NCBI GenBank assembly: GCA_002401155.1
Contig: NVSG01000002.1
Coordinates: forward strand, 593,462 to 657,461
Origin: Hyphomicrobiales bacterium
GTDB taxonomy: Bacteria > Pseudomonadota > Alphaproteobacteria > Rhizobiales > Rhizobiaceae
Length of the DNA stretch: 64,000 nt
Direction: 5' to 3'
Shown here: piece after piece, positions 1 to 64,000 of the stretch
Layout of the letters: every line of letters begins with the position of its first letter
Numbering within the stretch: position 1 is the stretch's first letter
The notes under the pieces: model-generated
What the model saw: the letters and a program-made list of their open reading frames with translations, nothing else
Database searches by the model: none
What the model was told of the DNA's origin: nothing
Translations under genes and position numbers: made by a program

Positions 1-2066
1 CGTCGTCCCGCATCCCCGCTTTCTGGATTGAATATTTTTGCGGTGGCGAGGCCTTTAAAAATTTCTGCCCGGACCGGTTCAATCACTGTGCCAATTTCAG
101 TCATAAGCGATTTACGCGCCCGGTGGATGGCATCAGGATTAACATTTTTGCCGATGATTTGAGCAAGGTCGCCCTCGCTCACAAGGCTCAACATGGCGGT
201 ACGGAATGCTGGTTCGAGATTTTCATCGCCTGCGATTTCCACACAGACATCAAGAAGTTTCTTATCCCATTTCGGGGTTTTTCCCCGAGCAAGTGAGCGT
301 GTCGCACCGATCAGCATATTTGAGGCATAAGTCTGGAACGCATTCCAGCGCGTGAAGAGATCATTGTCGTTCAGTGCCAGAAAAATCAAATCTGATTTCG
401 GCAAGGTGTAGTCCACATTCACCGGGGCGCTAAAGCCACGGTTGATCGATAATACTGGCCGCGCTGTGACGCCCTCAAAGACAATTCTATGACGGCGCTT
501 GCGCAGAAAATACACATCGCCATTGCTATCTGATCCGGTAATTTTGCCAGGCTTTAATTGTCGTCCGTCCGGGGAGAACAGTGCCATCGCTACAGGAATT
601 TCCATCAACTTCTTGCGGACTTGTCCCGGCGTGGCACCAAGCGATTGTTCAATCTCAACACTAAAACGGCCCTTGGCTATATCGAATTGGCTGCTAACGC
701 TGAGAGATGGCGTGCCCGCCTGCGAATACCAAAGCGAAAACTGTGAGAGATCGCGCTTGCTGACAAATTCAAAACAGGCAAGGAAATCTTCAATCGTTGC
801 GGCATCCCCGTCATGCTTTTTCAAATAACGGCTCAACCCCTTGCGAAACATTTTGTCTCCCAAAGAGGTGTGCAGCATGCGAACAATCTCGGCACCTTTT
901 TCATAGATCGTGGCGGTATAAAAATTGTTGATTTCCGAATAGCTCTCCGGGCGCACGCAATGGGCAAGGGGGCCTGCATCTTCGGGGAATTGGTTCGATT
1001 TCAGCAGCTTCACATCGGCGATCCGTTTCACCGCTCGTGAACGGGCATCGGACGAAAATTCCTGATCGCGGAAAACCGTAAGTCCTTCCTTCAGGCACAA
1101 TTGAAACCAGTCGCGGCAGGTGATGCGGTTGCCGGTCCAGTTGTGGAAATATTCATGTGCAATGATCGCTTCAATCCGGGCGTAATCATCGTCGGTTGCA
1201 GTCGTGGGATTGGCCAGAACATATTTGTCATTAAAGACATTCAAGCCTTTATTTTCCATCGCGCCCATGTTGAAATCGGACACCGCAACGATATTGAAAA
1301 CATCAAGGTCGTATTCGCAACCGAATACTTCTTCATCCCAAATCATCGAGCGCACCAGCGCATCCATGGCGTAGGCCGCGCGGGGTTCTTTGCCGTTTTC
1401 CACATAGATGCCAAGCTTCACTTTGCGTCCGCTACTGGTGGTGAAATTCTTTTTAACCAGCCCAAGGTCACCGGCCACCAAGGCGAAAAGATAACTCGGC
1501 TTAGGGTGTGGGTCGTGCCAAACCGCATAGTGACGACCATTGGCAAGTTTGCCCTTTTTGGTTGGGTTGCCATTGCCGAGCAAAACGGGATTGTCTGATT
1601 TGTTCGCTTCAATGCGCGTTGTGTAGACCGCAAGCACATCGGGACGATCAAGGAAGTAGGTAATGCGGCGGAACCCTTCCGCCTCACACTGGGTGCAATA
1701 ATTGCCGCCACTGCGATAAAGCCCCATCAATTTGGTATTGGCGGTCGGATTGATTTTGGTCGAAATTTCAATCGTGAATTTCTTCGCCTTCGGCAATTTT
1801 TTCAACGTCAGCAATTGCGGCGTGGCGCGATAGTCTTTGGCATCCAAATCCTTGCCATTGATGGAAACTGACACCAATTCCAACTCGTCACCGGCCAGTT
1901 CAAACTTCGTGCCGACAGCAGTCGATCCATTTCGCTCGATCAGAATTTTTGAATGAACCAGTGTTTCTTCCGGCTCAAGACAAAACCTCAAATCCACTTC
2001 TCGTATCCAATAATCCGGCTCGCGGTAGTTTTTAAGGTGGATCACCTGATTGGAAGAAGTGCTCAT
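1..2066 (-). CDS. pepN: Aminopeptidase N (M1 family), C-terminus beyond window edge
   Basis: Zinc metallo-aminopeptidase that removes N-terminal residues from peptides in the cytoplasm. Translating the minus strand from the ATG at 2066 gives about 688 residues without a stop before the edge; full-length PepN is about 870-880, so the last fifth is missing. The exopeptidase motif GAMEN lies near residue 267 (about 1252-1266). The zinc motif HEYFH begins near residue 304 with the third ligand Glu about 18 residues later, in the PepN-type context HNWTGNRITCRDW. An N-terminal beta-sandwich domain precedes the catalytic domain. It is divergent from the DUF1835 gene across 253 bp that must hold both promoters. 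The frame is intact as far as it can be followed, so this is truncation by the window and not a pseudogene. Confidence 0.95.
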   Translation of the reverse strand, partial: MSTSSNQVIHLKNYREPDYWIREVDLRFCLEPEETLVHSKILIERNGSTAVGTKFELAGDELELVSVSINGKDLDAKDYRATPQLLTLKKLPKAKKFTIEISTKINPTANTKLMGLYRSGGNYCTQCEAEGFRRITYFLDRPDVLAVYTTRIEANKSDNPVLLGNGNPTKKGKLANGRHYAVWHDPHPKPSYLFALVAGDLGLVKKNFTTSSGRKVKLGIYVENGKEPRAAYAMDALVRSMIWDEEVFGCEYDLDVFNIVAVSDFNMGAMENKGLNVFNDKYVLANPTTATDDDYARIEAIIAHEYFHNWTGNRITCRDWFQLCLKEGLTVFRDQEFSSDARSRAVKRIADVKLLKSNQFPEDAGPLAHCVRPESYSEINNFYTATIYEKGAEIVRMLHTSLGDKMFRKGLSRYLKKHDGDAATIEDFLACFEFVSKRDLSQFSLWYSQAGTPSLSVSSQFDIAKGRFSVEIEQSLGATPGQVRKKLMEIPVAMALFSPDGRQLKPGKITGSDSNGDVYFLRKRRHRIVFEGVTARPVLSINRGFSAPVNVDYTLPKSDLIFLALNDNDLFTRWNAFQTYASNMLIGATRSLARGKTPKWDKKLLDVCVEIAGDENLEPAFRTAMLSLVSEGDLAQIIGKNVNPDAIHRARKSLMTEIGTVIEPVRAEIFKGLATAKIFNPESGDAGR

Positions 2067-2319
2067 GAGTTTTGCCTATAATTCACTTGTAATTGATTCT
2101 CGTTATGTCCGCTTTAGAACAAAGCGTTCCAGAAAACAAATTCGGGATGCTTGAACCAATTGACCCGCTACTCCATTCCTGTCACATTTGGCCATGGCTT
2201 GATCGAAGCCACCGTGTCCACGGAAAGGGCTGCGCCCGCGATTGAATAAGTGTTTTTTGAATTTTACTCCCCTTTTCATTTCTGGTGGGTGGACACAGAT
2301 ATGATGAAAAGGAAGATAC

Positions 2320-3654
2320 ATGGCCAAGCCATCCAATACCCCATTCAACATCAATTTTGAACAACAGAAAAAACGGGCAAAAGAACTGCTCCGTGATTTG
2401 AAGTCGGGCGATCAAAGCGCAATAGAGCGTTTCAAACAACATCATCCTAAATCGGCAACACTCTTACCTAGTGATATCGTTGAAATTCTGCCTCGTCTAA
2501 GCGAGGCGCAATTGGTGATTGCACGTGAGCTTGGTCTGCCGAGTTGGGCCAAATTGAAGGCCCATGCCGAAACGATGGAAGCGGCGGGGCAGGCTATCCT
2601 AAACAATGAACAATCTCCCGATGCAGGTTTTAAAACTCTGCACATCAGATGTGGGGATGACATAAGGCAGACCCTGCCGGATGCAGGCTTCGTCGGTGAT
2701 TTTCTAAAATACTCGGACCCATACTGTCAGGGGCCGGTTATCGACGGGCCTGACTTTTACACAATCCGCGCGGAGTTTTTAAGCACTTCGTACGGCATGC
2801 ATTCTTCCGAGGAAACGCTCACCGGTTTGCAGGAAGAACAAGATAACCTAGCCAGTGCGGCGCAGGAATATGAGCGTGTCGTATTGTGGTTTGAGCATGA
2901 TAGTTATGATCAGCTTATCCTCATTAAAATTCTGTCGCTGTTTGCCCAAACCGGTCTGCCAAAGAAGCTGGAGATGATTGATCTCAATCATTTCCCCGGA
3001 TCAATTAGGTTCCTTGGGTTGGGCCAATTGCCGCCCGAAGCCATGCGCATGCTATGGAGCAGGCGCAAGCCGGTAACAGCACAACAACTAAGTCTTGGCA
3101 CAAAGGCATGGGACGCGCTGTTGTCAACAAAGCCTGTGGCGCTGGAACGCATTGCATTATCAAAAAACCTTGCCTTGCCAAACCTCTCAAATGCCTTGCA
3201 AAGACACCTTCAGGAATTTCCCTCGACTTTTAATGGTCTTGGCCTCACCGAAAAGTTTATTCTCGAAATCCTCAATGATGAAAACAAAACAACGGGCGAA
3301 ATTTTCCGTGTCTTGATGAGCGAAAAAGAACCACTGCCATGGTTGGGCGATGTCATGTACTGGCGCATTCTCAAATCAATGACTGAGGTTTCAACGGCAG
3401 TTCTAGAAGTTGTCTCGCAGAACGGTCATCCGGGAACTCCAGAAGAACCTCTCGCCGGAAAATGTGACTGGCTGACCGACAAACCACAAAGACAAATGGC
3501 CATCACCGAGAAAGGTCGAGATGTATTGGCAGGAAAAGTTGACTATCTATCGCTCAATCCACCGGAGCGCTGGTTGGGCGGGGTCAAAATCGATCCTCAA
3601 CACCCGTGCTGGCGCTGGGACGATCATGCACAAAAGATGGTTCTGGTAACCTAA
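2320..3654 (+). CDS. DUF1835/DUF3658-type protein of unknown function
   Basis: A 444-residue soluble protein. Residues 10-85 form a helical N-terminal region of the kind found before DUF1835 or ankyrin-like domains (repeated charged helices and an LGLPSWAKLKAHAE segment). From about residue 105 the DUF1835 core is recognisable: LHIRCGDDIRQTL, then GDFLKYSDPYCQGPV, and later VLWFEHDSYDQLIL. The C-terminal part (about 270-440) fits the DUF3658-like extension with a winged-helix look and ends in a WRWD segment. No signal peptide or membrane segment is present. It stands alone; its stop overlaps by 4 bp the stop of the convergent DMT permease. The family is widespread but has no established function. 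Family assignment is from recall of motifs. Confidence 0.8.
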   Translation: MAKPSNTPFNINFEQQKKRAKELLRDLKSGDQSAIERFKQHHPKSATLLPSDIVEILPRLSEAQLVIARELGLPSWAKLKAHAETMEAAGQAILNNEQSPDAGFKTLHIRCGDDIRQTLPDAGFVGDFLKYSDPYCQGPVIDGPDFYTIRAEFLSTSYGMHSSEETLTGLQEEQDNLASAAQEYERVVLWFEHDSYDQLILIKILSLFAQTGLPKKLEMIDLNHFPGSIRFLGLGQLPPEAMRMLWSRRKPVTAQQLSLGTKAWDALLSTKPVALERIALSKNLALPNLSNALQRHLQEFPSTFNGLGLTEKFILEILNDENKTTGEIFRVLMSEKEPLPWLGDVMYWRILKSMTEVSTAVLEVVSQNGHPGTPEEPLAGKCDWLTDKPQRQMAITEKGRDVLAGKVDYLSLNPPERWLGGVKIDPQHPCWRWDDHAQKMVLVT

Positions 3655-4574
3655 TAACCTTTTGCATCCGGCGCGCGCGTGAGGTTTCGTTTTAACTTTG
3701 CCTCGCGCCCGATCGTGTAAATCGAGGCTGTAATAATGACGGCAGCGCCGATCCACGTATAGGGGCCGGGTAAATCGCCGAAAATCAGATATCCAACAAT
3801 CGTTGCGTAGAGCAGGCGTGTATAATCGAGCGATGCCATGACCGAGGCCTCGCCCCATTTATAGGCATGGATGTTTGTTATCTGGGAAAGAGAGGTAACA
3901 AACCCCATAATGCCCAGCATGATCCATTCTGTCTGAGTTGGCCATTGCCAGAAATAAATGCCGGGAACAAGCATCGCAGCGCCAATTCCCAATGCATGAT
4001 AAGACATGATCGTTACAGGCTTTTCCGTTCGCGTTAAGAGACGAATTAACACCATCACCACCCCGGCAGAAGCAGCCCCGCAAAGCGAGTACAGCGCATA
4101 GATGGAAAACCCGTCTGTGCCCGGTTGCACCATAAACATTACGCCAAGAAATCCGACACCCACCGCCATCCAGCGACGCAGGCCAACAACTTCTTTCAGG
4201 ATCAGAACCGCGAAAATGGTAACAAAAAAACTTTTGGCAAACCCGATCGCGGTTGCATCCGCAAGCGGCAGATTGATGACTGCCGTGAATCCCATCAGCA
4301 TCGCGAAGGTGGCAAAGCCCAGCCGCACAAACTGCAGCCCCACATGGTTGCTTCTTAGCGATCCCGGGAAATCACGAAAGATAGCCGGGGCAACAATGCC
4401 AATCATCACCACTTGGCGCACCAACAAAATTTGCGTCACATGCAAATGCGATCCCGTCAATTTAATCAACAAGGTCATGCACGTAAAACCAATGGCCGCC
4501 AGCATCAGCGCCGAAGCACCTTTTAAATTGCCAGGGAGGGCATTAAATCTATCTATTAAGGTGGGAAGTGACAT
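3651..4574 (-). CDS. DMT-superfamily permease (EamA domains)
   Basis: A 307-residue integral membrane protein of the drug/metabolite transporter superfamily, expected to export or exchange a small metabolite across the inner membrane. The sequence shows about ten hydrophobic helices arranged as two EamA repeats, roughly residues 15-150 and 160-295, with short basic loops. A basic tail ends the protein. The length matches the family (about 290-310). It is convergent with the DUF1835 gene and divergent from the molybdenum hydroxylase gene. Substrate cannot be deduced; other DMT members handle amino acids, S-adenosylmethionine or guanidinium. Confidence 0.85.
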   Translation of the reverse strand: MSLPTLIDRFNALPGNLKGASALMLAAIGFTCMTLLIKLTGSHLHVTQILLVRQVVMIGIVAPAIFRDFPGSLRSNHVGLQFVRLGFATFAMLMGFTAVINLPLADATAIGFAKSFFVTIFAVLILKEVVGLRRWMAVGVGFLGVMFMVQPGTDGFSIYALYSLCGAASAGVVMVLIRLLTRTEKPVTIMSYHALGIGAAMLVPGIYFWQWPTQTEWIMLGIMGFVTSLSQITNIHAYKWGEASVMASLDYTRLLYATIVGYLIFGDLPGPYTWIGAAVIITASIYTIGREAKLKRNLTRAPDAKGY

Positions 4575-4700
4575 TAGATAAAATTGCTCCGGTCTTCATA
4601 ATGGCAGACCAAATTGGCCAGTACAACAAAAATGCCTCGACATCGCTGCAATTTTCGATAGTTTCTATGTATAGGATTTTTGTATATTTTCGAGGTTATA

Positions 4701-7001
4701 ATGAACGCACCGGTACACGGAAAATTTGGCATGGGGGCATCCCCGCGCCGTAAGGAAGACGTTACTTTATTGACAGGTAAGGGAAATTTCACAGACGATA
4801 ATGTGAACCCAAACCTGCTCCATGCTTATGTGTTGCGCTCTCCCCACGCCCACGCAAAATTCAAAATCACCGATATTTCCGCAGCCAAAGCTGCCAAGGG
4901 AATTCATGCGGTGATGACCGCCTCTGACGTGGCGCACCTCAAGCCGCTCACCTGTCAGGCTTTGTTGCCGCAGGTAGATGAGACAATGGTCGAGCCGCGC
5001 GATATTCCACTCCTTTGCGAAGACACCGTTCGCCATGTGGGCGATGCGATTGCTTTCATCGTCGCTGATAGCGTCATCCTTGCAAGAGACGCTGCCGAGC
5101 TGATCGAAGTCGATTACGATATGAAGGATGCGATTGCTGATACCGGAACCGCACTCGATGCCGGCGTGCCTCAGGTTTATGATGACCGCGATGGCAATCT
5201 TGCTTTCACTTGCGCGTCAGGCGATGCCGATAAAATGAAAGCCGTTTTCGACAAGGCGGCCAACATCACAGAGCTGTCGATCATCAATAACCGCCTTGTC
5301 GCCAACTATATTGAGCCACGCTCTTGCGTTGCCGAATGGAACGACAATGAAGACCGTTTCAATCTGGAAGTTTGTTCTCAGGGCGTGCATGGCATGCAGG
5401 GCGTGCTGACCGGAACGTTTGATTTGCCAAAAGAAAAAATTCACATTACCACCGGTGATGTTGGTGGTGGTTTTGGCACAAAGACTTTTGTCTATCGGGA
5501 ATACCCACTGGCAATGGCGGCAGCAAAATTGGTTGGCAAGCAGGTCAAATGGACTTCTGACCGCACGGAACATTTTGTTGTTGATGCCCATGGCCGCGAT
5601 AATGTTGTGACCGCACGCATGGCCATGGACGAGAACGGAAAATTCCTTGCGCTCGATATCGATCTGGTTGCTGCAATGGGAGCTTATCTCCATTGCTACG
5701 GCCCGTTCATTCCATTCCTTGGCGGCACCATGGCAACCGGCCTTTATGATATCGATACGCTCTATTTCCATATGCGCGGTGCTTATACCAATACGGCACC
5801 CGTCGATGCCTATCGCGGCGCAGGTCGTCCGGAAGCTGCATATTTGATTGAGCGTCTTGTGGATCAATGCGCACTCGACATGAAATTGACCAGAGACGAA
5901 ATCCGTCGACGTAATTTCATCAAGCCTGAGCAATTGCCTTACACCACCCAAGGTGGCCGTATGTATGACACAGGCGAATTCGTTCAACACATGGAAGAAT
6001 GCATGGAGCGTTCCGACTGGAACGGCATTGAAGATCGCAATGAAGAAGCCAAGAAACACGGCAAATTTCGCGGCATAGGCATGGCGACCTATATTGAAGC
6101 CTGCGCTTTTGCGGGTTCCGAACCAGCTTTTCTGGAACTCGGCACCGATGGCATGGTTACGCTGAAAATCGGCACCCAGACCAACGGTCAGGGACACGCC
6201 ACAGCTTACGCTCAATTGGCTGCTGATAATCTTGGTCTCGATATCGAACAGATCGACGTGCGTCAGGGCGATACGGATGAACTATCCGGCGGCGGCGGCA
6301 CGGGCGGTTCACGCTCAGTGCCTCTTGGCGGCGTATCGGTTGTGCGTGGCAGTCTGGCACTAGCTGAAAAACTCAAAGATCTGGCAGCCGATAAACTCGA
6401 AGCTGCAGCAGGCGATATCGAACTTGTCAACGGCGAAGCCCGTGTGGTGGGAACCGATAGCGTCATCAGCCTTGCAGATCTTGCACAATCAGCCAGCAAT
6501 CCGGATGATTTGAAGGGCGAGGGCACATTCGAACAGGCCGAAGCGACCTATCCGAACGGCACCCATATCTGCGAAGTAGAAATCGAACCAGCAACAGGCA
6601 TTACCAAAATCATCGCCTATACAATTGTCGATGATTTCGGCGTAACGGTGAACCCGATGCTGCTTGCAGGTCAGGTTCATGGCGGTGTGGCACAGGGAAT
6701 TGGCCAGTGTCTGAATGAACACACAATCTACGATGAGGACGGTCAGCTATTAACGGCTTCCTTCATGGATTATTGCATGCCGCGTGCCGATGACATTCCG
6801 AACTTCAATTTCCACACGCGTAATGTTCCCTCAACCACCAATGCTTTGGGCATTAAGGGAGCAGGCGAAGCCGGTACAATCGGCGCATGTCCTTCAGTGA
6901 TGAATGCAGTTTGCGATGCTTTGCACCGTCACAACGGCACCCAGCACATCGACATGCCGGTAACGCCATCAGTAATGTGGAACGCGCTTAACAACGCTTA
7001 A
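4701..7001 (+). CDS. Xanthine dehydrogenase-family molybdopterin-binding subunit (CoxL-like, form II motif)
   Basis: Large catalytic subunit of a molybdenum hydroxylase, about 766 residues. I chose the ATG at 4701 because GAGG sits 5 nt before it; an in-frame ATG at 4680 would add seven residues without a clear ribosome site. The aldehyde oxidase/xanthine dehydrogenase a/b hammerhead domain is at the N-terminus, GGGFGTK marks the Mo-cofactor domain near residue 255, AYRGAGR lies at 370-376 and the catalytic-Glu motif GAGEAG places Glu at about residue 723. AYRGAGR is the loop of form II CoxL-like proteins; true CO dehydrogenases carry a Cys-containing loop (AYxCSFR), so CO oxidation is unlikely. 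The FAD (CoxM) and 2Fe-2S (CoxS) partners are not adjacent, which is unusual. Substrate unknown. Confidence 0.88.
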   Translation: MNAPVHGKFGMGASPRRKEDVTLLTGKGNFTDDNVNPNLLHAYVLRSPHAHAKFKITDISAAKAAKGIHAVMTASDVAHLKPLTCQALLPQVDETMVEPRDIPLLCEDTVRHVGDAIAFIVADSVILARDAAELIEVDYDMKDAIADTGTALDAGVPQVYDDRDGNLAFTCASGDADKMKAVFDKAANITELSIINNRLVANYIEPRSCVAEWNDNEDRFNLEVCSQGVHGMQGVLTGTFDLPKEKIHITTGDVGGGFGTKTFVYREYPLAMAAAKLVGKQVKWTSDRTEHFVVDAHGRDNVVTARMAMDENGKFLALDIDLVAAMGAYLHCYGPFIPFLGGTMATGLYDIDTLYFHMRGAYTNTAPVDAYRGAGRPEAAYLIERLVDQCALDMKLTRDEIRRRNFIKPEQLPYTTQGGRMYDTGEFVQHMEECMERSDWNGIEDRNEEAKKHGKFRGIGMATYIEACAFAGSEPAFLELGTDGMVTLKIGTQTNGQGHATAYAQLAADNLGLDIEQIDVRQGDTDELSGGGGTGGSRSVPLGGVSVVRGSLALAEKLKDLAADKLEAAAGDIELVNGEARVVGTDSVISLADLAQSASNPDDLKGEGTFEQAEATYPNGTHICEVEIEPATGITKIIAYTIVDDFGVTVNPMLLAGQVHGGVAQGIGQCLNEHTIYDEDGQLLTASFMDYCMPRADDIPNFNFHTRNVPSTTNALGIKGAGEAGTIGACPSVMNAVCDALHRHNGTQHIDMPVTPSVMWNALNNA

Positions 7002-7009
7002 GCGCTTTG

Positions 7010-7252
7010 TTTGTTCTCACGGGCGTATCCAAGCTTTGCTTGGGCCCTCCGTATGGGCGGCGCATTAGCGCCGGTCGCTCTTCGCTCCCCGCCGAAGGCG
7101 GAGGTCGATACGGGTGGGATCGAGCAAGGGAACTGTCCAATAAACTTTTGGAAAAAGAATGCGAGCTTCGCAGGCGAGCGTGGGAACCCGGCGCTAATGC
7201 GCCGCGCCTCGCAGGCCTGAGCGCAGCGAAGATACGCCGTGAGAGAAAACAA
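7010..7252. repeat. Long imperfect palindromic extragenic element (RIME/BIME-like)
   Basis: The space between the convergent hydroxylase and MFS genes is filled by a dyad-symmetric element of about 243 bp centred near 7131. Its tips match as inverted copies: 7010-7029 against 7231-7252, both containing TCACGG and CGTATC. A 16-bp perfect inverted repeat (GGCGCATTAGCGCCGG at 7059-7074, complement at 7188-7203) lies inside, and each arm carries smaller hairpins such as CAAGC/GCTTG at about 7030-7044. Short open frames cross it in several phases, as expected of palindromic DNA, and I do not treat them as genes. The structure resembles mosaic palindromic repeats known from rhizobia and enterics; only one full copy is in this window. 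Confidence 0.7.
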
Positions 7253-7284
7253 TGGCGCGGCTCCGTACCATTGGATATCTCAAC

Positions 7285-8553
7285 TTACTCATTTTCCGCC
7301 GCATAGGTTTCACTATCCGCACGAGGATCCAGCGCATAGGATTCCGGTGTCTGTGGTTTTGCTAACGGGCCAGCTTGAAAGTCCAGCGTATCGATATTGC
7401 GCGGACGTGGGCGCACGATAACCCGATATCCCACGTAGCCTGCCAGACATAGATGCGCGACACCAATGACGGTGAACATCGCATTCGGTCCGTAAATTCC
7501 GATAACATTACCGGTAACCATCGGGCCGATCATCGTGCCAACACCATAAAGAATAAGCAGGCTGGAAGAAGTTTTTACGAAATCCTCGCTGTCCGCATAA
7601 TCATTGGCGTGAGCCACAATCACCGCGTAAAGCGGATAGATGAACCCGCCAAGGGCCACCATTAACGCATAAAATACGATACCCGGATTAGCACCATCAA
7701 CAGTAATCTGGCTGGCGACAAACCCCAGTGTTGCCCCGCAAAGGGCCGCGCCAATCAACACATAACGACGGTCCATGAAATCAGATAACCGTCCCATGGG
7801 ATATTGAAAGATAATGCTGCCAATCATCGCAAAGGCGACAAGGTTGGCGATATCGGTCAGTGACATGCCACTTTGCGCGCCGAACACCGGGGCAAAACTT
7901 GTCCACGTCCCGGTGATGGTGCCGCATATGGTGGCGCCCACCGCTGCGGCAGGGGAATTGACATAAAGCCCCTTCAAATCAAGCGAAACTTGCGTCAGTG
8001 GAGCCGGAGATTGGGCCCGCGATAGGGCGGTCGGCAACACGGCCAGCGCAAACAAAATAGCCCCGACCATGAACAGGGTTTGACCCTCGGGGTCGGCAAC
8101 CACAAGCATATATTGTCCGCCCAGCATGGAGAGTTGGGTGATGATCATATAGGTGGAAAAAATGGCACCACGGGTTTCGTTGGTGATTTTTTCGTTCAGC
8201 CAGCTTTCGATAATCATGTAGGAACCGGCAAAACAAAGACCGGCAACCGCGCGCAAAATAATCCAGAATTGCGCGTCCACATAAAGCCCGTAAAGCAGCA
8301 TCACGGTTGCGAGCAGAGAGGCCAGCACAGAAAAACAACGCACATGGCCGACCCGGCGCACCAAGCGCGGCACGACGATGCAACCAAGGGTGAAACCAAT
8401 TGCCCAGCCCGCCCCCAAAAGACCGATCTGGGAACTGGAAAAGCCATCAAGCTGGCCACGCACAGGTAAAAGAATATTCTGCATCCCTCCACCAGCCATC
8501 AAAAAGCCGGTGCTGAGAAACAATGCAGCCATGGGAAGAAGGTTCTTGATCAT
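7285..8553 (-). CDS. MFS transporter (YcaD-like)
   Basis: A 422-residue major facilitator with about twelve hydrophobic helices and a soluble acidic C-terminal tail of about 40 residues. The first half has the loop 2-3 region VVPRLVRRVGHVRCF, a variant of the MFS motif A, and the second half repeats it as GRLSDFMDRRYVL near residue 255. The sequence SYMIIESWLNE around residue 110 is typical of the YcaD-like group of proteobacterial permeases. The substrate is unknown. It is convergent with the hydroxylase gene across the palindromic element. Its promoter must lie in the 129 bp between it and the uracil-DNA glycosylase gene, which is on the same strand upstream. Confidence 0.85.
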   Translation of the reverse strand: MIKNLLPMAALFLSTGFLMAGGGMQNILLPVRGQLDGFSSSQIGLLGAGWAIGFTLGCIVVPRLVRRVGHVRCFSVLASLLATVMLLYGLYVDAQFWIILRAVAGLCFAGSYMIIESWLNEKITNETRGAIFSTYMIITQLSMLGGQYMLVVADPEGQTLFMVGAILFALAVLPTALSRAQSPAPLTQVSLDLKGLYVNSPAAAVGATICGTITGTWTSFAPVFGAQSGMSLTDIANLVAFAMIGSIIFQYPMGRLSDFMDRRYVLIGAALCGATLGFVASQITVDGANPGIVFYALMVALGGFIYPLYAVIVAHANDYADSEDFVKTSSSLLILYGVGTMIGPMVTGNVIGIYGPNAMFTVIGVAHLCLAGYVGYRVIVRPRPRNIDTLDFQAGPLAKPQTPESYALDPRADSETYAAENE

Positions 8554-8682
8554 GCGGTTTCACTCCGAAACACAATCACGGGCACTCAACGATGCCAATT
8601 TTTTCTATTTAATCCCGATTTATAAATTTGACTATACAAAAACACGCCATTTCATGGCGGTTTTAGTCGATGTGCTTGCAGC

Positions 8683-9555
8683 CTAAGTACTCACCTCATC
8701 AAGTTTTGATTTAATCTTCAAAAAATCTTGCCATGCCAGACGTTTTTGTCCCGGTTGGCGCAAAAGATAAGCCGGATGGAGTGTGGACATTGCATCAACC
8801 GAGTGGCCAGAAAAACTAAGTTCCTTCCATTTTCCCCGTAGCCGCAATATGCCGTCGCTGGTACGCAGCAAGGTCTTGGCAGAAGAACCGCCAAGCATCA
8901 CCAGCACTTTGGGAGCGATCAATTCGATATGGCGCTCGATGAAAGGCAGGCACACCTCGGTTTCGGCAGGCGTTGGCGCACGATTTCCCGGCGGGCGCCA
9001 TGGAATGACATTGGAAATATAAACCGTTTCGCGGCTAAGCCCGATTGCCCCAAGCATCAAATCCAGCAATTGCCCGGAGCGGCCAATGAACGGCAGCCCC
9101 TGCAAATCCTCTTCACGCCCCGGTGCTTCCCCAACAAACATGATTTGAGTATCGGGATTACCATCGGAAAAAACCGTGTTCTTGGCAGTCCGGCGCAAAT
9201 TGCAGCCTTCAAACGACTCAATCGCCTGTTTTAATTCTTCAAGAGTGCTGGCGCCTTCCGCAAGCTCGCGAGCTGATTTGATCGCCGCCTCATCAGGCAT
9301 TACAGCACTCGACATGGAAGAGGTGCGGGCCGGTGGTGGTGCCATTTTTGGAGCAGAGTTATCCGTCTTTGCTGCAAGCCGATTGGCTAAGGCAGAACCC
9401 TGGCTAGCTTGCTTTTTAGATTGTGCAGGTGGTGCGAGTTTACGGGCCTCTTTGGCTTTTTGCGATTCGTCAAAACGGTCTATGGGTTCATCACCCAACG
9501 CCGAATCAACACCGGCCTCAAATTGCCAGCTCAAAATCTCAAAAGCATTATCCAT
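8683..9555 (-). CDS. Uracil-DNA glycosylase, family 4-like (incomplete Fe-S ligand set)
   Basis: Removes uracil from DNA as the first step of base-excision repair. The protein has 290 residues: a low-complexity Ala/Lys/Ser-rich N-terminal 100 residues, then the glycosylase domain. Motif 1 GEAPG is at 142-146, [10 protein letters not shown] follows, RPPGNR is at 187-192 and the substrate-binding HPAYLLR motif at 260-266. Family 4 enzymes normally bind a 4Fe-4S cluster through four cysteines. Here only Cys118 and Cys202 exist in the whole protein; the expected partner before Cys118 is Phe115 and the residue before RPPGNR is Trp186. The cluster is therefore probably absent or altered. The ATG at 9555 is the only sensible start. 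Monocistronic. Confidence 0.87.
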
Positions 9556-9751
9556 GAACCCAATCTATCCCATCAACGGGGCGGTGCAAAGCAGCGTTTC
9601 GCAATCCTTCACAACTGTTGGTCGCTAATTCGTAACTGTTAGTCGTTATAATTGCTCAAAGACTGTGCAATTTTTGCGATGCAAACTCTAACGAACTTGT
9701 GTTATTGAAGCAGTTACAACAAGTTAAATATCAAATCGTTAGGAGACCACC

Positions 9752-11455
9752 ATGTCAGAAAATACAGAATTTCCAGAGCGCGAGAGCATGGAATTTGATG
9801 TGGTGATTATCGGTGCCGGACCAGCCGGTCTTTCGGCTGCGATCAAACTGAAGCAGCTGAACAGCGAATTGAACGTAGTAGTGCTGGAAAAAGGCGCTGA
9901 AGTTGGCGCGCATATCCTCTCTGGCGCGGTGGTCGATCCGATTGGCATGGACGAGCTTCTCCCGGGTTGGCGTGATGAGGAGGGGCATCCTTTCAAAACG
10001 CCGGTGACCGATGATAAATTCATCTTCCTGACCGAAACAGGCGGTTTCCCGATCCCCAATTTCACCATGCCCGGCCTGATGAGCAATCATGGCAATTACA
10101 TCGTATCGTTGGGTAATGTATGTCGCTGGCTGGCCGAAAAAGCCGAAGGCCTCGGTATAGAAATCTATCCGGGCTTTGCCGCAGCCGAATTGATCTATGA
10201 TGATCAGGAGCGCGTAGTCGGCGTTGCCACCGGCGATATGGGTCTGCAAAAAGACGGAACTCCCGGCCCCGCTTATGAACGTGGCATGGCGCTGCTTGGC
10301 AAATATGTCCTGTTCGGCGAGGGCGCGCGCGGATCGCTCTCCAAACAATTGATTGAAAAATTCGACTTGGCAAAGGATGCCAGCCCGCCAAAATTCGGCC
10401 TAGGCATCAAAGAACTTTGGGAAGTTAAACCCGAAAACCACAAGCCGGGTCTGGTGCAGCACACGCTTGGCTGGCCGCTTGGTTCATCTGCCGATGGTGG
10501 TTCGTTCATTTATCATCTGGAAGACAATCAGGTCTATGTGGGCTACGTGGTGGCGCTTGGTTACAAGAACCCATACCTCTCGCCATTTCAGGAATTCCAG
10601 CGTTTCAAAACCCACCCGAAAGTGGCCCCACTTTTTGAAGGTGCAAAACGGGTATCCTACGGCGCACGCGCCATGACCCAAGGTGGCCTGCAAAGCGTTC
10701 CCAAACTCTGTTTCCCCGGTGGTGCATTGATTGGTTGTGGCGCAGGTTTCATGAACGTGCCTCGCATTAAAGGTTCCCATAACGCTATGCTATCCGGCAT
10801 TTTGGCCGCAGAAAAAGTAGCAGAAGCACTGGCCGCCGGACGCGAACACGATGAACTAACAAGCTATGATGAAAGCTGGCGCAGCAGCGCCATCGGCAAG
10901 GACCTCCATAAAGTACGCAACACCAAACCACTGGTTACCAAATATGGAACGCTCATCGGCACCATGGTCTCCGGTTTTGACATGTGGTGTACGAGCTTAT
11001 TCGGCGGATGGTCGCCATTTGGCACCATGAAGCATCTGAAAAATGATGCCCAATCCACGCAACCAGCTTCCGAACACCAGCCAATCGATTATCCAAGACC
11101 CGATGGCAAAACCACATTCGACCGGCTTTCCTCTGTGTTCCTATCCAATACAAATCACGCAGAAGAGCAGCCGGTACATTTGAAAATCGCCGATATGGAT
11201 TTGCAGAAACAGTCAGAACTGATGAAATTTGCAGGCCTCTCCCAGCGCTACTGTCCCGCCGGAGTTTACGAATGGACTGACGCCGAAGGAAACGCCATTC
11301 CCACAGGCCGCGAAGCGGAAGCCAAGGACGCGAAATTTGTAATCAACAGCCAAAACTGCGTTCACTGTAAAACCTGTGACATCAAAGACCCAAATCTCAA
11401 TATCACATGGACCTGTCCGCAAGGCGGCGAGGGGCCGGTTTATCCGAATTTGTGA
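9752..11455 (+). CDS. Electron transfer flavoprotein-ubiquinone oxidoreductase
   Basis: Passes electrons from electron-transfer flavoprotein (fed by acyl-CoA and amino-acid dehydrogenases) to ubiquinone at the inner membrane. The 567-residue length equals the family norm. An N-terminal FAD Rossmann motif GAGPAGLSAAIKL is at about 21-33. The C-terminal ferredoxin-like domain carries the 4Fe-4S ligands: CPAG in the segment near 506 and the CVHCKTC cluster near 536-542, followed by the typical CPQGGEGP ending. The ATG at 9752 follows TTAGGAGACCACC, a strong ribosome site. The two ETF subunit genes are not in the window. It is divergent from the glycosylase gene; the 196-bp gap should hold both promoters. 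Confidence 0.96.
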   Translation: MSENTEFPERESMEFDVVIIGAGPAGLSAAIKLKQLNSELNVVVLEKGAEVGAHILSGAVVDPIGMDELLPGWRDEEGHPFKTPVTDDKFIFLTETGGFPIPNFTMPGLMSNHGNYIVSLGNVCRWLAEKAEGLGIEIYPGFAAAELIYDDQERVVGVATGDMGLQKDGTPGPAYERGMALLGKYVLFGEGARGSLSKQLIEKFDLAKDASPPKFGLGIKELWEVKPENHKPGLVQHTLGWPLGSSADGGSFIYHLEDNQVYVGYVVALGYKNPYLSPFQEFQRFKTHPKVAPLFEGAKRVSYGARAMTQGGLQSVPKLCFPGGALIGCGAGFMNVPRIKGSHNAMLSGILAAEKVAEALAAGREHDELTSYDESWRSSAIGKDLHKVRNTKPLVTKYGTLIGTMVSGFDMWCTSLFGGWSPFGTMKHLKNDAQSTQPASEHQPIDYPRPDGKTTFDRLSSVFLSNTNHAEEQPVHLKIADMDLQKQSELMKFAGLSQRYCPAGVYEWTDAEGNAIPTGREAEAKDAKFVINSQNCVHCKTCDIKDPNLNITWTCPQGGEGPVYPNL

Positions 11456-11485
11456 TTTGAAGAGTTTAGCCAGTTTTACAAAATC

Positions 11486-11560
11486 GAAAGCCCCCGGTAG
11501 GGGCGTTAACCGGGAGCTTTCGGAGGAAGTCCGTAATGTCCTTCCTATGAATTAAAGATA
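11486..11560. other. Successive hairpins after ETF-QO gene (terminator or small RNA candidate)
   Basis: Downstream of the ETF-QO stop, GAAAGC-C-CCCGGT (from 11486) pairs with ACCGGG-A-GCTTTC (ending 11521). A GGAAG/CTTCC pairing and a short CCTAT/ATAGG hairpin follow. No T-tract comes after the strong first stem, so it is not a textbook intrinsic terminator on either strand. It sits between convergent genes and could be a bidirectional transcription stop or a small structured RNA. I do not recognise a known RNA family. Confidence 0.4.
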
Positions 11561-11614
11561 GGCAGGATAGTAAAATTCAGGCGTGCAATATCGCACACTG
11601 TGAATATTTTGATT

Positions 11615-12229
11615 TCAACGAGAAGAATTCCGAAAAACCAAACGCAACCATTTAACGCCCGCTTTTTTGTTGGCCTCTCCCAGCGATGGCGTAACTTTTT
11701 CAAAAATCACCTCAAGACCATCATTCGCCGCCAGTAATTTTGTTTCGGATGCTGATACATCATACATTAATCGTCCTGCCGGCGTTGGTCCGCACCGGAT
11801 CGACATTATCAACAGGCCTTCAGGCTTCAATAGCTCCGCAACATTGTGCATGGAGATCTTGCGCTCGGCTTCATCCAGATGCATCCACATGGCCGTTGCC
11901 ATTATGAAATCAAATTGCCCAATTCGATCAGCTAATTTACCAAGTTCGGGTAATGCATCGTCAATCCATTCTATATGGGGGTAACGCCGGGATGCAGAAT
12001 TTCGAAATTCGTCAGTTGGCTCCACCGCCACAACCTTGTGACCCAAGCCTGTCAGATGTGCTGCATCTCGCCCTGTGCCTGCGCCAAGATCAAGAGCCAT
12101 GCCCGATGTTTTTGGTATCAGGTGCATGACCGAAGCATGGACATCTTCAAACAATATGTTGTCATATCTGGACAGGAGTTCAGCTGATTGCTCTGAATAT
12201 CCCTGAGTTCCCTTTACACCTCGCACCAT
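11615..12229 (-). CDS. Class I SAM-dependent methyltransferase
   Basis: A 204-residue soluble methyltransferase. Motif I, the SAM-binding loop, is LDLGAGTGRDAAHL at about 46-59; the acidic residue ending beta-2 is in VVAVEPTDEF, and the motif IV region is FDFIMATAMWMHLDEAE near residue 110. The Methyltransf_11/25 pattern covers most of the protein. The target is unknown. Its ATG lies 2 bp after the stop of amn, so the two are co-transcribed. Nothing in AMP salvage needs a methyltransferase, so the link may be purely transcriptional. Confidence 0.85.
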   Translation of the reverse strand: MVRGVKGTQGYSEQSAELLSRYDNILFEDVHASVMHLIPKTSGMALDLGAGTGRDAAHLTGLGHKVVAVEPTDEFRNSASRRYPHIEWIDDALPELGKLADRIGQFDFIMATAMWMHLDEAERKISMHNVAELLKPEGLLIMSIRCGPTPAGRLMYDVSASETKLLAANDGLEVIFEKVTPSLGEANKKAGVKWLRLVFRNSSR

Positions 12230-12231
12230 GC

Positions 12232-13731
12232 TTATTGAAACGCCGTCTCGTCAAACGAGCGCAACTTCCTTGAATGCAAGCGCTCCGAAGGCATTTCACT
12301 GAGTTTTTCCAGTGCCCTGATACCGATCAGCAAATGCTGGGCTACCTGCGTCGTATAAAAATCGGTCGCCATGCCCGGAAGTTTCAATTCGCCGTGCAGG
12401 GGTTTGTCCGAGACACAAAGCAGCGTGCCATAGGGGACGCGAAAGCGGTATCCATTGGCAGCGATGGTCGCAGATTCCATATCTAGGCCGATGGCGCGTG
12501 ATTGCGATAACCTCGCCACCGGGCCGCTCTGGTCGCGTAATTCCCAGTTGCGATTGTCGATGGTTGCTACTGTACCTGTCCGCATGATCCGTTTGAGTTC
12601 ATAGCCGCTATAGCCAGTGATTTCTTCCACTGCTTCTTCCAGCGCGATTTGAACTTCCGCCAATGCAGGGATGGGTATCCAGATCGGCAAATCATCGTCC
12701 AGCACATGATCTTCACGCAAATAGCCATGGGCCAGCACATAATCGCCCAGCGACTGGGTGTTGCGAAGCCCGGCGCAATGGCCAAGCATCAGCCATGTAT
12801 GGGGGCGCAGAACCGCCACATGATCGGTGATGGTTTTTGCATTGGATGGTCCAACGCCGATATTGACCAGCGTGATGCCGGAGCCATCGGCCTTTTTCAG
12901 GTGATAGGTCGGCATTTGCGGCATTTTTGCCAGCGGCTTGCCCATTTCGCTTTGGTCGTCGCCTGCTTTGCAGATGCAATTGCCCGGTTCCACGAAGGCT
13001 ACATAGCCACTCTTTGGATCGTTTAGGGCTTTCTTGGCGAAATCCACGAACTCGCTCATATAGAACTGATAATTGGTGAACATCACAAAATTCTGGAAAT
13101 GGCTTGGACTGGTCCCAGTATAATGTGCCAGACGATGCAGGGAATAATCGACACGCGGGGCAGTGAAAGGCGCAAGCGGCCTTGGCTCTCCGTTTTCATA
13201 GTCGATACTGCCATTGGCGATGCGGTCATCGGTTGCTGCAAGGTCGGGTGCGTCGAATACATCACGCAACGGGCGATCGAGACGATCCTGAATGGACCCT
13301 TCTATATGCACCCCTTCAGGAAATGCAAAATGTAGCGGAATGACCGAGTCTGAAATAGAAATTTCGACCGGCACACTATGATTCTCCATCAAAAGGGCAA
13401 TCTGCTCCTCAAGATAAGAATGAAACAGATCAGGCCGCGTCACTGTAGTGAAATATTCGCCGGGGCCGCTCACATGGCCAAAGGAAAGGCGTGTGTCGAT
13501 CTTGGCAAAGGATGTTGTGACGATCCAGATTTGCGGATAAAAGGAGCGGTAGTGCCCGGCAATCTCTCCGCCTGCCATGATTCGATCGAAATTTTCGCGC
13601 AGAAATTCGACGCTTTGAGAATAGAGCCGCTGTAATTCCGCAACCGCCTCTTTTGGATCGTCAAATGATTTAGCAGCCCCATATTCAGGGCTGATGACTT
13701 TATGTTCTATAGTGTTGTTTTTGTTTTTCAT
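12232..13731 (-). CDS. amn: AMP nucleosidase
   Basis: Hydrolyses AMP to adenine and ribose 5-phosphate, which controls the adenylate pool. The 499 residues compare with about 484 in E. coli. The N-terminal AMNp_N-type domain (about 1-180) is followed by a nucleoside-phosphorylase-fold domain (about 220-470) with NIGVGPSNAKTITDHVAVLRP and LMLGHCAGLRNTQSLGDYVLAHGY, diagnostic of Amn. A conserved MESATIAANGYRFRVPYGTLLCVSD segment binds the substrate base. The start at 13731 has only a weak ribosome site. The gene lies 42 bp after a possible 28-residue membrane peptide and 2 bp before the methyltransferase gene, on the same strand. Confidence 0.95.
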   Translation of the reverse strand: MKNKNNTIEHKVISPEYGAAKSFDDPKEAVAELQRLYSQSVEFLRENFDRIMAGGEIAGHYRSFYPQIWIVTTSFAKIDTRLSFGHVSGPGEYFTTVTRPDLFHSYLEEQIALLMENHSVPVEISISDSVIPLHFAFPEGVHIEGSIQDRLDRPLRDVFDAPDLAATDDRIANGSIDYENGEPRPLAPFTAPRVDYSLHRLAHYTGTSPSHFQNFVMFTNYQFYMSEFVDFAKKALNDPKSGYVAFVEPGNCICKAGDDQSEMGKPLAKMPQMPTYHLKKADGSGITLVNIGVGPSNAKTITDHVAVLRPHTWLMLGHCAGLRNTQSLGDYVLAHGYLREDHVLDDDLPIWIPIPALAEVQIALEEAVEEITGYSGYELKRIMRTGTVATIDNRNWELRDQSGPVARLSQSRAIGLDMESATIAANGYRFRVPYGTLLCVSDKPLHGELKLPGMATDFYTTQVAQHLLIGIRALEKLSEMPSERLHSRKLRSFDETAFQ

Positions 13732-13773
13732 TCTTCATTTTACTCGAATGAAACGACAATCGCGAGTATTTTT

Positions 13774-13860
13774 TTAGCCGATATTGGCAAAATATACTCC
13801 GGCGCATCCGACAATCAGCGAGATCAGCAAAAATTGTCGATATAATCCAGTCCCGGTCAT
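13774..13860 (-). CDS. Possible 28-residue single-span membrane peptide
   Basis: A short open frame upstream of amn, too short for routine gene calls. The peptide is basic-polar at the N-terminus (MTGTGLYRQ), then has a hydrophobic stretch of about 16 residues (FLLISLIVGCAGVYFA), and ends NIG. The ATG at 13860 is preceded by GAGGAG eight nucleotides upstream, a much stronger ribosome site than that of amn. The stop TAA is at 13774-13776, 42 bp before amn. This is a small membrane protein candidate or leader peptide; homology and expression are unknown. Confidence 0.45.
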   Translation of the reverse strand: MTGTGLYRQFLLISLIVGCAGVYFANIG

Positions 13861-14059
13861 GGGCGTATTCTCCTCGAATTAACTGCATCCAATGTGCGTC
13901 ATTCCAGATGAACTCATGCTGATTGGTTCGTTCAGGCTTGGTTCATGAAGTTATTCGTATTTCCACGACAACAATCTGTGAAAAGACTCTTATAATACTT
14001 GCGGTTACGGTCAATTCGGGGGTTATAGACTCCGCAATATTCATAAGGACTCTTAAAAA

Positions 14060-14764
14060 ATGAATCAGACAAAACCCATTGAGCTTCACTTCTGGGCAAC
14101 GCCCAATGGCTGGAAAATAACTGTCATGCTGGAGGAGTTGGGTGTTCCCTATGAATTACACTATGTGAATATTGCAACAGGCGATCAGTTCAAACCCGAC
14201 TTCCTGAAGATCGCTCCAAATAACCGCATACCCGCAATTATCGATCCTGAAGGGCCGGACGGAGAACCTATCACGGTCTTTGAGTCTGGTGCCATTCTTC
14301 AATATCTGGGCCGCAAGTTCGGCAAATACTATGGTAGTGACGAACGCAGTCGTGTGGAAATAGAACAATGGCTGATGTGGCAAATGGGCGGCCTTGGGCC
14401 AATGGCAGGTCAAGCCCATCATTTTCGCGGCTACGCCCCGGAAAAAGTCGAATATGCTATTCATCGCTATACCAATGAGTGTAATCGGCTTTATGGCGTG
14501 CTGAACAAAAGGTTGGTCGACCGCGATTATGTAGCCGGAGATTATTCTATTGCCGATATGGCGATCATCGGCTGGATCAAACGCCATGAGCGTCAGGGGC
14601 AAGATTTGGCGGATTTTTCAAACCTGAAAGCATGGTTCGAGCGCATGCTGGCGCGCCCTGCTGTCGCAAAGGGCATCGAGATTGGCGTGGAAATGCGCAG
14701 TAAAACAAGTCTTGCCGATGATAAGGAGGCCCAGAAGATACTATTTGGACAAACCAGCCAGTAA
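14060..14764 (+). CDS. Glutathione S-transferase, YfcG/Ure2-like
   Basis: A 234-residue cytosolic GST-fold protein, probably a glutathione-dependent disulfide-bond reductase. The thioredoxin-like N-domain (about 8-90) contains TPNGWKITVMLEELG, where the Thr-Pro-Asn element replaces the catalytic Ser/Tyr/Cys of classical GSTs, as in YfcG and YghU. It also has the NNRIPAIID turn with the cis-Pro and FESGAILQYLGRKFG for glutathione binding. The all-helical C-domain follows (about 98-215). An AAGGA ribosome site precedes the ATG. The upstream 80 bp hold three GACTC sites. Monocistronic. Confidence 0.88.
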   Translation: MNQTKPIELHFWATPNGWKITVMLEELGVPYELHYVNIATGDQFKPDFLKIAPNNRIPAIIDPEGPDGEPITVFESGAILQYLGRKFGKYYGSDERSRVEIEQWLMWQMGGLGPMAGQAHHFRGYAPEKVEYAIHRYTNECNRLYGVLNKRLVDRDYVAGDYSIADMAIIGWIKRHERQGQDLADFSNLKAWFERMLARPAVAKGIEIGVEMRSKTSLADDKEAQKILFGQTSQ

Positions 14765-15098
14765 ATAAGCGCGTTTACGGCGGATTTCTAACCGGATTCG
14801 TTCCCATTTAATTCAAAGTAGAATCAATCAAAGGGTTTTGTGGTTACGAAATGCTTGAAATTCAAACCTGAATCAATGGTAAAATTCGACGTAACCATCT
14901 GAAATCATTCAAACTACAAAGTGAATCGAATCTAAATTTTACGACTCATTTTGCTTTTGTTTGGTTCCGGTTAAGCATTGTTTTTAACGGCAGTTTTAAC
15001 CATTGGGGCCATTGTGAACTTATCGAAAACAAGACCAGTACAACAAACAATTAGACGTACTGGCCTGATGAGCGGACACAAAAACAAAGGCACATAAA
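14765..15098 (+). promoter_or_regulatory. 334-bp AT-rich upstream region with six GANTC sites and a dyad
   Basis: No gene is visible here. Six GANTC (CcrM methylation) sites occur within 153 bp: 14795, 14821, 14870, 14923, 14928 and 14943. An 8-bp perfect inverted repeat, TGGTTACG at 14841-14848 and CGTAACCA at 14890-14897, lies among them. TTAAC-rich DNA follows at about 14970-15001. The region should carry the promoter of the small Sel1-type gene. Confidence 0.4.
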
Positions 15099-15365
15099 AT
15101 GGCACGTTTTGAAATAAATGAAGCAAATTTCGCCGACATGGCTGCAACAGGTAATGCAGAAATCATGTTTGAACTCGGATTAATCTATTCAACCGGCAGA
15201 GACGGTGAAGCAGATATCGTTGCGGCCCATAAATGGTTCAACCTTTCAGCCCATCGCGGCAATGAACTGGCAAAAGAACGCCGTGAAGAATTGGCTTATG
15301 TCATGGACAAGACGCAGATCGTTGAAGCTCAACGTGCTGCTCGCGAATGGATCACAACGCACTAA
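15099..15365 (+). CDS. Small Sel1-repeat-like protein
   Basis: An 88-residue soluble protein built around one to two Sel1/TPR-like helical hairpins: AEIMFELGLIYSTGRDGEAD then IVAAHKWFNLSAHRGNELAK, with the Sel1-type AHKWFNLSA signature. Charged C-terminal helices follow. Small proteins of this architecture are common in Rhizobiales and have no assigned function; Sel1 repeats usually mediate protein-protein contacts. The AAAGGCACATAAA stretch just before the ATG is a modest ribosome site. It is monocistronic behind an AT-rich region dense in GANTC sites. Confidence 0.75.
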   Translation: MARFEINEANFADMAATGNAEIMFELGLIYSTGRDGEADIVAAHKWFNLSAHRGNELAKERREELAYVMDKTQIVEAQRAAREWITTH

Positions 15366-15591
15366 CCGTTTCGGTTTAGTGTTTGTTTCCGCTCACGGCT
15401 GGTGGCTTTTTGCCGCCAGAACAAGTCTAAGATTGAGAACTTGGGAGCATTCGTCCATCGCGATGGATGCCACCCGCTATAATCAATAAGAAGAGTGCGA
15501 AAAGCACCGTTATTGATAAAAAGAGCGTGTAAAGCGCCAAAAACTACCGCTGGTCAATTCGATCGGCATGTCAGGGACGGCAAGTAAATAC

Positions 15592-15631
15592 GGGGTGGCT
15601 TTCATCAGGGGATGATCCACCCCATTTTCTT
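15592..15631 (+). terminator. Probable rho-independent terminator
   Basis: GGGGTGG (15592-15598) pairs with CCACCCC (15617-15623); an inner TCATC/GATGA pairing extends the stem. It is followed on the plus strand by ATTTTCTTG. It separates the Sel1-type gene from the convergent pcaQ gene. A second, weaker hairpin (CTGGTGGC/GCCGCCAG) lies nearer the gene at about 15399-15420. Confidence 0.6.
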
Positions 15632-15647
15632 GTCTTGGGTCCATATC

Positions 15648-16565
15648 CTAAATTTGAGAAGCCTCACGAATATGATGCACCAGCAATTGCGCAGGCAAGG
15701 GCAGGGGCGTTTCTGCCCGCATGGTCAAACCCACCGGGCCGGTGGTTGCTGAAGTATCCACTGGCAATTCAATAATTGTCTTTGCGTCCAATTGATCGCC
15801 GACCACTCCGCGAGAAATGATCCATACCGCATCTGTTATTCTTACAAAGGTGTTGCAGAACGCGGTCGAGACGGTTTCGATCACATCAGCGAAATTACCA
15901 AATCCATTGGCAGTAAGAAATTGATCGACGGTCGGGCGAATAACCGCACCTTTCCCGGGCATTAGAACTGTAAAATTGGCTATTTCCTCCAAAACAAACG
16001 GCTTTTTTGCAAGCAAGGGATGCCCTTCACGCACGAATAGTCCGATTTGTTCAGTGTAGAGGTGTTCAAAACTAAGGCCCAGCATTCGCTCCGGTCTTGT
16101 CAGTCTGCCCACCACCAGATCAAGATCGCCCAGTTGCAATTGAGACATTAACACCGCGTTTTCACCGGTGATAATTTCAACAATTGTATCGCTATCTTGT
16201 TGTTTAAAAGCAGCAATTGCGCCGGGAAGCACTGTGGTTGAGACTGTCGGTAATGCGCCAATTCTGATCCTGAATCCACCTGTAGAACGCGCTTGCGCCA
16301 CCAGATCAACCCCTTGTTTGAGCGAAGAGATACTGGCCCCTGCATAGCGCTGGAATATTTCCCCATAACCCGACAGGCGAATGCCGCGCCCTGTGCGTTC
16401 AAACAGCTTTACCCCCAGCTCATCCTCCAGTTCCCGCAGGGTTTTGGAAACTGCGGGTTGTGAAATAGAGAGATTTTTGGCAGCTTTACCTACGCTTTGA
16501 AGGCGTGCAGTTTCCAAAAAACACTGCAGGTGGCGAAACTTTATGCGAGAACTGATTGAGGTCAT
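15648..16565 (-). CDS. pcaQ: LysR-family activator of the pca operon
   Basis: DNA-binding regulator expected to activate the protocatechuate genes in response to a beta-ketoadipate-pathway intermediate. The N-terminal helix-turn-helix includes RIKFRHLQCFLETARLQSVGKAAKNLSISQPAVSKTLRELE, and an effector-binding periplasmic-protein-like domain fills the rest. I chose the ATG at 16565 (305 residues). A further upstream ATG at 16625 would give 325 residues but would put the inverted-repeat operator inside the coding sequence, and the family starts just before RIKFRHLQ. It is divergent from pcaD with 94 bp between starts, the standard pcaQ-pcaD arrangement of Rhizobiales. Confidence 0.92.
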   Translation of the reverse strand: MTSISSRIKFRHLQCFLETARLQSVGKAAKNLSISQPAVSKTLRELEDELGVKLFERTGRGIRLSGYGEIFQRYAGASISSLKQGVDLVAQARSTGGFRIRIGALPTVSTTVLPGAIAAFKQQDSDTIVEIITGENAVLMSQLQLGDLDLVVGRLTRPERMLGLSFEHLYTEQIGLFVREGHPLLAKKPFVLEEIANFTVLMPGKGAVIRPTVDQFLTANGFGNFADVIETVSTAFCNTFVRITDAVWIISRGVVGDQLDAKTIIELPVDTSATTGPVGLTMRAETPLPLPAQLLVHHIREASQI

Positions 16566-16583
16566 GGAATAGTCTATATCATT

Positions 16584-16625
16584 TTGGTTATGAATTTGGA
16601 AGAAAACTTCATTATACATAACCAA
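16584..16625. promoter_or_regulatory. Candidate PcaQ operator: inverted ATAACCAA half-sites
   Basis: TTGGTTAT at 16584-16591 and its exact complement ATAACCAA at 16618-16625 face each other across 26 bp between pcaQ and pcaD. The symmetry extends loosely to a flanking TGAT on each side. ATAACC is the first half of the PcaQ site described in Sinorhizobium (ATAACC-N4-GGTTAA); the second half of that consensus is not intact here. Centre-to-centre distance is 34 bp. Confidence 0.6.
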
Positions 16626-16659
16626 TTGATGATGGTAATAAACGGGGAGGGAGAAGCTT

Positions 16660-17454
16660 ATGTCATTTATCCAATTGGACGATATCGCACTACACTATGC
16701 TGACGAGGGCGATAAATCCGCACCTGCCATCGTGTTTTCCAATTCACTGGGAACCGATTTTCGCATTTGGGATGCAATGATTGTCTCGCTCAAAGCAAGT
16801 GGCTTGAACGCCCGTTTCATCCGTTACGATAAGCGCGGCCACGGCCTTTCCGACGCTACTCCCCAGCCATATAAAATGGATCAGCACGTGGATGATCTCA
16901 TCGGTTTGCTTGGCGCTTTGGGCGCAAAAAATGCTGTTTTGATCGGCCTGTCCGTTGGCGGTATGATCGTTCAGGGTGTCTACGGCAAACGTCCCGATCT
17001 TGTTCGCGCACTGGTTCTTTCTGATACTGGCCACAAGATTGGCGAAGAAAGCATGTGGAATGATCGCATTAAAGCGGTCAATGAGGGCGGTATTGAAGCG
17101 CTCGAAACAGCCATTTTGGAACGTTGGTTTTCTGAAAGTTATCGCAGGGCCGATAATCCGGATTTCCCCGGTTATCGCAATATGCTGATACGCACGCCCG
17201 TCGAAGGTTATTGCGGCACGAGCGCCGCTTTAAGAGACGCAGACTATACAGAAATCGCCAAATCCATATCGGTTCCAACCATGTTGCTTGTGGGGTCCAA
17301 CGATGGTTCAACCCCGCCGGAGATGATGGCCAAAACCCACGAACTCATTTCTGGTTCACGTTTTGAGATCATTGATGGTCCGGGCCATCTACCCTGCATC
17401 GAAGCGCCGGATGAAACCGCCCGGCTGTTCATGGATTTCTACAAGGGACTTTAA
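16660..17454 (+). CDS. pcaD: 3-oxoadipate enol-lactonase
   Basis: Hydrolyses beta-ketoadipate enol-lactone to beta-ketoadipate in the protocatechuate branch. The 264-residue alpha/beta hydrolase has the oxyanion-region sequence FSNSLGTDFRIWD at about 27-39, the nucleophile elbow GLSVGG at about 98-103, and C-terminal acid and His residues in VGSNDGSTPPE and DGPGHLPCIEAPD. The length fits the family. GGGAGGGAG lies just before the ATG. It is the first gene of the operon and its stop is 2 bp from the pcaC start. Confidence 0.95.
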   Translation: MSFIQLDDIALHYADEGDKSAPAIVFSNSLGTDFRIWDAMIVSLKASGLNARFIRYDKRGHGLSDATPQPYKMDQHVDDLIGLLGALGAKNAVLIGLSVGGMIVQGVYGKRPDLVRALVLSDTGHKIGEESMWNDRIKAVNEGGIEALETAILERWFSESYRRADNPDFPGYRNMLIRTPVEGYCGTSAALRDADYTEIAKSISVPTMLLVGSNDGSTPPEMMAKTHELISGSRFEIIDGPGHLPCIEAPDETARLFMDFYKGL

Positions 17455-17456
17455 TT

Positions 17457-17876
17457 TTGTCAAAAGACACAGAAAAATCAGAACGTTATAATCAGGGAAT
17501 GGCTACCCGCCGTTCCGTGCTAGGCGATGCTCATGTGGATCGCGCCACGGCCAATATCACAGAATTTGATAAAGGCTTTCAGGAATTCATCACCGAAGGT
17601 GCATGGGGTTCTGTTTGGTCAAGTGACCATTGGAGCAAGCGTGAACGCTCAATGGTGACCATTGCTTTGCTGGCAGCGCTTGGCCATGACGAAGAAGTCG
17701 CCATGCATGTAAGGGCTGCGGCAAATACGGGTGCGACAATTGAGGACATTCGAGAAGCCATGATGCATGTGGCAGTCTATGCTGGGGTGCCTGCTGCGAA
17801 TAGCGCAATAAAAATCGTGAAAAAAACCTATTCTGAGATGGGCATCGATCTTAACAAGGTTGGAGAAAACAAATGA
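17457..17876 (+). CDS. pcaC: 4-carboxymuconolactone decarboxylase
   Basis: Decarboxylates gamma-carboxymuconolactone to beta-ketoadipate enol-lactone. The 139-residue protein has the CMD/AhpD fold: [21 protein letters not shown] at the N-terminus, [19 protein letters not shown] (as [10 protein letters not shown]) in the centre, and a C-terminal helix with [16 protein letters not shown] take the TTG at 17457 as start because homologues keep the RY-GM-RR segment ahead of VLGDA and an AAGGGA site lies upstream; the next ATG (17499) would remove that segment. Its last 4 bp overlap the pcaH start. Confidence 0.94.
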
Positions 17877-18616
17877 AATCTAATCAAAAACCAGTATCGG
17901 GAGGCTATTTTCCACGCGATCGCGTGCGTCAGCCCGATGCCTATACCCCGTGGTATAAAACCAGCGTAGTGCGTTCACCGAACAAAGCGCTGATTTCCAT
18001 GAACAACACATTGAGCGAGATTACCGGTCCGGTATTCGGCCACTCAATTCTGGGTGATCTAGATAATGACATGATGATCAATTTCGCCGCTCCCGGCGAA
18101 AGCGCCATCGGTCAGCGTATCATCGTGCATGGACGTGTATTGGATGAAAATGGCAATGGTGTTCCAGATTGTCTGCTGGAAGTCTGGCAAGCCAATGCTG
18201 GCGGCAGGTATCGCCACGCCAAAGAGGGCTATGTTGCTGCCCTTGATCCAAATTTCGGCGGTTGTGGCCGCTGCATCACCGATGAAAGCGGCTATTACAG
18301 CTTCCGAACCATCAAACCCGGCGCATATCCATGGCCAAACGGTCCCAATGACTGGCGTCCGGCACACATTCACTTCTCGCTGTTCGGTCATGCTTTTGCC
18401 CAGCGTTTGATTACGCAAATGTATTTCGAAGGCGATCCGATGATCCCTCATTGTCCGATCATCCGGACCATTTCCGATCAAAATGCCATCGATGATTTGA
18501 TTGCACCGCTTGATCTGGCAAACACGGTTCCGATGGATGCTCGGGCATATAAATTTGATATCGTATTGCGGGGCCGTCGCTCCACAATGTTTGAAAACCG
18601 CATGGAGGGAAATTGA
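17873..18616 (+). CDS. pcaH: Protocatechuate 3,4-dioxygenase beta subunit
   Basis: Iron-carrying subunit of the intradiol dioxygenase that opens the protocatechuate ring to 3-carboxy-cis,cis-muconate. The protein is 247 residues, the usual size. The Fe(III) ligands can be assigned as Tyr113 (in GGRYRH), Tyr152 (in PGAYPW), His165 and His167 (in RPAHIHF). An N-terminal arm with YFPRDR and YTPWYKTSV precedes the intradiol domain, as in other PcaH. It overlaps pcaC by 4 bp and ends 1 bp before pcaG; the two subunits form a heteromultimer. Confidence 0.96.
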
Positions 18617-18617
18617 T

Positions 18618-19235
18618 ATGGTCCAGAAACTGAACCTCTTAAAAGAGTCCGCTTCGCAAACCGCCGGCCCTTATGTGCATATCGGTTGCGTGCCTAATTT
18701 CTGTGGCATTGAAGGCGTTTATCCTGAAGACCTTGGTTCATCCATGGTCAATGATAAAACCGAAGGCGAGCGCATCACCATTCGCGGTAAAGTCATCGAT
18801 GGTACGGGCACGCCTTTGAAAGACGTCATGCTGGAAATTTGGCAGGCAGATCACAAAGGTCTCTATCCCGCAGTCAATGAAATGCGCGGTGACGCAGATA
18901 GCAACTTCACCGGTTGGGGGCGTTGCCCCGGCGATTATACAACCGGCGAATATGTATTTGAAACCATCAAGCCGGGCATTGTTCCCTTCATGGATGGCAA
19001 ACCAATGGCCCCTCATATTACGTTTTGGGTCGTGGCAAGGGGCATCAATGTTGGGCTTCATACCCGCATGTATTTCCCCGAAGAAGAAACAGCAAATGCT
19101 GCTGATCCGGTGCTTGGTCGCATCGAACACAAGGTGCGTATTCCAACCCTGATCGGTAAGAAAACAGGAGACGGAGAATACACATTCGACATCGTCCTGC
19201 AGGGCGAAAACGAAACCGTATTTTTTGACATCTAA
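18618..19235 (+). CDS. pcaG: Protocatechuate 3,4-dioxygenase alpha subunit
   Basis: Structural partner of PcaH; it completes the active-site pocket but lacks the iron ligands. The protein has 205 residues and begins MVQKLNLLKES, followed by SQTAGPYVHIG, the family's N-terminal signature. The start at 18618 is 1 bp after the pcaH stop and follows GGAGGG. The open frame extends upstream to 18501, but only inside pcaH in another phase. The intradiol core contains VMLEIWQADHKGLY and APHITFWVVARGINVGLHTRMYF; the His and Tyr ligand positions of PcaH are replaced, as usual for PcaG. Confidence 0.95.
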   Translation: MVQKLNLLKESASQTAGPYVHIGCVPNFCGIEGVYPEDLGSSMVNDKTEGERITIRGKVIDGTGTPLKDVMLEIWQADHKGLYPAVNEMRGDADSNFTGWGRCPGDYTTGEYVFETIKPGIVPFMDGKPMAPHITFWVVARGINVGLHTRMYFPEEETANAADPVLGRIEHKVRIPTLIGKKTGDGEYTFDIVLQGENETVFFDI

Positions 19236-19247
19236 CGAAAGCTAAAT

Positions 19248-20108
19248 ATGTCGGATAAATTCATGTCACTGCAAGACGCAGTGGCCAAATATATTAAAGA
19301 TGGGCAGCTGATTGCGCTTGAGGGATTCACACATTTGATCCCCCATGCCGCTGCCCATGAAATCATTCGTCAGGGCCGTAAAGACCTGACGGCAATCCGT
19401 ATGACCCCTGATATCATTTATGATCAAATGGTGGGAATGGGTTGTATTAAAAAGCTTATTTTTTCCTTCATGGGAAATCCGGGCGTTGGCCTGTTGAAGC
19501 GGGTGCGCGATTCCATCGAGCATGAATATCCTCGCGGCATCACCTATGAAGAATATTCCCACAGCGCCATGGCCAATGCTTATGAAGCCGGCGCCGCCGG
19601 ATTGCCCTGCGCAATTTTCAGAGGTTTCCTCGGTGCTGATCTTGCCAAGGTCAACCCGAATATCAAGCATGTTGTTTGCCCCTTCACCGGCGAAAAACTG
19701 GCGGCCATTCCGTCCGTTCAACCAGAGGTCACAATCATCCATGCACAACGCGCAAACAAGCGCGGCGAGGTGCTGATCGAAGGCATTATCGGCATTCAAA
19801 AAGAGGCAGTTCTTTGCGCCCAAAAAGCCATCGTAACGGTTGAAGAGATCGTCGATGATTTCGACGACATGCATCCCAACACCTGCATCTTGCCACACTT
19901 CGTGGTTGACGCAATTTGTGTGGTGCCGGGCGGAGCGCATCCGTCCTATACCCACAATTATTATCAGCGCGATAATGTCGCCTATAAGGAATGGGCGAAG
20001 ATCTCGGCAGACCGGGATTTGTTTGCAAAATGGATGGAAGACAATGTGATGAATGTTGGCCCGGAAGTTTTTGAAGGTCGTGTTGCCCATTTGAGAGGAG
20101 CAAAATAA
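19248..20108 (+). CDS. pcaI: 3-oxoadipate CoA-transferase subunit A
   Basis: With PcaJ, it transfers CoA from succinyl-CoA to beta-ketoadipate. The 286-residue protein is the longer CatI/glutaconate-CoA-transferase-A-like type, not the short 230-residue PcaI. The CoA-transferase family I fold is recognisable from DGQLIALEGFTHLIPHAA at about 18-35 and the RITYEEYSH-like segment GITYEEYSHSAM near 90. Its stop overlaps the pcaJ start by one base (TAATG), giving translational coupling. It lies 12 bp after pcaG. Confidence 0.92.
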   Translation: MSDKFMSLQDAVAKYIKDGQLIALEGFTHLIPHAAAHEIIRQGRKDLTAIRMTPDIIYDQMVGMGCIKKLIFSFMGNPGVGLLKRVRDSIEHEYPRGITYEEYSHSAMANAYEAGAAGLPCAIFRGFLGADLAKVNPNIKHVVCPFTGEKLAAIPSVQPEVTIIHAQRANKRGEVLIEGIIGIQKEAVLCAQKAIVTVEEIVDDFDDMHPNTCILPHFVVDAICVVPGGAHPSYTHNYYQRDNVAYKEWAKISADRDLFAKWMEDNVMNVGPEVFEGRVAHLRGAK

Positions 20109-20881
20109 TGGTTGATTTTACTCCAGACGAAATGATGACAATTGCCGCATCCAGATTGCTGACCAATGAAGATGTTTGCTTCGTTGGCATCGGCGCACCA
20201 TCCGCCGCCTGCAATGTTGCACGGCTAACGCACGCGCCAGATATCACGCTGATTTACGAATCCGGCACCCTCGGCACAGCGCCCGACGTGCTGCCGCTTT
20301 CCATCGGCGATGGCGAACTTTGCGATACAGCAGTCACCACTGTTTCTGTGCCGGAAATGTTTCGTTACTGGCTACAGGGCGGTCATGTGACGGTCGGCTT
20401 TTTGGGCGCTGCCCAAATCGACAAGTTCGGCAACCTCAATACGACGGTGATCGGCGATTATCACAATCCGAAAATCCGCCTCCCCGGCGGCGGCGGCGCA
20501 CCGGAAATCGCAACCTCTGCCCAGCAGGTGTTTATTACCTCGAAACAGGCCCTACGCGGCATGGTGGAAGCTGTGGATTTCTACACTTCCCTTGGTCACG
20601 GCACTGGCGGCAATGATCGCGAAGACACCTATGGCGTCAAAACCAAGGGCCCAACGGCGCTCATCACCGATCTGGCGCTTTGGAAACCCGACCCGGAAAC
20701 CAAAGAATTCACGATTGTTTCCATCCACAAGGGCGTAACCCGCGATGATTTGCAGGCCACCTGCGGCTGGACTATAAAATACGCTGATAACGTGAGCGAA
20801 ACCCCGGTTCCGACCGAGTTGGAACTCACCACATTGCGTGATCTTCAGGCTCGAACAGCCGCTGCCCATTCGGGCAAATAA
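20108..20881 (+). CDS. pcaJ: 3-oxoadipate CoA-transferase subunit B
   Basis: Catalytic partner of PcaI, 257 residues. The active-site Glu is expected in the segment IYESGTLGTAPDVLPLSIGDGEL (Glu in YESG at about 58), which aligns with the glutaconate-CoA-transferase B-type motif. A glycine-rich LPGGGGAPEIATSA segment near 124-137 binds CoA. The translational start overlaps the pcaI stop. It sits 15 bp before pcaF. Confidence 0.92.
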   Translation: MVDFTPDEMMTIAASRLLTNEDVCFVGIGAPSAACNVARLTHAPDITLIYESGTLGTAPDVLPLSIGDGELCDTAVTTVSVPEMFRYWLQGGHVTVGFLGAAQIDKFGNLNTTVIGDYHNPKIRLPGGGGAPEIATSAQQVFITSKQALRGMVEAVDFYTSLGHGTGGNDREDTYGVKTKGPTALITDLALWKPDPETKEFTIVSIHKGVTRDDLQATCGWTIKYADNVSETPVPTELELTTLRDLQARTAAAHSGK

Positions 20882-20896
20882 ATCTAGGAATAAAAA

Positions 20897-22102
20897 ATGG
20901 CAGAAGCATTTATTTGCGATTATATCCGCACTCCCATTGGCCGCTTTGGTGGCTCATTAGCCCATGTGCGCCCCGACGATCTTGGAGCGGTTCCACTCAA
21001 AGCACTGCAAGAGCGCAATCCTAATGTGGATTGGGCAGCCCTCGACGACCTCTATTATGGTTGCGTCAATCAGGCTGGCGAAGACAACCGTAATGTCGGC
21101 CGCATGTCGCTTCTTTTGGCAGGGCTTCCCGAAACGGTTGCAGCCAATACTATCAACCGTCTTTGCGGTTCAGGCGTGGATGCCATCATCACCGCTGCAC
21201 GCGGCATCAAGGCAGGCGAGATTGATTTTGCCATCGCAGGCGGCGTAGAAAGCATGTCGCGCGCGCCCTTCGTTATGCCCAAGGCAAATGCAGCATTTTC
21301 CCGTGCTGCCGAAATTTACGACACCACAATCGGCTGGCGTTTTATCAACCCGTTGATGAAAAAAATGTACGGCGTAGACTCAATGCCTGACACCGCGGAA
21401 AACGTTGCCGAAGAATTCAATATTTCCCGCGAAGACCAAGATGCTTTCGCCGCTCGCTCCCAAGCCAAAGCAGGTGCCGCGATGGAAAATGGTCGGCTGG
21501 CCAAGGAAATTACACCGGTCACAATCCCCCAGCGCAAAGGCGATCCGATCATCGTCAGTGTTGATGAACATCCGCGTCCCGGTACAACAGCTGAGAAACT
21601 TGCCAAACTGCCAACACCGTTCCGCGAAGGCGGCACAGTCACCGCAGGCAACGCATCCGGCGTGAATGACGGTGCAGCAGCCCTGATCATTGCATCAGAA
21701 GATGCCATTAAAAAACACGGACTTACACCGATTGCCAGAATCCTTGGTGGAGCGACCGCAGGCGTCGCACCGCGCATTATGGGCTTTGGTCCGGCACCGG
21801 CAACTCACAAATTATGCGCCCGTCTCGGCATGAAGCCAACGGATTTCGACGTGGTGGAACTCAATGAAGCCTTCGCCGCACAGGGCCTTGCAACCTTGCG
21901 TGATCTTGGCATTGCCGATGATGCAGAACACGTAAATCCCAATGGCGGCGCAATAGCGCTCGGCCATCCGCTCGGTGCATCCGGCGCAAGAATCACGGGG
22001 ACCGCAGCCCTTGAATTGGTGGAACGCGGGTCTAAATTTGCCCTTGCCACCATGTGCATCGGCGTCGGGCAGGGCATCGCCATCGCCATTGAGGCCGTGT
22101 AG
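20897..22102 (+). CDS. pcaF: 3-oxoadipyl-CoA thiolase
   Basis: Cleaves beta-ketoadipyl-CoA to succinyl-CoA and acetyl-CoA, the last pathway step. The 401-residue thiolase has the nucleophilic Cys in NRLCGSGVDA near residue 90, the active-site His in GHPLGASGARI near 355, and the second Cys in CIGVGQG near 387. The N-terminus (EAFICDYIRTPIGRFGGSLA) is of the PcaF/PaaJ subgroup, distinguishing it from generic acetyl-CoA acetyltransferases. It lies in the pca operon with a 2-bp gap to pcaB. Confidence 0.95.
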   Translation: MAEAFICDYIRTPIGRFGGSLAHVRPDDLGAVPLKALQERNPNVDWAALDDLYYGCVNQAGEDNRNVGRMSLLLAGLPETVAANTINRLCGSGVDAIITAARGIKAGEIDFAIAGGVESMSRAPFVMPKANAAFSRAAEIYDTTIGWRFINPLMKKMYGVDSMPDTAENVAEEFNISREDQDAFAARSQAKAGAAMENGRLAKEITPVTIPQRKGDPIIVSVDEHPRPGTTAEKLAKLPTPFREGGTVTAGNASGVNDGAAALIIASEDAIKKHGLTPIARILGGATAGVAPRIMGFGPAPATHKLCARLGMKPTDFDVVELNEAFAAQGLATLRDLGIADDAEHVNPNGGAIALGHPLGASGARITGTAALELVERGSKFALATMCIGVGQGIAIAIEAV

Positions 22103-22104
22103 CC

Positions 22105-23163
22105 ATGAGCAGCTCAGTCTTCAATCATCCCTTTTTATCCGGCTTGCTGGGTGACGAGGAATTGGAGGCTCACTTCTCTGCGCAAAGCGATATCGCAGCA
22201 ATGCTTCGTTTCGAAAGTGCGCTTGCGCACGGGCTGGCAGATGCGGGAATTGTTAGCGAAGAAAATGCCAGTTCTGCAATAACGAAAATCAAAGATTTCG
22301 CACCGGATATGGATGCATTGAAAAATGCCACTGCTCGCGATGGCGTGGTCATCCCGGAATTGGTGCGTCAGTTAAAAGCAGCTTGCGGTGATGATTCTAG
22401 CGCCATCCATTTCGGTGCCACCAGTCAGGATGTGATTGATACCAGCTTGATCCTGCGCTTGCGCTCCTGCATTGAGATTTTAGAAGCGCGGCTGAAATCC
22501 ATCGATACAATTTTCCAAAAACTCATAACAGAGCATGGCGAGAAACCTTTGATGGGTCGTACACGAATGCAAGCAGCTTTGCCCGTTACCATTGCTGACC
22601 GGGTGAATAATTGGCGCATTCCTCTGCAACATCATCTTACTCGCCTGAACGAAATTAAACCGCGTCTGTTGCTGGGGCAATTTGGTGGTGCGGTCGGAAC
22701 CCTCAATAAATTTGATGACAATAAGGCGAGCATCATTCGCTCAAGTCTTGCCAGTGAACTGGCGATCGATTTTGAAAAACCCAACTGGCACACCAAGCGT
22801 GACAATCTTGTTGAGTTTTCCAACTGGCTCTCAATGGTCTCCGGTTCGATTGGAAAAATCGGCAAGGACATCGTGTTGATGAACCAGAATGAATTGGGCG
22901 AGCTTCAATTGTCCGGCGCCGGTGGTTCCTCTGCCATGCCCCATAAGCAAAACCCGGTTAAAGCGGAAACTCTGGTGACGCTCGCCGCCTTCAACGCTGC
23001 CCAAATTTCCGCCATGCACCACACACTCGTGCATGAACAGGAACGCTCCGGTTCCGCATGGACGCTGGAGTGGATGGCGCTGCCGCAAATGGTGATTACT
23101 ACTGGAAACTCGCTTTCCACTCTGGAAGATTTGCTGAACAGCATTGTTACCCTAGGTAAATAG
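22105..23163 (+). CDS. pcaB: 3-carboxy-cis,cis-muconate cycloisomerase
   Basis: Converts 3-carboxy-cis,cis-muconate to gamma-carboxymuconolactone, the step between PcaHG and PcaC. At 352 residues it is in the class II fumarase/aspartase superfamily. It shows FGATSQDVIDTSL near 93, the GRTRMQAALP segment near 150, and the superfamily signature SSAMPHKQNP near residue 273. It lacks the extra C-terminal domain of some longer PcaB proteins (about 450 residues). It is the last gene of the operon; the pathway order is scrambled relative to the gene order. Confidence 0.94.
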   Translation: MSSSVFNHPFLSGLLGDEELEAHFSAQSDIAAMLRFESALAHGLADAGIVSEENASSAITKIKDFAPDMDALKNATARDGVVIPELVRQLKAACGDDSSAIHFGATSQDVIDTSLILRLRSCIEILEARLKSIDTIFQKLITEHGEKPLMGRTRMQAALPVTIADRVNNWRIPLQHHLTRLNEIKPRLLLGQFGGAVGTLNKFDDNKASIIRSSLASELAIDFEKPNWHTKRDNLVEFSNWLSMVSGSIGKIGKDIVLMNQNELGELQLSGAGGSSAMPHKQNPVKAETLVTLAAFNAAQISAMHHTLVHEQERSGSAWTLEWMALPQMVITTGNSLSTLEDLLNSIVTLGK

Positions 23164-23193
23164 CGCTTGAAAAGAAGGCCCTCGCAAGGCTTA

Positions 23194-23226
23194 GTTGAAT
23201 CTCTACATTAAGTTCGGAGATTCGAC
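23194..23226 (+). promoter_or_regulatory. Leader hairpin enclosing the mscS ribosome-binding site
   Basis: GTTGAATCTC (23194-23203) can pair with GAGATTCGAC (23217-23226), with one G-T wobble and a 13-nt loop. The Shine-Dalgarno GGAGA (23216-23220) lies almost entirely in the 3' arm and the GTG start follows directly at 23227. Such pairing would hide the ribosome site. Confidence 0.45.
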
Positions 23227-25626
23227 GTGTCAGTTTTACGCAAATTCAACCTTTCCCATCATTTTGTTATCCTTGCGATAATCATGACGATTGGCCTTTT
23301 TTCCATAGGAAATAGTGCCTCAGCCCAAATTTTTGGTCTGGGTTCTGGTCAAAGTTCTAGCGAAAATTCTGACATGGCCGCTGAAATGCAGTCGCTCATC
23401 GAAAAAGCCCAAAAAGACGGTATGAGCATCGTCATTATTTCACCAACGCTCAAGGCCTCTGAGGTGGAAACTGATGATACCGGCATGAAAATGCAGGAAC
23501 GCTCCCTCAAAGTGCGCAATGAAGTAATGCGCATCGTTGGCAATTCAAAAAACTCCTGGCAGGAAATGAAAGACGCCCTGCAAAAAGCCAGCCCAGACGG
23601 TACCATGTGGTGGCTGGCAAAGGCTGTTGGAATTGCTGCTTTGGGCATATTTGTAAGTGGGCTTGTGGGATACCTATTCCGCCGCAGATATGAAAAGCGC
23701 ATGAAGGCCTATTACGAGAGAATGCCGGAAAACCGCGCGGAGAAAATCGCCGCATTGTTATTGCGGGCAGGGGTAATTTTCATCAACTGCGCGCTGATGT
23801 TTATCGTCGCGGCCATCGTTGCGTTGATACTGGATTATGGTCACGAGCCGAGCAGGGCAACCATATTCATCATCATCACATCCTATGCGGCCTACTGGAT
23901 ACTTCGCGCTGTGATCTTCTTCAATATCATCGCACCGGACCTTCCCAATCACCGAATGATCAACATAAAAGATAAGGATGCGTGGGCTTTTCAAAAGGAT
24001 TGGCGCAATTCCATGGGCGTGGTAATTATTGCTCTGGCTTTTTGCGCTTGGATGGATGCGCTGGGGCTCGATAAAGACATCCACAAACTCTTCCTGATTT
24101 CTGCCATGTTATTGGCGGTCGCTATTTTTGCCACCATGATCCTGCGCAACAAGCACGCAATTTCAGACATTATTCTGGGAGCAGGGGAACCAGCATCCAA
24201 ACCTGTATGGCGGCGCATATTTTCAAAAATTGCTCCATTTGTTGGCATCACATATCTGACGATTGCCTGGATTGTCAGCTCAGTCAGAACCATATTGGAT
24301 TGGCCAAGCGCCGATATTCTCGTTGCTGCCCCCATCATATCTTTCATTGTCAGTCTTGCCCTTTACGGGTTGGTGCTGCTGATTATTGATCGTATCTATC
24401 TGGCTCGCAAAATCCGCTTTGAAGAGCGGGTGGAACTTGCGCACCGCTTGGAAGTTGAAAAGCATGCACAGGAACAAGAAGCCCTGCAACAGGCGATGGA
24501 GAACCGGCCCGAGGATGACGAGGAACTGATCATCAATCAGGTCATGTCCACAACCGAAATTGGTGAAATGCCGGTTTTCAAACCTGTGTTCAAATCTCTG
24601 CTCGAACAGGCATCCGGCATGTTCATCATCATTTCTGCCATCGGTTTTGTGTTGGGTACATGGGACGTTAATATCGGCGAAAAAGGCAATCCGATTACTG
24701 CCTTTATGGATACGCTCGCCATCGCATTCTTTGCGTGGTTTTTATACCGTGCGGTCGCAGCCTATATCGATGGCCAGATGGAGGACGAAGACGATGGCCC
24801 CGGTGATGAAGAGGAACCAAGCGGCGAAATGCCCGCTCACGGCGCCACCCGCCACGCAACGCTTTTGCCACTCATTCGTAACGTCATCATCACCACGATT
24901 GTCATTCTTACCGGCATGGTGCTGCTCTCGAATATGGGCGTTGATATCGCGCCACTCTTTGCCGGTGCCGGGGTGATTGGCCTCGCCGTAGGCTTTGGCG
25001 CCCAAACCCTCATTCGTGATATTTTCTCCGGCGGCTTCTTTCTGTTCGATGATGCTTTCCGTAAAGGCGAATATATTGAACTGGGCACTATTCGCGGCAC
25101 GGTCGAAAAGATCTCTCTGCGCTCGTTCCAGCTGCGCCACCATAATGGGCCGCTACATACGGTTCCTTTCGGCGAGATCAAGCAGCTCACCAATTATTCC
25201 CGCGACTGGGTAATGATGAAGCTGCCGCTTCGCGTGACCTACGACACCGATGTGGAACGGGTCCGCAAGCTAGTGAAAAAGCTCGGACAAAAACTGCTGG
25301 AAAACGAAGAAATCGGCCACATGTTCCTGCAACCCCTGAAATCTCAAGGGGTCTATAAGATGGAAGATAGCGCCATGATCATCCGGGTTAAATTCATGTC
25401 CAAACCGGGTGATCAGTTCGTCATGCGAAAATTTGTTTACGCTGAAATTCGTGACCTGTTCGAACGTGAAGGCATCAAATTCGCTCACAAAGAAGTAACG
25501 GTTCGCATTGCAGAAGAACCAGCCAAAAAACTTGATGATGTAGCCAAATTGGCAATCGCTGCGGGAGCCGCACAATCGGTGACCGAAGAACAAGCTTTGC
25601 CGGAAGTAAAAGATGATGGTCCTTAG
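23227..25626 (+). CDS. Large MscS-family mechanosensitive channel
   Basis: An inner-membrane channel that releases solutes on hypo-osmotic shock. The 799-residue protein starts with GTG at 23227 behind GGAGA. A signal peptide (about 1-35, cleavage after SASA) is followed by a periplasmic domain (about 36-125), then about ten hydrophobic helices, with a charged cytoplasmic stretch at about 395-435. The pore-lining MscS helix is recognisable at about 577-605 (FAGAGVIGLAVGFGAQTLI followed by RDIFSGGFF). The beta domain starts with FRKGEYIELGTIRGTVEKI, and the C-terminal alpha/beta vestibule follows. It is longer than MscS (286) and similar in plan to YbdG/YbiO-type channels. It ends convergent with the cupin gene, stops overlapping by 4 bp. 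Confidence 0.93.
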   Translation: MSVLRKFNLSHHFVILAIIMTIGLFSIGNSASAQIFGLGSGQSSSENSDMAAEMQSLIEKAQKDGMSIVIISPTLKASEVETDDTGMKMQERSLKVRNEVMRIVGNSKNSWQEMKDALQKASPDGTMWWLAKAVGIAALGIFVSGLVGYLFRRRYEKRMKAYYERMPENRAEKIAALLLRAGVIFINCALMFIVAAIVALILDYGHEPSRATIFIIITSYAAYWILRAVIFFNIIAPDLPNHRMINIKDKDAWAFQKDWRNSMGVVIIALAFCAWMDALGLDKDIHKLFLISAMLLAVAIFATMILRNKHAISDIILGAGEPASKPVWRRIFSKIAPFVGITYLTIAWIVSSVRTILDWPSADILVAAPIISFIVSLALYGLVLLIIDRIYLARKIRFEERVELAHRLEVEKHAQEQEALQQAMENRPEDDEELIINQVMSTTEIGEMPVFKPVFKSLLEQASGMFIIISAIGFVLGTWDVNIGEKGNPITAFMDTLAIAFFAWFLYRAVAAYIDGQMEDEDDGPGDEEEPSGEMPAHGATRHATLLPLIRNVIITTIVILTGMVLLSNMGVDIAPLFAGAGVIGLAVGFGAQTLIRDIFSGGFFLFDDAFRKGEYIELGTIRGTVEKISLRSFQLRHHNGPLHTVPFGEIKQLTNYSRDWVMMKLPLRVTYDTDVERVRKLVKKLGQKLLENEEIGHMFLQPLKSQGVYKMEDSAMIIRVKFMSKPGDQFVMRKFVYAEIRDLFEREGIKFAHKEVTVRIAEEPAKKLDDVAKLAIAAGAAQSVTEEQALPEVKDDGP

Positions 25627-26324
25627 GCAGGGATAGGAAACTCATCCAGTCGTCGCCCCTGAAATAGCTCATGGGCACGCTCGGCATCGAACTCTTCCGT
25701 GATGATCAAGCCAGTGTTATCAAACTGCGTTGGATCAATATAGCACCTGCCAAACGCCGCTTCATCGGTGTCAAAAGTTTTATCTTCAAAGCCCCTTGCG
25801 TTGATATTGAAAATCACCGCCGGACCGCCTTCCGCGCAAAACCAGTGAACATTCTTGCTCCATTCACTGGCTTGAAAAATATCGCCGGGGCCGATCATGC
25901 GGTCGCTCACCAGCTTCAAAACCAACCTGCCATCATCGCGCCGTTCGATGCGCTCATATTCACGTAACTGTAGTGTTCCGCTGATAACGATCTGCGTGGA
26001 AATAACATTGTGATGGTGGTGGGGTGGATGCGCCTCATTTTCCGCCACATGATAAAACAGCGCACTGTAGCGGCAATAATCGATATGACGTTTGATAAGC
26101 CAATGACTTTGATTTTCAACACTCGTTTTATCGCCAAGTGCGGAAAAATTTGGATCGCTGGCCTGTGCCCGGCAAAACTCTGCGAGTGCATTTTGAAATT
26201 CATCGACCGAGTAACCACCCAGACGCAATTTATCGATATGCTGATAAAGTGTTTCATCAAGGCCATTATCAATTTGCGAAATCTTGGTTCGAATGCGTGG
26301 ATTACTTGGCCTATCTTCAATCAT
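25623..26324 (-). CDS. Cupin-fold protein of unknown function
   Basis: A 233-residue soluble protein with an RmlC-like cupin. Residues 1-75 are helical. The metal-site motif HPPHHHHNVISTQIVISGTL lies at about 98-117, an expanded His tract before the first cupin strand. The second conserved region contains DIFQASEWSKNVHWF near 150, with a His at the expected motif-2 position. This arrangement suits a non-haem iron dioxygenase or isomerase of the cysteine-dioxygenase type, but I cannot name a substrate. It is divergent from the ABC importer operon (163-bp gap) and convergent with the mscS-type gene. Confidence 0.6.
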   Translation of the reverse strand: MIEDRPSNPRIRTKISQIDNGLDETLYQHIDKLRLGGYSVDEFQNALAEFCRAQASDPNFSALGDKTSVENQSHWLIKRHIDYCRYSALFYHVAENEAHPPHHHHNVISTQIVISGTLQLREYERIERRDDGRLVLKLVSDRMIGPGDIFQASEWSKNVHWFCAEGGPAVIFNINARGFEDKTFDTDEAAFGRCYIDPTQFDNTGLIITEEFDAERAHELFQGRRLDEFPIPA

Positions 26325-26487
26325 ACTACCAATTCCTCGATTTTGGAGAAAGCGTTCCCAAAATCATGTTGATCTGCGCGAAGTGTGTCATATGTCACTA
26401 TGCATCATCAAATTTATGTGTAAATCTTAACATTAATTAATTTATCGCATTGGGAGGAACAATGCGTGGGGAAGGGAATCATGTTCT

Positions 26488-28395
26488 ATGGAACGTGACG
26501 AAGGCGTATTATTGAAGGTTGATGACCTGCGTGTCTCCTTTGACGTTCAAGGGGGAAGCGTCGAAGCTGTCAAAGGCATCAGCTTTGAGGTGAAAAACGG
26601 ATCGGTGCTTGCGCTTGTCGGAGAATCCGGCTCGGGAAAATCCGTAATTTCGCAGGCAATTTTGAGAATTCTTCCTGACAATGGTCGCATCGATTCCGGT
26701 AAAATTCTGTTCTGCGATCCCAATGGAAATGGCGACGTAATCGATCTTGCTGCCATGAGTAACCGCGATCCTTATCTCTATAAATTACGCGGTGGGCGCA
26801 TATCCATGGTATTTCAGGAGCCCATGACCGCGCTTTCTCCTTTGCACACGATCGGCAATCAGGTGGAAGAGGCTTTGACCCTGCACCACAAAAAAACCAA
26901 AGCAGAAGCAAAAACCGACACGGAAGAAGTCTTGAAACTGGTCGGGTTTCCTGATCCGGCACGCGCTTACGAAATGTATTCTTTTGAATTATCCGGCGGT
27001 TTGCGCCAGCGTGCGGTGATTGCTATGGCGCTGATTTGTAATCCCGCAATGGTGATCGCCGATGAGCCGACAACGGCGCTCGATGTAACTGTTCAGGCGC
27101 AAATTCTGGGGCTCATGAAAGAGCTGCAGAAAAAATTCAACATGGCAATTTTGCTGATCACCCACGACCTTGGCGTTGTCGCTAATATGGCCGACGAAGT
27201 GGTGGTGATTTATCATGGCGAAGTGATGGAAGCGGGCACGGTTGATGATATTTTCAACAATCCGCAGCACCCTTACCTCAAGGCTTTAATGGCGGCGATC
27301 CCGCATTTCGATATGGCTCCTGGAGAGCGTTTGGTCTCCCTTCGTGAAATGGGCGCAGAAGATGGTGTGAAAGCACTCGGCAGTCAGTTTGCTGTTTCCC
27401 GTGAAGTGAAGAACATGGAGGGTCCCCATCTTCAGGTGACCAATCTGCGCAAGGAATTCACCATCCGAAGGGGAAGCTGGTTCGGAAGTTCGCTTGCCAA
27501 TACAATTGTCGCGGTTGATAATGTCAGCCTCGAAGTAAAGCAAGGCGAGTGCCTCGGCCTGGTGGGCGAAAGTGGCTCTGGTAAAACCACCGTGGCAAAG
27601 CTGGTTATCCGCGCGCTCGAAGCAACTTCCGGCGAGGTTAAATTCAATTCAGCAAACGGCATGCAGAACGTTCTTGAATTGAACAAGCAAGAATTGCTGG
27701 AGTTCAGAAAAACCGTCCAGATGATTTTTCAGGACCCGTTCAGTTCCCTCAATCCGCGCATGACTGTGCAAAATATTTTGCGTGAACCTTTTCAAATTCA
27801 TAGGCAAGGCATCGGCGATGAACAACGCGATCAAGTTGTAGAACTGATGAAATTGGTGGGCCTTGATCCACGGTTTTTGAACCGCTATCCCCATTCATTT
27901 TCCGGCGGCCAGCGCCAGCGCATCGGCATCGCAAGAGCATTGGCATTGCATCCTGAAATGTTAATTTGCGACGAACCCGTTTCCGCACTTGATGTATCGG
28001 TTCAAGCGCAAATTCTCAATCTTCTCAATGATTTGCGCAAAGAACTTGGCCTAAGCAGCCTGTTCATTTCGCACAATCTGGCGGTGGTAAATTATGTTGC
28101 CGACCGCATCGCTGTGATGTGTCGAGGCAAGATTGTGGAGATCGCTTCATGCGAAGAATTATTCGAAAATCCGACCCATCCCTATACCAAATCGCTGTTG
28201 GCCTCGGTGCCATATCCTGATTTGGACAGGCTGTTGGATTTTGAAGAAATAATGAAATCAAGAACCTTTGATATAACCGCATGGGGTGGTGCGTTTTCAG
28301 TTTCTGAAGGCGGCACACTTGGACATATTAAAGTGGGCGACGATCATTTTGTCCTCGCCAATGAAAATTGTGACAGAACGGAGTTGAGTGCATGA
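26488..28395 (+). CDS. Dual ATP-binding protein of a Dpp/Opp-type ABC importer
   Basis: Two complete ABC ATPase domains in one 635-residue chain, as in YejF or GsiA. The first domain has Walker A GESGSGKS at about 46-53, the signature LSGGLRQR near 172 and Walker B VIADEP near 190. The second has Walker A GESGSGKT near 360, signature FSGGQRQR near 475 and Walker B LICDEP near 493. Each is followed by the OppD/F-type C-terminal segment ([13 protein letters not shown] and [15 protein letters not shown]). It energises uptake by the two permeases encoded downstream. Its stop overlaps the next start by 4 bp (ATGA). An extra C-terminal stretch of about 45 residues has no match I recognise. Confidence 0.93.
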
Positions 28396-30299
28396 GTAGG
28401 GTTTTGAGTATGCTGGCGAAGAGTTGCGCAGCAATTATTGGTCTCATAATTTTTGCAGGTTCGGTTGCATGGGCAGGTGAAGCGCCGGAACTGGCCTCGC
28501 TTGTTGAGCAAAAGAAACTTCCGCCACTGGAAGATCGCTTGCCGAAAAATCCTTACGTGGTTGACTACAAAAAAGAGCAAAAAACCATCGGCAAATATGG
28601 CGGCGAAATGCGCCTGTTAATGGGCCGTGCCAAAGATCTCGGTCAGATTACCGTTTACACCTATGCAAGGCTGATTGGCTTCACGCCGGGTCTCGAAATG
28701 AAGGCCGATATTCTGGAATCCATTGATGTAAAAAATGGTCGTGAGTTTACTCTCAAAATTCGCGAGGGCCATCGCTGGTCCGATGGTAAATTATTCACCT
28801 CCGAAGATTTTCGCTATTATTGGGAAGACATGATCGGTAACGAACAATTGGGACGTGCAGGCGTACCGTCCACCATGCGGGTGGAAGGTGAGGGGCCGGA
28901 ATTCAAGGTAATTGATTCTCTCACGATCCGTTACACATGGGCAAAACCAAACCCGGCATTTCTGCCAGCTTTGGCCGGGCCTTCACCGCTTTATATCTAT
29001 CGTCCTGCCCATTATATGAAGCAGTTCCACGCCAAATATGGCGACGAAGAAAAGTTAAATGAGATTGCCCGTGAAGCTGGTTCCAAGGATTGGTCGGGCA
29101 TACACACACGCAAACAGCGTCAACGCCGCCCGGAAAATCCGGACCTTCCAACCTTGCAGGCTTGGCGCAACACAACGTCTCCGCCAAGCCAGCGTTTCGT
29201 TTTCGAGCGCAATCCGTTTTATCATCGGGTCGATCCCGACGGAAACCAGCTTCCCTATATCAATAAACTGATTATGAGCATCGCCTCCAAGGGCGTGATA
29301 CCGGCAAAAACCGGTGCCGGTGAAAGTGATTTGCAGGCTCGTTATCTGCGCTTTGATAATTTCACATTTCTGAAAGAAGTGGAAGACGACAACAATTTCA
29401 ATACCTATCTGTGGTCAACGGGTAAGGGGTCGCAGGTTGCGCTTTTTCTGAACATGAACACCAATGATCCGGTCTGGCGTGGTCTCATGCGCGACGTTCG
29501 TTTCAGACGGGCCTTGTCTCTGGGCATTGACCGCGAAGAAATCAACGAGACCATTTATTTCGGTCTCGCATCTCCAAGCGCCAATACGGTGCTGCCGCAA
29601 AGCCCGCTCTACCGGGATGAATATGCGCAAGCGTGGGCTGAATACGATGTTGATACGGCAAACCAGCTACTCGATGACGCAGGCCTCGGCGCTCGCGATG
29701 AGGACGGCATAAGACTGCTCCCCAACGGTGAGCGCGCTGAAATCACCATCGAAAGTGCTGGCGAAAGCACAGAAGAATCCGATGTGCTTGAGCTGATCTC
29801 AGACCATTGGAGCAATATCGGGATTAAGGTATTTATCCGCTCGTCCCAACGCGATATTTTCCGCCGCCGCGCCAATGCCGGCGAGACGTTGATTTCGGTG
29901 TTTTTCGGAATAAATGCCGGTTTGGCATCTTCCCAGCTTAGCCCTGAGGAATTGGCACCAACCGCGCAACCGCAACTGAATTGGCCTAAATGGGGGCAAT
30001 ATTTTGAAACCGGTGGCAAGGCAGGTGAACCGGTTGATCTCCCGGAAGCTGCGAAACAGGTCGAACGTTACAATGCGTGGCTGATTGCCGAGAGCGACGA
30101 GGAACGCACCAGAATCTGGCACGAAATGCTGCACACCTACACCGATCAGGTCTTTTCCATCGGCACGGTAAACAACAGCCGCCAACCAGTAGTGGTTTCA
30201 AAAAAGCTTCAAAACGTCCCCGAAGAAGGCATTTACAGCTGGGAACCAACTGCGTTCTTTGGTGTCTATCGCCCCGATACATTCTGGTTCAAAAAATAA
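28392..30299 (+). CDS. Family 5 extracellular solute-binding protein of ABC importer
   Basis: Periplasmic binding protein, 635 residues. It has an N-terminal signal peptide (hydrophobic core AAIIGLIIFAGSVAWAG, cleavage near residue 28). The SBP_bac_5 domain has LKIREGHRWSDGKLFTSEDFRYYWEDM near 118-145 and VRFRRALSLGIDREEIN near 370. The protein is larger than DppA (about 510), like the sub-group binding oligosaccharides or long peptides. A tract rich in Arg (HTRKQRQRRPEN, about 237-248) is unusual. Ligand is unknown. It is encoded between the ATPase and the permeases, overlapping the former by 4 bp. Confidence 0.9.
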   Translation: MSRVLSMLAKSCAAIIGLIIFAGSVAWAGEAPELASLVEQKKLPPLEDRLPKNPYVVDYKKEQKTIGKYGGEMRLLMGRAKDLGQITVYTYARLIGFTPGLEMKADILESIDVKNGREFTLKIREGHRWSDGKLFTSEDFRYYWEDMIGNEQLGRAGVPSTMRVEGEGPEFKVIDSLTIRYTWAKPNPAFLPALAGPSPLYIYRPAHYMKQFHAKYGDEEKLNEIAREAGSKDWSGIHTRKQRQRRPENPDLPTLQAWRNTTSPPSQRFVFERNPFYHRVDPDGNQLPYINKLIMSIASKGVIPAKTGAGESDLQARYLRFDNFTFLKEVEDDNNFNTYLWSTGKGSQVALFLNMNTNDPVWRGLMRDVRFRRALSLGIDREEINETIYFGLASPSANTVLPQSPLYRDEYAQAWAEYDVDTANQLLDDAGLGARDEDGIRLLPNGERAEITIESAGESTEESDVLELISDHWSNIGIKVFIRSSQRDIFRRRANAGETLISVFFGINAGLASSQLSPEELAPTAQPQLNWPKWGQYFETGGKAGEPVDLPEAAKQVERYNAWLIAESDEERTRIWHEMLHTYTDQVFSIGTVNNSRQPVVVSKKLQNVPEEGIYSWEPTAFFGVYRPDTFWFKK

Positions 30300-30337
30300 G
30301 AATGACAACCTACATGAAATCCGGTGAGCAGAGCTAA

Positions 30338-31336
30338 ATGTTAGGCTATATCTTCAAACGCATTCTCTACATGCTGCCAACGCTGATATTGACCAGCATA
30401 TTGGTGTTTGCATTGATCGAATTGCCACCGGGTGATTATCTGGAAACCTATGTCAATGAATTGCTGGCTGCCGGCGAAACCGTCGACCCGCAGCAAATTG
30501 AATTTTTGCGTCAGGAATATGCCTTTGATCGCCCCGTATGGGAGCGTTATATCAACTGGGCCAGCGGCATGCTGGTGGGTGATTTTGGCTATTCGTTTGA
30601 ATTCCAATTACCCGTCCGCGATGTGATTGGCGATCGTCTTTTCTTCACCATCATTGTCACATTTGCCACCATCATTTTTACATGGGCGATCGCGTTTCCC
30701 ATTGGTATTTATTCCGCGACCCACCAATATAGCTGGGGTGATTACGGCCTTACATTCTTCGGCTTGCTGGGGTTAGCGATCCCTAATTTCCTGCTGGCGC
30801 TGGTGATGATGTATCTGGCGCAAAAATGGTTCAACACATCTATCGGGGGATTGATGGACCCGGAGTTCATCGACAAACCGTTCAGTTGGGCAAAATTCGT
30901 TTCGGTGCTGGAGCATCTCTGGATACCGGTCATCGTGATTGGAACGTCGGGCACTGCAGGCATGATCCGCCGGGTACGCGCCAATTTGCTCGACGAATTG
31001 CGCAGGCCCTATGTCACCACCGCAAGAGCCAAGGGCATGACCGAATTCAAAGGTCTAATGAAGTATCCATTCAGAATGTCGCTCAACTTCTTCATCGCAG
31101 ATATCGGCGGGATTTTGCCGCAAGTGATATCGGGCGCTGAACTAGTTGCCATCGTGCTGTCGCTTGAAACCACCGGCCCATTATTGATTGCAGCTCTGCA
31201 AAGTCAGGACATGTATCTGGCCGGTTCTTTCCTGATGATGCTCGGCTTTTTGACCGTGATCGGCGTCTTGGTTTCAGATATTTTACTGGCAGTCCTTGAT
31301 CCACGTATCCGTCTGCAAGGAGGGATAAGTCGATGA
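30338..31336 (+). CDS. ABC importer permease, DppB-like
   Basis: Inner-membrane permease of 332 residues with six predicted helices. The N-terminus MLGYIFKRILYMLPTLILTSILVF is the classic DppB/OppB start. A periplasmic loop (about 40-100) includes the conserved PVWERYINWASGMLVGDFGYSF. The EAA loop that contacts the ATPase is at about 225-245 (RRPYVTTARAKGM). It overlaps the second permease gene by 4 bp. It is 38 bp after the binding-protein gene. Confidence 0.93.
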   Translation: MLGYIFKRILYMLPTLILTSILVFALIELPPGDYLETYVNELLAAGETVDPQQIEFLRQEYAFDRPVWERYINWASGMLVGDFGYSFEFQLPVRDVIGDRLFFTIIVTFATIIFTWAIAFPIGIYSATHQYSWGDYGLTFFGLLGLAIPNFLLALVMMYLAQKWFNTSIGGLMDPEFIDKPFSWAKFVSVLEHLWIPVIVIGTSGTAGMIRRVRANLLDELRRPYVTTARAKGMTEFKGLMKYPFRMSLNFFIADIGGILPQVISGAELVAIVLSLETTGPLLIAALQSQDMYLAGSFLMMLGFLTVIGVLVSDILLAVLDPRIRLQGGISR

Positions 31337-32505
31337 GCACGCCCACGAAATCTACAAAGCTGGAGCATTACGTCAATCCGGCACCATTTGACCCTCAATC
31401 CATCGAGAATATGACCCCGGAGCAGGAAGCCATCTTCCTTGCCTCGCAAAAAAAACTGATGTGGTGGAAATTTAAAAAGCACAAGGTCGCGGTGTTTTGC
31501 GGTGGCTTCCTGCTTTTCATGTATCTGGCGATTTTGATCTCAGAAATTCTGGCACCTTATGCGCTGGAAACCCGCAATTCCAAATTCATCTACGCGCCGC
31601 CAAAGGCTTTGCACTTTGTCCATGACGGAGAGTTTGTCGGACCATTCGTCTATAAATTCAAGCGCTCACGCGATCCAAGAACTTTAAAGCGGCTTTATGC
31701 AGAAGATACTAGAAAACCATACCCAATCCGCTTTTTTTGCTCCGGCGACAAATACAAATTCTGGGGCTTCATCAAAGGTGATTTCCATATTGTTTGCCCA
31801 CCGGAGAAAAAGGTGTCGATGTTCTTTTTCGGAGCTGACAGGCTGGGGAGGGATGTGCTGTCGCGCATGATTTACGGCTCGCGAATTTCGCTTACCATTG
31901 GGTTATTGGGTATCTCCATCAGCTTTACGCTCGGCATTATCATCGGCGGGCTGGCAGGCTATTACGGCGGCTGGGTCGATCTGGTCGTCCAACGCATCAT
32001 TGAAGTGGTGCAATCCTTGCCAACCATACCATTATGGTTAGCATTGGCCGCAATCATGCCGGTGACGTGGAGCCCGATTGTGGTCTATTTCGGCATAACG
32101 ATTATTCTGGGGCTGGTGGATTGGACCGGTCTCGCGCGAGCGGTGCGCTCAAAATTACTGTCTCTGCGCGAGGAAGATTACGTTCTCGCCGCGCGCTTGA
32201 TGGGTGCCAGCCCGAAACGCATCATCGGCCTGCATCTCGTGCCCGGCTTTATGAGCCATCTAATTGCGTCTGCAACTATCACCATCCCCACGATGATCTT
32301 GGGTGAAACAGCACTGTCCTTCTTGGGGCTAGGCCTTCGTTCGCCAATCGTCAGTTGGGGTGTGTTGCTCAACGAGGCACAGAACATTAATGTGGTGGCG
32401 CTTTATCCATGGCTGATGTTGCCGGTGCTTCCGGTAATCCTGATCATCCTCGCCTTCAACTTCTTCGGCGATGGTCTAAGAGATGCAGCTGATCCATACG
32501 GTTAA
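31333..32505 (+). CDS. ABC importer permease, DppC-like with periplasmic insertion
   Basis: Second permease, 390 residues. A cytoplasmic N-terminal tail of about 50 residues leads to the first helix (FCGGFLLFMYLAILISEIL). A periplasmic segment of about 100 residues follows (about 75-170, including two Cys, FFCSGDKYKFWG and IVCPPEKKV), much longer than in DppC and reminiscent of YejE-type subunits. Then FFGADRLGRDVLSRMIYGSRISL starts the standard five-helix core, and the EAA loop is LREEDYVLAARLMGASPKRII at about 278-298. Its stop overlaps the convergent deacetylase gene by 4 bp. Confidence 0.92.
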   Translation: MSTPTKSTKLEHYVNPAPFDPQSIENMTPEQEAIFLASQKKLMWWKFKKHKVAVFCGGFLLFMYLAILISEILAPYALETRNSKFIYAPPKALHFVHDGEFVGPFVYKFKRSRDPRTLKRLYAEDTRKPYPIRFFCSGDKYKFWGFIKGDFHIVCPPEKKVSMFFFGADRLGRDVLSRMIYGSRISLTIGLLGISISFTLGIIIGGLAGYYGGWVDLVVQRIIEVVQSLPTIPLWLALAAIMPVTWSPIVVYFGITIILGLVDWTGLARAVRSKLLSLREEDYVLAARLMGASPKRIIGLHLVPGFMSHLIASATITIPTMILGETALSFLGLGLRSPIVSWGVLLNEAQNINVVALYPWLMLPVLPVILIILAFNFFGDGLRDAADPYG

Positions 32506-33302
32506 GAAATTGGTTCGGCAGGCTCGCTGATTAGGCTGTCAGCTGTAACCCAATCGACTTTACCCTCAAGCGTTGCATAAAGCTTGTCGAGCATCGCCCA
32601 TGCCTTGTCGTCATGGGCCAGATGATGACTGAGAATACCAATCGCACGACCACCCTTTTTGCGGGCAATTTCGAGATTGAGGGTCACCTGATTCAGCACC
32701 CAATTATGCTCGCGTCCAATGGTGCCCGCTGACCAGTGCATGATGTCCACATGGGTATTCACCATGGGGAGCGGCATTTCGTGCTTGAGCCACGCATGGA
32801 TAGAAAGCCCTTTAAATCCAAGCTCTTGCAACTCATTGATAATCTCATCATGGATGCGGTTCCACGGCGGCACAATGATGTCCGATAAATTACCGTCAAA
32901 AAGCTCAAGCAGTTTTTCCCGGCCCTCCCGTAATTCGCCAAGAACGGTTTCAAGCGGACGGTGATTTCCCAATTCACAGGTTTTTACACCCTCGGGAGAA
33001 TAATTCCTGTGGCGATATCCATGCACCGCGCCACGCACCAAAGGGCTTTTCCGAACTCGAGCACCCAACGCTTTGGATGCAGGCTTTGGGATGGTCGCGA
33101 GCAGCAACGGAACGCTAAAATTCTCGCATGACGCAATCAGCTTTTCCAACGCAGGCGTCACTTCAATCGCATCATCATCGCGCAAAAAAAGCCTCGGCTT
33201 CTGCCCCATGGATTGCCACAAATCCAACTCCTGATGGAGCGCATCCATGCAGGCGTTTTCAGCAGGGACCGGTGGGTCGATTTTAGATTTGGAAGGTGCC
33301 AC
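32502..33302 (-). CDS. Polysaccharide deacetylase-family protein (NodB fold, cytoplasmic)
   Basis: A 266-residue protein related to the NodB/CE4 superfamily that removes acetyl groups from N-acetyl sugars. The metal-binding motif is LRDDDA (Asp42-Asp44), and the second motif is the HxxxH in HGYRHRN (His94 and His98). VPPWNRIHDEIINELQELGFKGLS (about 142-165) matches the motif-3 region. There is no signal peptide or membrane helix, so it should act inside the cell on a nucleotide-sugar, lipid-linked or other soluble glycan. It lies 2 bp after a glycosyltransferase gene, evidently co-transcribed, and convergent with the ABC importer. Activity on a defined substrate is unproven. Confidence 0.8.
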   Translation of the reverse strand: MAPSKSKIDPPVPAENACMDALHQELDLWQSMGQKPRLFLRDDDAIEVTPALEKLIASCENFSVPLLLATIPKPASKALGARVRKSPLVRGAVHGYRHRNYSPEGVKTCELGNHRPLETVLGELREGREKLLELFDGNLSDIIVPPWNRIHDEIINELQELGFKGLSIHAWLKHEMPLPMVNTHVDIMHWSAGTIGREHNWVLNQVTLNLEIARKKGGRAIGILSHHLAHDDKAWAMLDKLYATLEGKVDWVTADSLISEPAEPIS

Positions 33303-33304
33303 GC

Positions 33305-34504
33305 TCAGTCTTTCAATAATTCATCAATAATGGTTTTCAACCGCTCTGCTGCGGAAGTCGCCGACCGCTCATTCAGCGCAAAGTCCTTTGCACCGGCACC
33401 AAGGTTAGTCCGTAATTTAGGGTCGATAATCATCTGTTCAAGGGCGCGAGCATATCCATTTTCTTCATTCGGGTCCGCCAGCAATCCGGTCCGCTGGTGT
33501 TCCACCACCAACGGCACGCCCATATTATCAAGCGCAACGGTTGGCACACCAAAACATGCGGCCTCCAGATAAACCATGCCATAGGCTTCGCGGCATCCGG
33601 GCCATGCGAGAATATCTGCTTCTGCCATCAGAGAAATCACTTCCTCCGGCGACTTTTCCCCAGCAAAAACCACCCGTTTATCAGCCCAGGAAAACAGCTC
33701 GCAAACCTCTTCCATGCCGGGGCCGCCCCCAGCAATTACCAGTGACCAGTTCAATTGTTCAATGCTTTGAAGGCTCTCGGCAAGAACCTTGTAACTATCA
33801 AGCTTGGCGCCGGGACGCATCATGCCAACGCATAATAGCTTCACGGCATCACCGTCTGGCCAAAGGGCAGGGGCATCAAAATCATTTGCTTCAATAAGTA
33901 ATTCCCGATCAATAAACGGCGGCATCCACACAACTTTTTCATCATCAATAAATGTGGATAAATACGCTTTGTCCGAATGGGTCATAACGATGTTCATCGC
34001 TGCCATTTTAATGCCGCGTTGAGATTCTTTGCGCCACGGAACCCATTCGCCATTTGGTCCCTGACCGGTTTTGCAGGGTTCTGCCGTAATCATGGGAATA
34101 TTCAACCGTTCACAGATTTCCATGCCCAGCCAATCGGGAGATTTGTCGTAAGGATGATAGCAAAACCATAAATCAGGTTTTGTGCCGTTCTCTTGCCATT
34201 GGTCGATGATCAGCTGTGCTTCCTCATGCGACCCAGCAATGCGAGCATCCATATGCTCTTTGGCGTGGCGCTTTGAATAGGAAATATATTTGCTGGCGAG
34301 TTCCACCTCATATCCCGCATGTTCAAGCGCGGCGAATAGCATACGCGCCATCTGCCTGTCGCCGGAGGGGATAGGATGGTCCGGTGGTTTCAAAGGGGCG
34401 TAGAAGGCAATTTTTATTCGTTGGCTCAAGATATACCCGACAATTTCAGCATTGCTTGTTTTCGTCACAAATATATAGAATAACACTGGTTTAAAGTCAT
34501 CCAC
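33305..34504 (-). CDS. GT4-like glycosyltransferase
   Basis: A GT-B-fold sugar transferase of up to 399 residues. The N-terminal domain starts around residue 29 (RIKIAFYAPLKPPDHPIPSGDRQMARML). The C-terminal GT4 motif is FAGEKSPEEVISLMAEADILAWPGCREAYGMVYLEAACFGVPTVA, containing the EX7E-type acidic pair. The first 25-28 residues from the ATG at 34504 do not look like part of the fold. A TTG at 34429 would give about 374 residues and a more normal 119-bp divergent promoter region, but neither start has a good ribosome site. It leads the deacetylase gene. Sugar donor and acceptor are unknown. Confidence 0.85.
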   Translation of the reverse strand: MDDFKPVLFYIFVTKTSNAEIVGYILSQRIKIAFYAPLKPPDHPIPSGDRQMARMLFAALEHAGYEVELASKYISYSKRHAKEHMDARIAGSHEEAQLIIDQWQENGTKPDLWFCYHPYDKSPDWLGMEICERLNIPMITAEPCKTGQGPNGEWVPWRKESQRGIKMAAMNIVMTHSDKAYLSTFIDDEKVVWMPPFIDRELLIEANDFDAPALWPDGDAVKLLCVGMMRPGAKLDSYKVLAESLQSIEQLNWSLVIAGGGPGMEEVCELFSWADKRVVFAGEKSPEEVISLMAEADILAWPGCREAYGMVYLEAACFGVPTVALDNMGVPLVVEHQRTGLLADPNEENGYARALEQMIIDPKLRTNLGAGAKDFALNERSATSAAERLKTIIDELLKD

Positions 34505-34548
34505 GCGCCATATCTAAATATCAAAGTTATGTGCAAAGGGCAGAATAA

Positions 34549-35811
34549 ATGATTACACAGACACGGCGCCTGGAGCATGTACGTATTTTGATGTACAGCC
34601 ACGACACATTTGGCCTTGGCCATTTACGCCGTTGTCGTGCGATAGCGCACGCAATTGTTGAGCGTTTCAAGGGGGTGAATGTCATCATCATCTCCGGTTC
34701 GCAGATTGCCGGAGCGTTTGATTTTCGTGCCCGTGTTGATTTCGTCAAAATTCCCAGCGTCATCAAACTCTATAATGGCGAATATTCTTCTGTCGGTGAA
34801 TATATCGATCTGGAAGACATTCTAGAGATGCGAAAGTTGATCATCCAGAAGACCGCCGAGGTTTTTGCGCCGGATATTTTCATTGTTGATAAAGAACCTC
34901 TCGGATTAAAGGGCGAATTGCTGCCAACATTGGAAATGTTTAAAGACAGCAATACCAAAACCGTTCTCGGACTGCGCGATGTCATGGATGCGTCCCATTT
35001 GCTGGAGAAGGAATGGTCAAAGCGCAATGTGCTCGAAAATATCGCTAAGCTATATGATCGGGTTTGGGTCTACGGCCCGCAATCGTTCTGGAATCCGCTA
35101 GAGGGACTGGATGTTCCCAAGGCTGTGAGCAAACGTTTGGCCTATACAGGATTTCTTGAACGTGATGTGCCAGCTCACCCCGCCAATGATGCCGCCGCGC
35201 CCTATTTGCCGGAGAAATATATTCTGGTGACCGCCGGTGGAGGTGGAGATGGCAGCGTGCTGATGGAGCAGGTGCTGGCCGCGCGTGAATACGATAGGAA
35301 AGTTGATTTCCCGATTGTCATGGTGCTCGGCCCTTTCATGAAAAACGATAGCCGTGCCCGCATTCGCAATCGCGCGGCGGGTCTTTCAAACGTCATTGTG
35401 CTGGATTTTGAAACTCGCATGGAAGTGTTGCTCAAAAACGCCGTGGCCGTGGTTGGAATGTGCGGTTACAACACGTTTTGTGAAGTGCTGTCCTTCGACC
35501 GCAAAGCTTTATTCGTACCAAGAACCGTCCCGCGTCAGGAACAATATATCCGTGCCAGCCGTGCCCGTGAACTGGGCCTGTGCGATATGCTGACTCCGGA
35601 AGAAGCTTCCGTTCCAAGAGCTTTGGCTGACGCATTGCACAGATTGCCGGATTTGAATAAGCCATCCCTTCATTTGGAGCCAAATTCGCTCAATGGTCTC
35701 GATATCATTTGCGATGAAGTAGAGGCATTGGTTTCCGGCAACACCAGCGAGATTGCCGATGGTGCGATGGATAAGGACGAATCCAGCCAGACGATCGGCT
35801 CGTCCGCTTGA
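34549..35811 (+). CDS. GT28/COG4671-like glycosyltransferase
   Basis: A 420-residue MurG-like GT-B protein. Near the N-terminus MYSHDTFGLGHLRRCRAIA (residues 15-33) carries the GxGHxxR glycine loop typical of GT28 and COG4671 proteins. The C-terminal half has VTAGGGGDGSVLM and VVGMCGYNTFCEVLSFDRKALFVPRTVPRQEQYIRA, the UDP-sugar-binding region in which Gln and Glu contact the nucleotide. A disordered acidic tail of about 25 residues ends the chain. It heads a three-gene operon; its stop overlaps the next TTG start by 4 bp. It is a paralogue of the third gene of that operon. Confidence 0.82.
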   Translation: MITQTRRLEHVRILMYSHDTFGLGHLRRCRAIAHAIVERFKGVNVIIISGSQIAGAFDFRARVDFVKIPSVIKLYNGEYSSVGEYIDLEDILEMRKLIIQKTAEVFAPDIFIVDKEPLGLKGELLPTLEMFKDSNTKTVLGLRDVMDASHLLEKEWSKRNVLENIAKLYDRVWVYGPQSFWNPLEGLDVPKAVSKRLAYTGFLERDVPAHPANDAAAPYLPEKYILVTAGGGGDGSVLMEQVLAAREYDRKVDFPIVMVLGPFMKNDSRARIRNRAAGLSNVIVLDFETRMEVLLKNAVAVVGMCGYNTFCEVLSFDRKALFVPRTVPRQEQYIRASRARELGLCDMLTPEEASVPRALADALHRLPDLNKPSLHLEPNSLNGLDIICDEVEALVSGNTSEIADGAMDKDESSQTIGSSA

Positions 35812-37067
35812 ACCGGAAAAAGATCAATCTCGTTTTGAAAGGCTATCCCCGTCTTTCAGAAACGTTCATCGCTCAGGAAATTCTTGAGCTTGAACGCGTT
35901 GGGTTCGAGATCGAAATCATCTCCCTGCGCCGTCCTTATGATAAAGGCACGCACCCCATCCACGATGAAATTTCCGCAAAACTGAGCTACCTCCCGGAAT
36001 ATCTCCACGAAGAACCATGGCGCGTATTCAAGGCATGGCTCAAGGCGCGAAATATGACCGGTTATCGTGCTGCGTTCCAGAAATTCAAAGCTGATTTAAA
36101 GCGCGACTGGACGAGAAATCGCATTCGCAGATTCGGTCAGGGGCTTGTATTGGCGGCGGAATTTTCCCATAGCGCAAATCTTTTTTATGCCCATTTCCTG
36201 CATACGCCAGCCTCTGCTACGAGATATGCTTCGATCATTTCGGGCGTTCCATTTTCCGTTTCGGCTCATGCAAAAGACATCTGGACATCGCCCGACTGGG
36301 AGCTGGCAGAAAAGCTTGCCGATTGCCAGTGGTGCGTTACCTGCACCAAAGGCGGCATGGAGAAACTGGCAAGCCTTGCGCCGGACAGCGATCGTGTAAA
36401 ACTGGTTTATCACGGGCTGGACCTGTCGCGCTTTCCTCCGCCCAAAGGCAAGCGCCCGGTGGATGAAAAGCGCGATGGAAGCGATGCCGATAAACCAATT
36501 CGGCTAATCACGGTCGGTAGGGCCGTGGCCAAAAAAGGCATCGATAATCTGCTCAATGCCTTGGCAAAATTGCCCAATGACCTTCACTGGCAGTGGACCC
36601 ATATTGGCGGTGGCGAGTTGCACGATGACCTTGTGCAACAGGCAAAAGAGCTTGGAATCATTGAAAATTGTAACTTCCTCGGTTCGAAATCCCAGCAGGA
36701 AGTGATCGCGGAATATAAGACTTCCGATATTTTCATCCTGCCATGCAAGATTGATGAAACAGGGGATCGCGACGGCCTGCCAAATGTGATTGTCGAAGCC
36801 GAAAGCCAACAGCTTCCCGTTATCACCACACCAATTTCCGGCATTCCGGAATTGATCCGCGACGATGGCAATGGCGTATTCGTTCAGCCAGATGATCTCG
36901 ACGAACTATGTGCCGCAATTGCCTCTCTCACCCAAGACCCCGAGCGCCGCAAACGGCTGGGTCTCGAAGGCGAAAAGAATGTGCGGGAAGATTTCGACCA
37001 CCTCTCAACCATCGGCCAATTGGTGGAATTATTAGACAACAGCCTTTCTAGATCGAGAACATCATGA
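35808..37067 (+). CDS. GT4-family glycosyltransferase (WcaL-like)
   Basis: A 419-residue GT-B transferase. It starts with TTG at 35808 overlapping the TGA of the previous gene (TTGA); no ATG is available before the conserved KINLVLKGYPRLSETFIAQEI. That segment and FYAHFLHTPASATRYASIISGVPFSVSAHAKDIW are typical of WcaL/colanic-acid-type GT4. The C-terminal domain has IRLITVGRAVAKKGIDNLLNAL, and the EX7E motif is in DGLPNVIVEAESQQLPVITT. It overlaps the next gene by 4 bp (ATGA). Acceptor unknown. Confidence 0.87.
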   Translation: MNRKKINLVLKGYPRLSETFIAQEILELERVGFEIEIISLRRPYDKGTHPIHDEISAKLSYLPEYLHEEPWRVFKAWLKARNMTGYRAAFQKFKADLKRDWTRNRIRRFGQGLVLAAEFSHSANLFYAHFLHTPASATRYASIISGVPFSVSAHAKDIWTSPDWELAEKLADCQWCVTCTKGGMEKLASLAPDSDRVKLVYHGLDLSRFPPPKGKRPVDEKRDGSDADKPIRLITVGRAVAKKGIDNLLNALAKLPNDLHWQWTHIGGGELHDDLVQQAKELGIIENCNFLGSKSQQEVIAEYKTSDIFILPCKIDETGDRDGLPNVIVEAESQQLPVITTPISGIPELIRDDGNGVFVQPDDLDELCAAIASLTQDPERRKRLGLEGEKNVREDFDHLSTIGQLVELLDNSLSRSRTS

Positions 37068-38230
37068 ACGAGACCGTGAAGCCAAAAGTTATGTTTTACG
37101 TCCAGCATTTGTTGGGCATCGGTCATGTCTTCCGCGCGGTTCGCGTTGCTCAGGCGCTGGCAAGAGCTGGTTGTGAAACCCATGTGGTCTGGGGTGGCAC
37201 AAAGATTGAGAGCCTCAACACCGATGGTCTGCAAATGACCTATCTGGAAGCTGTACGCGTCCAGAACGAAGATTTCAAAACTTTGTTAAAGATCGACGGA
37301 ACGCCGATTTCCGAAGAGGGAAAACAACAACGCGGCCGAAATTTACTGGGCCTGTTCCATCGGGTAAAGCCTGATATCGTTATCACCGAAGCCTATCCGT
37401 TCGGACGACGGCAAATGCGCTTTGAACTTCTGCCATTGCTGGAAGCTGTCAAAAATGCCGACTGGCACCCGATGATGGTCTCATCCATCCGCGATATTAT
37501 GCAGGAAAATAGGGTGGAAAAACGGGTGCGCGAATCCATCGATCTTATCAAAAACTGGTTTGATCTGGTGATGGTCCACGGAGATGAAGCGCTGATTTCT
37601 GTTGGCGAGACCCTGCAAAATACCGACGAGATTGCCGATAAAATTGTTCACACAGGTTTGGTGACCCCGGAGCCGGTAAATCTGGATATTGCTCCAAGCG
37701 TAAGTCCGGATGTGTTGGTTTCCGCAGGCGGCGGGGCAGTGGGGTTGGGTCTGATGAAGGTCGCGATTAAAGCCATGAACCATTGCGAAAAATTCCCGAC
37801 CAATTGGCTTTTGGTAACCGGTCCGGATTTACCGCAAACTGAATTTGATCAATTATTAAAGGACGTCCCGACCGGCATGGACGTGATCCGGTTTATCCCT
37901 GACCTTGCCCGTGTCATGGCGGCAGCTAAGGTATCTGTCTCAAGGGCCGGTTATAATACGGTGGGCGATATTTTGCGCGCCGGAACGAGCGCCGTGCTTG
38001 TTCCATTTGCCGGAGGAATTGAAACAGAACAATTACGCCGGGCACAAATGATGGATGAACGCGGCGTTGCAACCTTGCTTCTGGAAGAAGAGCTTTCGCC
38101 GGAAAGCCTTGCTAAAAGTATCGATGCCGCCGCTGCAAAGCCTGTTGCAGCAATCGATCTGGACCTTAATGGTGCCGACAATGCAGCAAAAATGCTTATC
38201 AATACTCATCAAAATCATATGGCCAAATAA
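37064..38230 (+). CDS. GT28/COG4671-like glycosyltransferase (second paralogue)
   Basis: A 388-residue MurG-like GT-B protein with HLLGIGHVFRAVRVAQALARAG at residues 15-36 (GxGHxxR). The C-terminal nucleotide-sugar site includes VSAGGGAVGLGLM, SRAGYNTVGDILRAGTSAVLVPFAGGIETEQLRRA near 310-345. It aligns along its length with the first gene of the operon but is clearly diverged, so the pair probably catalyses two different steps. It is the last gene of the operon; 144 bp follow before the Liv-type binding protein. Confidence 0.82.
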   Translation: MNETVKPKVMFYVQHLLGIGHVFRAVRVAQALARAGCETHVVWGGTKIESLNTDGLQMTYLEAVRVQNEDFKTLLKIDGTPISEEGKQQRGRNLLGLFHRVKPDIVITEAYPFGRRQMRFELLPLLEAVKNADWHPMMVSSIRDIMQENRVEKRVRESIDLIKNWFDLVMVHGDEALISVGETLQNTDEIADKIVHTGLVTPEPVNLDIAPSVSPDVLVSAGGGAVGLGLMKVAIKAMNHCEKFPTNWLLVTGPDLPQTEFDQLLKDVPTGMDVIRFIPDLARVMAAAKVSVSRAGYNTVGDILRAGTSAVLVPFAGGIETEQLRRAQMMDERGVATLLLEEELSPESLAKSIDAAAAKPVAAIDLDLNGADNAAKMLINTHQNHMAK

Positions 38231-38374
38231 CACCCGGCTCTTCTTCGCTACACTTTCCACATAACCCTAAAGGCTAATAGCGCATTCCTCCCTTTTGCGT
38301 CACTACTTTCCCAGCAGTTTAAGTTGCATCATTCGCAATTTTGAATTGCATCTATTTCCAAGGGAGGAATTATT

Positions 38375-39724
38375 ATGACAAAACTGATAAGCGGCTTTAC
38401 TCGCCGCGGTATCATCAAAACTGGTGCTGTTGGCGCTGGCGCTTTGGCGATGCCTCTTGTTTTCACTGGTTCTGCCAGTGCTTACACCAATGAACCTACA
38501 GGTTCAGATGTAACATTTGGTTTCAACGTACCTCAGACCGGCGCATATGCCGATGAGGGTGCTGATGAGCTTCGCGCTTATGAGCTTGCTGTTGAACATA
38601 TCAATGGCGGCGGCGACGGCGGCATGATCAACACCATGAAGCCACTATCTCTTAAAGGTAATGGCGTTAACGGTAAGAAAGTTGTGTACGTTACCGGTGA
38701 TACGCAAACCAAAGCTGATGCCGCTCGTGCTTCTGCTAAATCCATGATCGAAAAAGACGGCGCTGTAATGATTACCGGTGGTTCATCCTCCGGTGTTGCT
38801 ATTGCTGTGCAGGGTCTTTGTCAGGATGCTGGCGTGATCTTCATGGCTGGTCTTACCCACTCAAATGATACGACTGGTAAAGACAAAAAAGCCAATGGCT
38901 TCCGTCACTTCTTTAACGCTTATATGTCAGCTGCCGCTTTGGCACCTGTGCTTAAAAGCGCATATGGCGAAGGTCGTAACGTTTACCATCTGACTGCTGA
39001 TTACACTTGGGGCTGGACACAGGAAAAATCCATTGTTGCAGCAACTGAAGCTATGGGTTGGAACACAGTCAAAACAGTTCTGACGCCGCTGACTACCAAG
39101 GATTTCTCTTCCTATATTGCGCCAATCATCGCTTCCGGCGCTGATACATTGGTTCTGAACCATTACGGCGGGAACATGATCAACTCACTCACAAGTGCTG
39201 TTGAATTTGGTCTTCGCGACAAAGTAGTAAACGGCAAGGATTTCCAAATCATCGTGCCTCTTTACTCTCGTTTGATGGCTCAGGGTGCTGGCGCTAACGT
39301 TAAAGGCATCTTTGGTTCAACAAACTGGCATTGGTCTCTGCAAGATGCAGGTTCACAAGCTTTTGTTAAATCCTTCGGCCAAAAATACGGTCGTCCGCCT
39401 TCACAGGCTGCTCACACAACTTATGTGCAAACACTGCTTTATGCAGATGCTTGTGAGCGCTCAGGCACATTCAACCCTTGCGGTGTTGGTGAGGCTCTTG
39501 AAGGTCACAAATTCGACGGCATGGGCAATGGCCCAACAGAATATCGTGCCGCCGATCACCAGTGCTTCAAAGACGTGCTGGTTGTGAAGGGTAAAGAGAA
39601 CCCGACATCAGACTTCGATTTGCTCGAAGTTGTTGAAGTGACACCACGTGCACAGGTCGAGTATGCACCTGATCACGAAATGTTTGCCGGTGGCAGCCTT
39701 GGAAAATGTAATCCAGGCGCATAA
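38375..39724 (+). CDS. Tat-exported Liv/HAAT-type substrate-binding protein
   Basis: Periplasmic binding protein of a branched-chain amino-acid-type ABC importer, 449 residues. The N-terminus has a twin-arginine signal, TRRGIIKTGAVGAG then a hydrophobic stretch, with cleavage near residue 37 (SASA). Peripla_BP_6-type features follow: VTFGFNVPQTGAYADEG, VMITGGSSSGVAIAVQGLCQDAGV and the FGSTNWHWSLQDAGSQAFVKSF region. Codon choice is strongly biased (repeated GCT, GGT, CTT), which suggests high expression. Tat export implies folding, or cofactor or ligand loading, before export. Two TTGCATC repeats 22 bp apart (38324, 38346) lie upstream, then GGGAGGA. Substrate unknown. Confidence 0.9.
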   Translation: MTKLISGFTRRGIIKTGAVGAGALAMPLVFTGSASAYTNEPTGSDVTFGFNVPQTGAYADEGADELRAYELAVEHINGGGDGGMINTMKPLSLKGNGVNGKKVVYVTGDTQTKADAARASAKSMIEKDGAVMITGGSSSGVAIAVQGLCQDAGVIFMAGLTHSNDTTGKDKKANGFRHFFNAYMSAAALAPVLKSAYGEGRNVYHLTADYTWGWTQEKSIVAATEAMGWNTVKTVLTPLTTKDFSSYIAPIIASGADTLVLNHYGGNMINSLTSAVEFGLRDKVVNGKDFQIIVPLYSRLMAQGAGANVKGIFGSTNWHWSLQDAGSQAFVKSFGQKYGRPPSQAAHTTYVQTLLYADACERSGTFNPCGVGEALEGHKFDGMGNGPTEYRAADHQCFKDVLVVKGKENPTSDFDLLEVVEVTPRAQVEYAPDHEMFAGGSLGKCNPGA

Positions 39725-39743
39725 GCTAGCCGAACAACAATAA

Positions 39744-39771
39744 CCAATTGCCCCCAATCAGGGGCAATTGG
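39744..39771 (+). terminator. Perfect 11-bp stem between binding protein and permease genes
   Basis: CCAATTGCCCC (39744-39754) and GGGGCAATTGG (39761-39771) form a perfect stem with a 6-nt loop 20 bp after the binding-protein stop. Only a weak pyrimidine-rich tract follows (GCTTCCTGT), so it may be a partial terminator or an mRNA-stabilising hairpin that keeps binding-protein output above that of the transporter genes. Confidence 0.55.
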
Positions 39772-39885
39772 GCTTCCTGTGTATAGAACCAGTAATCAAT
39801 TTTCCAATCGTTGAGTTCAACCACGATTGAGACTAATTTTGTGGCCATAACCCAAATTTAGACCCAAATTTAGAAATGGAACCCA

Positions 39886-39910
39886 GATTAAGCGGGACAT
39901 AAGCTTAATC
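39886..39910. promoter_or_regulatory. Dyad GATTAAGC/GCTTAATC before the Liv permease gene
   Basis: An 8-bp perfect inverted repeat (39886-39893 and 39903-39910, 9-bp spacer) sits 13 bp before the permease ATG and abuts its purine-rich ribosome site. A direct repeat of ACCCAAATTTAGA lies just upstream (about 39849-39873). It could be an operator or a leader hairpin. Confidence 0.35.
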
Positions 39911-39923
39911 GGGAACGGGGCAT

Positions 39924-40955
39924 ATGATGGACGCAGTCTTTCTGCAATTTTTAAATGGCCTTGATAAAGGCAGTGCCTATGCGCTTATCGCGCTTGGTCT
40001 GACGCTTATCTTCGGCACGCTCGGCGTGGTAAACTTTGCTCACGGCGCATTGTTCATGATTGGTGCCTTTTGCGCCGTTGTGACACGCAAGATATTGACG
40101 CTGGAAAGCGTTGTCTTAAGTGCCACCGAAAAGACCCCTTGGGGCACACCAAAAGAAATTAAAACCGCCTATGTAGAGGCATGGTTTGGCGACTTTGGCG
40201 CCACAATGATCGAATATTCGATATTGTTTTCAATCCTGTTTGCCATTCCCGTGATGATGATTATTGGCATCGTCATGGAGCGGGGCCTGATTAAGCATTT
40301 CTATAAACGCCCCCACGCAGACCAGATTTTGGTAACTTTCGGGCTGGCAATTGTTTTGCAGGAAATCATCAAGGCATGGTTTGGTGCCAATCCGATACCG
40401 CAGCCCGCGCCCGCCTCTCTAACCGGCTCAATCGATATCGGCATATGGCTCGGTATGACCGCCGACGCGCTGGTCTATCCGCTTTGGCGCCTGATTTATT
40501 TCGTATTCTCAGCGGTGATCATCGGCGCCACTTTTGCCTTCCTCCAGCTTACAACCTACGGCATGGTCGTGCGCGCTGGCATGGCAGACCGTGAAACCGT
40601 GGGTCTTCTTGGTATCAATATCGACAGGCGGTTTACCTTCATGTTCGGAATGGCCGCTGTTATTACCGGCCTTGCCGGGGTGATGTATACGCCTATCCTT
40701 TCGCCAAATTATACGTTGGGCATGGACTTTCTGGTGCTCTGTTTCGTGGTTGTGGTGGTTGGCGGCATGGGCAGTCTGCCCGGTGCGATCGTCGCTGGGT
40801 TCATGCTTGGCATCCTGCAAAGTTTTGCAGCGATGAACGAGGTCAAGGCGATCATTCCCGGCATCGATCAAATCATAATCTATTTGGTGGCCGTTATTGT
40901 TCTAATGACAAGACCTCGCGGGCTAATGGGCCGCAAGGGTGTGATGGAAGACTGA
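39924..40955 (+). CDS. Branched-chain amino-acid-type ABC permease, LivH-like
   Basis: A 343-residue inner-membrane permease with about eight hydrophobic helices. It begins [41 protein letters not shown], the hallmark LivH N-terminus. The cytoplasmic loop [25 protein letters not shown] corresponds to the EAA-like ATPase contact. A hydrophilic insertion (about 55-95) between the first helices is longer than in E. coli LivH. Two in-frame ATGs are adjacent at 39924/39927. A 4-bp gap separates it from the LivM-like gene. Confidence 0.92.
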
Positions 40956-40959
40956 TCCA

Positions 40960-42141
40960 ATGTTTGAGAAACTAAAAAACAACGACAAACTGATAATGCT
41001 CGGCTTCACCATCATGGTGTTTGCCGGACCTATCATTTTGGCCCCGTTTGGCGCTGGCTATCCTGATCTGCTCCAACGTTTCGCGATCTTCGGAATTTTT
41101 GCCATCGGCTTTAATATCTTGTTTGGTCTGACTGGATATTTATCATTTGGCCACGCCGCATTTTTGGGTATCGGTTCTTATTCCGCCATGTGGATGTTTA
41201 AGTTACTCACCATGAATGTGATACCGGCACTGATTTTGTCGGTCATTGTTTCCGGGCTGTTTTCCGTGGTGATTGGTTATATGAGCCTGAGGCGATCAGG
41301 GATTTATTTCTCGATCCTGACGTTGGCCTTTGCCCAGATGAGCTATAATCTAGCCTATTCCGTTTTCACCCCGATTACCAATGGTGAAACCGGTTTGCAG
41401 CTTCGTTTGCAAGATGCACGCATTCTTGATGCGGTGAACACGTCTGGTTCGTTACCCTCTCCCATGCTGTTTGGATTGAAGCTTAACGCGACCAACGTGG
41501 TAGAAATGTTCGGCATGAAGTTGCAATTTAACTGGGGCTTTTATTTCTGTGCCATCATTTTGATCGCCGCGTTTTATGTATCCCTGCGAATTTTCCGCTC
41601 CCCTTTTGGGCTGATGCTAAGGGCTGTGAAAACCAATCAAAACCGTTTGAATTATACCGGTATTAACACGCGTCCATACACGCTGGGAGCCTTCGTGATC
41701 TCTGGCATGTATGCAGGCCTTGCCGGTGCGCTTCTGGTTTGCACCGATCCATTGGCAGGTCCCGAGCGTATGCAGTGGACGGCTTCCGGCGAGGTGGTTT
41801 TGATGACCATCCTGGGCGGTGTTGGAACTCTGATCGGTCCGGTAATCGGTGCGGGCGTGATTAAGTATTCCGAGAATATTTTCTCGAAAATCAACGATAA
41901 GGTTCTCGAAGGATATTTCGCAATGATGCCCGAGAGCATTTCAGATTTTCTGGTGTTCATCGTAAGCCCGTTTGTTGGTAGTGGCTGGCATTTGACCCTT
42001 GGCCTGACGTTCATGCTGGTCGTGACCTTCCTGCCGGGCGGTTTGGTGGAAGGCGCCACACGAATTTTCGACTGGCTTGGTTCCATCGGTAAAAAAACAA
42101 AATCAGCAAAACCCGGTGGCAACACCGAAGCCGCAGAATAG
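40960..42141 (+). CDS. Branched-chain amino-acid-type ABC permease, LivM-like
   Basis: A 393-residue permease. [36 protein letters not shown] (about 45-80) is the LivM signature, and [34 protein letters not shown] near 222-255 is the cytoplasmic coupling loop. The C-terminus is polar and Lys/Ala-rich. An insertion of about 50 residues between helices (about 150-195) is larger than usual. The next gene is 13 bp downstream with GAAGGTAGACGGG before its ATG. It forms the channel with the LivH-like subunit. Confidence 0.92.
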
Positions 42142-42154
42142 AAGGTAGACGGGA

Positions 42155-42916
42155 ATGGGTATTTTAGAAGTCCAGAACGTCAGTAAGCGATTTGGTGGCC
42201 TGCAGGCGCTGGACGACGTTAATCTAAGCGTGGAAGAGGGCACCATTCACGCGATTATCGGCCCCAATGGCGCAGGTAAATCCACCTTGCTCAATTGCTT
42301 CGTTGGTCGTCTGTTGCCGGATGCAGGTACGGTTCTTTTTCAAGGCAATTCTCTGCTCGGCAAAAAGCCGCACGAGATCAATCAGATGGGTGTATCTCGG
42401 GTATTTCAAACGCCCGAAATTTTCACCGATCTGACGATCTTGGAAAATGTGATGATCCCAACCTTCGCCAAACGGGATGGGGCTTTCAAGTTCAATCCAT
42501 TTGGCCGGGTGTTGAAAGAGGTCGAAATCAAGGAGCATGCAGAAAAATTATTACATGACGTCGGACTGCAAGACAGTTTGACCGAGCCTGCCTCAGCCAT
42601 GTCGAGGGGCAATAAGCGTCGGCTGGAGCTGGCCATGTGCCTGTCACAGGAGCCAAAACTATTATTGCTCGATGAGCCAACCGCCGGTATGGCCAGAGCC
42701 GATACCAATGCAACCATCGATCTGCTGAAAGAGATTGGCAAAAGTCACGACGTCACATTGGTCATTATCGAGCACGACATGCATGTTGTGTTTTCTCTTG
42801 CCGATAAAATTTCAGTATTGGCGCAAGGCACTGTCATTGTTGAAGACTTGCCGGAAAATATTAAAGGCAATCCGAAGGTCAAGGAAGCCTATTTAGGGGA
42901 AACTGACGATGGATAA
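42155..42916 (+). CDS. ABC ATPase, LivG-like
   Basis: Cytoplasmic ATPase of 253 residues. Walker A GPNGAGKS at about 37-44, signature MSRGNKRRLELAMCL near 149 (Ser-Arg-Gly in place of the usual SGG), Walker B LLLLDEP near 168 and H-loop IEHDMHVVF near 205. The LivG-type C-terminal tail (NPKVKEAYLG) is present. It overlaps the LivF-like gene by 8 bp. The altered signature is seen in some Liv-type ATPases and need not impair function. Confidence 0.92.
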   Translation: MGILEVQNVSKRFGGLQALDDVNLSVEEGTIHAIIGPNGAGKSTLLNCFVGRLLPDAGTVLFQGNSLLGKKPHEINQMGVSRVFQTPEIFTDLTILENVMIPTFAKRDGAFKFNPFGRVLKEVEIKEHAEKLLHDVGLQDSLTEPASAMSRGNKRRLELAMCLSQEPKLLLLDEPTAGMARADTNATIDLLKEIGKSHDVTLVIIEHDMHVVFSLADKISVLAQGTVIVEDLPENIKGNPKVKEAYLGETDDG

Positions 42917-43658
42917 AAAAGCCAATATGGGCGCCAATCAGGCGTCGAACGCGCCTGCATTTTTCTCCGTATGGGATATGCACGCCTATTATGGCGAAAG
43001 CTATATTGTTCAGGGTATCAGCTTCAATATCCATGAAGGTGAAATTCTGGCCTTGTTAGGTCGTAACGGTGCCGGAAAAACATCCACTTTGCGTGCCATC
43101 GCCCGGGTAGACGATCCTGTATTAACCCATGGTGAAATCTGGCTTGACCACCAGCCTTTGCACGAAATGGTGTCCTATCAGGCCGCGATTTCGGGCGTGG
43201 CACTTGTGCCGGAAGATCGGCGCATTATTGCCGGGCTGACCGTTGAAGAAAATCTTCAATTGGCCCAGATCGTGCAACCCCATGGCTGGTCGATTGAGCG
43301 TATCTATGAATTATTTCCAAGGCTTGGCGAGCGACGCAAGCAAGAGGGTATAACGCTCTCCGGCGGCGAACAGCAAATGCTGGCCATCGGCCGCGCCCTT
43401 GCTCGCGACATCAAATTGCTTTTGCTGGATGAACCTTATGAGGGCCTCGCGCCGATCATCGTTCAGGAAATTGAAAAGACCCTGAGAGAAATCAAATCCC
43501 TCGGTATCACCACCATCATCGTTGAACAAAATGCGGTGGCGGCACTCAAGCTTGCCGATCGCGCTGTCATTATGGATACCGGTGAAATCGTCTTTTCTGG
43601 CTTAGCATCAGAGGTTCTGGAAAACGAGCAATTGCGCCACGATTATCTGGCCATCTAG
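42909..43658 (+). CDS. ABC ATPase, LivF-like
   Basis: Second ATPase subunit, 249 residues with a 20-residue polar N-terminal extension. Walker A GRNGAGKT near 52-59, ALVPEDRRIIAGLTVEENL near 98-116 (the LivF-specific PE-R-F-LTV region), signature LSGGEQQMLAIGRAL near 149 and Walker B LLLLDEP near 170. It ends the importer operon. Its final 4 bp overlap the stop of the convergent soxR gene. Confidence 0.93.
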   Translation: MDKKANMGANQASNAPAFFSVWDMHAYYGESYIVQGISFNIHEGEILALLGRNGAGKTSTLRAIARVDDPVLTHGEIWLDHQPLHEMVSYQAAISGVALVPEDRRIIAGLTVEENLQLAQIVQPHGWSIERIYELFPRLGERRKQEGITLSGGEQQMLAIGRALARDIKLLLLDEPYEGLAPIIVQEIEKTLREIKSLGITTIIVEQNAVAALKLADRAVIMDTGEIVFSGLASEVLENEQLRHDYLAI

Positions 43659-44113
43659 AGCGAAGGCGCTACATCGCCCATAAGGTAACGCGGGCCGGGG
43701 CCATGAATGCTGGCCCGGTCTTCCGGGTTGTACAATTTACATTTGTCCAACGACAGACACCCGCAGCCGATACAACCATCGAGTTTGTCGCGAAGCTGAG
43801 TTAGTGATTCAATCTTTGCATCAAGCTCCACACGGAAACTTGCGCTGATCTTCGCCCAATCTCTCTTATTCGGTGCCCGTCCATCAGGAAGCATTTGAAG
43901 TTGGTCCCGGATTTGCCGGATTGTGAAACCGAATTGCTGTGCGATCAGTACAAAAGATAATTTCCTGATATCCGAACGTAAAAATCGCCTCTGTCCGCCA
44001 GCGTTACGAAACGGTTTTATCAAATTTTTCGTTTCATAAAAACGAATGGCTGAAACGGATAATCCCGTGCGCTCCGCCAACTGGCCTATGGATATCATTG
44101 CTTTCAATGTCAT
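43655..44113 (-). CDS. soxR: Redox-sensing MerR-family activator SoxR
   Basis: A 2Fe-2S sensor that activates target promoters when oxidised by redox-cycling compounds. The 152-residue protein has the MerR winged helix (SIGQLAERTGLSVSAIRFYETKNLI), a dimerisation helix and the cluster motif CIGCGCLSLDKC giving Cys114, Cys117, Cys119 and Cys125. The divergent VOC gene has a SoxR box in its promoter. No soxS is present, consistent with SoxR acting directly on targets outside enterics. The ATG at 44113 has an alternative in-frame ATG six codons in, which would also fit the family start. Confidence 0.95.
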   Translation of the reverse strand: MTLKAMISIGQLAERTGLSVSAIRFYETKNLIKPFRNAGGQRRFLRSDIRKLSFVLIAQQFGFTIRQIRDQLQMLPDGRAPNKRDWAKISASFRVELDAKIESLTQLRDKLDGCIGCGCLSLDKCKLYNPEDRASIHGPGPRYLMGDVAPSL

Positions 44114-44134
44114 ATTTATTTTCCCAAAAATACC

Positions 44135-44165
44135 TTGACCTCAAGTTAGGTTGAGGAATTACATT
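44135..44165 (+). promoter_or_regulatory. SoxR-dependent promoter (SoxR box within 19-bp spacer)
   Basis: CCTCAAGTTAGGTTGAGG at 44139-44156 matches the palindromic SoxR box (CCTCAAGTTAACTTGAGG) at 16 of 18 positions. It lies between a -35 TTGACC (44135-44140) and a -10 TACATT (44160-44165) spaced by 19 bp, the overlong spacer characteristic of MerR-family activation. The promoter points at the VOC gene; soxR is divergent. Confidence 0.85.
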
Positions 44166-44212
44166 AGGTAAATCGAAGTGTCAATTATCACCTGAAGTGA
44201 GAGGAATATCCC

Positions 44213-44593
44213 ATGACATCAGCTTTTTTGGAACACGTAAATATTACCGTCACCGACCCAGAAGCAGCGGCGCAAACTCTTTGCCGTATGTTTGACTGGC
44301 ACATTCGTTGGCGGGGGGATTCCATATATGAGGGCCTGTCTGTGCATGTCGGTTCGGATAGTTCTTACCTCGCTCTGTATTCAAAAGGTGACCCGCGGGA
44401 GCAGGAAGCAAGCACATACGATATCCAAGGTGGACTTAATCATCTTGCCATCGTGGTTGATGATTTAGATGAAACGGAAGCACGTATTCGCAAGGCCGGG
44501 TTCGATACCCATTCCCATGCAGATTATGAACCGGGAAAACGTTTCTATTTTCACTTTAACGATGGCATCGAGTTTGAAGTAGTGAGCTATTAG
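44213..44593 (+). CDS. VOC-superfamily (glyoxalase-like) protein under SoxR
   Basis: A 126-residue protein with the paired beta-alpha-beta-beta-beta modules of the vicinal-oxygen-chelate fold: EHVNITVTDPEAAAQTLCRMF at the start and LNHLAIVVDDLDETEARIRKAGF from about 80. Possible metal ligands are His near the first strand, His in LNHLAI and the Glu in GIEFEVVSY. Members include glyoxalase I, fosfomycin- and bleomycin-type resistance proteins and dioxygenases; which one this is cannot be read out. Its position behind a SoxR promoter suggests protection against redox-active compounds. Confidence 0.85.
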   Translation: MTSAFLEHVNITVTDPEAAAQTLCRMFDWHIRWRGDSIYEGLSVHVGSDSSYLALYSKGDPREQEASTYDIQGGLNHLAIVVDDLDETEARIRKAGFDTHSHADYEPGKRFYFHFNDGIEFEVVSY

Positions 44594-44675
44594 ATTTTCT
44601 GAGTCCTCTATTGGTTGAATTTCCTCCGGTTTCGTGTTGTGCATGGGTTAACAATCGAAATCGGAGAAAACCACC

Positions 44676-45671
44676 ATGAAATCTGTAATCTGTTTTGCTC
44701 GGGGTGAAGCCAAGGATGCGTTCAAAATTGAAGAACGCCCAACACCAGAACCCGGCACTGGCGAAGTAAGGGTACGTGTTCATGTGAGCGGCGTTAACCC
44801 GTCAGATTTCAAAGTACGCAACGGTTCGCAAGGCCCAATGCCCGCTGACGAACTTGTGCCTCATTGCGATGGTTCCGGCATCATTGAAGCGGTAGGTGAG
44901 GGCGTGCTTGAACGCCGTATCGGCGAGCGGGTCTGGCTTTATAATGTCAATCGCACCGAAGATGGCGTTGGCCAAGGCGTGCGAGGCACCGCCGCAGAAC
45001 AAATCATTGTTGACCAAAAATTCGCTGTCCCTCTGCCCCACGGTATTTCCTATGAAACTGCCGCATGCCTCGGCGTACCGGCAATGACTGCCCATCGTCT
45101 GATTTTCGCCGATGGCCCAGTGAAAGATAAATGGATATTGATTACCGGCGGCGCAGGCTCTGTCGGATTATGCGCCGTGCAAATGGCCGCTGCTGCCGGA
45201 GCAAAAGTCATTGCCACAGTAAGTTCCGATGAAAAAGCCAAAATCACGATGGACGCAGGCGCTGTTGCCACAATCAATTATCGTAATGAAAAAATTCCTG
45301 AAAGCGTTCTCAAAATCACCAATGGCGTCAGAATCGACCGCATCATCGACGTGGATTTTGCAGCCCATGTGAACGATGCGCCATCCTATCTGATACAGGG
45401 CGGCATCATCGCGCAATACGGCACTTCCGATCCGGCACCTACTTTAGATTACCGTGCACATCTCCTGAACAACATCGTCATTCGCTCGGTTCTTGTCTAT
45501 GCCATGAGCGATGAAGCCAAAGCTGCCGCGATCACCGATATCAACCAATTCCTGCGCGACGGCGTCATTCAGCCGATCATTCATAAAGTTTTCCCGATAG
45601 AGAAGGTTGTGGAAGCCCATGAAGAAGTTGAGGCGGGTGGATATGTTGGGAATACGATACTGGCCATTTAG
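44676..45671 (+). CDS. MDR-superfamily NADPH:quinone reductase-like protein
   Basis: A 331-residue zinc-independent medium-chain dehydrogenase. The GroES-like N-domain shows VRVRVHVSGVNPSDFKVRNG; the nucleotide site is ITGGAGSVGLCAVQMAAAAGAKVIATVSS near 148-176 (variant of AxxGxxG, NADPH-type). The catalytic-zinc ligands of alcohol dehydrogenases are absent, as in quinone oxidoreductases. It lies 82 bp after the SoxR-controlled VOC gene and on the same strand; quinone reductases are frequent SoxR targets, so co-regulation is plausible. GGAGAAAACCACC precedes the ATG. Confidence 0.88.
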   Translation: MKSVICFARGEAKDAFKIEERPTPEPGTGEVRVRVHVSGVNPSDFKVRNGSQGPMPADELVPHCDGSGIIEAVGEGVLERRIGERVWLYNVNRTEDGVGQGVRGTAAEQIIVDQKFAVPLPHGISYETAACLGVPAMTAHRLIFADGPVKDKWILITGGAGSVGLCAVQMAAAAGAKVIATVSSDEKAKITMDAGAVATINYRNEKIPESVLKITNGVRIDRIIDVDFAAHVNDAPSYLIQGGIIAQYGTSDPAPTLDYRAHLLNNIVIRSVLVYAMSDEAKAAAITDINQFLRDGVIQPIIHKVFPIEKVVEAHEEVEAGGYVGNTILAI

Positions 45672-45863
45672 CCACCAATCCCGATATTTTGTGTTTAGGA
45701 CGGCAAACCCGTTTTGAACGAATATTATCCTAATTGCCTCAATGGCAAAAAATTGATCGATTTTTACCGGAAATTTCGAAGCCCTATACCTATTTGGCCT
45801 CTGTTGCTTGGTGTAAAAACTATGCCTTGAACTCGTAAACAGAGCTCTGACAGGAATAGTGTA

Positions 45864-46778
45864 TTGAAATCGACCAAGCATCATCTGACTCATTTGCAAC
45901 GGCTTGAGGCCGAAAGCATCCATATTATGCGTGAAGTAGCGGCGGAGGCTGAAAATCCCGTCATGCTTTATTCTGTCGGCAAAGACAGTGCCGTCATGTT
46001 GCATCTGGCGATGAAAGCGTTTTATCCGTCCAAGCCGCCATTCCCTCTTCTGCATGTGGATACCACGTGGAAGTTCAAGGAGATGATTTCTTTCCGCGAT
46101 GAGCATGTGAAAAAGCTTGGCCTTGACCTGATTGTGCATACCAATCAGGAGGGGGTTGATATGGATATCTCCCCGTTCAAGCACGGTTCTTCCATGCACA
46201 CTGATATTATGAAGACCCAAGGGCTGAAACAGGCATTGGAGAAACATAAATTCGATGTGGCCTTTGGCGGCGCACGCCGGGACGAGGAAAAATCTCGCGC
46301 CAAGGAGCGCATATTTTCCTTCCGCACGGCAGACCATCGCTGGGACCCAAAAAACCAGCGCCCGGAACTTTGGAAAATCTACAACGCTCGCAAGAATGAA
46401 GGCGAATCCATTCGCGTCTTTCCCCTGTCCAACTGGACCGAACTGGATATCTGGCAATATATTTATATGGAAGATATCCCGATTGTGCCGCTCTATTTTG
46501 CTGCGCAGCGCCCGGTGGTCGAGCGCGATGGTATGTTGATCATGGTTGATGATGATCGCATGCCAATGGAGGAGGGTGAAACACCCACCATGCAAAATGT
46601 TCGTTTCCGCACGCTGGGTTGTTATCCGCTAACCGGTGCCGTTAAAAGCAATGCAACGACCCTGCCTGAAATCATTCAGGAGATGTTATTGACCACAACT
46701 TCCGAGCGGGCAGGAAGAACCATCGATCACGATCAATCCGCTTCGATGGAGAAGAAAAAACAGGAAGGGTATTTCTAA
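45864..46778 (+). CDS. cysD: Sulfate adenylyltransferase subunit 2
   Basis: Catalyses formation of adenosine 5'-phosphosulfate from ATP and sulfate, with CysN. The 304-residue protein carries the PP-loop [17 protein letters not shown] near 36-52 and the ATP-pyrophosphatase-family core, with [23 protein letters not shown] near 131-153. I use the TTG at 45864 because it follows CAGGAA at normal spacing and the N-terminal [22 protein letters not shown] is conserved; no ATG lies before this segment. One base separates its stop from cysNC. Confidence 0.95.
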
Positions 46779-46779
46779 A

Positions 46780-48702
46780 ATGGCCGACCAGAACGCACTG
46801 ATTGAATCAGATATTAACGCCTATCTTGATCAACACCAGACCAAAACCATGCTGCGCTTCATCACCTGCGGCAGCGTGGACGATGGAAAATCAACCCTCA
46901 TTGGCCGCTTGCTTTACGAATCCAAACAGGTTTTCGAAGATCAGTTGGCAGCCCTTGAGGTTGATTCCAAAAAGCTCGGCACCCAAGGCAATAACCTCGA
47001 CTTCGCTTTGCTGGTCGATGGCCTCGCCTCCGAGCGCGAGCAGGGCATCACCATCGATGTGGCCTATCGTTATTTTTCCACCGAGAAGCGAAAATTCATC
47101 GTTGCCGATACACCGGGCCACGAACAATATACCCGCAACATGGCGACGGGGGCCTCAACCGCCGACCTTGCGATCATCCTGATTGATGCGCGTCACGGCG
47201 TGCAAACCCAGACTCGTCGTCATTCCTATATTGCATCTTTGCTCGGCATCAAAAAAATCGTGCTGGCAATCAACAAGATGGATTTGATGGATTACAGCGA
47301 GGAAACCTTTGATAATATTGTCAGCGACTATCAGGGTTTTGCTAAAAATCTGGCTGAAAAAACCGGCAATGATCCTTCCATCAAACCCATCCCTCTTTCC
47401 GCGTTGATCGGTGATAATATCACTAAAAACAGCGAAAACATGCCTTGGTACGATGGCCCGACGCTGATTGATTATCTTGAAACGGTTGAAGTTGAAGATG
47501 AGGATTTAGATCGTCCTTTCCGCATGCCGGTGCAGTGGGTCAATCGTCCCAATCTCGATTTTCGTGGGTTTTCCGGCCTCATTTCATCAGGCAACATCAA
47601 ACCCGGCGATGCCATCAAGGTTCTACCTTCAGCAAAAACCAGCACGGTCAAATCGATTGTCACCATGGACGGAGATTTACCAGAAGCCATTGCAGGTCAA
47701 TCAGTTACGCTGACGCTTGAAGATGAAATCGATATTTCCCGGGGTGATTTGATCTGCGCCGCACAAAGCCCGTCGGAAGCTGCCAACCAGTTTGAAACCA
47801 CGATTTTATGGATGGCCGATGAAGCCATGTTGGCAGGGCGCTCTTATATCCTAAAGAGCGGCGCGCAAACAGCTACTGCTACAGTCACCGCGCCCAAATA
47901 TAAGATCAACGTCAACACGCTGGAAGAGCTGGCAGCTCGAAAACTCGAACTCAACGAGATTGCCGTTTGTAATATTGTGCTCGATAAATCGATCGCCTTT
48001 GATCCCTACACGGAAAATCGCGACACGGGCGGCTTCATCCTGATTGATCGCTACACCAACACGACCGTTGGCGTCGGCATGATCAATTTTGCCCTTCGCC
48101 GTGCTTCCAACATTCACTGGCAATCCGTTGATACCGATAAGAAAACCCGCACCAAACTCATGGGGCAAAAACCTGCGATCCTGTGGTTCACGGGCCTGTC
48201 TGGTTCCGGCAAATCGACCATTGCAAACTTTGTCGAGAAAAAACTCACGGCCCTTGGCCGTCACACCTATCTGCTGGATGGTGATAATGTTCGCCACGGC
48301 CTGAATAAGGATTTGGGTTTTACCGATGCTGATCGGGTAGAAAATATCCGCCGCATCGGGGAGGTTTCAAAACTGATGGTTGATGCCGGGCTGATCACGC
48401 TAGTATCCTTCATTTCTCCCTTCCGCTCTGAGCGTCGAATGGCGCGGGAATTGGTGGAAAAGGACGAGTTTTTCGAAATCTACGTCGATACCCCGCTGGA
48501 AGTTGCAGAAGCAAGAGACGTCAAAGGCCTCTATAAGAAAGCCCGCGCAGGTGAGTTGAAAAACTTCACCGGGATTGATTCCCCCTATGAAGAACCTGAA
48601 AATCCTGAAATGCGTGTTCAAACAACCACACTCAGCGCCGAAGAGGCTGCCGATTTCATCATTGAACGTCTTAATAAATCGGGTATTATTGACGTTGATT
48701 GA
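46780..48702 (+). CDS. cysNC: Bifunctional sulfate adenylyltransferase subunit 1/APS kinase
   Basis: A fusion of the regulatory GTPase CysN and the APS kinase CysC, 640 residues (NodQ-type). The GTPase domain has GSVDDGKST near 31-39, DTPGHEQY near 111-118 and NKMD near 166; EF-Tu-like beta domains follow to about 440. The kinase domain starts near 455 with Walker A GLSGSGKS from Gly472, followed by [15 protein letters not shown] and [15 protein letters not shown]. The product PAPS feeds cysteine synthesis or sulfotransferases. The sulfate reductase genes (cysH, cysIJ) are not in the window. Confidence 0.96.
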
Positions 48703-48912
48703 TAGGTAATGGCCCTGATAAGGAGCGGGTATACTGCTGCATTTTTGGCGATTAAGATGATGTTAATTATTTTTTACTTGTAATGCGCAAGTAACAGTAT
48801 AGACAGTATTATCATGACCTAAGCCTGCGGAATGTGGTTTCTGCCTCAGGGCCATCTGGTGCCAGCCGATCAATGATGTGATTGTGCCGCCAAGATATAA
48901 AGTTCATCGACC

Positions 48913-50109
48913 ATGCAAGACGTATCTCTTCAAGTGCTGCGCAGTGTCTCCGCAAACTTCAGTAACGGCAACAGGTCGTATGGAGCCGGTGCATTTTCAC
49001 AGGGGACCAAGAATTCTCCCGGAACAATTCCTTCGATCAGTGTGATGGGCGGCGCAGCCTCCAGTACTTCCAATGCGATGGACAAGATTATTGATATTGC
49101 TGGCAAGATGGGGAAGCCCAGCCTGCAGCTTCAATCCAAGGGTGAGACTAAGGGTGAGAAAACCGAGAATGTTGCAGAAGCAGAACCTGGCGTTGTCATA
49201 AACAGGAGACTGGGTGCCGCAACAGCAATACCTGCCTTTGACAACATTAAGGGAGGTGGTGGTGATGACACTATCACCTACGAAAATTCAACGTACGACC
49301 GTAGCCAAGCCGTCATTTACGGTGGCGGTGGTGACGATGTGATTAGCATGTCTTCAATCGGCGATAGCCCGCATGGTGCCTTTGGCGGTGACGGGAATGA
49401 CACCATATCAATTTCAGCGCGCCATGCGGGTGCATCTGGTGGCGCCGGTGATGATGTGATTACCGTGGCTGGAGATTATTTAGTCTCGGCATACGGTGAC
49501 GCGGGCGATGATGTAATTACCGCCTCCGGAGAATTGGTTTCTCGTATAGAGGGTGGTCAAGGCAATGACACCATCACCGTCAATGGAACAGCAGTAGGTC
49601 TGGTCTCGGGCGGCTTTGGCGATGATGTGATCACCGTTACCTCTGAAAATAAATTCGATGACTGGAGTGACTATGACCACGGTACTGGGCATGTCCATGG
49701 CTATTATGACGGGTATAAAAATCCACCAATAATTGATGGCGGTCGAGGAAATGACGTTATCAACATCGATGGTCAGGCACGGGTGGTACACCGGGCCGGC
49801 GACGGTCAGGATGTCATCACTGTTAGCGATAAAACAGAATTTGTCACGTTTGGTAAAGATTGGTTTGATAGTGTCTTGAATCTAGATGATGCCAATTTCT
49901 CATATGAAAACGGCGAATTGACCGTTACATTTGAAGGTCATGACGATAAAATGACCATTCGTGCAGCCGAAGGGGAAGAGCTTTCCTGGGAGTTGACCAG
50001 TGACAGAACCTTTATGGTCACCGTAAATAAAGCAGCAGAAACCTCTGTGGATGCAGAAGCTGGCGCTGAAGTCGAACATGACGACCAGACTGATCAAGCT
50101 GACAGTTAG
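48913..50109 (+). CDS. RTX-like 19-residue-repeat protein, copy A
   Basis: A 398-residue acidic protein. Residues 1-110 are polar, with a conserved TIPSISVMGGAAS block and an AMDKIIDI helix. From about 115 to 290 it carries seven or so RTX-type units (GGGGDDTI, GGGGDDVI, GGDGNDTI, GGAGDDVI, GDAGDDVI, GGQGNDTI, GGFGDDVI, GGRGNDVI). Most are spaced 18-19 residues apart, not 9, with alternating VxVxG strands between. A C-terminal domain (about 310-380) has FSYENGELTVTFEGHDDK and ends in an acidic tail. Calcium binding and a beta-solenoid are likely. There is no N-terminal signal peptide and no type I secretion gene nearby. The start at 48913 has no strong ribosome site. Function unknown. Confidence 0.75.
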   Translation: MQDVSLQVLRSVSANFSNGNRSYGAGAFSQGTKNSPGTIPSISVMGGAASSTSNAMDKIIDIAGKMGKPSLQLQSKGETKGEKTENVAEAEPGVVINRRLGAATAIPAFDNIKGGGGDDTITYENSTYDRSQAVIYGGGGDDVISMSSIGDSPHGAFGGDGNDTISISARHAGASGGAGDDVITVAGDYLVSAYGDAGDDVITASGELVSRIEGGQGNDTITVNGTAVGLVSGGFGDDVITVTSENKFDDWSDYDHGTGHVHGYYDGYKNPPIIDGGRGNDVINIDGQARVVHRAGDGQDVITVSDKTEFVTFGKDWFDSVLNLDDANFSYENGELTVTFEGHDDKMTIRAAEGEELSWELTSDRTFMVTVNKAAETSVDAEAGAEVEHDDQTDQADS

Positions 50110-50383
50110 TCAAATATCAGATCACTAAAAGATCGCTGATGCGGGAGCGTTTGGTCATTGTGCCAAATCCTCCTGCACTGCGTGCCCGTTTCCAGAAAGT
50201 TGTCTGTAGAGTTGTTTCCGTCGGGTTAAGCTCGCGTTAGTATCTTGCTGTTACGATGCCAACCAACAAAGCTATAGTTGTGTAACCCAAGCCTGTGGAA
50301 TGTTGTGTTTGTTACAGGGTAATCTGGTGTCGACCGGTTCATGATGGGACCGCGCCCGCTGAGGTTTTAGAGTTCTTGTATCC

Positions 50384-51493
50384 ATGGAAAATGTAACGGC
50401 TCAAATATTTCGTATTGCTTCCGCAAGCTTTAGCATTGGCGGCAGATCGTTCGCGGCCAACACATCTTCATTAGTGAAAAAAGACTTGGCGGACTCTGCC
50501 AGCACTATTCCGTCGGTCAGCGTGATGGGCGGCCAATCCTCCAGAAGCTCCCGTGCAATGGACCGGATTTTCGATATTGTTCGCAATATGGATAAGTCCA
50601 AACACCACCATCATAAGCATTCCCAAGCCACTGAGGCACTTGCTGCTAAGGAGTCCGATAGCGGCGCTAGCGCCTCCTTTAGAATCGGCGGAAATGGCTT
50701 TGATGCAATAAAGGGATCGTCGGATGACGATACCATCAACTATTCAAGTGCATCGGCCCGCGCTGTTTCCACCTATATTGATGGCGGCGGCGGAGACGAC
50801 GTGATTAATGTTGCCTCAACCGCCTATGGTGAGCAAAGAATTTACGGCGGTGAAGGCGATGACACAATATCCCTTTCAGGACGCAATGCCCATGCTTATG
50901 GCGGAGACGGCGATGATGTGATTAAGGTAGCCGGTCTCTATGTGGGCGCTGAAGGTGGAGCGGGCGATGATGAAATTTCTGTTTCCGGAGAGATAGTTCG
51001 CGGTGTAAGTGGCGGCGAAGGTGATGATACCATCACCGTTAACGGGAAAATAGTCGGCACAATCGAGGGCGGCGCAGGAGATGATGTAATTACCGTTTCT
51101 TCTGAAAATGTCAGTACTCAAAGGTGGGGTTCTCATGGCAATTTCGGCTTTGGGGAAAGCTTCGATCCAACGATTATTGGCGGCGAGGGCAATGACACCA
51201 TAAGCGTCGATGGCAAAGCACGGATAGTACATCGGGCTGGCGATGGTCAGGACGTAATCAACATTACCGATACAACGGATTTCGCCACCTTTGGCGAGGA
51301 CTGGTTCGATGATGTCATGCGGGTTGACGAAGCAAATTTCTCATATGAAAACGGCGAATTGACCGTCACATTTGACGGCAGAGACGAAAAATTGACGATC
51401 CGCTCCGATATAGGGGAATTGTCATGGGAAATAACCAGCGACAGAACCTTCGTCGTGACAATAAATAAAGCAGCAGAAGGTTCTGAGGTTTAA
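50384..51493 (+). CDS. RTX-like 19-residue-repeat protein, copy B
   Basis: A 369-residue paralogue of the preceding protein, aligned over its whole length. It shares ASxSFSIGGRSF-like and TIPSVSVMGG blocks at the N-terminus, AMDRIFDI, the GGxGDDxI repeats at 18-19-residue spacing, VHRAGDGQDVINI, and the C-terminal FSYENGELTVTFDGRDEK. It differs in a His-rich stretch (HHHHKHSQ near 74) and a shorter C-terminus ending GSEV. The copies have diverged considerably in the N-terminal third and much less in the C-terminal domain. Upstream and downstream flanks are also shared, so the gene arose by tandem duplication. Role unknown. Confidence 0.75.
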   Translation: MENVTAQIFRIASASFSIGGRSFAANTSSLVKKDLADSASTIPSVSVMGGQSSRSSRAMDRIFDIVRNMDKSKHHHHKHSQATEALAAKESDSGASASFRIGGNGFDAIKGSSDDDTINYSSASARAVSTYIDGGGGDDVINVASTAYGEQRIYGGEGDDTISLSGRNAHAYGGDGDDVIKVAGLYVGAEGGAGDDEISVSGEIVRGVSGGEGDDTITVNGKIVGTIEGGAGDDVITVSSENVSTQRWGSHGNFGFGESFDPTIIGGEGNDTISVDGKARIVHRAGDGQDVINITDTTDFATFGEDWFDDVMRVDEANFSYENGELTVTFDGRDEKLTIRSDIGELSWEITSDRTFVVTINKAAEGSEV

Positions 51494-51774
51494 CAAACTT
51501 CCAGCTAACCGGGCGGCGAATCCCTAAAAGATCGCTGATGCAGGGGCGTTTGGCCGCTGGCCAAATCCTTTCGCATCGCGTACCCATTTTCATAAATCTG
51601 CCTGTTGCATTTTTTGCAACGCATCTCAGTTAATTTAGCAGCAGACCGAAGCACCAAAAAATCCTATTGGTTGGCATCATTTCTGTTCTGGTGCTTTTTT
51701 GCGTTTTTTCACAGGGGTCAGGACAGCCTCCCATAAGCGGCCAATTGGTCGAACGTCAAACAGAGAAAGTATCT

Positions 51775-52587
51775 ATGTCCTATCTAGTTCCTTCCGAATT
51801 CGTCACCAAGATGATTGATGCTGGCGAATCCAAAATCTTTATGTCCACCAAAGATACATTGATCCGCTCCTATATGGCGGGTGCCATTTTGGCCCTTGCA
51901 GCGGCTTTCGCGATCACCGTAACGGTGCAGACAGGCGTACCTATCATCGGAGCCATATTGTTCCCGGTTGGTTTTTGTATGCTCTATCTGCTGGGCTTTG
52001 ATCTTCTCACCGGCGTTTTCGTACTGACACCTCTCGCGTTGATCGATAAGCGCCCGGGCGTGACCATAAAAGGTGTGCTTCGTAACTGGGGACTGGTATT
52101 CATTGGAAACTTCGGCGGCGCGTTCACTATGGCCGTTATGATGGCGATCATATCAACCTACGCATTCTCGGTTGAACCTAATGCTATTGGGCAAAAAATC
52201 GCCTCGATTGGTGAGGGACGTACTGTTGGCTATGCCGAGCACGGCCTTGCCGGCATGTTCACTCTCTTTATTCGCGGAATGCTTTGTAACTGGATGGTTT
52301 CCACTGGCGTGGTTGGTGCGATGATTTCAACAACGGTTACTGGCAAGGTTGTTGCCATGTGGATGCCGATCATGTTGTTCTTTGCCATGACTTTCGAGCA
52401 TTCCATCGTCAACATGTTCCTGTTCCCGGCAGGCTTGATGATGGGCGGCAATTTCTCGGTGATGGATTACATCATCTGGAATGAAATTCCGACGGTTCTG
52501 GGGAATCTTGTTGGTGGCCTAGCCTTCACCGGTTTGACACTTTATTCAACTCATATCAAAACATCGCCAAGACGCGCTGTTGGCTAA
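51775..52587 (+). CDS. Formate/nitrite transporter (FNT) family channel
   Basis: An inner-membrane anion channel of the FocA/NirC family, about 270 residues with six helices. The ATG at 51775 (MSYLVPSEFVTKMIDAGESK) matches the family start and follows AGAGAAAG; the open frame extends upstream to 51667 but that segment is not FNT-like. LFPVGFCMLYLLGFDLLTG and NFGGAFTMAVMM contain the first family signature region, and FEHSIVNMFLFPAG the second, with the conserved central His. It may carry formate, nitrite or a related small anion. A terminator separates it from the kinase/phosphatase gene. Confidence 0.9.
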   Translation: MSYLVPSEFVTKMIDAGESKIFMSTKDTLIRSYMAGAILALAAAFAITVTVQTGVPIIGAILFPVGFCMLYLLGFDLLTGVFVLTPLALIDKRPGVTIKGVLRNWGLVFIGNFGGAFTMAVMMAIISTYAFSVEPNAIGQKIASIGEGRTVGYAEHGLAGMFTLFIRGMLCNWMVSTGVVGAMISTTVTGKVVAMWMPIMLFFAMTFEHSIVNMFLFPAGLMMGGNFSVMDYIIWNEIPTVLGNLVGGLAFTGLTLYSTHIKTSPRRAVG

Positions 52588-52605
52588 GATTTGAGATAAC
52601 ATCAT

Positions 52606-52642
52606 AAAGCCTCGGCAGCATTTCGTCGCCGGGGCTTTTTTT
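52606..52642 (+). terminator. Rho-independent terminator after the FNT gene
   Basis: AAAGCCTCGGC (52606-52616) pairs with GCCGGGGCTTT (52628-52638), and seven T residues run to 52642. The hairpin lies only 14 bp before the kinase/phosphatase ATG, so that gene is read either by incomplete termination or from a promoter inside the FNT gene. Confidence 0.8.
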
Positions 52643-52655
52643 AGGTTTTGATGCC

Positions 52656-54377
52656 ATGGCTAAACAGCTAAAAATATCAGTCGGGCAACACACCGACAAA
52701 GGCCGCAAGGAAATCAATCAGGATTTCCACGGCGTCTATATTCCCGAAGAACCTCAGCTAACTTCAAAGGGCATCGCCATCGCTTTGGCCGATGGTATCT
52801 CAAGCAGTAATGTCAGCCAGATCGCCAGCGAATCGACGGTGGCAAGTTTCCTCGATGACTATTTTTGCACCTCTGAAGCATGGTCGGTCAAAAAGTCAGC
52901 CCAGCAGGTTCTAACCGCCACTAATTCCTGGCTTCATGCGCAAACCCGCCAAAGCCAATATCGCTACGATAAAGACCGGGGCTATGTTTGTACCCTCAGC
53001 GCTATGGTCATCAAATCGACAACCGCCCATATCTTTCATGTGGGCGATACCCGCATCTACCGCTTGCGTGACAAGGCGCTGGAACAATTGACCACTGACC
53101 ACCGGCTATGGGTTTCGCAGGATAAAAGCTATCTCAGTCGCGGTATGGGTATCAATGCTCAACTCGAAATCGAATATAAATCCTTGCAGGTGGAAGCAGG
53201 GGATATCTTTTTATTCGCTACCGATGGTGTTTATGAATTTGCCAGTTCCCGATTCATAATCAATGCCATAGCCAAGAATGCCAACGACCTTGATCAGGCC
53301 GCTAAGCTCATTGTTGAAGAGGCTTTGGAGCAAGACAGCGACGATAATCTCACCGCTCAGATCATTCGGGTAGACGAACTTCCCAGCAAGGATGTGGATG
53401 AAGCCTATCAGCAACTGACCCAGCTACCATTCCCGCCGATTCTGGAAGCCCGAATGGAACTGGATGATTTCACAATCATCAGGGAAGTGCATGCAAGTTC
53501 GCGCAGTCATGTTTATCTAGCCGTCGATAACGAAACCAGCACGCCGGTGATAATGAAGACGCCATCCGTGGATTTGCAGGGCGATCCTGCCTATCTGGAG
53601 CGCTTCTTATTGGAGGAGTGGATTGCCCGGCGTATCAACAGCCCCTACGTGCTGAAACCCTGTATGCAGAACCGCAAGCGTAATTACCTCTATATCACTT
53701 CGGAATTCATCGACGGTCAGACACTGACCCAGTGGATGATCGATAACCCCAAGCCCGATCTTGAAACCGTGCGCGGCATTGTCGAACAAATCGCAAAGGG
53801 CCTGCGCGCTTTCCATCGATTGGAAATGCTGCATCAGGATTTAAGACCAGCCAACATTATGATCGACACCACCGGTACGGTGAAGATCATTGATTTCGGT
53901 TCAACGAAAGTCGCCGGGATTTCTGAAATCTCAACACCGATAGAACAAAGCAATCTGCAAGGCACGGCACAATATACAGCGCCCGAATATTTGTTAGGGG
54001 AAAGCGGCACTTCGCGCTCCGATATCTTTTCCCTCGGTGTCATTACGTATCAAATGCTGACGGGAAAATTGCCCTACGGTGCAGAGGTTGCAAAAACCAA
54101 AACAAAAGCTGCACAGAAAAAATTGCAGTATATGTCTGTTCTTGATGACGAGCGTGAAATTCCGGCATGGGTTGATGACACCATCAAAAAATCAGTGCAC
54201 CCCGATCCCTATAAACGCTATGAGACCTTGTCTGAATTCCTCTATGAATTGCGCCATCCCAGCAAGGAGTTCCTGAATAAGACCCGCGCGCCGTTGCTGG
54301 ACCGTGATCCCGTTATTTTCTGGAAAGCAATTTCGCTCATTCTGGGGGGCGTTATCATCGCATTGCTGGCGAAGTGA
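52656..54377 (+). CDS. Membrane-anchored PP2C phosphatase/Ser-Thr protein kinase
   Basis: A 573-residue two-domain signalling protein. Residues 1-245 form a PP2C phosphatase with NQDF, ALADGISSS, HVGDTRIYRL, FATDGVYEF and DDNLTAQI, covering the metal-binding Asp residues. Residues 270-530 form a Hanks-type kinase with the ATP-binding Lys301 (VIMKTP), catalytic loop HQDLRPAN (His393, Asp395), DFGSTKV and GTAQYTAPEYL. The glycine-rich loop is degenerate (EVHASSRSHVYLA). A single C-terminal membrane helix (FWKAISLILGGVIIALLA) anchors it with both domains in the cytoplasm. It lies next to the FNT channel, which may be its target. The order phosphatase then kinase in one chain is uncommon in general but recurs beside nitrogen-anion transporters. 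Confidence 0.9.
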   Translation: MAKQLKISVGQHTDKGRKEINQDFHGVYIPEEPQLTSKGIAIALADGISSSNVSQIASESTVASFLDDYFCTSEAWSVKKSAQQVLTATNSWLHAQTRQSQYRYDKDRGYVCTLSAMVIKSTTAHIFHVGDTRIYRLRDKALEQLTTDHRLWVSQDKSYLSRGMGINAQLEIEYKSLQVEAGDIFLFATDGVYEFASSRFIINAIAKNANDLDQAAKLIVEEALEQDSDDNLTAQIIRVDELPSKDVDEAYQQLTQLPFPPILEARMELDDFTIIREVHASSRSHVYLAVDNETSTPVIMKTPSVDLQGDPAYLERFLLEEWIARRINSPYVLKPCMQNRKRNYLYITSEFIDGQTLTQWMIDNPKPDLETVRGIVEQIAKGLRAFHRLEMLHQDLRPANIMIDTTGTVKIIDFGSTKVAGISEISTPIEQSNLQGTAQYTAPEYLLGESGTSRSDIFSLGVITYQMLTGKLPYGAEVAKTKTKAAQKKLQYMSVLDDEREIPAWVDDTIKKSVHPDPYKRYETLSEFLYELRHPSKEFLNKTRAPLLDRDPVIFWKAISLILGGVIIALLAK

Positions 54378-54487
54378 CCTGATAAAGCGCAGATATAAAT
54401 GCAATATATCCCTTTCATATAACAGCAATATTACAGTTCTAAAGAATTATATTTGGCCCGTTAAGCTTAACGCTCGACGGCTCTAAC

Positions 54488-54505
54488 CTGTCATTAAACT
54501 GTTAC
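54488..54505 (+). promoter_or_regulatory. Pho box upstream of pstS
   Basis: CTGTCAT (54488-54494) and CTGTTAC (54499-54505), 4 bp apart, match the PhoB direct-repeat consensus CTGTCAT-N4-CTGTCAT with two mismatches. It lies 92 bp before the pstS ATG. PhoB, encoded two genes on, should bind here under phosphate limitation. Confidence 0.8.
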
Positions 54506-54596
54506 ATAAGTGGCCTACCTCCTTGACTGCGCCAGAACTTATCGGCGCGAGCAGACCGTTATTCGAACGGTCGCAAAGCCATAGGAGAAATTTGGC

Positions 54597-55643
54597 ATGT
54601 TGAATAAAACCACAAAAATCGCGGCACTTTTGATCAGCGCATCTGTGCTGGCCACTGGTTCCAATGTTGCCTTCGCCCGCGACCAAATCAGCATCGTTGG
54701 TTCGTCAACGGTATTCCCGTTTGCCACAACTGTTGCAGAACGTTTCGGCAAAAACACATCTTTCAAAACACCTGTTGTTGAAAGCACCGGTTCCGGTGGC
54801 GGTCTGAAATTGTTTTGTGCAGGCGTTGGCGATGGCCATCCCGATATCACCAATGCATCTCGCCGCATCAAAAGCTCCGAAGTTGAAACTTGCGCTAAGA
54901 ACGGCGTGAAAGAAATCATCGAAGTTAAAATCGGCTATGATGGCATCGTTCTTGCCAACTCACGCGCATCCAAACAGTTGGAAGTTTCCTTGAAAGACGT
55001 ATTCATGGCGCTTGCCAAAAACGTTCCAGATGGCGACGGCAAAACCAAAGCCAATCCATATAAAACATGGCAAGATGTGAACTCATCTCTTCCTGCAGTA
55101 AAAATCGAAGTCATGGGCCCGCCTCCTACATCAGGCACACGCGACGCATTTGTTGAACTAGCCATGGAAGGCGGTTGCAAAGCGTTCAAATGGGTTAAAG
55201 CCCTTAAGAAAAGCGACAAAAAAGCTTACAAAGCCCTTTGCCACACAATCCGTGAAGATGGCGCATTCATCGAATCCGGTGAAAACGACAATCTGATTGT
55301 TCAGAAACTGGGTGCTAACCCATCCGCATTCGGCATCTTCGGCTTCAGCTTCCTTGATCAAAACTCTGACACGCTTCAGGGCAGCAAAATCAACGGTGTT
55401 GCTCCAGAGTTTGCAGAAATTTCTTCAGGCAATTATCCGGTTTCACGTTCGCTCTACTTCTATGTGAAAAAAGCCCACATCGGCAAAACTGACGGCATTC
55501 AAGAATATCTGAATGAATTCGCCAGCGATGCTGCATGGGGCGAAGAAGGTTATTTGGCAGATAAGGGCTTGATCCCGATGTCTGCCGACGAGCGTAAAGA
55601 ATGGGCTTCCAAAGTGAAGAACCAGCAAAACCTGTCCATGTAA
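54597..55643 (+). CDS. pstS: Phosphate ABC transporter substrate-binding protein
   Basis: Periplasmic high-affinity phosphate-binding protein, 348 residues. It has a signal peptide (about 1-27, ending VAFA), then ISIVGSSTVFPFATTVAERF, whose Ser-Ser-Thr binds phosphate. It also has the SGGGLKLFCAGVGDGHPDITNASRRI region and GPPPTSGTRDAFVEL with the Arg/Asp/Ser/Gly ligands. It is the longer PstS type with a Cys-containing segment (GGCKAFKW and ALCHTIRE). AGGAGA precedes the ATG and a Pho box lies upstream. pstC, pstA and pstB are not adjacent; phoB follows after a hairpin. Confidence 0.94.
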   Translation: MLNKTTKIAALLISASVLATGSNVAFARDQISIVGSSTVFPFATTVAERFGKNTSFKTPVVESTGSGGGLKLFCAGVGDGHPDITNASRRIKSSEVETCAKNGVKEIIEVKIGYDGIVLANSRASKQLEVSLKDVFMALAKNVPDGDGKTKANPYKTWQDVNSSLPAVKIEVMGPPPTSGTRDAFVELAMEGGCKAFKWVKALKKSDKKAYKALCHTIREDGAFIESGENDNLIVQKLGANPSAFGIFGFSFLDQNSDTLQGSKINGVAPEFAEISSGNYPVSRSLYFYVKKAHIGKTDGIQEYLNEFASDAAWGEEGYLADKGLIPMSADERKEWASKVKNQQNLSM

Positions 55644-55656
55644 TTTGCACAGGCGT

Positions 55657-55693
55657 TGAACCGGGCAGGCAAGACCCATACTTGCCCGGTTCA
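55657..55693 (+). terminator. 11-bp stem-loop between pstS and phoB
   Basis: TGAACCGGGCA (55657-55667) pairs perfectly with TGCCCGGTTCA (55683-55693) across a 15-nt loop. No T-run follows. It probably attenuates readthrough or protects the 3' end of pstS mRNA, so that more PstS than PhoB is made. Confidence 0.55.
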
Positions 55694-55723
55694 CATTACT
55701 TCCCCAAACTGAAAGATGATCCT

Positions 55724-56425
55724 ATGTCCAAGGATTCTGCGCCGCTCGCTCTGATCATTGAAGATGAGCCAGCCCAAATGGCCCTTATGAGCTACAATCT
55801 AAAACAGGGCGGATTCAAATTGGCTGAAGCCGTCACCGGCGAAGAGGGCTTGTTGTTAGCAGAAGAATTGCTTCCCGATATCATCGTTCTTGATTGGATG
55901 TTGCCGGAGGTGTCGGGCATCGAGATATGCCGCCAGCTCAAGAAACACAGCCATACCAAAGAAATTCCAATCATCATGCTGACCGCACGTGGCGAAGAAG
56001 CCGACCGCATTCGTGGGCTGGATACCGGCGCTGATGATTATATGACCAAGCCTTATTCCATCAATGAACTGATTGCCCGCACCCGTTCAATCTTGCGGCG
56101 CACGCGCCCTTCCAGCGTTGGTGAGACAATGTCGTATGCAGGTCTGGTCCTCGATAGCGAGCAACACCGTGTCACGCGCAATGACGAGCCATTAAAACTG
56201 GGCCCAACAGAATTCAGACTGCTTTCTGCGCTGATCGAAAAACCAACCCGCGTATGGAGCAGGGATTTACTACTCGACCGCGTCTGGGGTCGTGATTTTG
56301 ATGTGGATACCAGAACTGTTGACGTCCATATTGGTCGTCTGCGCAAGGTCTTGCATCAAAAGGGCCAACCCGACCCAATCAGAACCGTACGTGGATTTGG
56401 CTATTCATTGGATGTCGAGGGATAG
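55724..56425 (+). CDS. phoB: Phosphate-regulon response regulator
   Basis: OmpR-family response regulator, 233 residues from the ATG at 55724; the open frame runs further back to 55601, but that extension is intergenic and includes the hairpin. The receiver domain has the acidic pair Asp14/Glu15 (IIEDEP), phosphoacceptor Asp57 (IIVLDWMLPE) and the switch Lys in MTKPYS. The winged-helix output domain has LGPTEFRLLSALIEKPTRVWSRDLLLDRVWG and RTVDVHIGRLRK, PhoB-like throughout. PhoR and PhoU are not in the window. It lies directly downstream of pstS. Confidence 0.93.
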   Translation: MSKDSAPLALIIEDEPAQMALMSYNLKQGGFKLAEAVTGEEGLLLAEELLPDIIVLDWMLPEVSGIEICRQLKKHSHTKEIPIIMLTARGEEADRIRGLDTGADDYMTKPYSINELIARTRSILRRTRPSSVGETMSYAGLVLDSEQHRVTRNDEPLKLGPTEFRLLSALIEKPTRVWSRDLLLDRVWGRDFDVDTRTVDVHIGRLRKVLHQKGQPDPIRTVRGFGYSLDVEG

Positions 56426-56433
56426 CGCTGCTT

Positions 56434-56859
56434 TTAACGTTTGTTTTCAAAAGAGAATATTCCCAACGCACCCACGACCAATAGAGCAATGATTTTCGCA
56501 AATTCAACATAGATATAGACCACATGCAAATTGCTATCATCGACCGAGTTCCCTGCAATGATCTCAACAGTACGTGAATCAAGAATAGGCATCAGGCCCA
56601 ATCGTTGAACGGCAAAAAGAACAATCGGAATGAAGGCAAGTTTCCAGCGAGCCCCGCCAAATGCAAACAAGGCGATGATGAATATTGCGCATAAAACCGC
56701 TTCAGCAATACCAACCCAATAAAATGTAACGCGCCCGATTTCCAGTGCGGTTGAAAGGGTGAGCGATGGCGCAAGGAATTTTACCGGCGTAGCAATCAGG
56801 GTCGCACCTATGGCAATGCCCGCCCACAGAATTGCAATGAAGGGTGCGAACCGTATCAT
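56434..56859 (-). CDS. Small four-helix membrane protein in the NsrR operon
   Basis: A 141-residue integral membrane protein with four hydrophobic segments, about residues 5-28, 44-68, 72-92 and 112-135. Notable features are TPVKF after the first helix and an acidic periplasm- or cytoplasm-facing stretch (DSRTVEIIAGNSVDDSN) before the last helix. It has no motif I can tie to a known NO reductase or NnrU family. Its start overlaps the haemoglobin stop by 4 bp (ATGA), so it is translated with it and presumably controlled by NsrR. A role in the response to nitric oxide is inference from context only. Confidence 0.7.
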   Translation of the reverse strand: MIRFAPFIAILWAGIAIGATLIATPVKFLAPSLTLSTALEIGRVTFYWVGIAEAVLCAIFIIALFAFGGARWKLAFIPIVLFAVQRLGLMPILDSRTVEIIAGNSVDDSNLHVVYIYVEFAKIIALLVVGALGIFSFENKR

Positions 56860-57305
56860 TGCTGCAACTCTGGCATTTCTGGGTCACCAAACATCGCCAT
56901 TTGCAGACTGCGCGCAATGCGCTCGGCGCGCTCCATGAAATAAGGGATAGCCTCTTTCGTGGGAGCGGTGTCCTCCAGCGTCTTTTCAAACAGCGCAAGC
57001 CAAAGTTCGAAATGCCGCGGCTCCACTTTCTGTGCAAGTTTCACATGCGCTGGAACCGGTTGACCGGAATAACGCGATGAATGAAGCGCCACTGAAGACC
57101 AAAAATCCTTCATCTTGGGCATGTGCACATCCCAATTGGTCACATTGTCAAGAAATATAGGACCAAGCGTTTCGTCGTCCCTTACCCGCTCATAGAATGT
57201 ATCAACAAGGCGGGAGATATAATCATCATCAATGCCCATGCGGGCGGCATTTTCTTGAATTTCTGCACGTCTTTCGGACGTGGTTCGATATCGGGATTCG
57301 GCCAT
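56856..57305 (-). CDS. Group III truncated haemoglobin
   Basis: A 149-residue haem protein of the trHbP (group III) class, likely used in nitric oxide or oxygen chemistry in the cytoplasm. VDTFYERVRDDETLGPIF corresponds to helices A-B, and NWDVHMPKMKDFWSSVALHSSRYSGQPVPAHVKL carries the CD/E region. The proximal His is in PRHFELWLALF near residue 102. Group III proteins lack the glycine motifs of group I and II, as here. It sits between nsrR (1-bp overlap, TAATG) and a four-helix membrane protein gene. Confidence 0.9.
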   Translation of the reverse strand: MAESRYRTTSERRAEIQENAARMGIDDDYISRLVDTFYERVRDDETLGPIFLDNVTNWDVHMPKMKDFWSSVALHSSRYSGQPVPAHVKLAQKVEPRHFELWLALFEKTLEDTAPTKEAIPYFMERAERIARSLQMAMFGDPEMPELQQ

Positions 57306-57745
57306 TAGGCTACCTCTAGGTTTAATAAGTCGCGCAATTGGGAGTTATCCACGACCAGATCTGCGATTGTATAAGTGTCGAGCACAGCGATGAAGGCTTC
57401 TGTCGCTTCGCCCAAAATGCCTTTCAGACGGCAACTCGGAGTGAGCAGGCAATTGTTCTTGTTCGCCTGAAGGCATTCAACAAGAGCGAAATCTCCTTCG
57501 GTCTTGCGCACGACTGCGCCAATACCGATTGCATCGGCATCTCGGGCAAGCCGTAGGCCTCCGGAGCGACCACGCACGGTTTCGATAAATCCCGCACGGC
57601 CAAGCGTATTGGCAACCTTCATCAGATGGTTTTTCGAAATGCCATAACATTGGGCAATATCCGCGATGGTGCAAAGGGCATCCGGATTGCTCGCAAGTTG
57701 CATCAACAGGCGCAGAGCGTAATCGGATTGCAGGTTCAGGCGCAT
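57305..57745 (-). CDS. nsrR: Rrf2-family nitric-oxide-responsive repressor
   Basis: A 146-residue Fe-S repressor. I chose the ATG at 57745 because AAAGGAGAT precedes it and the Rrf2 start MRLNLQSDYALRLLM follows; the frame is open 33 bp further up, inside the operator. The winged helix contains TIADIAQCYGISKNHLMKVANTL, and the wing is RGRSGGLRLAR. Cys91, Cys99 and Cys105 (ECLQANKNNCLLTPSCRL) are the expected 2Fe-2S or 4Fe-4S ligands of NsrR. An NsrR-type palindrome lies just upstream, so the operon is probably self-repressed. IscR-type alternatives are less likely given the operator and the haemoglobin neighbour. Confidence 0.92.
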   Translation of the reverse strand: MRLNLQSDYALRLLMQLASNPDALCTIADIAQCYGISKNHLMKVANTLGRAGFIETVRGRSGGLRLARDADAIGIGAVVRKTEGDFALVECLQANKNNCLLTPSCRLKGILGEATEAFIAVLDTYTIADLVVDNSQLRDLLNLEVA

Positions 57746-57757
57746 GACATCTCCTTT

Positions 57758-57782
57758 AAAGATGAATTTAATATACATCTTT
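57758..57782. promoter_or_regulatory. NsrR operator
   Basis: AAAGATGAATTTAATATACATCTTT is written here in two halves: AAAGATGAATTT (57758-57769) and the near-complement ATATACATCTTT (57771-57782). It matches the AAGATGyATTT-type NsrR palindrome, with AAGATG and CATCTT arms intact. It starts 13 bp upstream of the nsrR ATG, where a repressor would block transcription. Confidence 0.85.
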
Positions 57783-57927
57783 AAAATTGCTATTCAATAT
57801 AAATATGATATGAAAACTCAGGGTTGTTAGCTACTTAGCCAACTCGCAGGTGATTAATTGATAGACCTGAAAACATTCATCAATTAGTTTGCGGGAAATC
57901 GCTCCAACACAGCATCTGGAAACACAA

Positions 57928-59073
57928 ATGCGCTTAAACCAATGTCACAACTTTCAGGACTTTCGCACTCTTGCTCAAAAGCGTCTGCCAAGTCCCATCT
58001 TCAATTACATCGACGGTGCTGCCGATGACGAGGTGACCTACCGACATAATACTGAGGCTTTTGATCGATGTGATCTGGTGCCCAACGTTCTGACCGGGGT
58101 CGAAGATATAGATATGTCGGTGACGGTGATGGGGCAAAAGCTCGATATGCCGATCTATTGTTCACCAACAGCGTTACAGCGCTTGTTTCATCATGATGGC
58201 GAGCTGGCAGTCGCGGCAGCTGCGGATAAATTTGGAACCATGTTCGGAGTTTCGTCTCTGGGCACCACAAGCATTGCGGAGGTGCGCAAGAAATTTAAAA
58301 GCCCACAGGTCTATCAATTCTATTTTCACAAGGATCGCGGCTTGAACAAAGCCATGATAGAGAGCGCCAAGGAAGCTGGCGTCGATGTCATGATGTTGAC
58401 TGTAGACAGCATCACCGGCGGCAATCGCGAGCGCGATCTGCGCACAGGCTTCTCAATTCCTTTCCGCCTGACGCTGGGCGGTCTGGTACAATTCGCCATC
58501 AAACCCATGTGGGGCATAAACTACGTCACCCACGAAAGCTTCAAGCTGCCCCAGCTAGATGAACATGTGGATATGAGTGGCGGCGCCATATCAATCGGTA
58601 AATATTTCACCGAAATGCTAGATCCATCAATGACATGGGATGACGTGGCCAAAATGGTCAAACTCTGGGACGGACAATTCTGCCTAAAAGGCATTATGTC
58701 AGTCGAAGATGCAAAAAAAGCTGTCGATATAGGCTGCACCGGTATCATATTGTCCAATCACGGCGGGCGCCAGCTGGACGGTTCGCGCAGTCCCTTCGAT
58801 CAATTGGCCGAGATAGTAGACGCCGTAGGTGACAAAATCGATGTCATCATGGATAGCGGCATCCAGCGCGGCACCCATGTGCTGAAGGCTTTGTCCTTGG
58901 GAGCAAAAGCAGTAGGCGGCGGCAGGTTCTATCTGTTTCCCTTAGCAGCAGCAGGCCAGCCAGGCGTAGAACGCGCCTTAACGCTGATGCGAGCAGAGAT
59001 AGAACGAGGAATGAAGCTAATGGGCTGCTCATCGGTAGACCAATTGTCCCGAAGTAATCTAAGATTCAGATAA
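57928..59073 (+). CDS. FMN-dependent alpha-hydroxyacid dehydrogenase (LldD-like)
   Basis: A 381-residue enzyme of the lactate/glycolate/mandelate oxidase family, oxidising an L-2-hydroxy acid and passing electrons to quinone or oxygen. The start at 57928 follows GGAAA; a TTG at 57889 would add 13 residues without a ribosome site. Features: FNYIDGAADDEVTYRHN near the N-terminus, YCSPTALQRLFHHDGE, the FMN-site QVYQFYFHKDRG, and the catalytic His-Gly-Gly-Arg in SNHGGRQLDG near residue 276. LldD is likeliest by length, but glycolate or another acid cannot be excluded. It is divergent from nsrR. Confidence 0.88.
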   Translation: MRLNQCHNFQDFRTLAQKRLPSPIFNYIDGAADDEVTYRHNTEAFDRCDLVPNVLTGVEDIDMSVTVMGQKLDMPIYCSPTALQRLFHHDGELAVAAAADKFGTMFGVSSLGTTSIAEVRKKFKSPQVYQFYFHKDRGLNKAMIESAKEAGVDVMMLTVDSITGGNRERDLRTGFSIPFRLTLGGLVQFAIKPMWGINYVTHESFKLPQLDEHVDMSGGAISIGKYFTEMLDPSMTWDDVAKMVKLWDGQFCLKGIMSVEDAKKAVDIGCTGIILSNHGGRQLDGSRSPFDQLAEIVDAVGDKIDVIMDSGIQRGTHVLKALSLGAKAVGGGRFYLFPLAAAGQPGVERALTLMRAEIERGMKLMGCSSVDQLSRSNLRFR

Positions 59074-59076
59074 ACC

Positions 59077-59094
59077 GCACTCTATATAGAGTGC
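59077..59094. terminator. 18-bp perfect palindrome after the hydroxyacid dehydrogenase gene
   Basis: GCACTCTAT directly abuts ATAGAGTGC (59077-59094), starting 4 bp after the stop codon. It can form a strong hairpin on the transcript but is not followed by a T-run. A terminator or RNA-end protector is the simplest reading. Confidence 0.5.
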
Positions 59095-59168
59095 CCTTGG
59101 TAAAAGGCTCGAGCAAGGCACCCAAGCGCTTCGCGGTGCACGAAGTGCATTAAGCGTGAGATAAAGAA

Positions 59169-59259
59169 TGGCGGAGAGGAAGGGATTCGAACCCTCGAAA
59201 CGCTTTTGACGTTTACTCCCTTAGCAGGGGAGCGCCTTCGACCACTCGGCCACCTCTCC
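59169..59259 (-). tRNA. tRNA-Ser (GCT anticodon)
   Basis: Reading the minus strand from 59259, GGAGAGG pairs with CCTCTCC as the acceptor stem, followed by the discriminator G and an encoded CCA at 59169-59171. The anticodon loop CTGCTAA gives GCT (59223-59225), which reads AGC/AGU serine codons. The long variable arm (CGTCAAAAGCG region) is typical of class II tRNA-Ser, and TTCGAATCC marks the T loop. Length is 91 nt. No integrase or attachment-site repeat is seen beside it. Confidence 0.97.
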
Positions 59260-59713
59260 ACCGCCGTGGATAAGGCAGGCGTGACAAGAATTCAAGCGAT
59301 AGTTTGCGAATATTGATGTGTAATCAGGCCTTATCGATTCCCTGACGTGATTCTTTCCAGTGATTCTGCTAAACCAGCCTCATTAGGCGCGGTTAAGCGA
59401 AGAAACGTGGCAAAATCGCGCTTAAAAAGTTAATGAAATGTTACCAAGACCTTATGAAATTCTGAATTGCCCGCAGTTTCCGTGACAATTCTGCAACACC
59501 CGTTTCCTAACAGGTGAATCCATGGGGTAAACCCGCATTTTGCTGTTGCCTCGCCAAATGCTTTGAGTATGTTCAATATCAGGAAAGGGCATTTATTGTT
59601 CAATCCTTTGGTTCACGGGTTTTTTGTGGTGCTGAATTTGTCTCCTAATATGCGGCGGCTCATCAACAGAAAAAATCTACTATCTTTAAATTGTTTGACT
59701 GGAGGTCAGCACA
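59260..59713 (+). promoter_or_regulatory. 454-bp porin upstream region
   Basis: No gene is visible. Three GATTC sites fall within 31 bp (59336, 59349, 59362) and a GAATC at 59516. The AT-rich 3' part (after about 59580) should hold the porin promoter and a long leader, ending in TGGAGGTC before the ATG. The tRNA-Ser promoter must lie at the left end on the minus strand. Confidence 0.4.
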
Positions 59714-60799
59714 ATGAATATTAAGAGCCTTCTTCTTGGTTCAGCTGCAGTACTTGTTGCAGCATCAACCGCTCAGGCAGCCGACGCAATCGTCGTCGAG
59801 CCAGAGCCAGTAGAATACGTTCGCATCTGTGATGCATACGGTTCAGGATTCTTCTACATTCCTGGTACAGAAACTTGCATGCGCATTGGCGGTTATGTTC
59901 GTTCAACATACCGTCATTACACCGACACCGTTGGTGGTGTTGAAAGCAATGATCATGCGGTTTGGAATTACCGTGGTCGTTTGAACATTCTGGTTAATAA
60001 CGAAACTGATTGGGGCACACTTGCTTCATACCTTCGTATCCAGGGTGGCGATGCTTCTGCAGATGGCGATGCAAATGCCGGTATCGATCAGGCATGGATC
60101 AGTATTTCTGGTTTTAGACTTGGTTATGGTGAATCCCTTTGGGGTAGTAACGGTGCTACAGGTCCATCTATCGATGATGGTTTCTTTAATTTCGATCAAG
60201 CGATCTTTCTTGAGTACACTTATGCCATGGACGGTCTAGCACTTGTTGTTGGTGCACAGGACTCAACTGGTACAGCTGCAACTTCTGAATCTCCAGATTA
60301 TTATGCTGGCCTGAGATATGATGCCGATTGGGGCTTTGTTGCCGCTAAATGGATCCATGACTCAACCACAGCAGCTAATCCATCTGGTGAGACTGATGGC
60401 GATGCGTATAGCTTAGCTGCAGAATTCAACCTTGGTGATTCCGGTTGGACTCTTGGTGCTTGGTACGAAGCTGATGGCGAAGACATCACACAGTACATTG
60501 GTGGTGGTTCAGCAGGTAGTGTTGTTGATGCATCTTTGGCCGATTACCAGTGGGGCGTACAACTTAACGGTGCTCTAGCTGATAATCTTTCAGGTTATGT
60601 TTCTTACTCAGCAATGGAAGCTGTGTCTTCAAGCACAACATTCATTGATGCAACTAAGGTTGCTGTTGGCTTGGTATGGACTCCAATTACTGGTCTGAAA
60701 ATTCAGACTGAATATGTAAGCTACGAAGGTGACTATGTTCTTGCATCAGAGGATGCTGACTACGATGCATTCATCGTACGTGTTACTCGTTCTTGGTAA
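59714..60799 (+). CDS. Outer-membrane porin (Omp2b/Porin_2 family)
   Basis: General diffusion porin, 361 residues. A signal peptide ends at STAQA-ADA (about residue 23). The mature N-terminus EPVEYVRICDAYGSGFFYIPGTETCMRIGGYVR is the hallmark of Rhizobiales Porin_2 proteins, with two Cys forming a loop. Alternating-hydrophobicity beta strands run to the end, and the last residue is an aromatic Trp as needed for BAM recognition. Codon choice is strongly biased, in line with an abundant protein. A strong terminator follows, and GGAGGT lies before the ATG. Confidence 0.95.
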   Translation: MNIKSLLLGSAAVLVAASTAQAADAIVVEPEPVEYVRICDAYGSGFFYIPGTETCMRIGGYVRSTYRHYTDTVGGVESNDHAVWNYRGRLNILVNNETDWGTLASYLRIQGGDASADGDANAGIDQAWISISGFRLGYGESLWGSNGATGPSIDDGFFNFDQAIFLEYTYAMDGLALVVGAQDSTGTAATSESPDYYAGLRYDADWGFVAAKWIHDSTTAANPSGETDGDAYSLAAEFNLGDSGWTLGAWYEADGEDITQYIGGGSAGSVVDASLADYQWGVQLNGALADNLSGYVSYSAMEAVSSSTTFIDATKVAVGLVWTPITGLKIQTEYVSYEGDYVLASEDADYDAFIVRVTRSW

Positions 60800-60831
60800 T
60801 CATTTGATTTGATCTTCGGATCATTCAGAGA

Positions 60832-60862
60832 AAAAGCCCGGTCTTTGACCGGGCTTTTTTTT
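60832..60862 (+). terminator. Rho-independent terminator of the porin gene
   Basis: AAAAGCCCGGTC pairs with GACCGGGCTTTT around a TTT loop, and the transcript ends in eight or more T residues. This is a textbook strong terminator 33 bp after the stop codon. Confidence 0.92.
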
Positions 60863-60908
60863 ATCTAAAATTTTTTGAATTTTTAGAAACGTTAAAGTCT
60901 CATTGTTT

Positions 60909-61793
60909 TTATACGGCTTCATCCAGAAATTTTGCGATTCTTTCCGGTATTCCGATTGTACCGAGATCAGGTGCGTGCCCCTGATTGGGAACATTCAGTA
61001 CTTTCAGTCCGCTATGTTCTTGACGCATCTGTTCCACTGTCTCTTTTGACAGTAAATCACTGTTTGCACCGCGAATGACCATTACCGGAATGTTTTTTAA
61101 CCCGGCAAATTGTGGCCACATGGTCGGTAGGGGGGCATCAAGATTAATGGCTTTCAGGCCATTGATAAGAGCAGGGTCGTAGCGAACGGATAGCTTTCCA
61201 TCGTTTTCCTGATAGATCAGTTTCGCTTGCTTTTGCCAATCGGCTTCACCAAATGTTGGAAATTGCGTCGAGGCATATTCTTTAAGGTTTTCAATGGCTT
61301 GCGCCATGTTTTCTGGGCGCGCAGAGCGTTGCATATAAGCCTTGATTCGCACCAGACCCTTGGCATCCAGCTGCGGGCCCACATCATTTAAAATAACCGA
61401 ATGCAACATGCCGGGGCGCATTGCAGCAAGGATCATTGCAATAATGCCCCCGCGCGATGTGCCGATGATATCTGCTTCACTTACGCCAGCCACAACCATA
61501 CCCTGAATTACATCGTCAGCTTCAACCAACGGGGTGTAATTATCAGAACTCTTATCATATTCGGAATTTCCGCGCCCGCGATAATCCAGACAAAGCACGC
61601 GTCTATTGCCGAGCTCCTCGTTAGATAAGGCGATAGCCAACTCATGAAAATCCGCAGAATTTCGGGTCAATCCGGGAAGGCAGACCACTGTTGGCCCTGT
61701 TTTCAGGTGATGCCAACCATATTTGCGCCCGGCAAGGCGCAATCCATCGCTGGTTGAATATCTGAATTCTTCCCATTCGGCGATATTACTCAT
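60909..61793 (-). CDS. Alpha/beta-fold hydrolase
   Basis: A 294-residue soluble hydrolase. The oxyanion-hole region is VVCLPGLTRNSADFHELA near 36-53, the nucleophile elbow is GTSRGG near 109-114, and the His of the triad is likely in NQGHAPDLG near 276. The acid residue is probably in MVIRGANSDLLS near 240. Members include esterases, lactonases and haloperoxidase-like proteins; the substrate is unknown. Its start lies 13 bp after the stop of the lytic transglycosylase gene on the same strand, so the two are probably co-transcribed. Confidence 0.87.
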   Translation of the reverse strand: MSNIAEWEEFRYSTSDGLRLAGRKYGWHHLKTGPTVVCLPGLTRNSADFHELAIALSNEELGNRRVLCLDYRGRGNSEYDKSSDNYTPLVEADDVIQGMVVAGVSEADIIGTSRGGIIAMILAAMRPGMLHSVILNDVGPQLDAKGLVRIKAYMQRSARPENMAQAIENLKEYASTQFPTFGEADWQKQAKLIYQENDGKLSVRYDPALINGLKAINLDAPLPTMWPQFAGLKNIPVMVIRGANSDLLSKETVEQMRQEHSGLKVLNVPNQGHAPDLGTIGIPERIAKFLDEAV

Positions 61794-61806
61794 TCAAAAG
61801 TCTCTT

Positions 61807-63990
61807 CTATTTCCGGCCAAAGCGAAGGTCACGTTCAATCGTGAGCTTCCCATTGGTGAGTCTGGCCTTATAGACCTGATAGTTTTCCATAACACGCTGA
61901 ACATAATTTCGCGTCTCGGTAAAGGGAATGCGCTCGATCCAGTCAACCACTGCATCAATCGATTTGCCGCGCGGGTCGCCATATTGCTTAACCCATTTGC
62001 GTACCCGACCGGGACCAGCATTATAGCCTGCGAAAGTCATGATGTAGGAATTGTTGAAATTATCCAATTGCTCGGAGAGATAGGCAGCTCCCAATGTAAC
62101 ATTATAGCCAGCATCCCGGGTTAATTTCTTGTAGGAATATTTCATCCCTTTTTTCTTTGCCATCAGCTTGGCAGTTCCTGGCAGTAATTGCAGTAATCCG
62201 CGTGCATTGGCACCCGATACAGCACTTTTATTAAAGGCACTTTCCTGTCGCGCAATGGAATAGGCCAGTGCCTTTCCTGTTGTTCCGATCTTGGCAGAAT
62301 TGGGAATAGCACCCAGTGGCCACGACAGGCTATCAACGGCAAGGCCGCGGCGGTGAGCAATTTTTCCGATCTGCAAGGCTAGGGAAGCCTTGCCTTGCTT
62401 TTCCGCACGCGCGGATAACAGCGCCAATTCACCCGGTGAGCGCAGGGTTTTCGCCAGCGACCGATAAATAATATCAGCCCGCCATCCATAGCCAGCACTT
62501 TCTAAATGCTTGATTGCGCGAACCAACTCTCGCGACTTAAATCGTGCGCGCTCGCCCCCTGATGGCCTAGGTTTGCTGATGCGAAGCTTGCCTTGTTTGA
62601 GTTTTGCTGCAGCTAATTGACCATAAAATGTACCGCCATGCTTTGCGGCGGCCGAATAATATTTGCGCCCGGCAGCGCCCGATGCTCGGCCAAGCCAGTA
62701 ATAGGCCCGCGCCTGAGAGATTGGACGAGTGGAAATCTTCAATATGTTTTGGAAATGAACTCGAGCACGTTTGGGGCTGTTTAAGAACCGCAAAGCGTAC
62801 CAACCCGCATGAAATTCGGCCTCGGCCCGTTTGGATCGAGATTGTGCTGAATGGTTTGCAGCGATTTTATAAGCCGTTTTAGCGTCCCCGAGATCAAGTA
62901 AATGACGAGAAATAATGCGTTGTTCAATCCACCATTCATCCGGATGCACAAGAGCTGTTTTATTTTTCGGCACTTTTAACATGAGTTTCGCAGCTTTGCG
63001 ATAATCACCAGAACGTCGGGCATGTTTGATGCTGGCAAAAAGATAGGCCGGATCACGCTTCGAAGATGCCGCAACAGCGTTTAGCTGCTTTCCAACATTC
63101 CCTTTTTTGCGAACAATCGCCGTACGTGCTCTGGCAAGACTTGATTGTTCCGCGTAGGACGCGACACGGTTGGCGGCGGTTGCACGTTCCCGATAGAACA
63201 TTTTATGCATGCGATAGCGGTGGTCAGCCCGTGTCAGACTGCGTCCCGCATCCTTCATAACTCGCTTTTCCTGTGCTTTGTTCAGCTTTTTCTCTCGCCA
63301 AAATGGGGCAATCACAGCACGCGCAGCTTTCGTATTCCCCTTTGCCAGATGAGCCTTTGCCAGCCCTATCGCGCCGGAAATACTGGATGGTTTTGATTTG
63401 CCAAATGCCTTGATCAAGGCGGAGGAAGAGCGGGTTTCACGCACAATGGCGCGTTCCAAATTGTTGTGCAGGGCGGCCTGACCCGGCCAATTGGGCAATT
63501 GCGACTGAATCTCCGCAATTTCGCCCGATGTTACATCTTTTCGCCCGGAAAGAGCTATCGCCCAAGCCAGAACCTTGCGGTCAATGCTACCAGCCTTCAT
63601 GCCAAACCGGATCGCTCTCGCTTTGACAACATTTTTGGTGGTGAGCGCTGAAAGCCCGCTTTTCAAACTGCCATTTATACCCCGAACCTTAGGGGCACGG
63701 CTCGTTGCTTTGAGGGAGGCCATTCTGATTGGAGCCGTTGCAACTGGTTTTGCCGGTATTGTGGCCGCAGGCGCAACACGCGCCGGCACTGTGGTAGCAG
63801 CAATGATATGGCTGACACTCTGCTCAAAAACCGGTCTGCGAGAGGGGATGGGAACATTTTCTAGCAAAAGCTGCTCAAGACCTTGCGCAAAAGCGCCATC
63901 AGCAGTGAGCGACAAGCAGGCAGCTTGCGTCACAATGGACACAGCAAGGACGGTTGTTAAATACTTTAACTTCAATTTGGGGCGCAGCAT
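61807..63990 (-). CDS. Soluble lytic murein transglycosylase
   Basis: Periplasmic enzyme that cleaves peptidoglycan with formation of 1,6-anhydro-muramic acid. The 727-residue protein has an N-terminal signal peptide (about 1-35, ending GAFA), a Pro/Ala/Val-rich linker, a large superhelical helical domain (about 110-540), and a C-terminal SLT domain. The catalytic Glu583 is in ARQESAFN; GLLQLLPGTAKLMA and FAGYNAGPGRVRKW follow, as in Slt70. The start at 63990 is complete inside the window, ten bases from the edge, so upstream context is not visible. The alpha/beta hydrolase gene follows on the same strand. Confidence 0.93.
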   Translation of the reverse strand: MLRPKLKLKYLTTVLAVSIVTQAACLSLTADGAFAQGLEQLLLENVPIPSRRPVFEQSVSHIIAATTVPARVAPAATIPAKPVATAPIRMASLKATSRAPKVRGINGSLKSGLSALTTKNVVKARAIRFGMKAGSIDRKVLAWAIALSGRKDVTSGEIAEIQSQLPNWPGQAALHNNLERAIVRETRSSSALIKAFGKSKPSSISGAIGLAKAHLAKGNTKAARAVIAPFWREKKLNKAQEKRVMKDAGRSLTRADHRYRMHKMFYRERATAANRVASYAEQSSLARARTAIVRKKGNVGKQLNAVAASSKRDPAYLFASIKHARRSGDYRKAAKLMLKVPKNKTALVHPDEWWIEQRIISRHLLDLGDAKTAYKIAANHSAQSRSKRAEAEFHAGWYALRFLNSPKRARVHFQNILKISTRPISQARAYYWLGRASGAAGRKYYSAAAKHGGTFYGQLAAAKLKQGKLRISKPRPSGGERARFKSRELVRAIKHLESAGYGWRADIIYRSLAKTLRSPGELALLSARAEKQGKASLALQIGKIAHRRGLAVDSLSWPLGAIPNSAKIGTTGKALAYSIARQESAFNKSAVSGANARGLLQLLPGTAKLMAKKKGMKYSYKKLTRDAGYNVTLGAAYLSEQLDNFNNSYIMTFAGYNAGPGRVRKWVKQYGDPRGKSIDAVVDWIERIPFTETRNYVQRVMENYQVYKARLTNGKLTIERDLRFGRK

Positions 63991-64000
63991 ATCAATACAC

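Follow-up and report, generated by a model that had tools for sequence, protein, structure and literature searches.

What kind of molecule is made by a locus that packs a cytosolic deacetylase and four glycosyltransferases into two divergent operons, and does such a locus belong to a pathway already described? The question is raised by a 64,000-nucleotide stretch of DNA from a Hyphomicrobiales bacterium (the window).

Gene content of the locus

The five genes are intact open reading frames in an ORF check, and neighbours within each operon are separated by gaps or overlaps of 2-4 bases, confirming the preliminary description of the locus.

32502-33302, minus strand: P0001, cytosolic NodB-fold (CE4-like) de-N-acetylase, 266 aa; pSymB counterpart at 823674-824441
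33305-34504, minus strand: P0002, GT4 glycosyltransferase (GT4a), counterpart of smb21252; likely to start at TTG 34429
34430-34548, no strand: divergent intergenic region between the operons, 119 bases if P0002 starts at 34429, as its homologues suggest
34549-35811, plus strand: P0003, GT28-type GT-B glycosyltransferase (GT28a), from PF04101 and a structural model
35808-37067, plus strand: P0004, WcaL/EpsE-like GT4 glycosyltransferase (GT4b)
37064-38230, plus strand: P0005, GT28-type glycosyltransferase (GT28b), from PF04101

P0002 probably starts at TTG 34429 rather than at GTG 34504, because homologue matches begin at its residues 27-30. The earlier glycosyltransferase and deacetylase assignments agree with Pfam for the former and with motifs and fold for P0001, and flippase, polymerase and nucleotide-sugar genes are indeed missing among the five.

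PF00534 (GT4) matches P0002 (E 8.8e-24) and P0004 (E 1.1e-32), and PF04101 (GT28 C-terminal domain) matches P0003 (E 5.8e-8) and P0005 (E 5.3e-17). The GxGHxxR loop previously noticed in both GT28-type enzymes is invariant (G22, G24, H25, R28) in an alignment of 39 GT28-type rows. These two proteins had been called paralogues, and so they are, judged by sequence, but distant ones, with 23% identity. P0003 is predicted to adopt a GT-B structure (pLDDT 79.6), for which Foldseek places calicheamicin and macrolide glycosyltransferases first and MurG at ranks 37 and 44. Membership of P0003 and P0005 in the MurG family was ruled out by TIGR01133 scores of 18.3 and 50.1 bits, respectively, below the curated cut-off of 250.25.

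The P0001 deacetylase

Neither Pfam (E<=1, PF01522 Polysacc_deac_1 included) nor NCBIfam (E<=0.1) has a model that matches P0001; in the organism's own genome PF01522 matches other places only. The only PDB sequence-profile match is a peptidoglycan deacetylase (E 0.96). Residues D42, D43, D44, H94 and H98, which include the metal motifs first proposed for this protein (Asp42-Asp44, His94, His98), are invariant over 36 homologues, as are PPWNR (145-149), D186, W190, H226 and H227; we take these residues to be NodB-type motifs. For this alignment (A1) 38 deacetylases were extracted, and L007 (partial), L088 (mis-extracted), L067 and L093 were excluded. An AlphaFold model built from a 3-sequence alignment (the best of five models reaching a mean pLDDT of 72.7, the others 66.5 to 45.9) resembles CE4/NodB-type deacetylases, with a best Z of 17.5 (rmsd 3.2, 214 residues). 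A hydrophobic N-terminus was not seen in P0001, the solute-binding protein of the window serving as positive control; this agrees with the reported lack of a signal peptide and supports the suggestion that deacetylation occurs inside the cell.

Distribution in Alphaproteobacteria

Among 190 genomes of the class, P0003 has a match in 60 and P0001 in 53, all of them within the 60 (Fisher p 8.5e-40, the genomes not being independent). The best P0001 and P0003 places lie on one contig, less than 15 kb apart, in 42 of the 53, at a median of 5.1 kb. Two P0001 genomes of the 53 (G064 and G071) have weak P0003 matches that are probably paralogous.

Regions were fetched from 40 of the 59 other P0003-positive genomes, with score and available contig space guiding the choice; a second tally excluded three distant regions (L124-L126). 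Genome neighbourhoods had been proposed as the check on whether the genes are scattered or together: all five occur on a single strand in the order GT28a-GT4b-GT4a-GT28b-deacetylase in 33 of the 40 regions. An orphan locus or chance grouping is ruled out by this synteny and by the co-occurrence over 190 genomes, and scattering is ruled out for most regions. Five Anderseniella-type loci (L006, L008, L010, L011 and L012) hold a GT28a-GT4b-GT28b trio, but the stretches fetched there contain no counterpart of P0001 or P0002. The P0002 counterpart of R. leguminosarum lies 27 kb away from the rest, and on a Phyllobacterium plasmid nothing matches P0002 at E<=1e-20.

The view that the locus stands alone was not sustained. 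In relatives the genes are usually accompanied by an ABC importer of oligosaccharide type, together with an MsbA-like ABC protein and a cyclic-nucleotide-binding (CNB) protein; within about 20 kb, importer genes occur in 32 of the 33 regions and the MsbA-like protein in 26. Between GT4a and GT28b, 34 of the 40 regions carry a gene for a histidine phosphatase, and a nucleotide-sugar dehydrogenase, a Rhizobiaceae feature, adjoins the cluster in five of six plasmids.

The PPP cluster of Sinorhizobium meliloti

In the root-nodule bacterium S. meliloti 1021, all five counterparts and the importer occupy one stretch of pSymB (822.6-845.0 kb), with identities of 37-69%. P0002 matches 822571-823659 (E 4.9e-79) and P0004 matches 838374-839606, each as the sole pSymB match at E<=1e-20; the counterparts of P0003, P0004 and P0005 all lie at 837-841 kb. 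Tags were assigned by counting ORFs from exoF3/SMb21245 (813,621) with the published product names, which places SMb21252 at 822,580. By position, the stretch is the smb21252-smb21271 cluster for the phazolicin-protecting polysaccharide (PPP), and the P0002 counterpart is smb21252. The statement that no known pathway matches is not supported: the S. meliloti counterparts form a genetically described cluster. Its pSymB neighbour, the Clr-regulated sulfated-polysaccharide cluster nodP2-smb21248, is not the same cluster.

The PPP cluster was found by Tn-seq in 2023 by Travin et al. According to the available portions of that paper, protection against the antibiotic phazolicin depends on nine genes of the interval from smb21252 to smb21271, and mutants in smb21252 and in smb21265, a glycosyltransferase family protein, are 8-fold more sensitive (MIC 0.18 vs 1.47 ug/mL) (PMC10128002). 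Seven of the nine rise under predation, according to the excerpts of a second study (PMC10315480). The gene smb21265 encodes a glycosyltransferase of the other operon; by ORF count and product label it could be any of the three at 837-841 kb. Where the preliminary description suggested a short lipid-linked or soluble glycan, Travin et al. infer a polysaccharide (PMC10128002). The accessible portions of the literature that uses the name (PMC10128002, PMC10315480) give no glycan structure; what is known of the pathway is its genetics rather than its chemistry. The tags smb21253, 21264, 21266, 21267, 21269 and 21270 found no mention in the literature searched, and searches with COG4671 and combined gene terms gave nothing useful.

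The adjoining importer

Directly upstream of the five genes lies a four-gene ABC importer (26488-32505), whose second permease gene overlaps the 3' end of P0001 convergently by 4 bases.

26488-28395, plus strand: fused double ATPase, 61% to its pSymB counterpart
28392-30299, plus strand: family-5 solute-binding protein (SBP), related to pectin-binding SPH1118, 51% to its pSymB counterpart
30338-31336, plus strand: permease 1, 68% to its pSymB counterpart
31333-32505, plus strand: permease 2, 69% to its pSymB counterpart

Importer genes adjoin glycosyltransferase genes in both main gene orders and, as judged from these neighbourhoods, the oligosaccharide-type importer is part of the same conserved set as the five genes. 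The SBP matches SPH1118 (E 4.3e-70); a weaker match (E 2.6e-32) is to a protein that binds alpha-galactosides. It is also weakly similar to nickel and opine-metal binding families.

Such an importer could instead feed the pathway, bringing in environmental acidic oligosaccharides (pectin or algal) that the glycosyltransferases then extend or modify. The adjacency in both gene orders and the kinship with SPH1118 would suit this idea, as would a polysaccharide lyase gene (PF14099) near the clusters of S. meliloti, Phyllobacterium and Rhizobium FKL33. The lyase, however, occurs in few regions, and we know of no case in which imported oligosaccharides serve as glycosyltransferase acceptors in such a locus. 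The available account of the phazolicin phenotype states no added oligosaccharide (PMC10128002), and the idea is very improbable.

Another alternative, in which the product is a small soluble glycoside resembling a metallophore or a signal, secreted and then taken up again by an Opp/Nik-type importer, is improbable. Mycothiol assembly, like that of aminoglycosides, parallels the combination of glycosyltransferase, histidine phosphatase and deacetylase, and the frequent phosphatase gene, the adjoining importer, the nickel- and opine-related similarity of the SBP and the lack of any polymerase or priming enzyme seen all point this way. Yet the stronger SBP relatives bind pectin and alpha-galactosides, there are four glycosyltransferases, and the dehydrogenase adjoins most plasmid clusters. 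Moreover, the window cluster has no phosphatase, a remote one lying elsewhere (40% over 135 residues), and S. meliloti glycosyltransferase mutants have a barrier phenotype in the portions of the study available (PMC10128002).

The MsbA-like protein and its partner

The MsbA-like cluster protein was not found in the window genome (66% complete), where its best match (E 2.5e-12) is a generic ABC protein. The CNB protein is absent beside the locus, and one remote CNB-like protein (27%) occurs elsewhere in the same incomplete genome. In relatives, the nucleotide-binding domain of the ABC protein appears to carry a tripled helical segment, and a cyclic-nucleotide sensor is fused to the protein in Azospirillum and Sulfitobacter. 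An hhalign comparison of segments r1 and r2 showed nothing beyond their built-in overlap. The ATPase motifs of the ABC protein are decayed in many members, which speaks against a plain exporter role.

Within NCBIfam, this protein is closest to MsbA, and lipid carriers are frequent substrates of GT28 (MurG-like) enzymes; in a set without polymerase, the product might be a lipid-linked oligosaccharide that the MsbA-like protein flips and that decorates LPS core, lipid A or proteins. The MsbA score of 180 bits, however, falls below the cut-off of 602, and no oligosaccharyltransferase, ligase or priming transferase was recognized in the regions examined, which makes this reading quite improbable. 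Nor was an outer-membrane channel, priming transferase or polymerase recognized in the gene set.

A proposed envelope glycan

The locus is probably this organism's alphaproteobacterial PPP cluster, making an envelope glycan that contains a de-N-acetylated amino sugar. In the cytoplasm, the four GT-B enzymes P0002-P0005 would assemble a glycan of oligosaccharide or polysaccharide size. While assembly is under way, and before export, P0001 would de-N-acetylate an amino-sugar residue of it, as NodB does on Nod factors. The inner membrane would be crossed, in most relatives, probably through the MsbA-like ABC protein and its CNB partner; the exported glycan would form an envelope barrier whose free amine, positively charged, may help to repel cationic peptides, and the Opp/SPH1118-type importer probably takes back oligosaccharides derived from this glycan or one like it. 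The present analysis shows which genes these are, that they are conserved together and in synteny, and that P0001 has the NodB fold and invariant motifs; the mutant phenotype is the work of others in S. meliloti. What P0001 acts on, when deacetylation takes place, how the glycan is exported and what the importer binds are inferences. It is rather doubtful, though conceivable, that about a third of the sampled alphaproteobacterial genomes run a full secretion-and-retrieval cycle, in which a partly de-N-acetylated envelope glycan is built by four GT-B enzymes, handled by a new kind of ABC protein with a cyclic-nucleotide sensor and recycled by a dedicated importer, a second messenger setting the thickness of the barrier.

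New beside the S. meliloti phenotype data is how widespread homologous clusters are (P0003 in 60 of 190 genomes). The cytosolic deacetylase, newly named as a conserved component, predicts a positively charged amino sugar in the PPP glycan; the oligosaccharide importer and the cyclic-nucleotide-linked ABC protein are now tied to the cluster, and through comparison the nature of PPP becomes a directly testable question.

Comparison with known systems

P0001 differs from known NodB/CE4 enzymes in matching no Pfam model at E<=1, and shares with them the NodB fold and invariant DDD, HxxxH, PPWNR, D..W and HH motifs. NodB is a cytosolic enzyme, and P0001 is likewise cytosolic.

SPH1118 of Sphingomonas A1, with its ABC importer, resembles the window importer through the SBP match (E 4.3e-70). 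In the available account, SPH1118 acts in pectin assimilation and chemotaxis, whereas the importer of the window goes together with genes for biosynthesis. The YejABEF muropeptide/microcin C importer is similar in that the window importer is also Opp-type with a fused double ATPase. A Yej-type muropeptide importer was ruled out, as the permeases fit Opp4 models better (Opp4B/Opp4C vs Yej, 233 vs 108 bits and 256 vs 121 bits, all below cut-off); S. meliloti has YejABEF apart from its PPP-cluster importer, according to the available text (PMC10128002).

The closest counterpart is the PPP cluster itself. The window locus differs in that GT4a and the deacetylase lie as a divergently inserted pair between importer and GT28a, and in having no adjoining MsbA-like protein, CNB protein, methyltransferase, cyclase, lyase or dehydrogenase. 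Both contain homologues of the five genes and the importer, in both GT4a adjoins the deacetylase, and the order importer-GT28a-GT4b-GT28b is kept.

Gene content of the locus

The glycan locus of the window is a real, conserved envelope-glycan locus. It adds a member to a cluster type known from genetics, that for the phazolicin-protecting polysaccharide (PPP), itself a putative product. The five open reading frames (ORFs) of the preliminary description were all found at the coordinates claimed for them, and the locus extends further to include an ABC importer:

26488-32505, + strand: ABC importer, upstream of the five genes (fused double ATPase, family-5 solute-binding protein, two permeases)
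32502-33302, - strand: NodB-fold deacetylase, P0001
33305-34504, - strand: glycosyltransferase GT4a, P0002
34549-35811, + strand: glycosyltransferase GT28a, P0003
35808-37067, + strand: glycosyltransferase GT4b, P0004
37064-38230, + strand: glycosyltransferase GT28b, P0005

A Pfam/NCBIfam scan assigned P0002 and P0004 to family GT4 and detected the GT28 C-terminal domain in P0003 and P0005, in agreement with the four glycosyltransferases proposed earlier. The predicted structure of P0003 is a GT-B fold (pLDDT 79.6).

The solute-binding protein of the importer matched PDB 5ipw (1.9e-82), SPH1118 of Sphingomonas A1 (4.3e-70) and an alpha-galactoside-binding protein (2.6e-32); SPH1118 binds pectin, according to excerpts of PMC9314435 and PMC7055323. 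An MscS-type mechanosensitive channel gene (23227-25626) lies two genes upstream of the importer, and one likewise adjoins the importer in Sulfitobacter (L109). Elsewhere, the window encodes a single protein fusing PP2C phosphatase and protein kinase domains (52656-54377) and a sulfate-assimilation fusion of a GTP-binding elongation-factor-like domain with APS kinase (46780-48702).

The deacetylase

P0001 matched no Pfam or NCBIfam model. Its structure model was of only moderate quality (best pLDDT 72.7) because a three-sequence alignment lay behind it. Foldseek nevertheless led to CE4-type deacetylases, with a Bacillus cereus peptidoglycan deacetylase on top (E 4.2e-6), and VIA-align gave Z 17.5 against an M. 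smegmatis polysaccharide deacetylase and Z 17.3 against an H. pylori peptidoglycan deacetylase. Judged by this model, P0001 is a NodB-fold protein despite the absent family match. RDDD, HGxxH, PPWNR, D186, W190 and HH are invariant across 36 aligned family members, so the metal motifs claimed earlier are conserved throughout. The claimed lack of a signal peptide was also borne out: a hydrophobic N-terminus is absent from P0001 and most relatives, the N-terminal hydrophobic peak having a median of 0.73 and a maximum of 1.96 in the 36 sequences, against 2.92 for the window's solute-binding protein as control. P0001 should thus, from its sequence, act in the cytosol.

Distribution and gene order

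P0003 matches occurred in 60 of 190 alphaproteobacterial genomes in one sample (52/152 counting good-quality genomes only), in 28 of 61 from the order Rhizobiales/Hyphomicrobiales and in 24 of 299 from the phylum, two of the 24 lying outside the class. All 53 class genomes matching P0001 (of 190) also matched P0003, weakly in G064 and G071, where the match is probably a paralogue; the P0001 and P0003 places lay less than 15 kb apart in 42 of the 53 (median 5.1 kb). Among 72,556 plasmid records, 275 matched P0003 and 259 matched P0001, equally in Rhizobium (143 each) and Sinorhizobium (80 each). Ten Escherichia plasmid records matched P0003, of which at most one can match P0001. On the plasmid of Escherichia sp. 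HH091_1A (L107:12010-22188), a P0003 homologue (30%) heads a different gene set: two GT4s, an MsbA-like ABC protein, two phosphotransferase-family genes, an alginate-export-family protein and a nucleotide sugar dehydrogenase.

About 20 kb was fetched from each of 40 P0003-positive genomes. All five genes were present in 33 regions, invariably on a single strand in the order GT28a-GT4b-GT4a-GT28b-deacetylase, with importer genes in 32 and an MsbA-like ABC protein in 26 of these. Across the 40, a histidine phosphatase gene occurred in 34, a cyclic-nucleotide-binding (CNB) gene in 30 and a PF12692 methyltransferase in 21. In 24 of the 40, the deacetylase is separated from the importer by a small membrane-protein-like gene of about 165 aa (e.g. 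L069:15425-15919). In 17 extra regions (L127-L143), ten had all five genes and seven that order. The Rhizobiaceae layout is importer-GT28a-GT4b-GT28b-ABC-CNB, with GT4a and deacetylase at a separate spot nearby; a nucleotide-sugar dehydrogenase is common there (5/6 plasmid regions). The window has a third layout, shared with the near relative L005, in which the GT4a/deacetylase pair sits between importer and GT28a. In regions L006, L008, L010, L011 and L012, the glycosyltransferase trio alone was present of the five.

The ABC protein and its CNB partner

In Azospirillum (L108:4187-7336) and Sulfitobacter (L109:20045-23149), the ABC protein carries the CNB domain as a C-terminal fusion, so the two probably work jointly; elsewhere CNB is usually the gene next to the ABC gene. 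In the ABC protein (L055:17788-20502 and 17 homologues, none from the window), the Q-loop/helical segment of the nucleotide-binding domain is apparently tripled; of the three segment pairs, two align in hhalign with probabilities of 97.6 and 91.0. The Walker A lysine is retained in 9 of these 18 sequences and the Walker B 'DE' in one. The S. meliloti 1021 pSymB gene (L144:33667-36436) is split over two overlapping reading frames, and that of strain Ak57 has an ORF of only 762 aa; this broken appearance contrasts with the requirement for the cluster against phazolicin.

Relation to the PPP cluster of S. meliloti

The preliminary description could match the locus to no known pathway; this did not hold, as counterparts of all five genes lie in the S. 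meliloti PPP cluster. On pSymB of strain 1021, they and the importer occupy 822.6-841 kb, with the ABC and CNB genes coming next, as far as 845.0 kb, and the single pSymB matches of P0002 and P0004 at E<=1e-20 both fall within this stretch. The exoF3/SMb21245 start derived from a table in PMC12542648 (813,544 + 77 = 813,621) coincides with an ORF start. Counting ORFs from there, SMb21247 (deacetylase), SMb21248 (aminotransferase), SMb21249 (sulfotransferase) and SMb21250 (glycosyltransferase) agree with the published names as far as excerpted, and SMb21257, a truncated adenylate cyclase in the literature, maps onto an interrupted cyclase. By this count, made here, the P0002 counterpart is the eighth ORF, SMb21252; smb21265 is one of the three glycosyltransferases in the other operon.

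According to the available portions of PMC10128002, phazolicin resistance needs nine genes between smb21252 and smb21271, the putative product being named PPP; smb21252 and smb21265 mutants had a phazolicin MIC of 0.18 vs 1.47 ug/mL, orthologues were among the hits of a pyocyanin screen in A. tumefaciens, and several cluster genes are probably important in Medicago. Seven of the nine go up under Myxococcus attack (PMC10315480, in part). In the literature searched, the PPP name was found in these two papers only.

A mechanism may be proposed in which the four GT-B enzymes would assemble a glycan in the cytosol and de-N-acetylation would precede export, so that the glycan would bear a free amine and could thereby repel cationic peptides. 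The MsbA-like protein would export the glycan and the importer would take oligosaccharides back up. The gene set, co-conservation, fold and motifs come from the present analysis, the barrier phenotype from the work of others.

The window genome differs from S. meliloti in that a search of its 66%-complete assembly found no cluster-type MsbA-like ABC protein; the CNB-like protein (27%) and the histidine phosphatase (40% over 135 residues) found there are both only remotely similar. The assembly may lack the ABC gene, or export may run through a different transporter. The likeness to the PPP cluster lies in the homologues of the window's five genes and importer, gathered in one stretch of pSymB.
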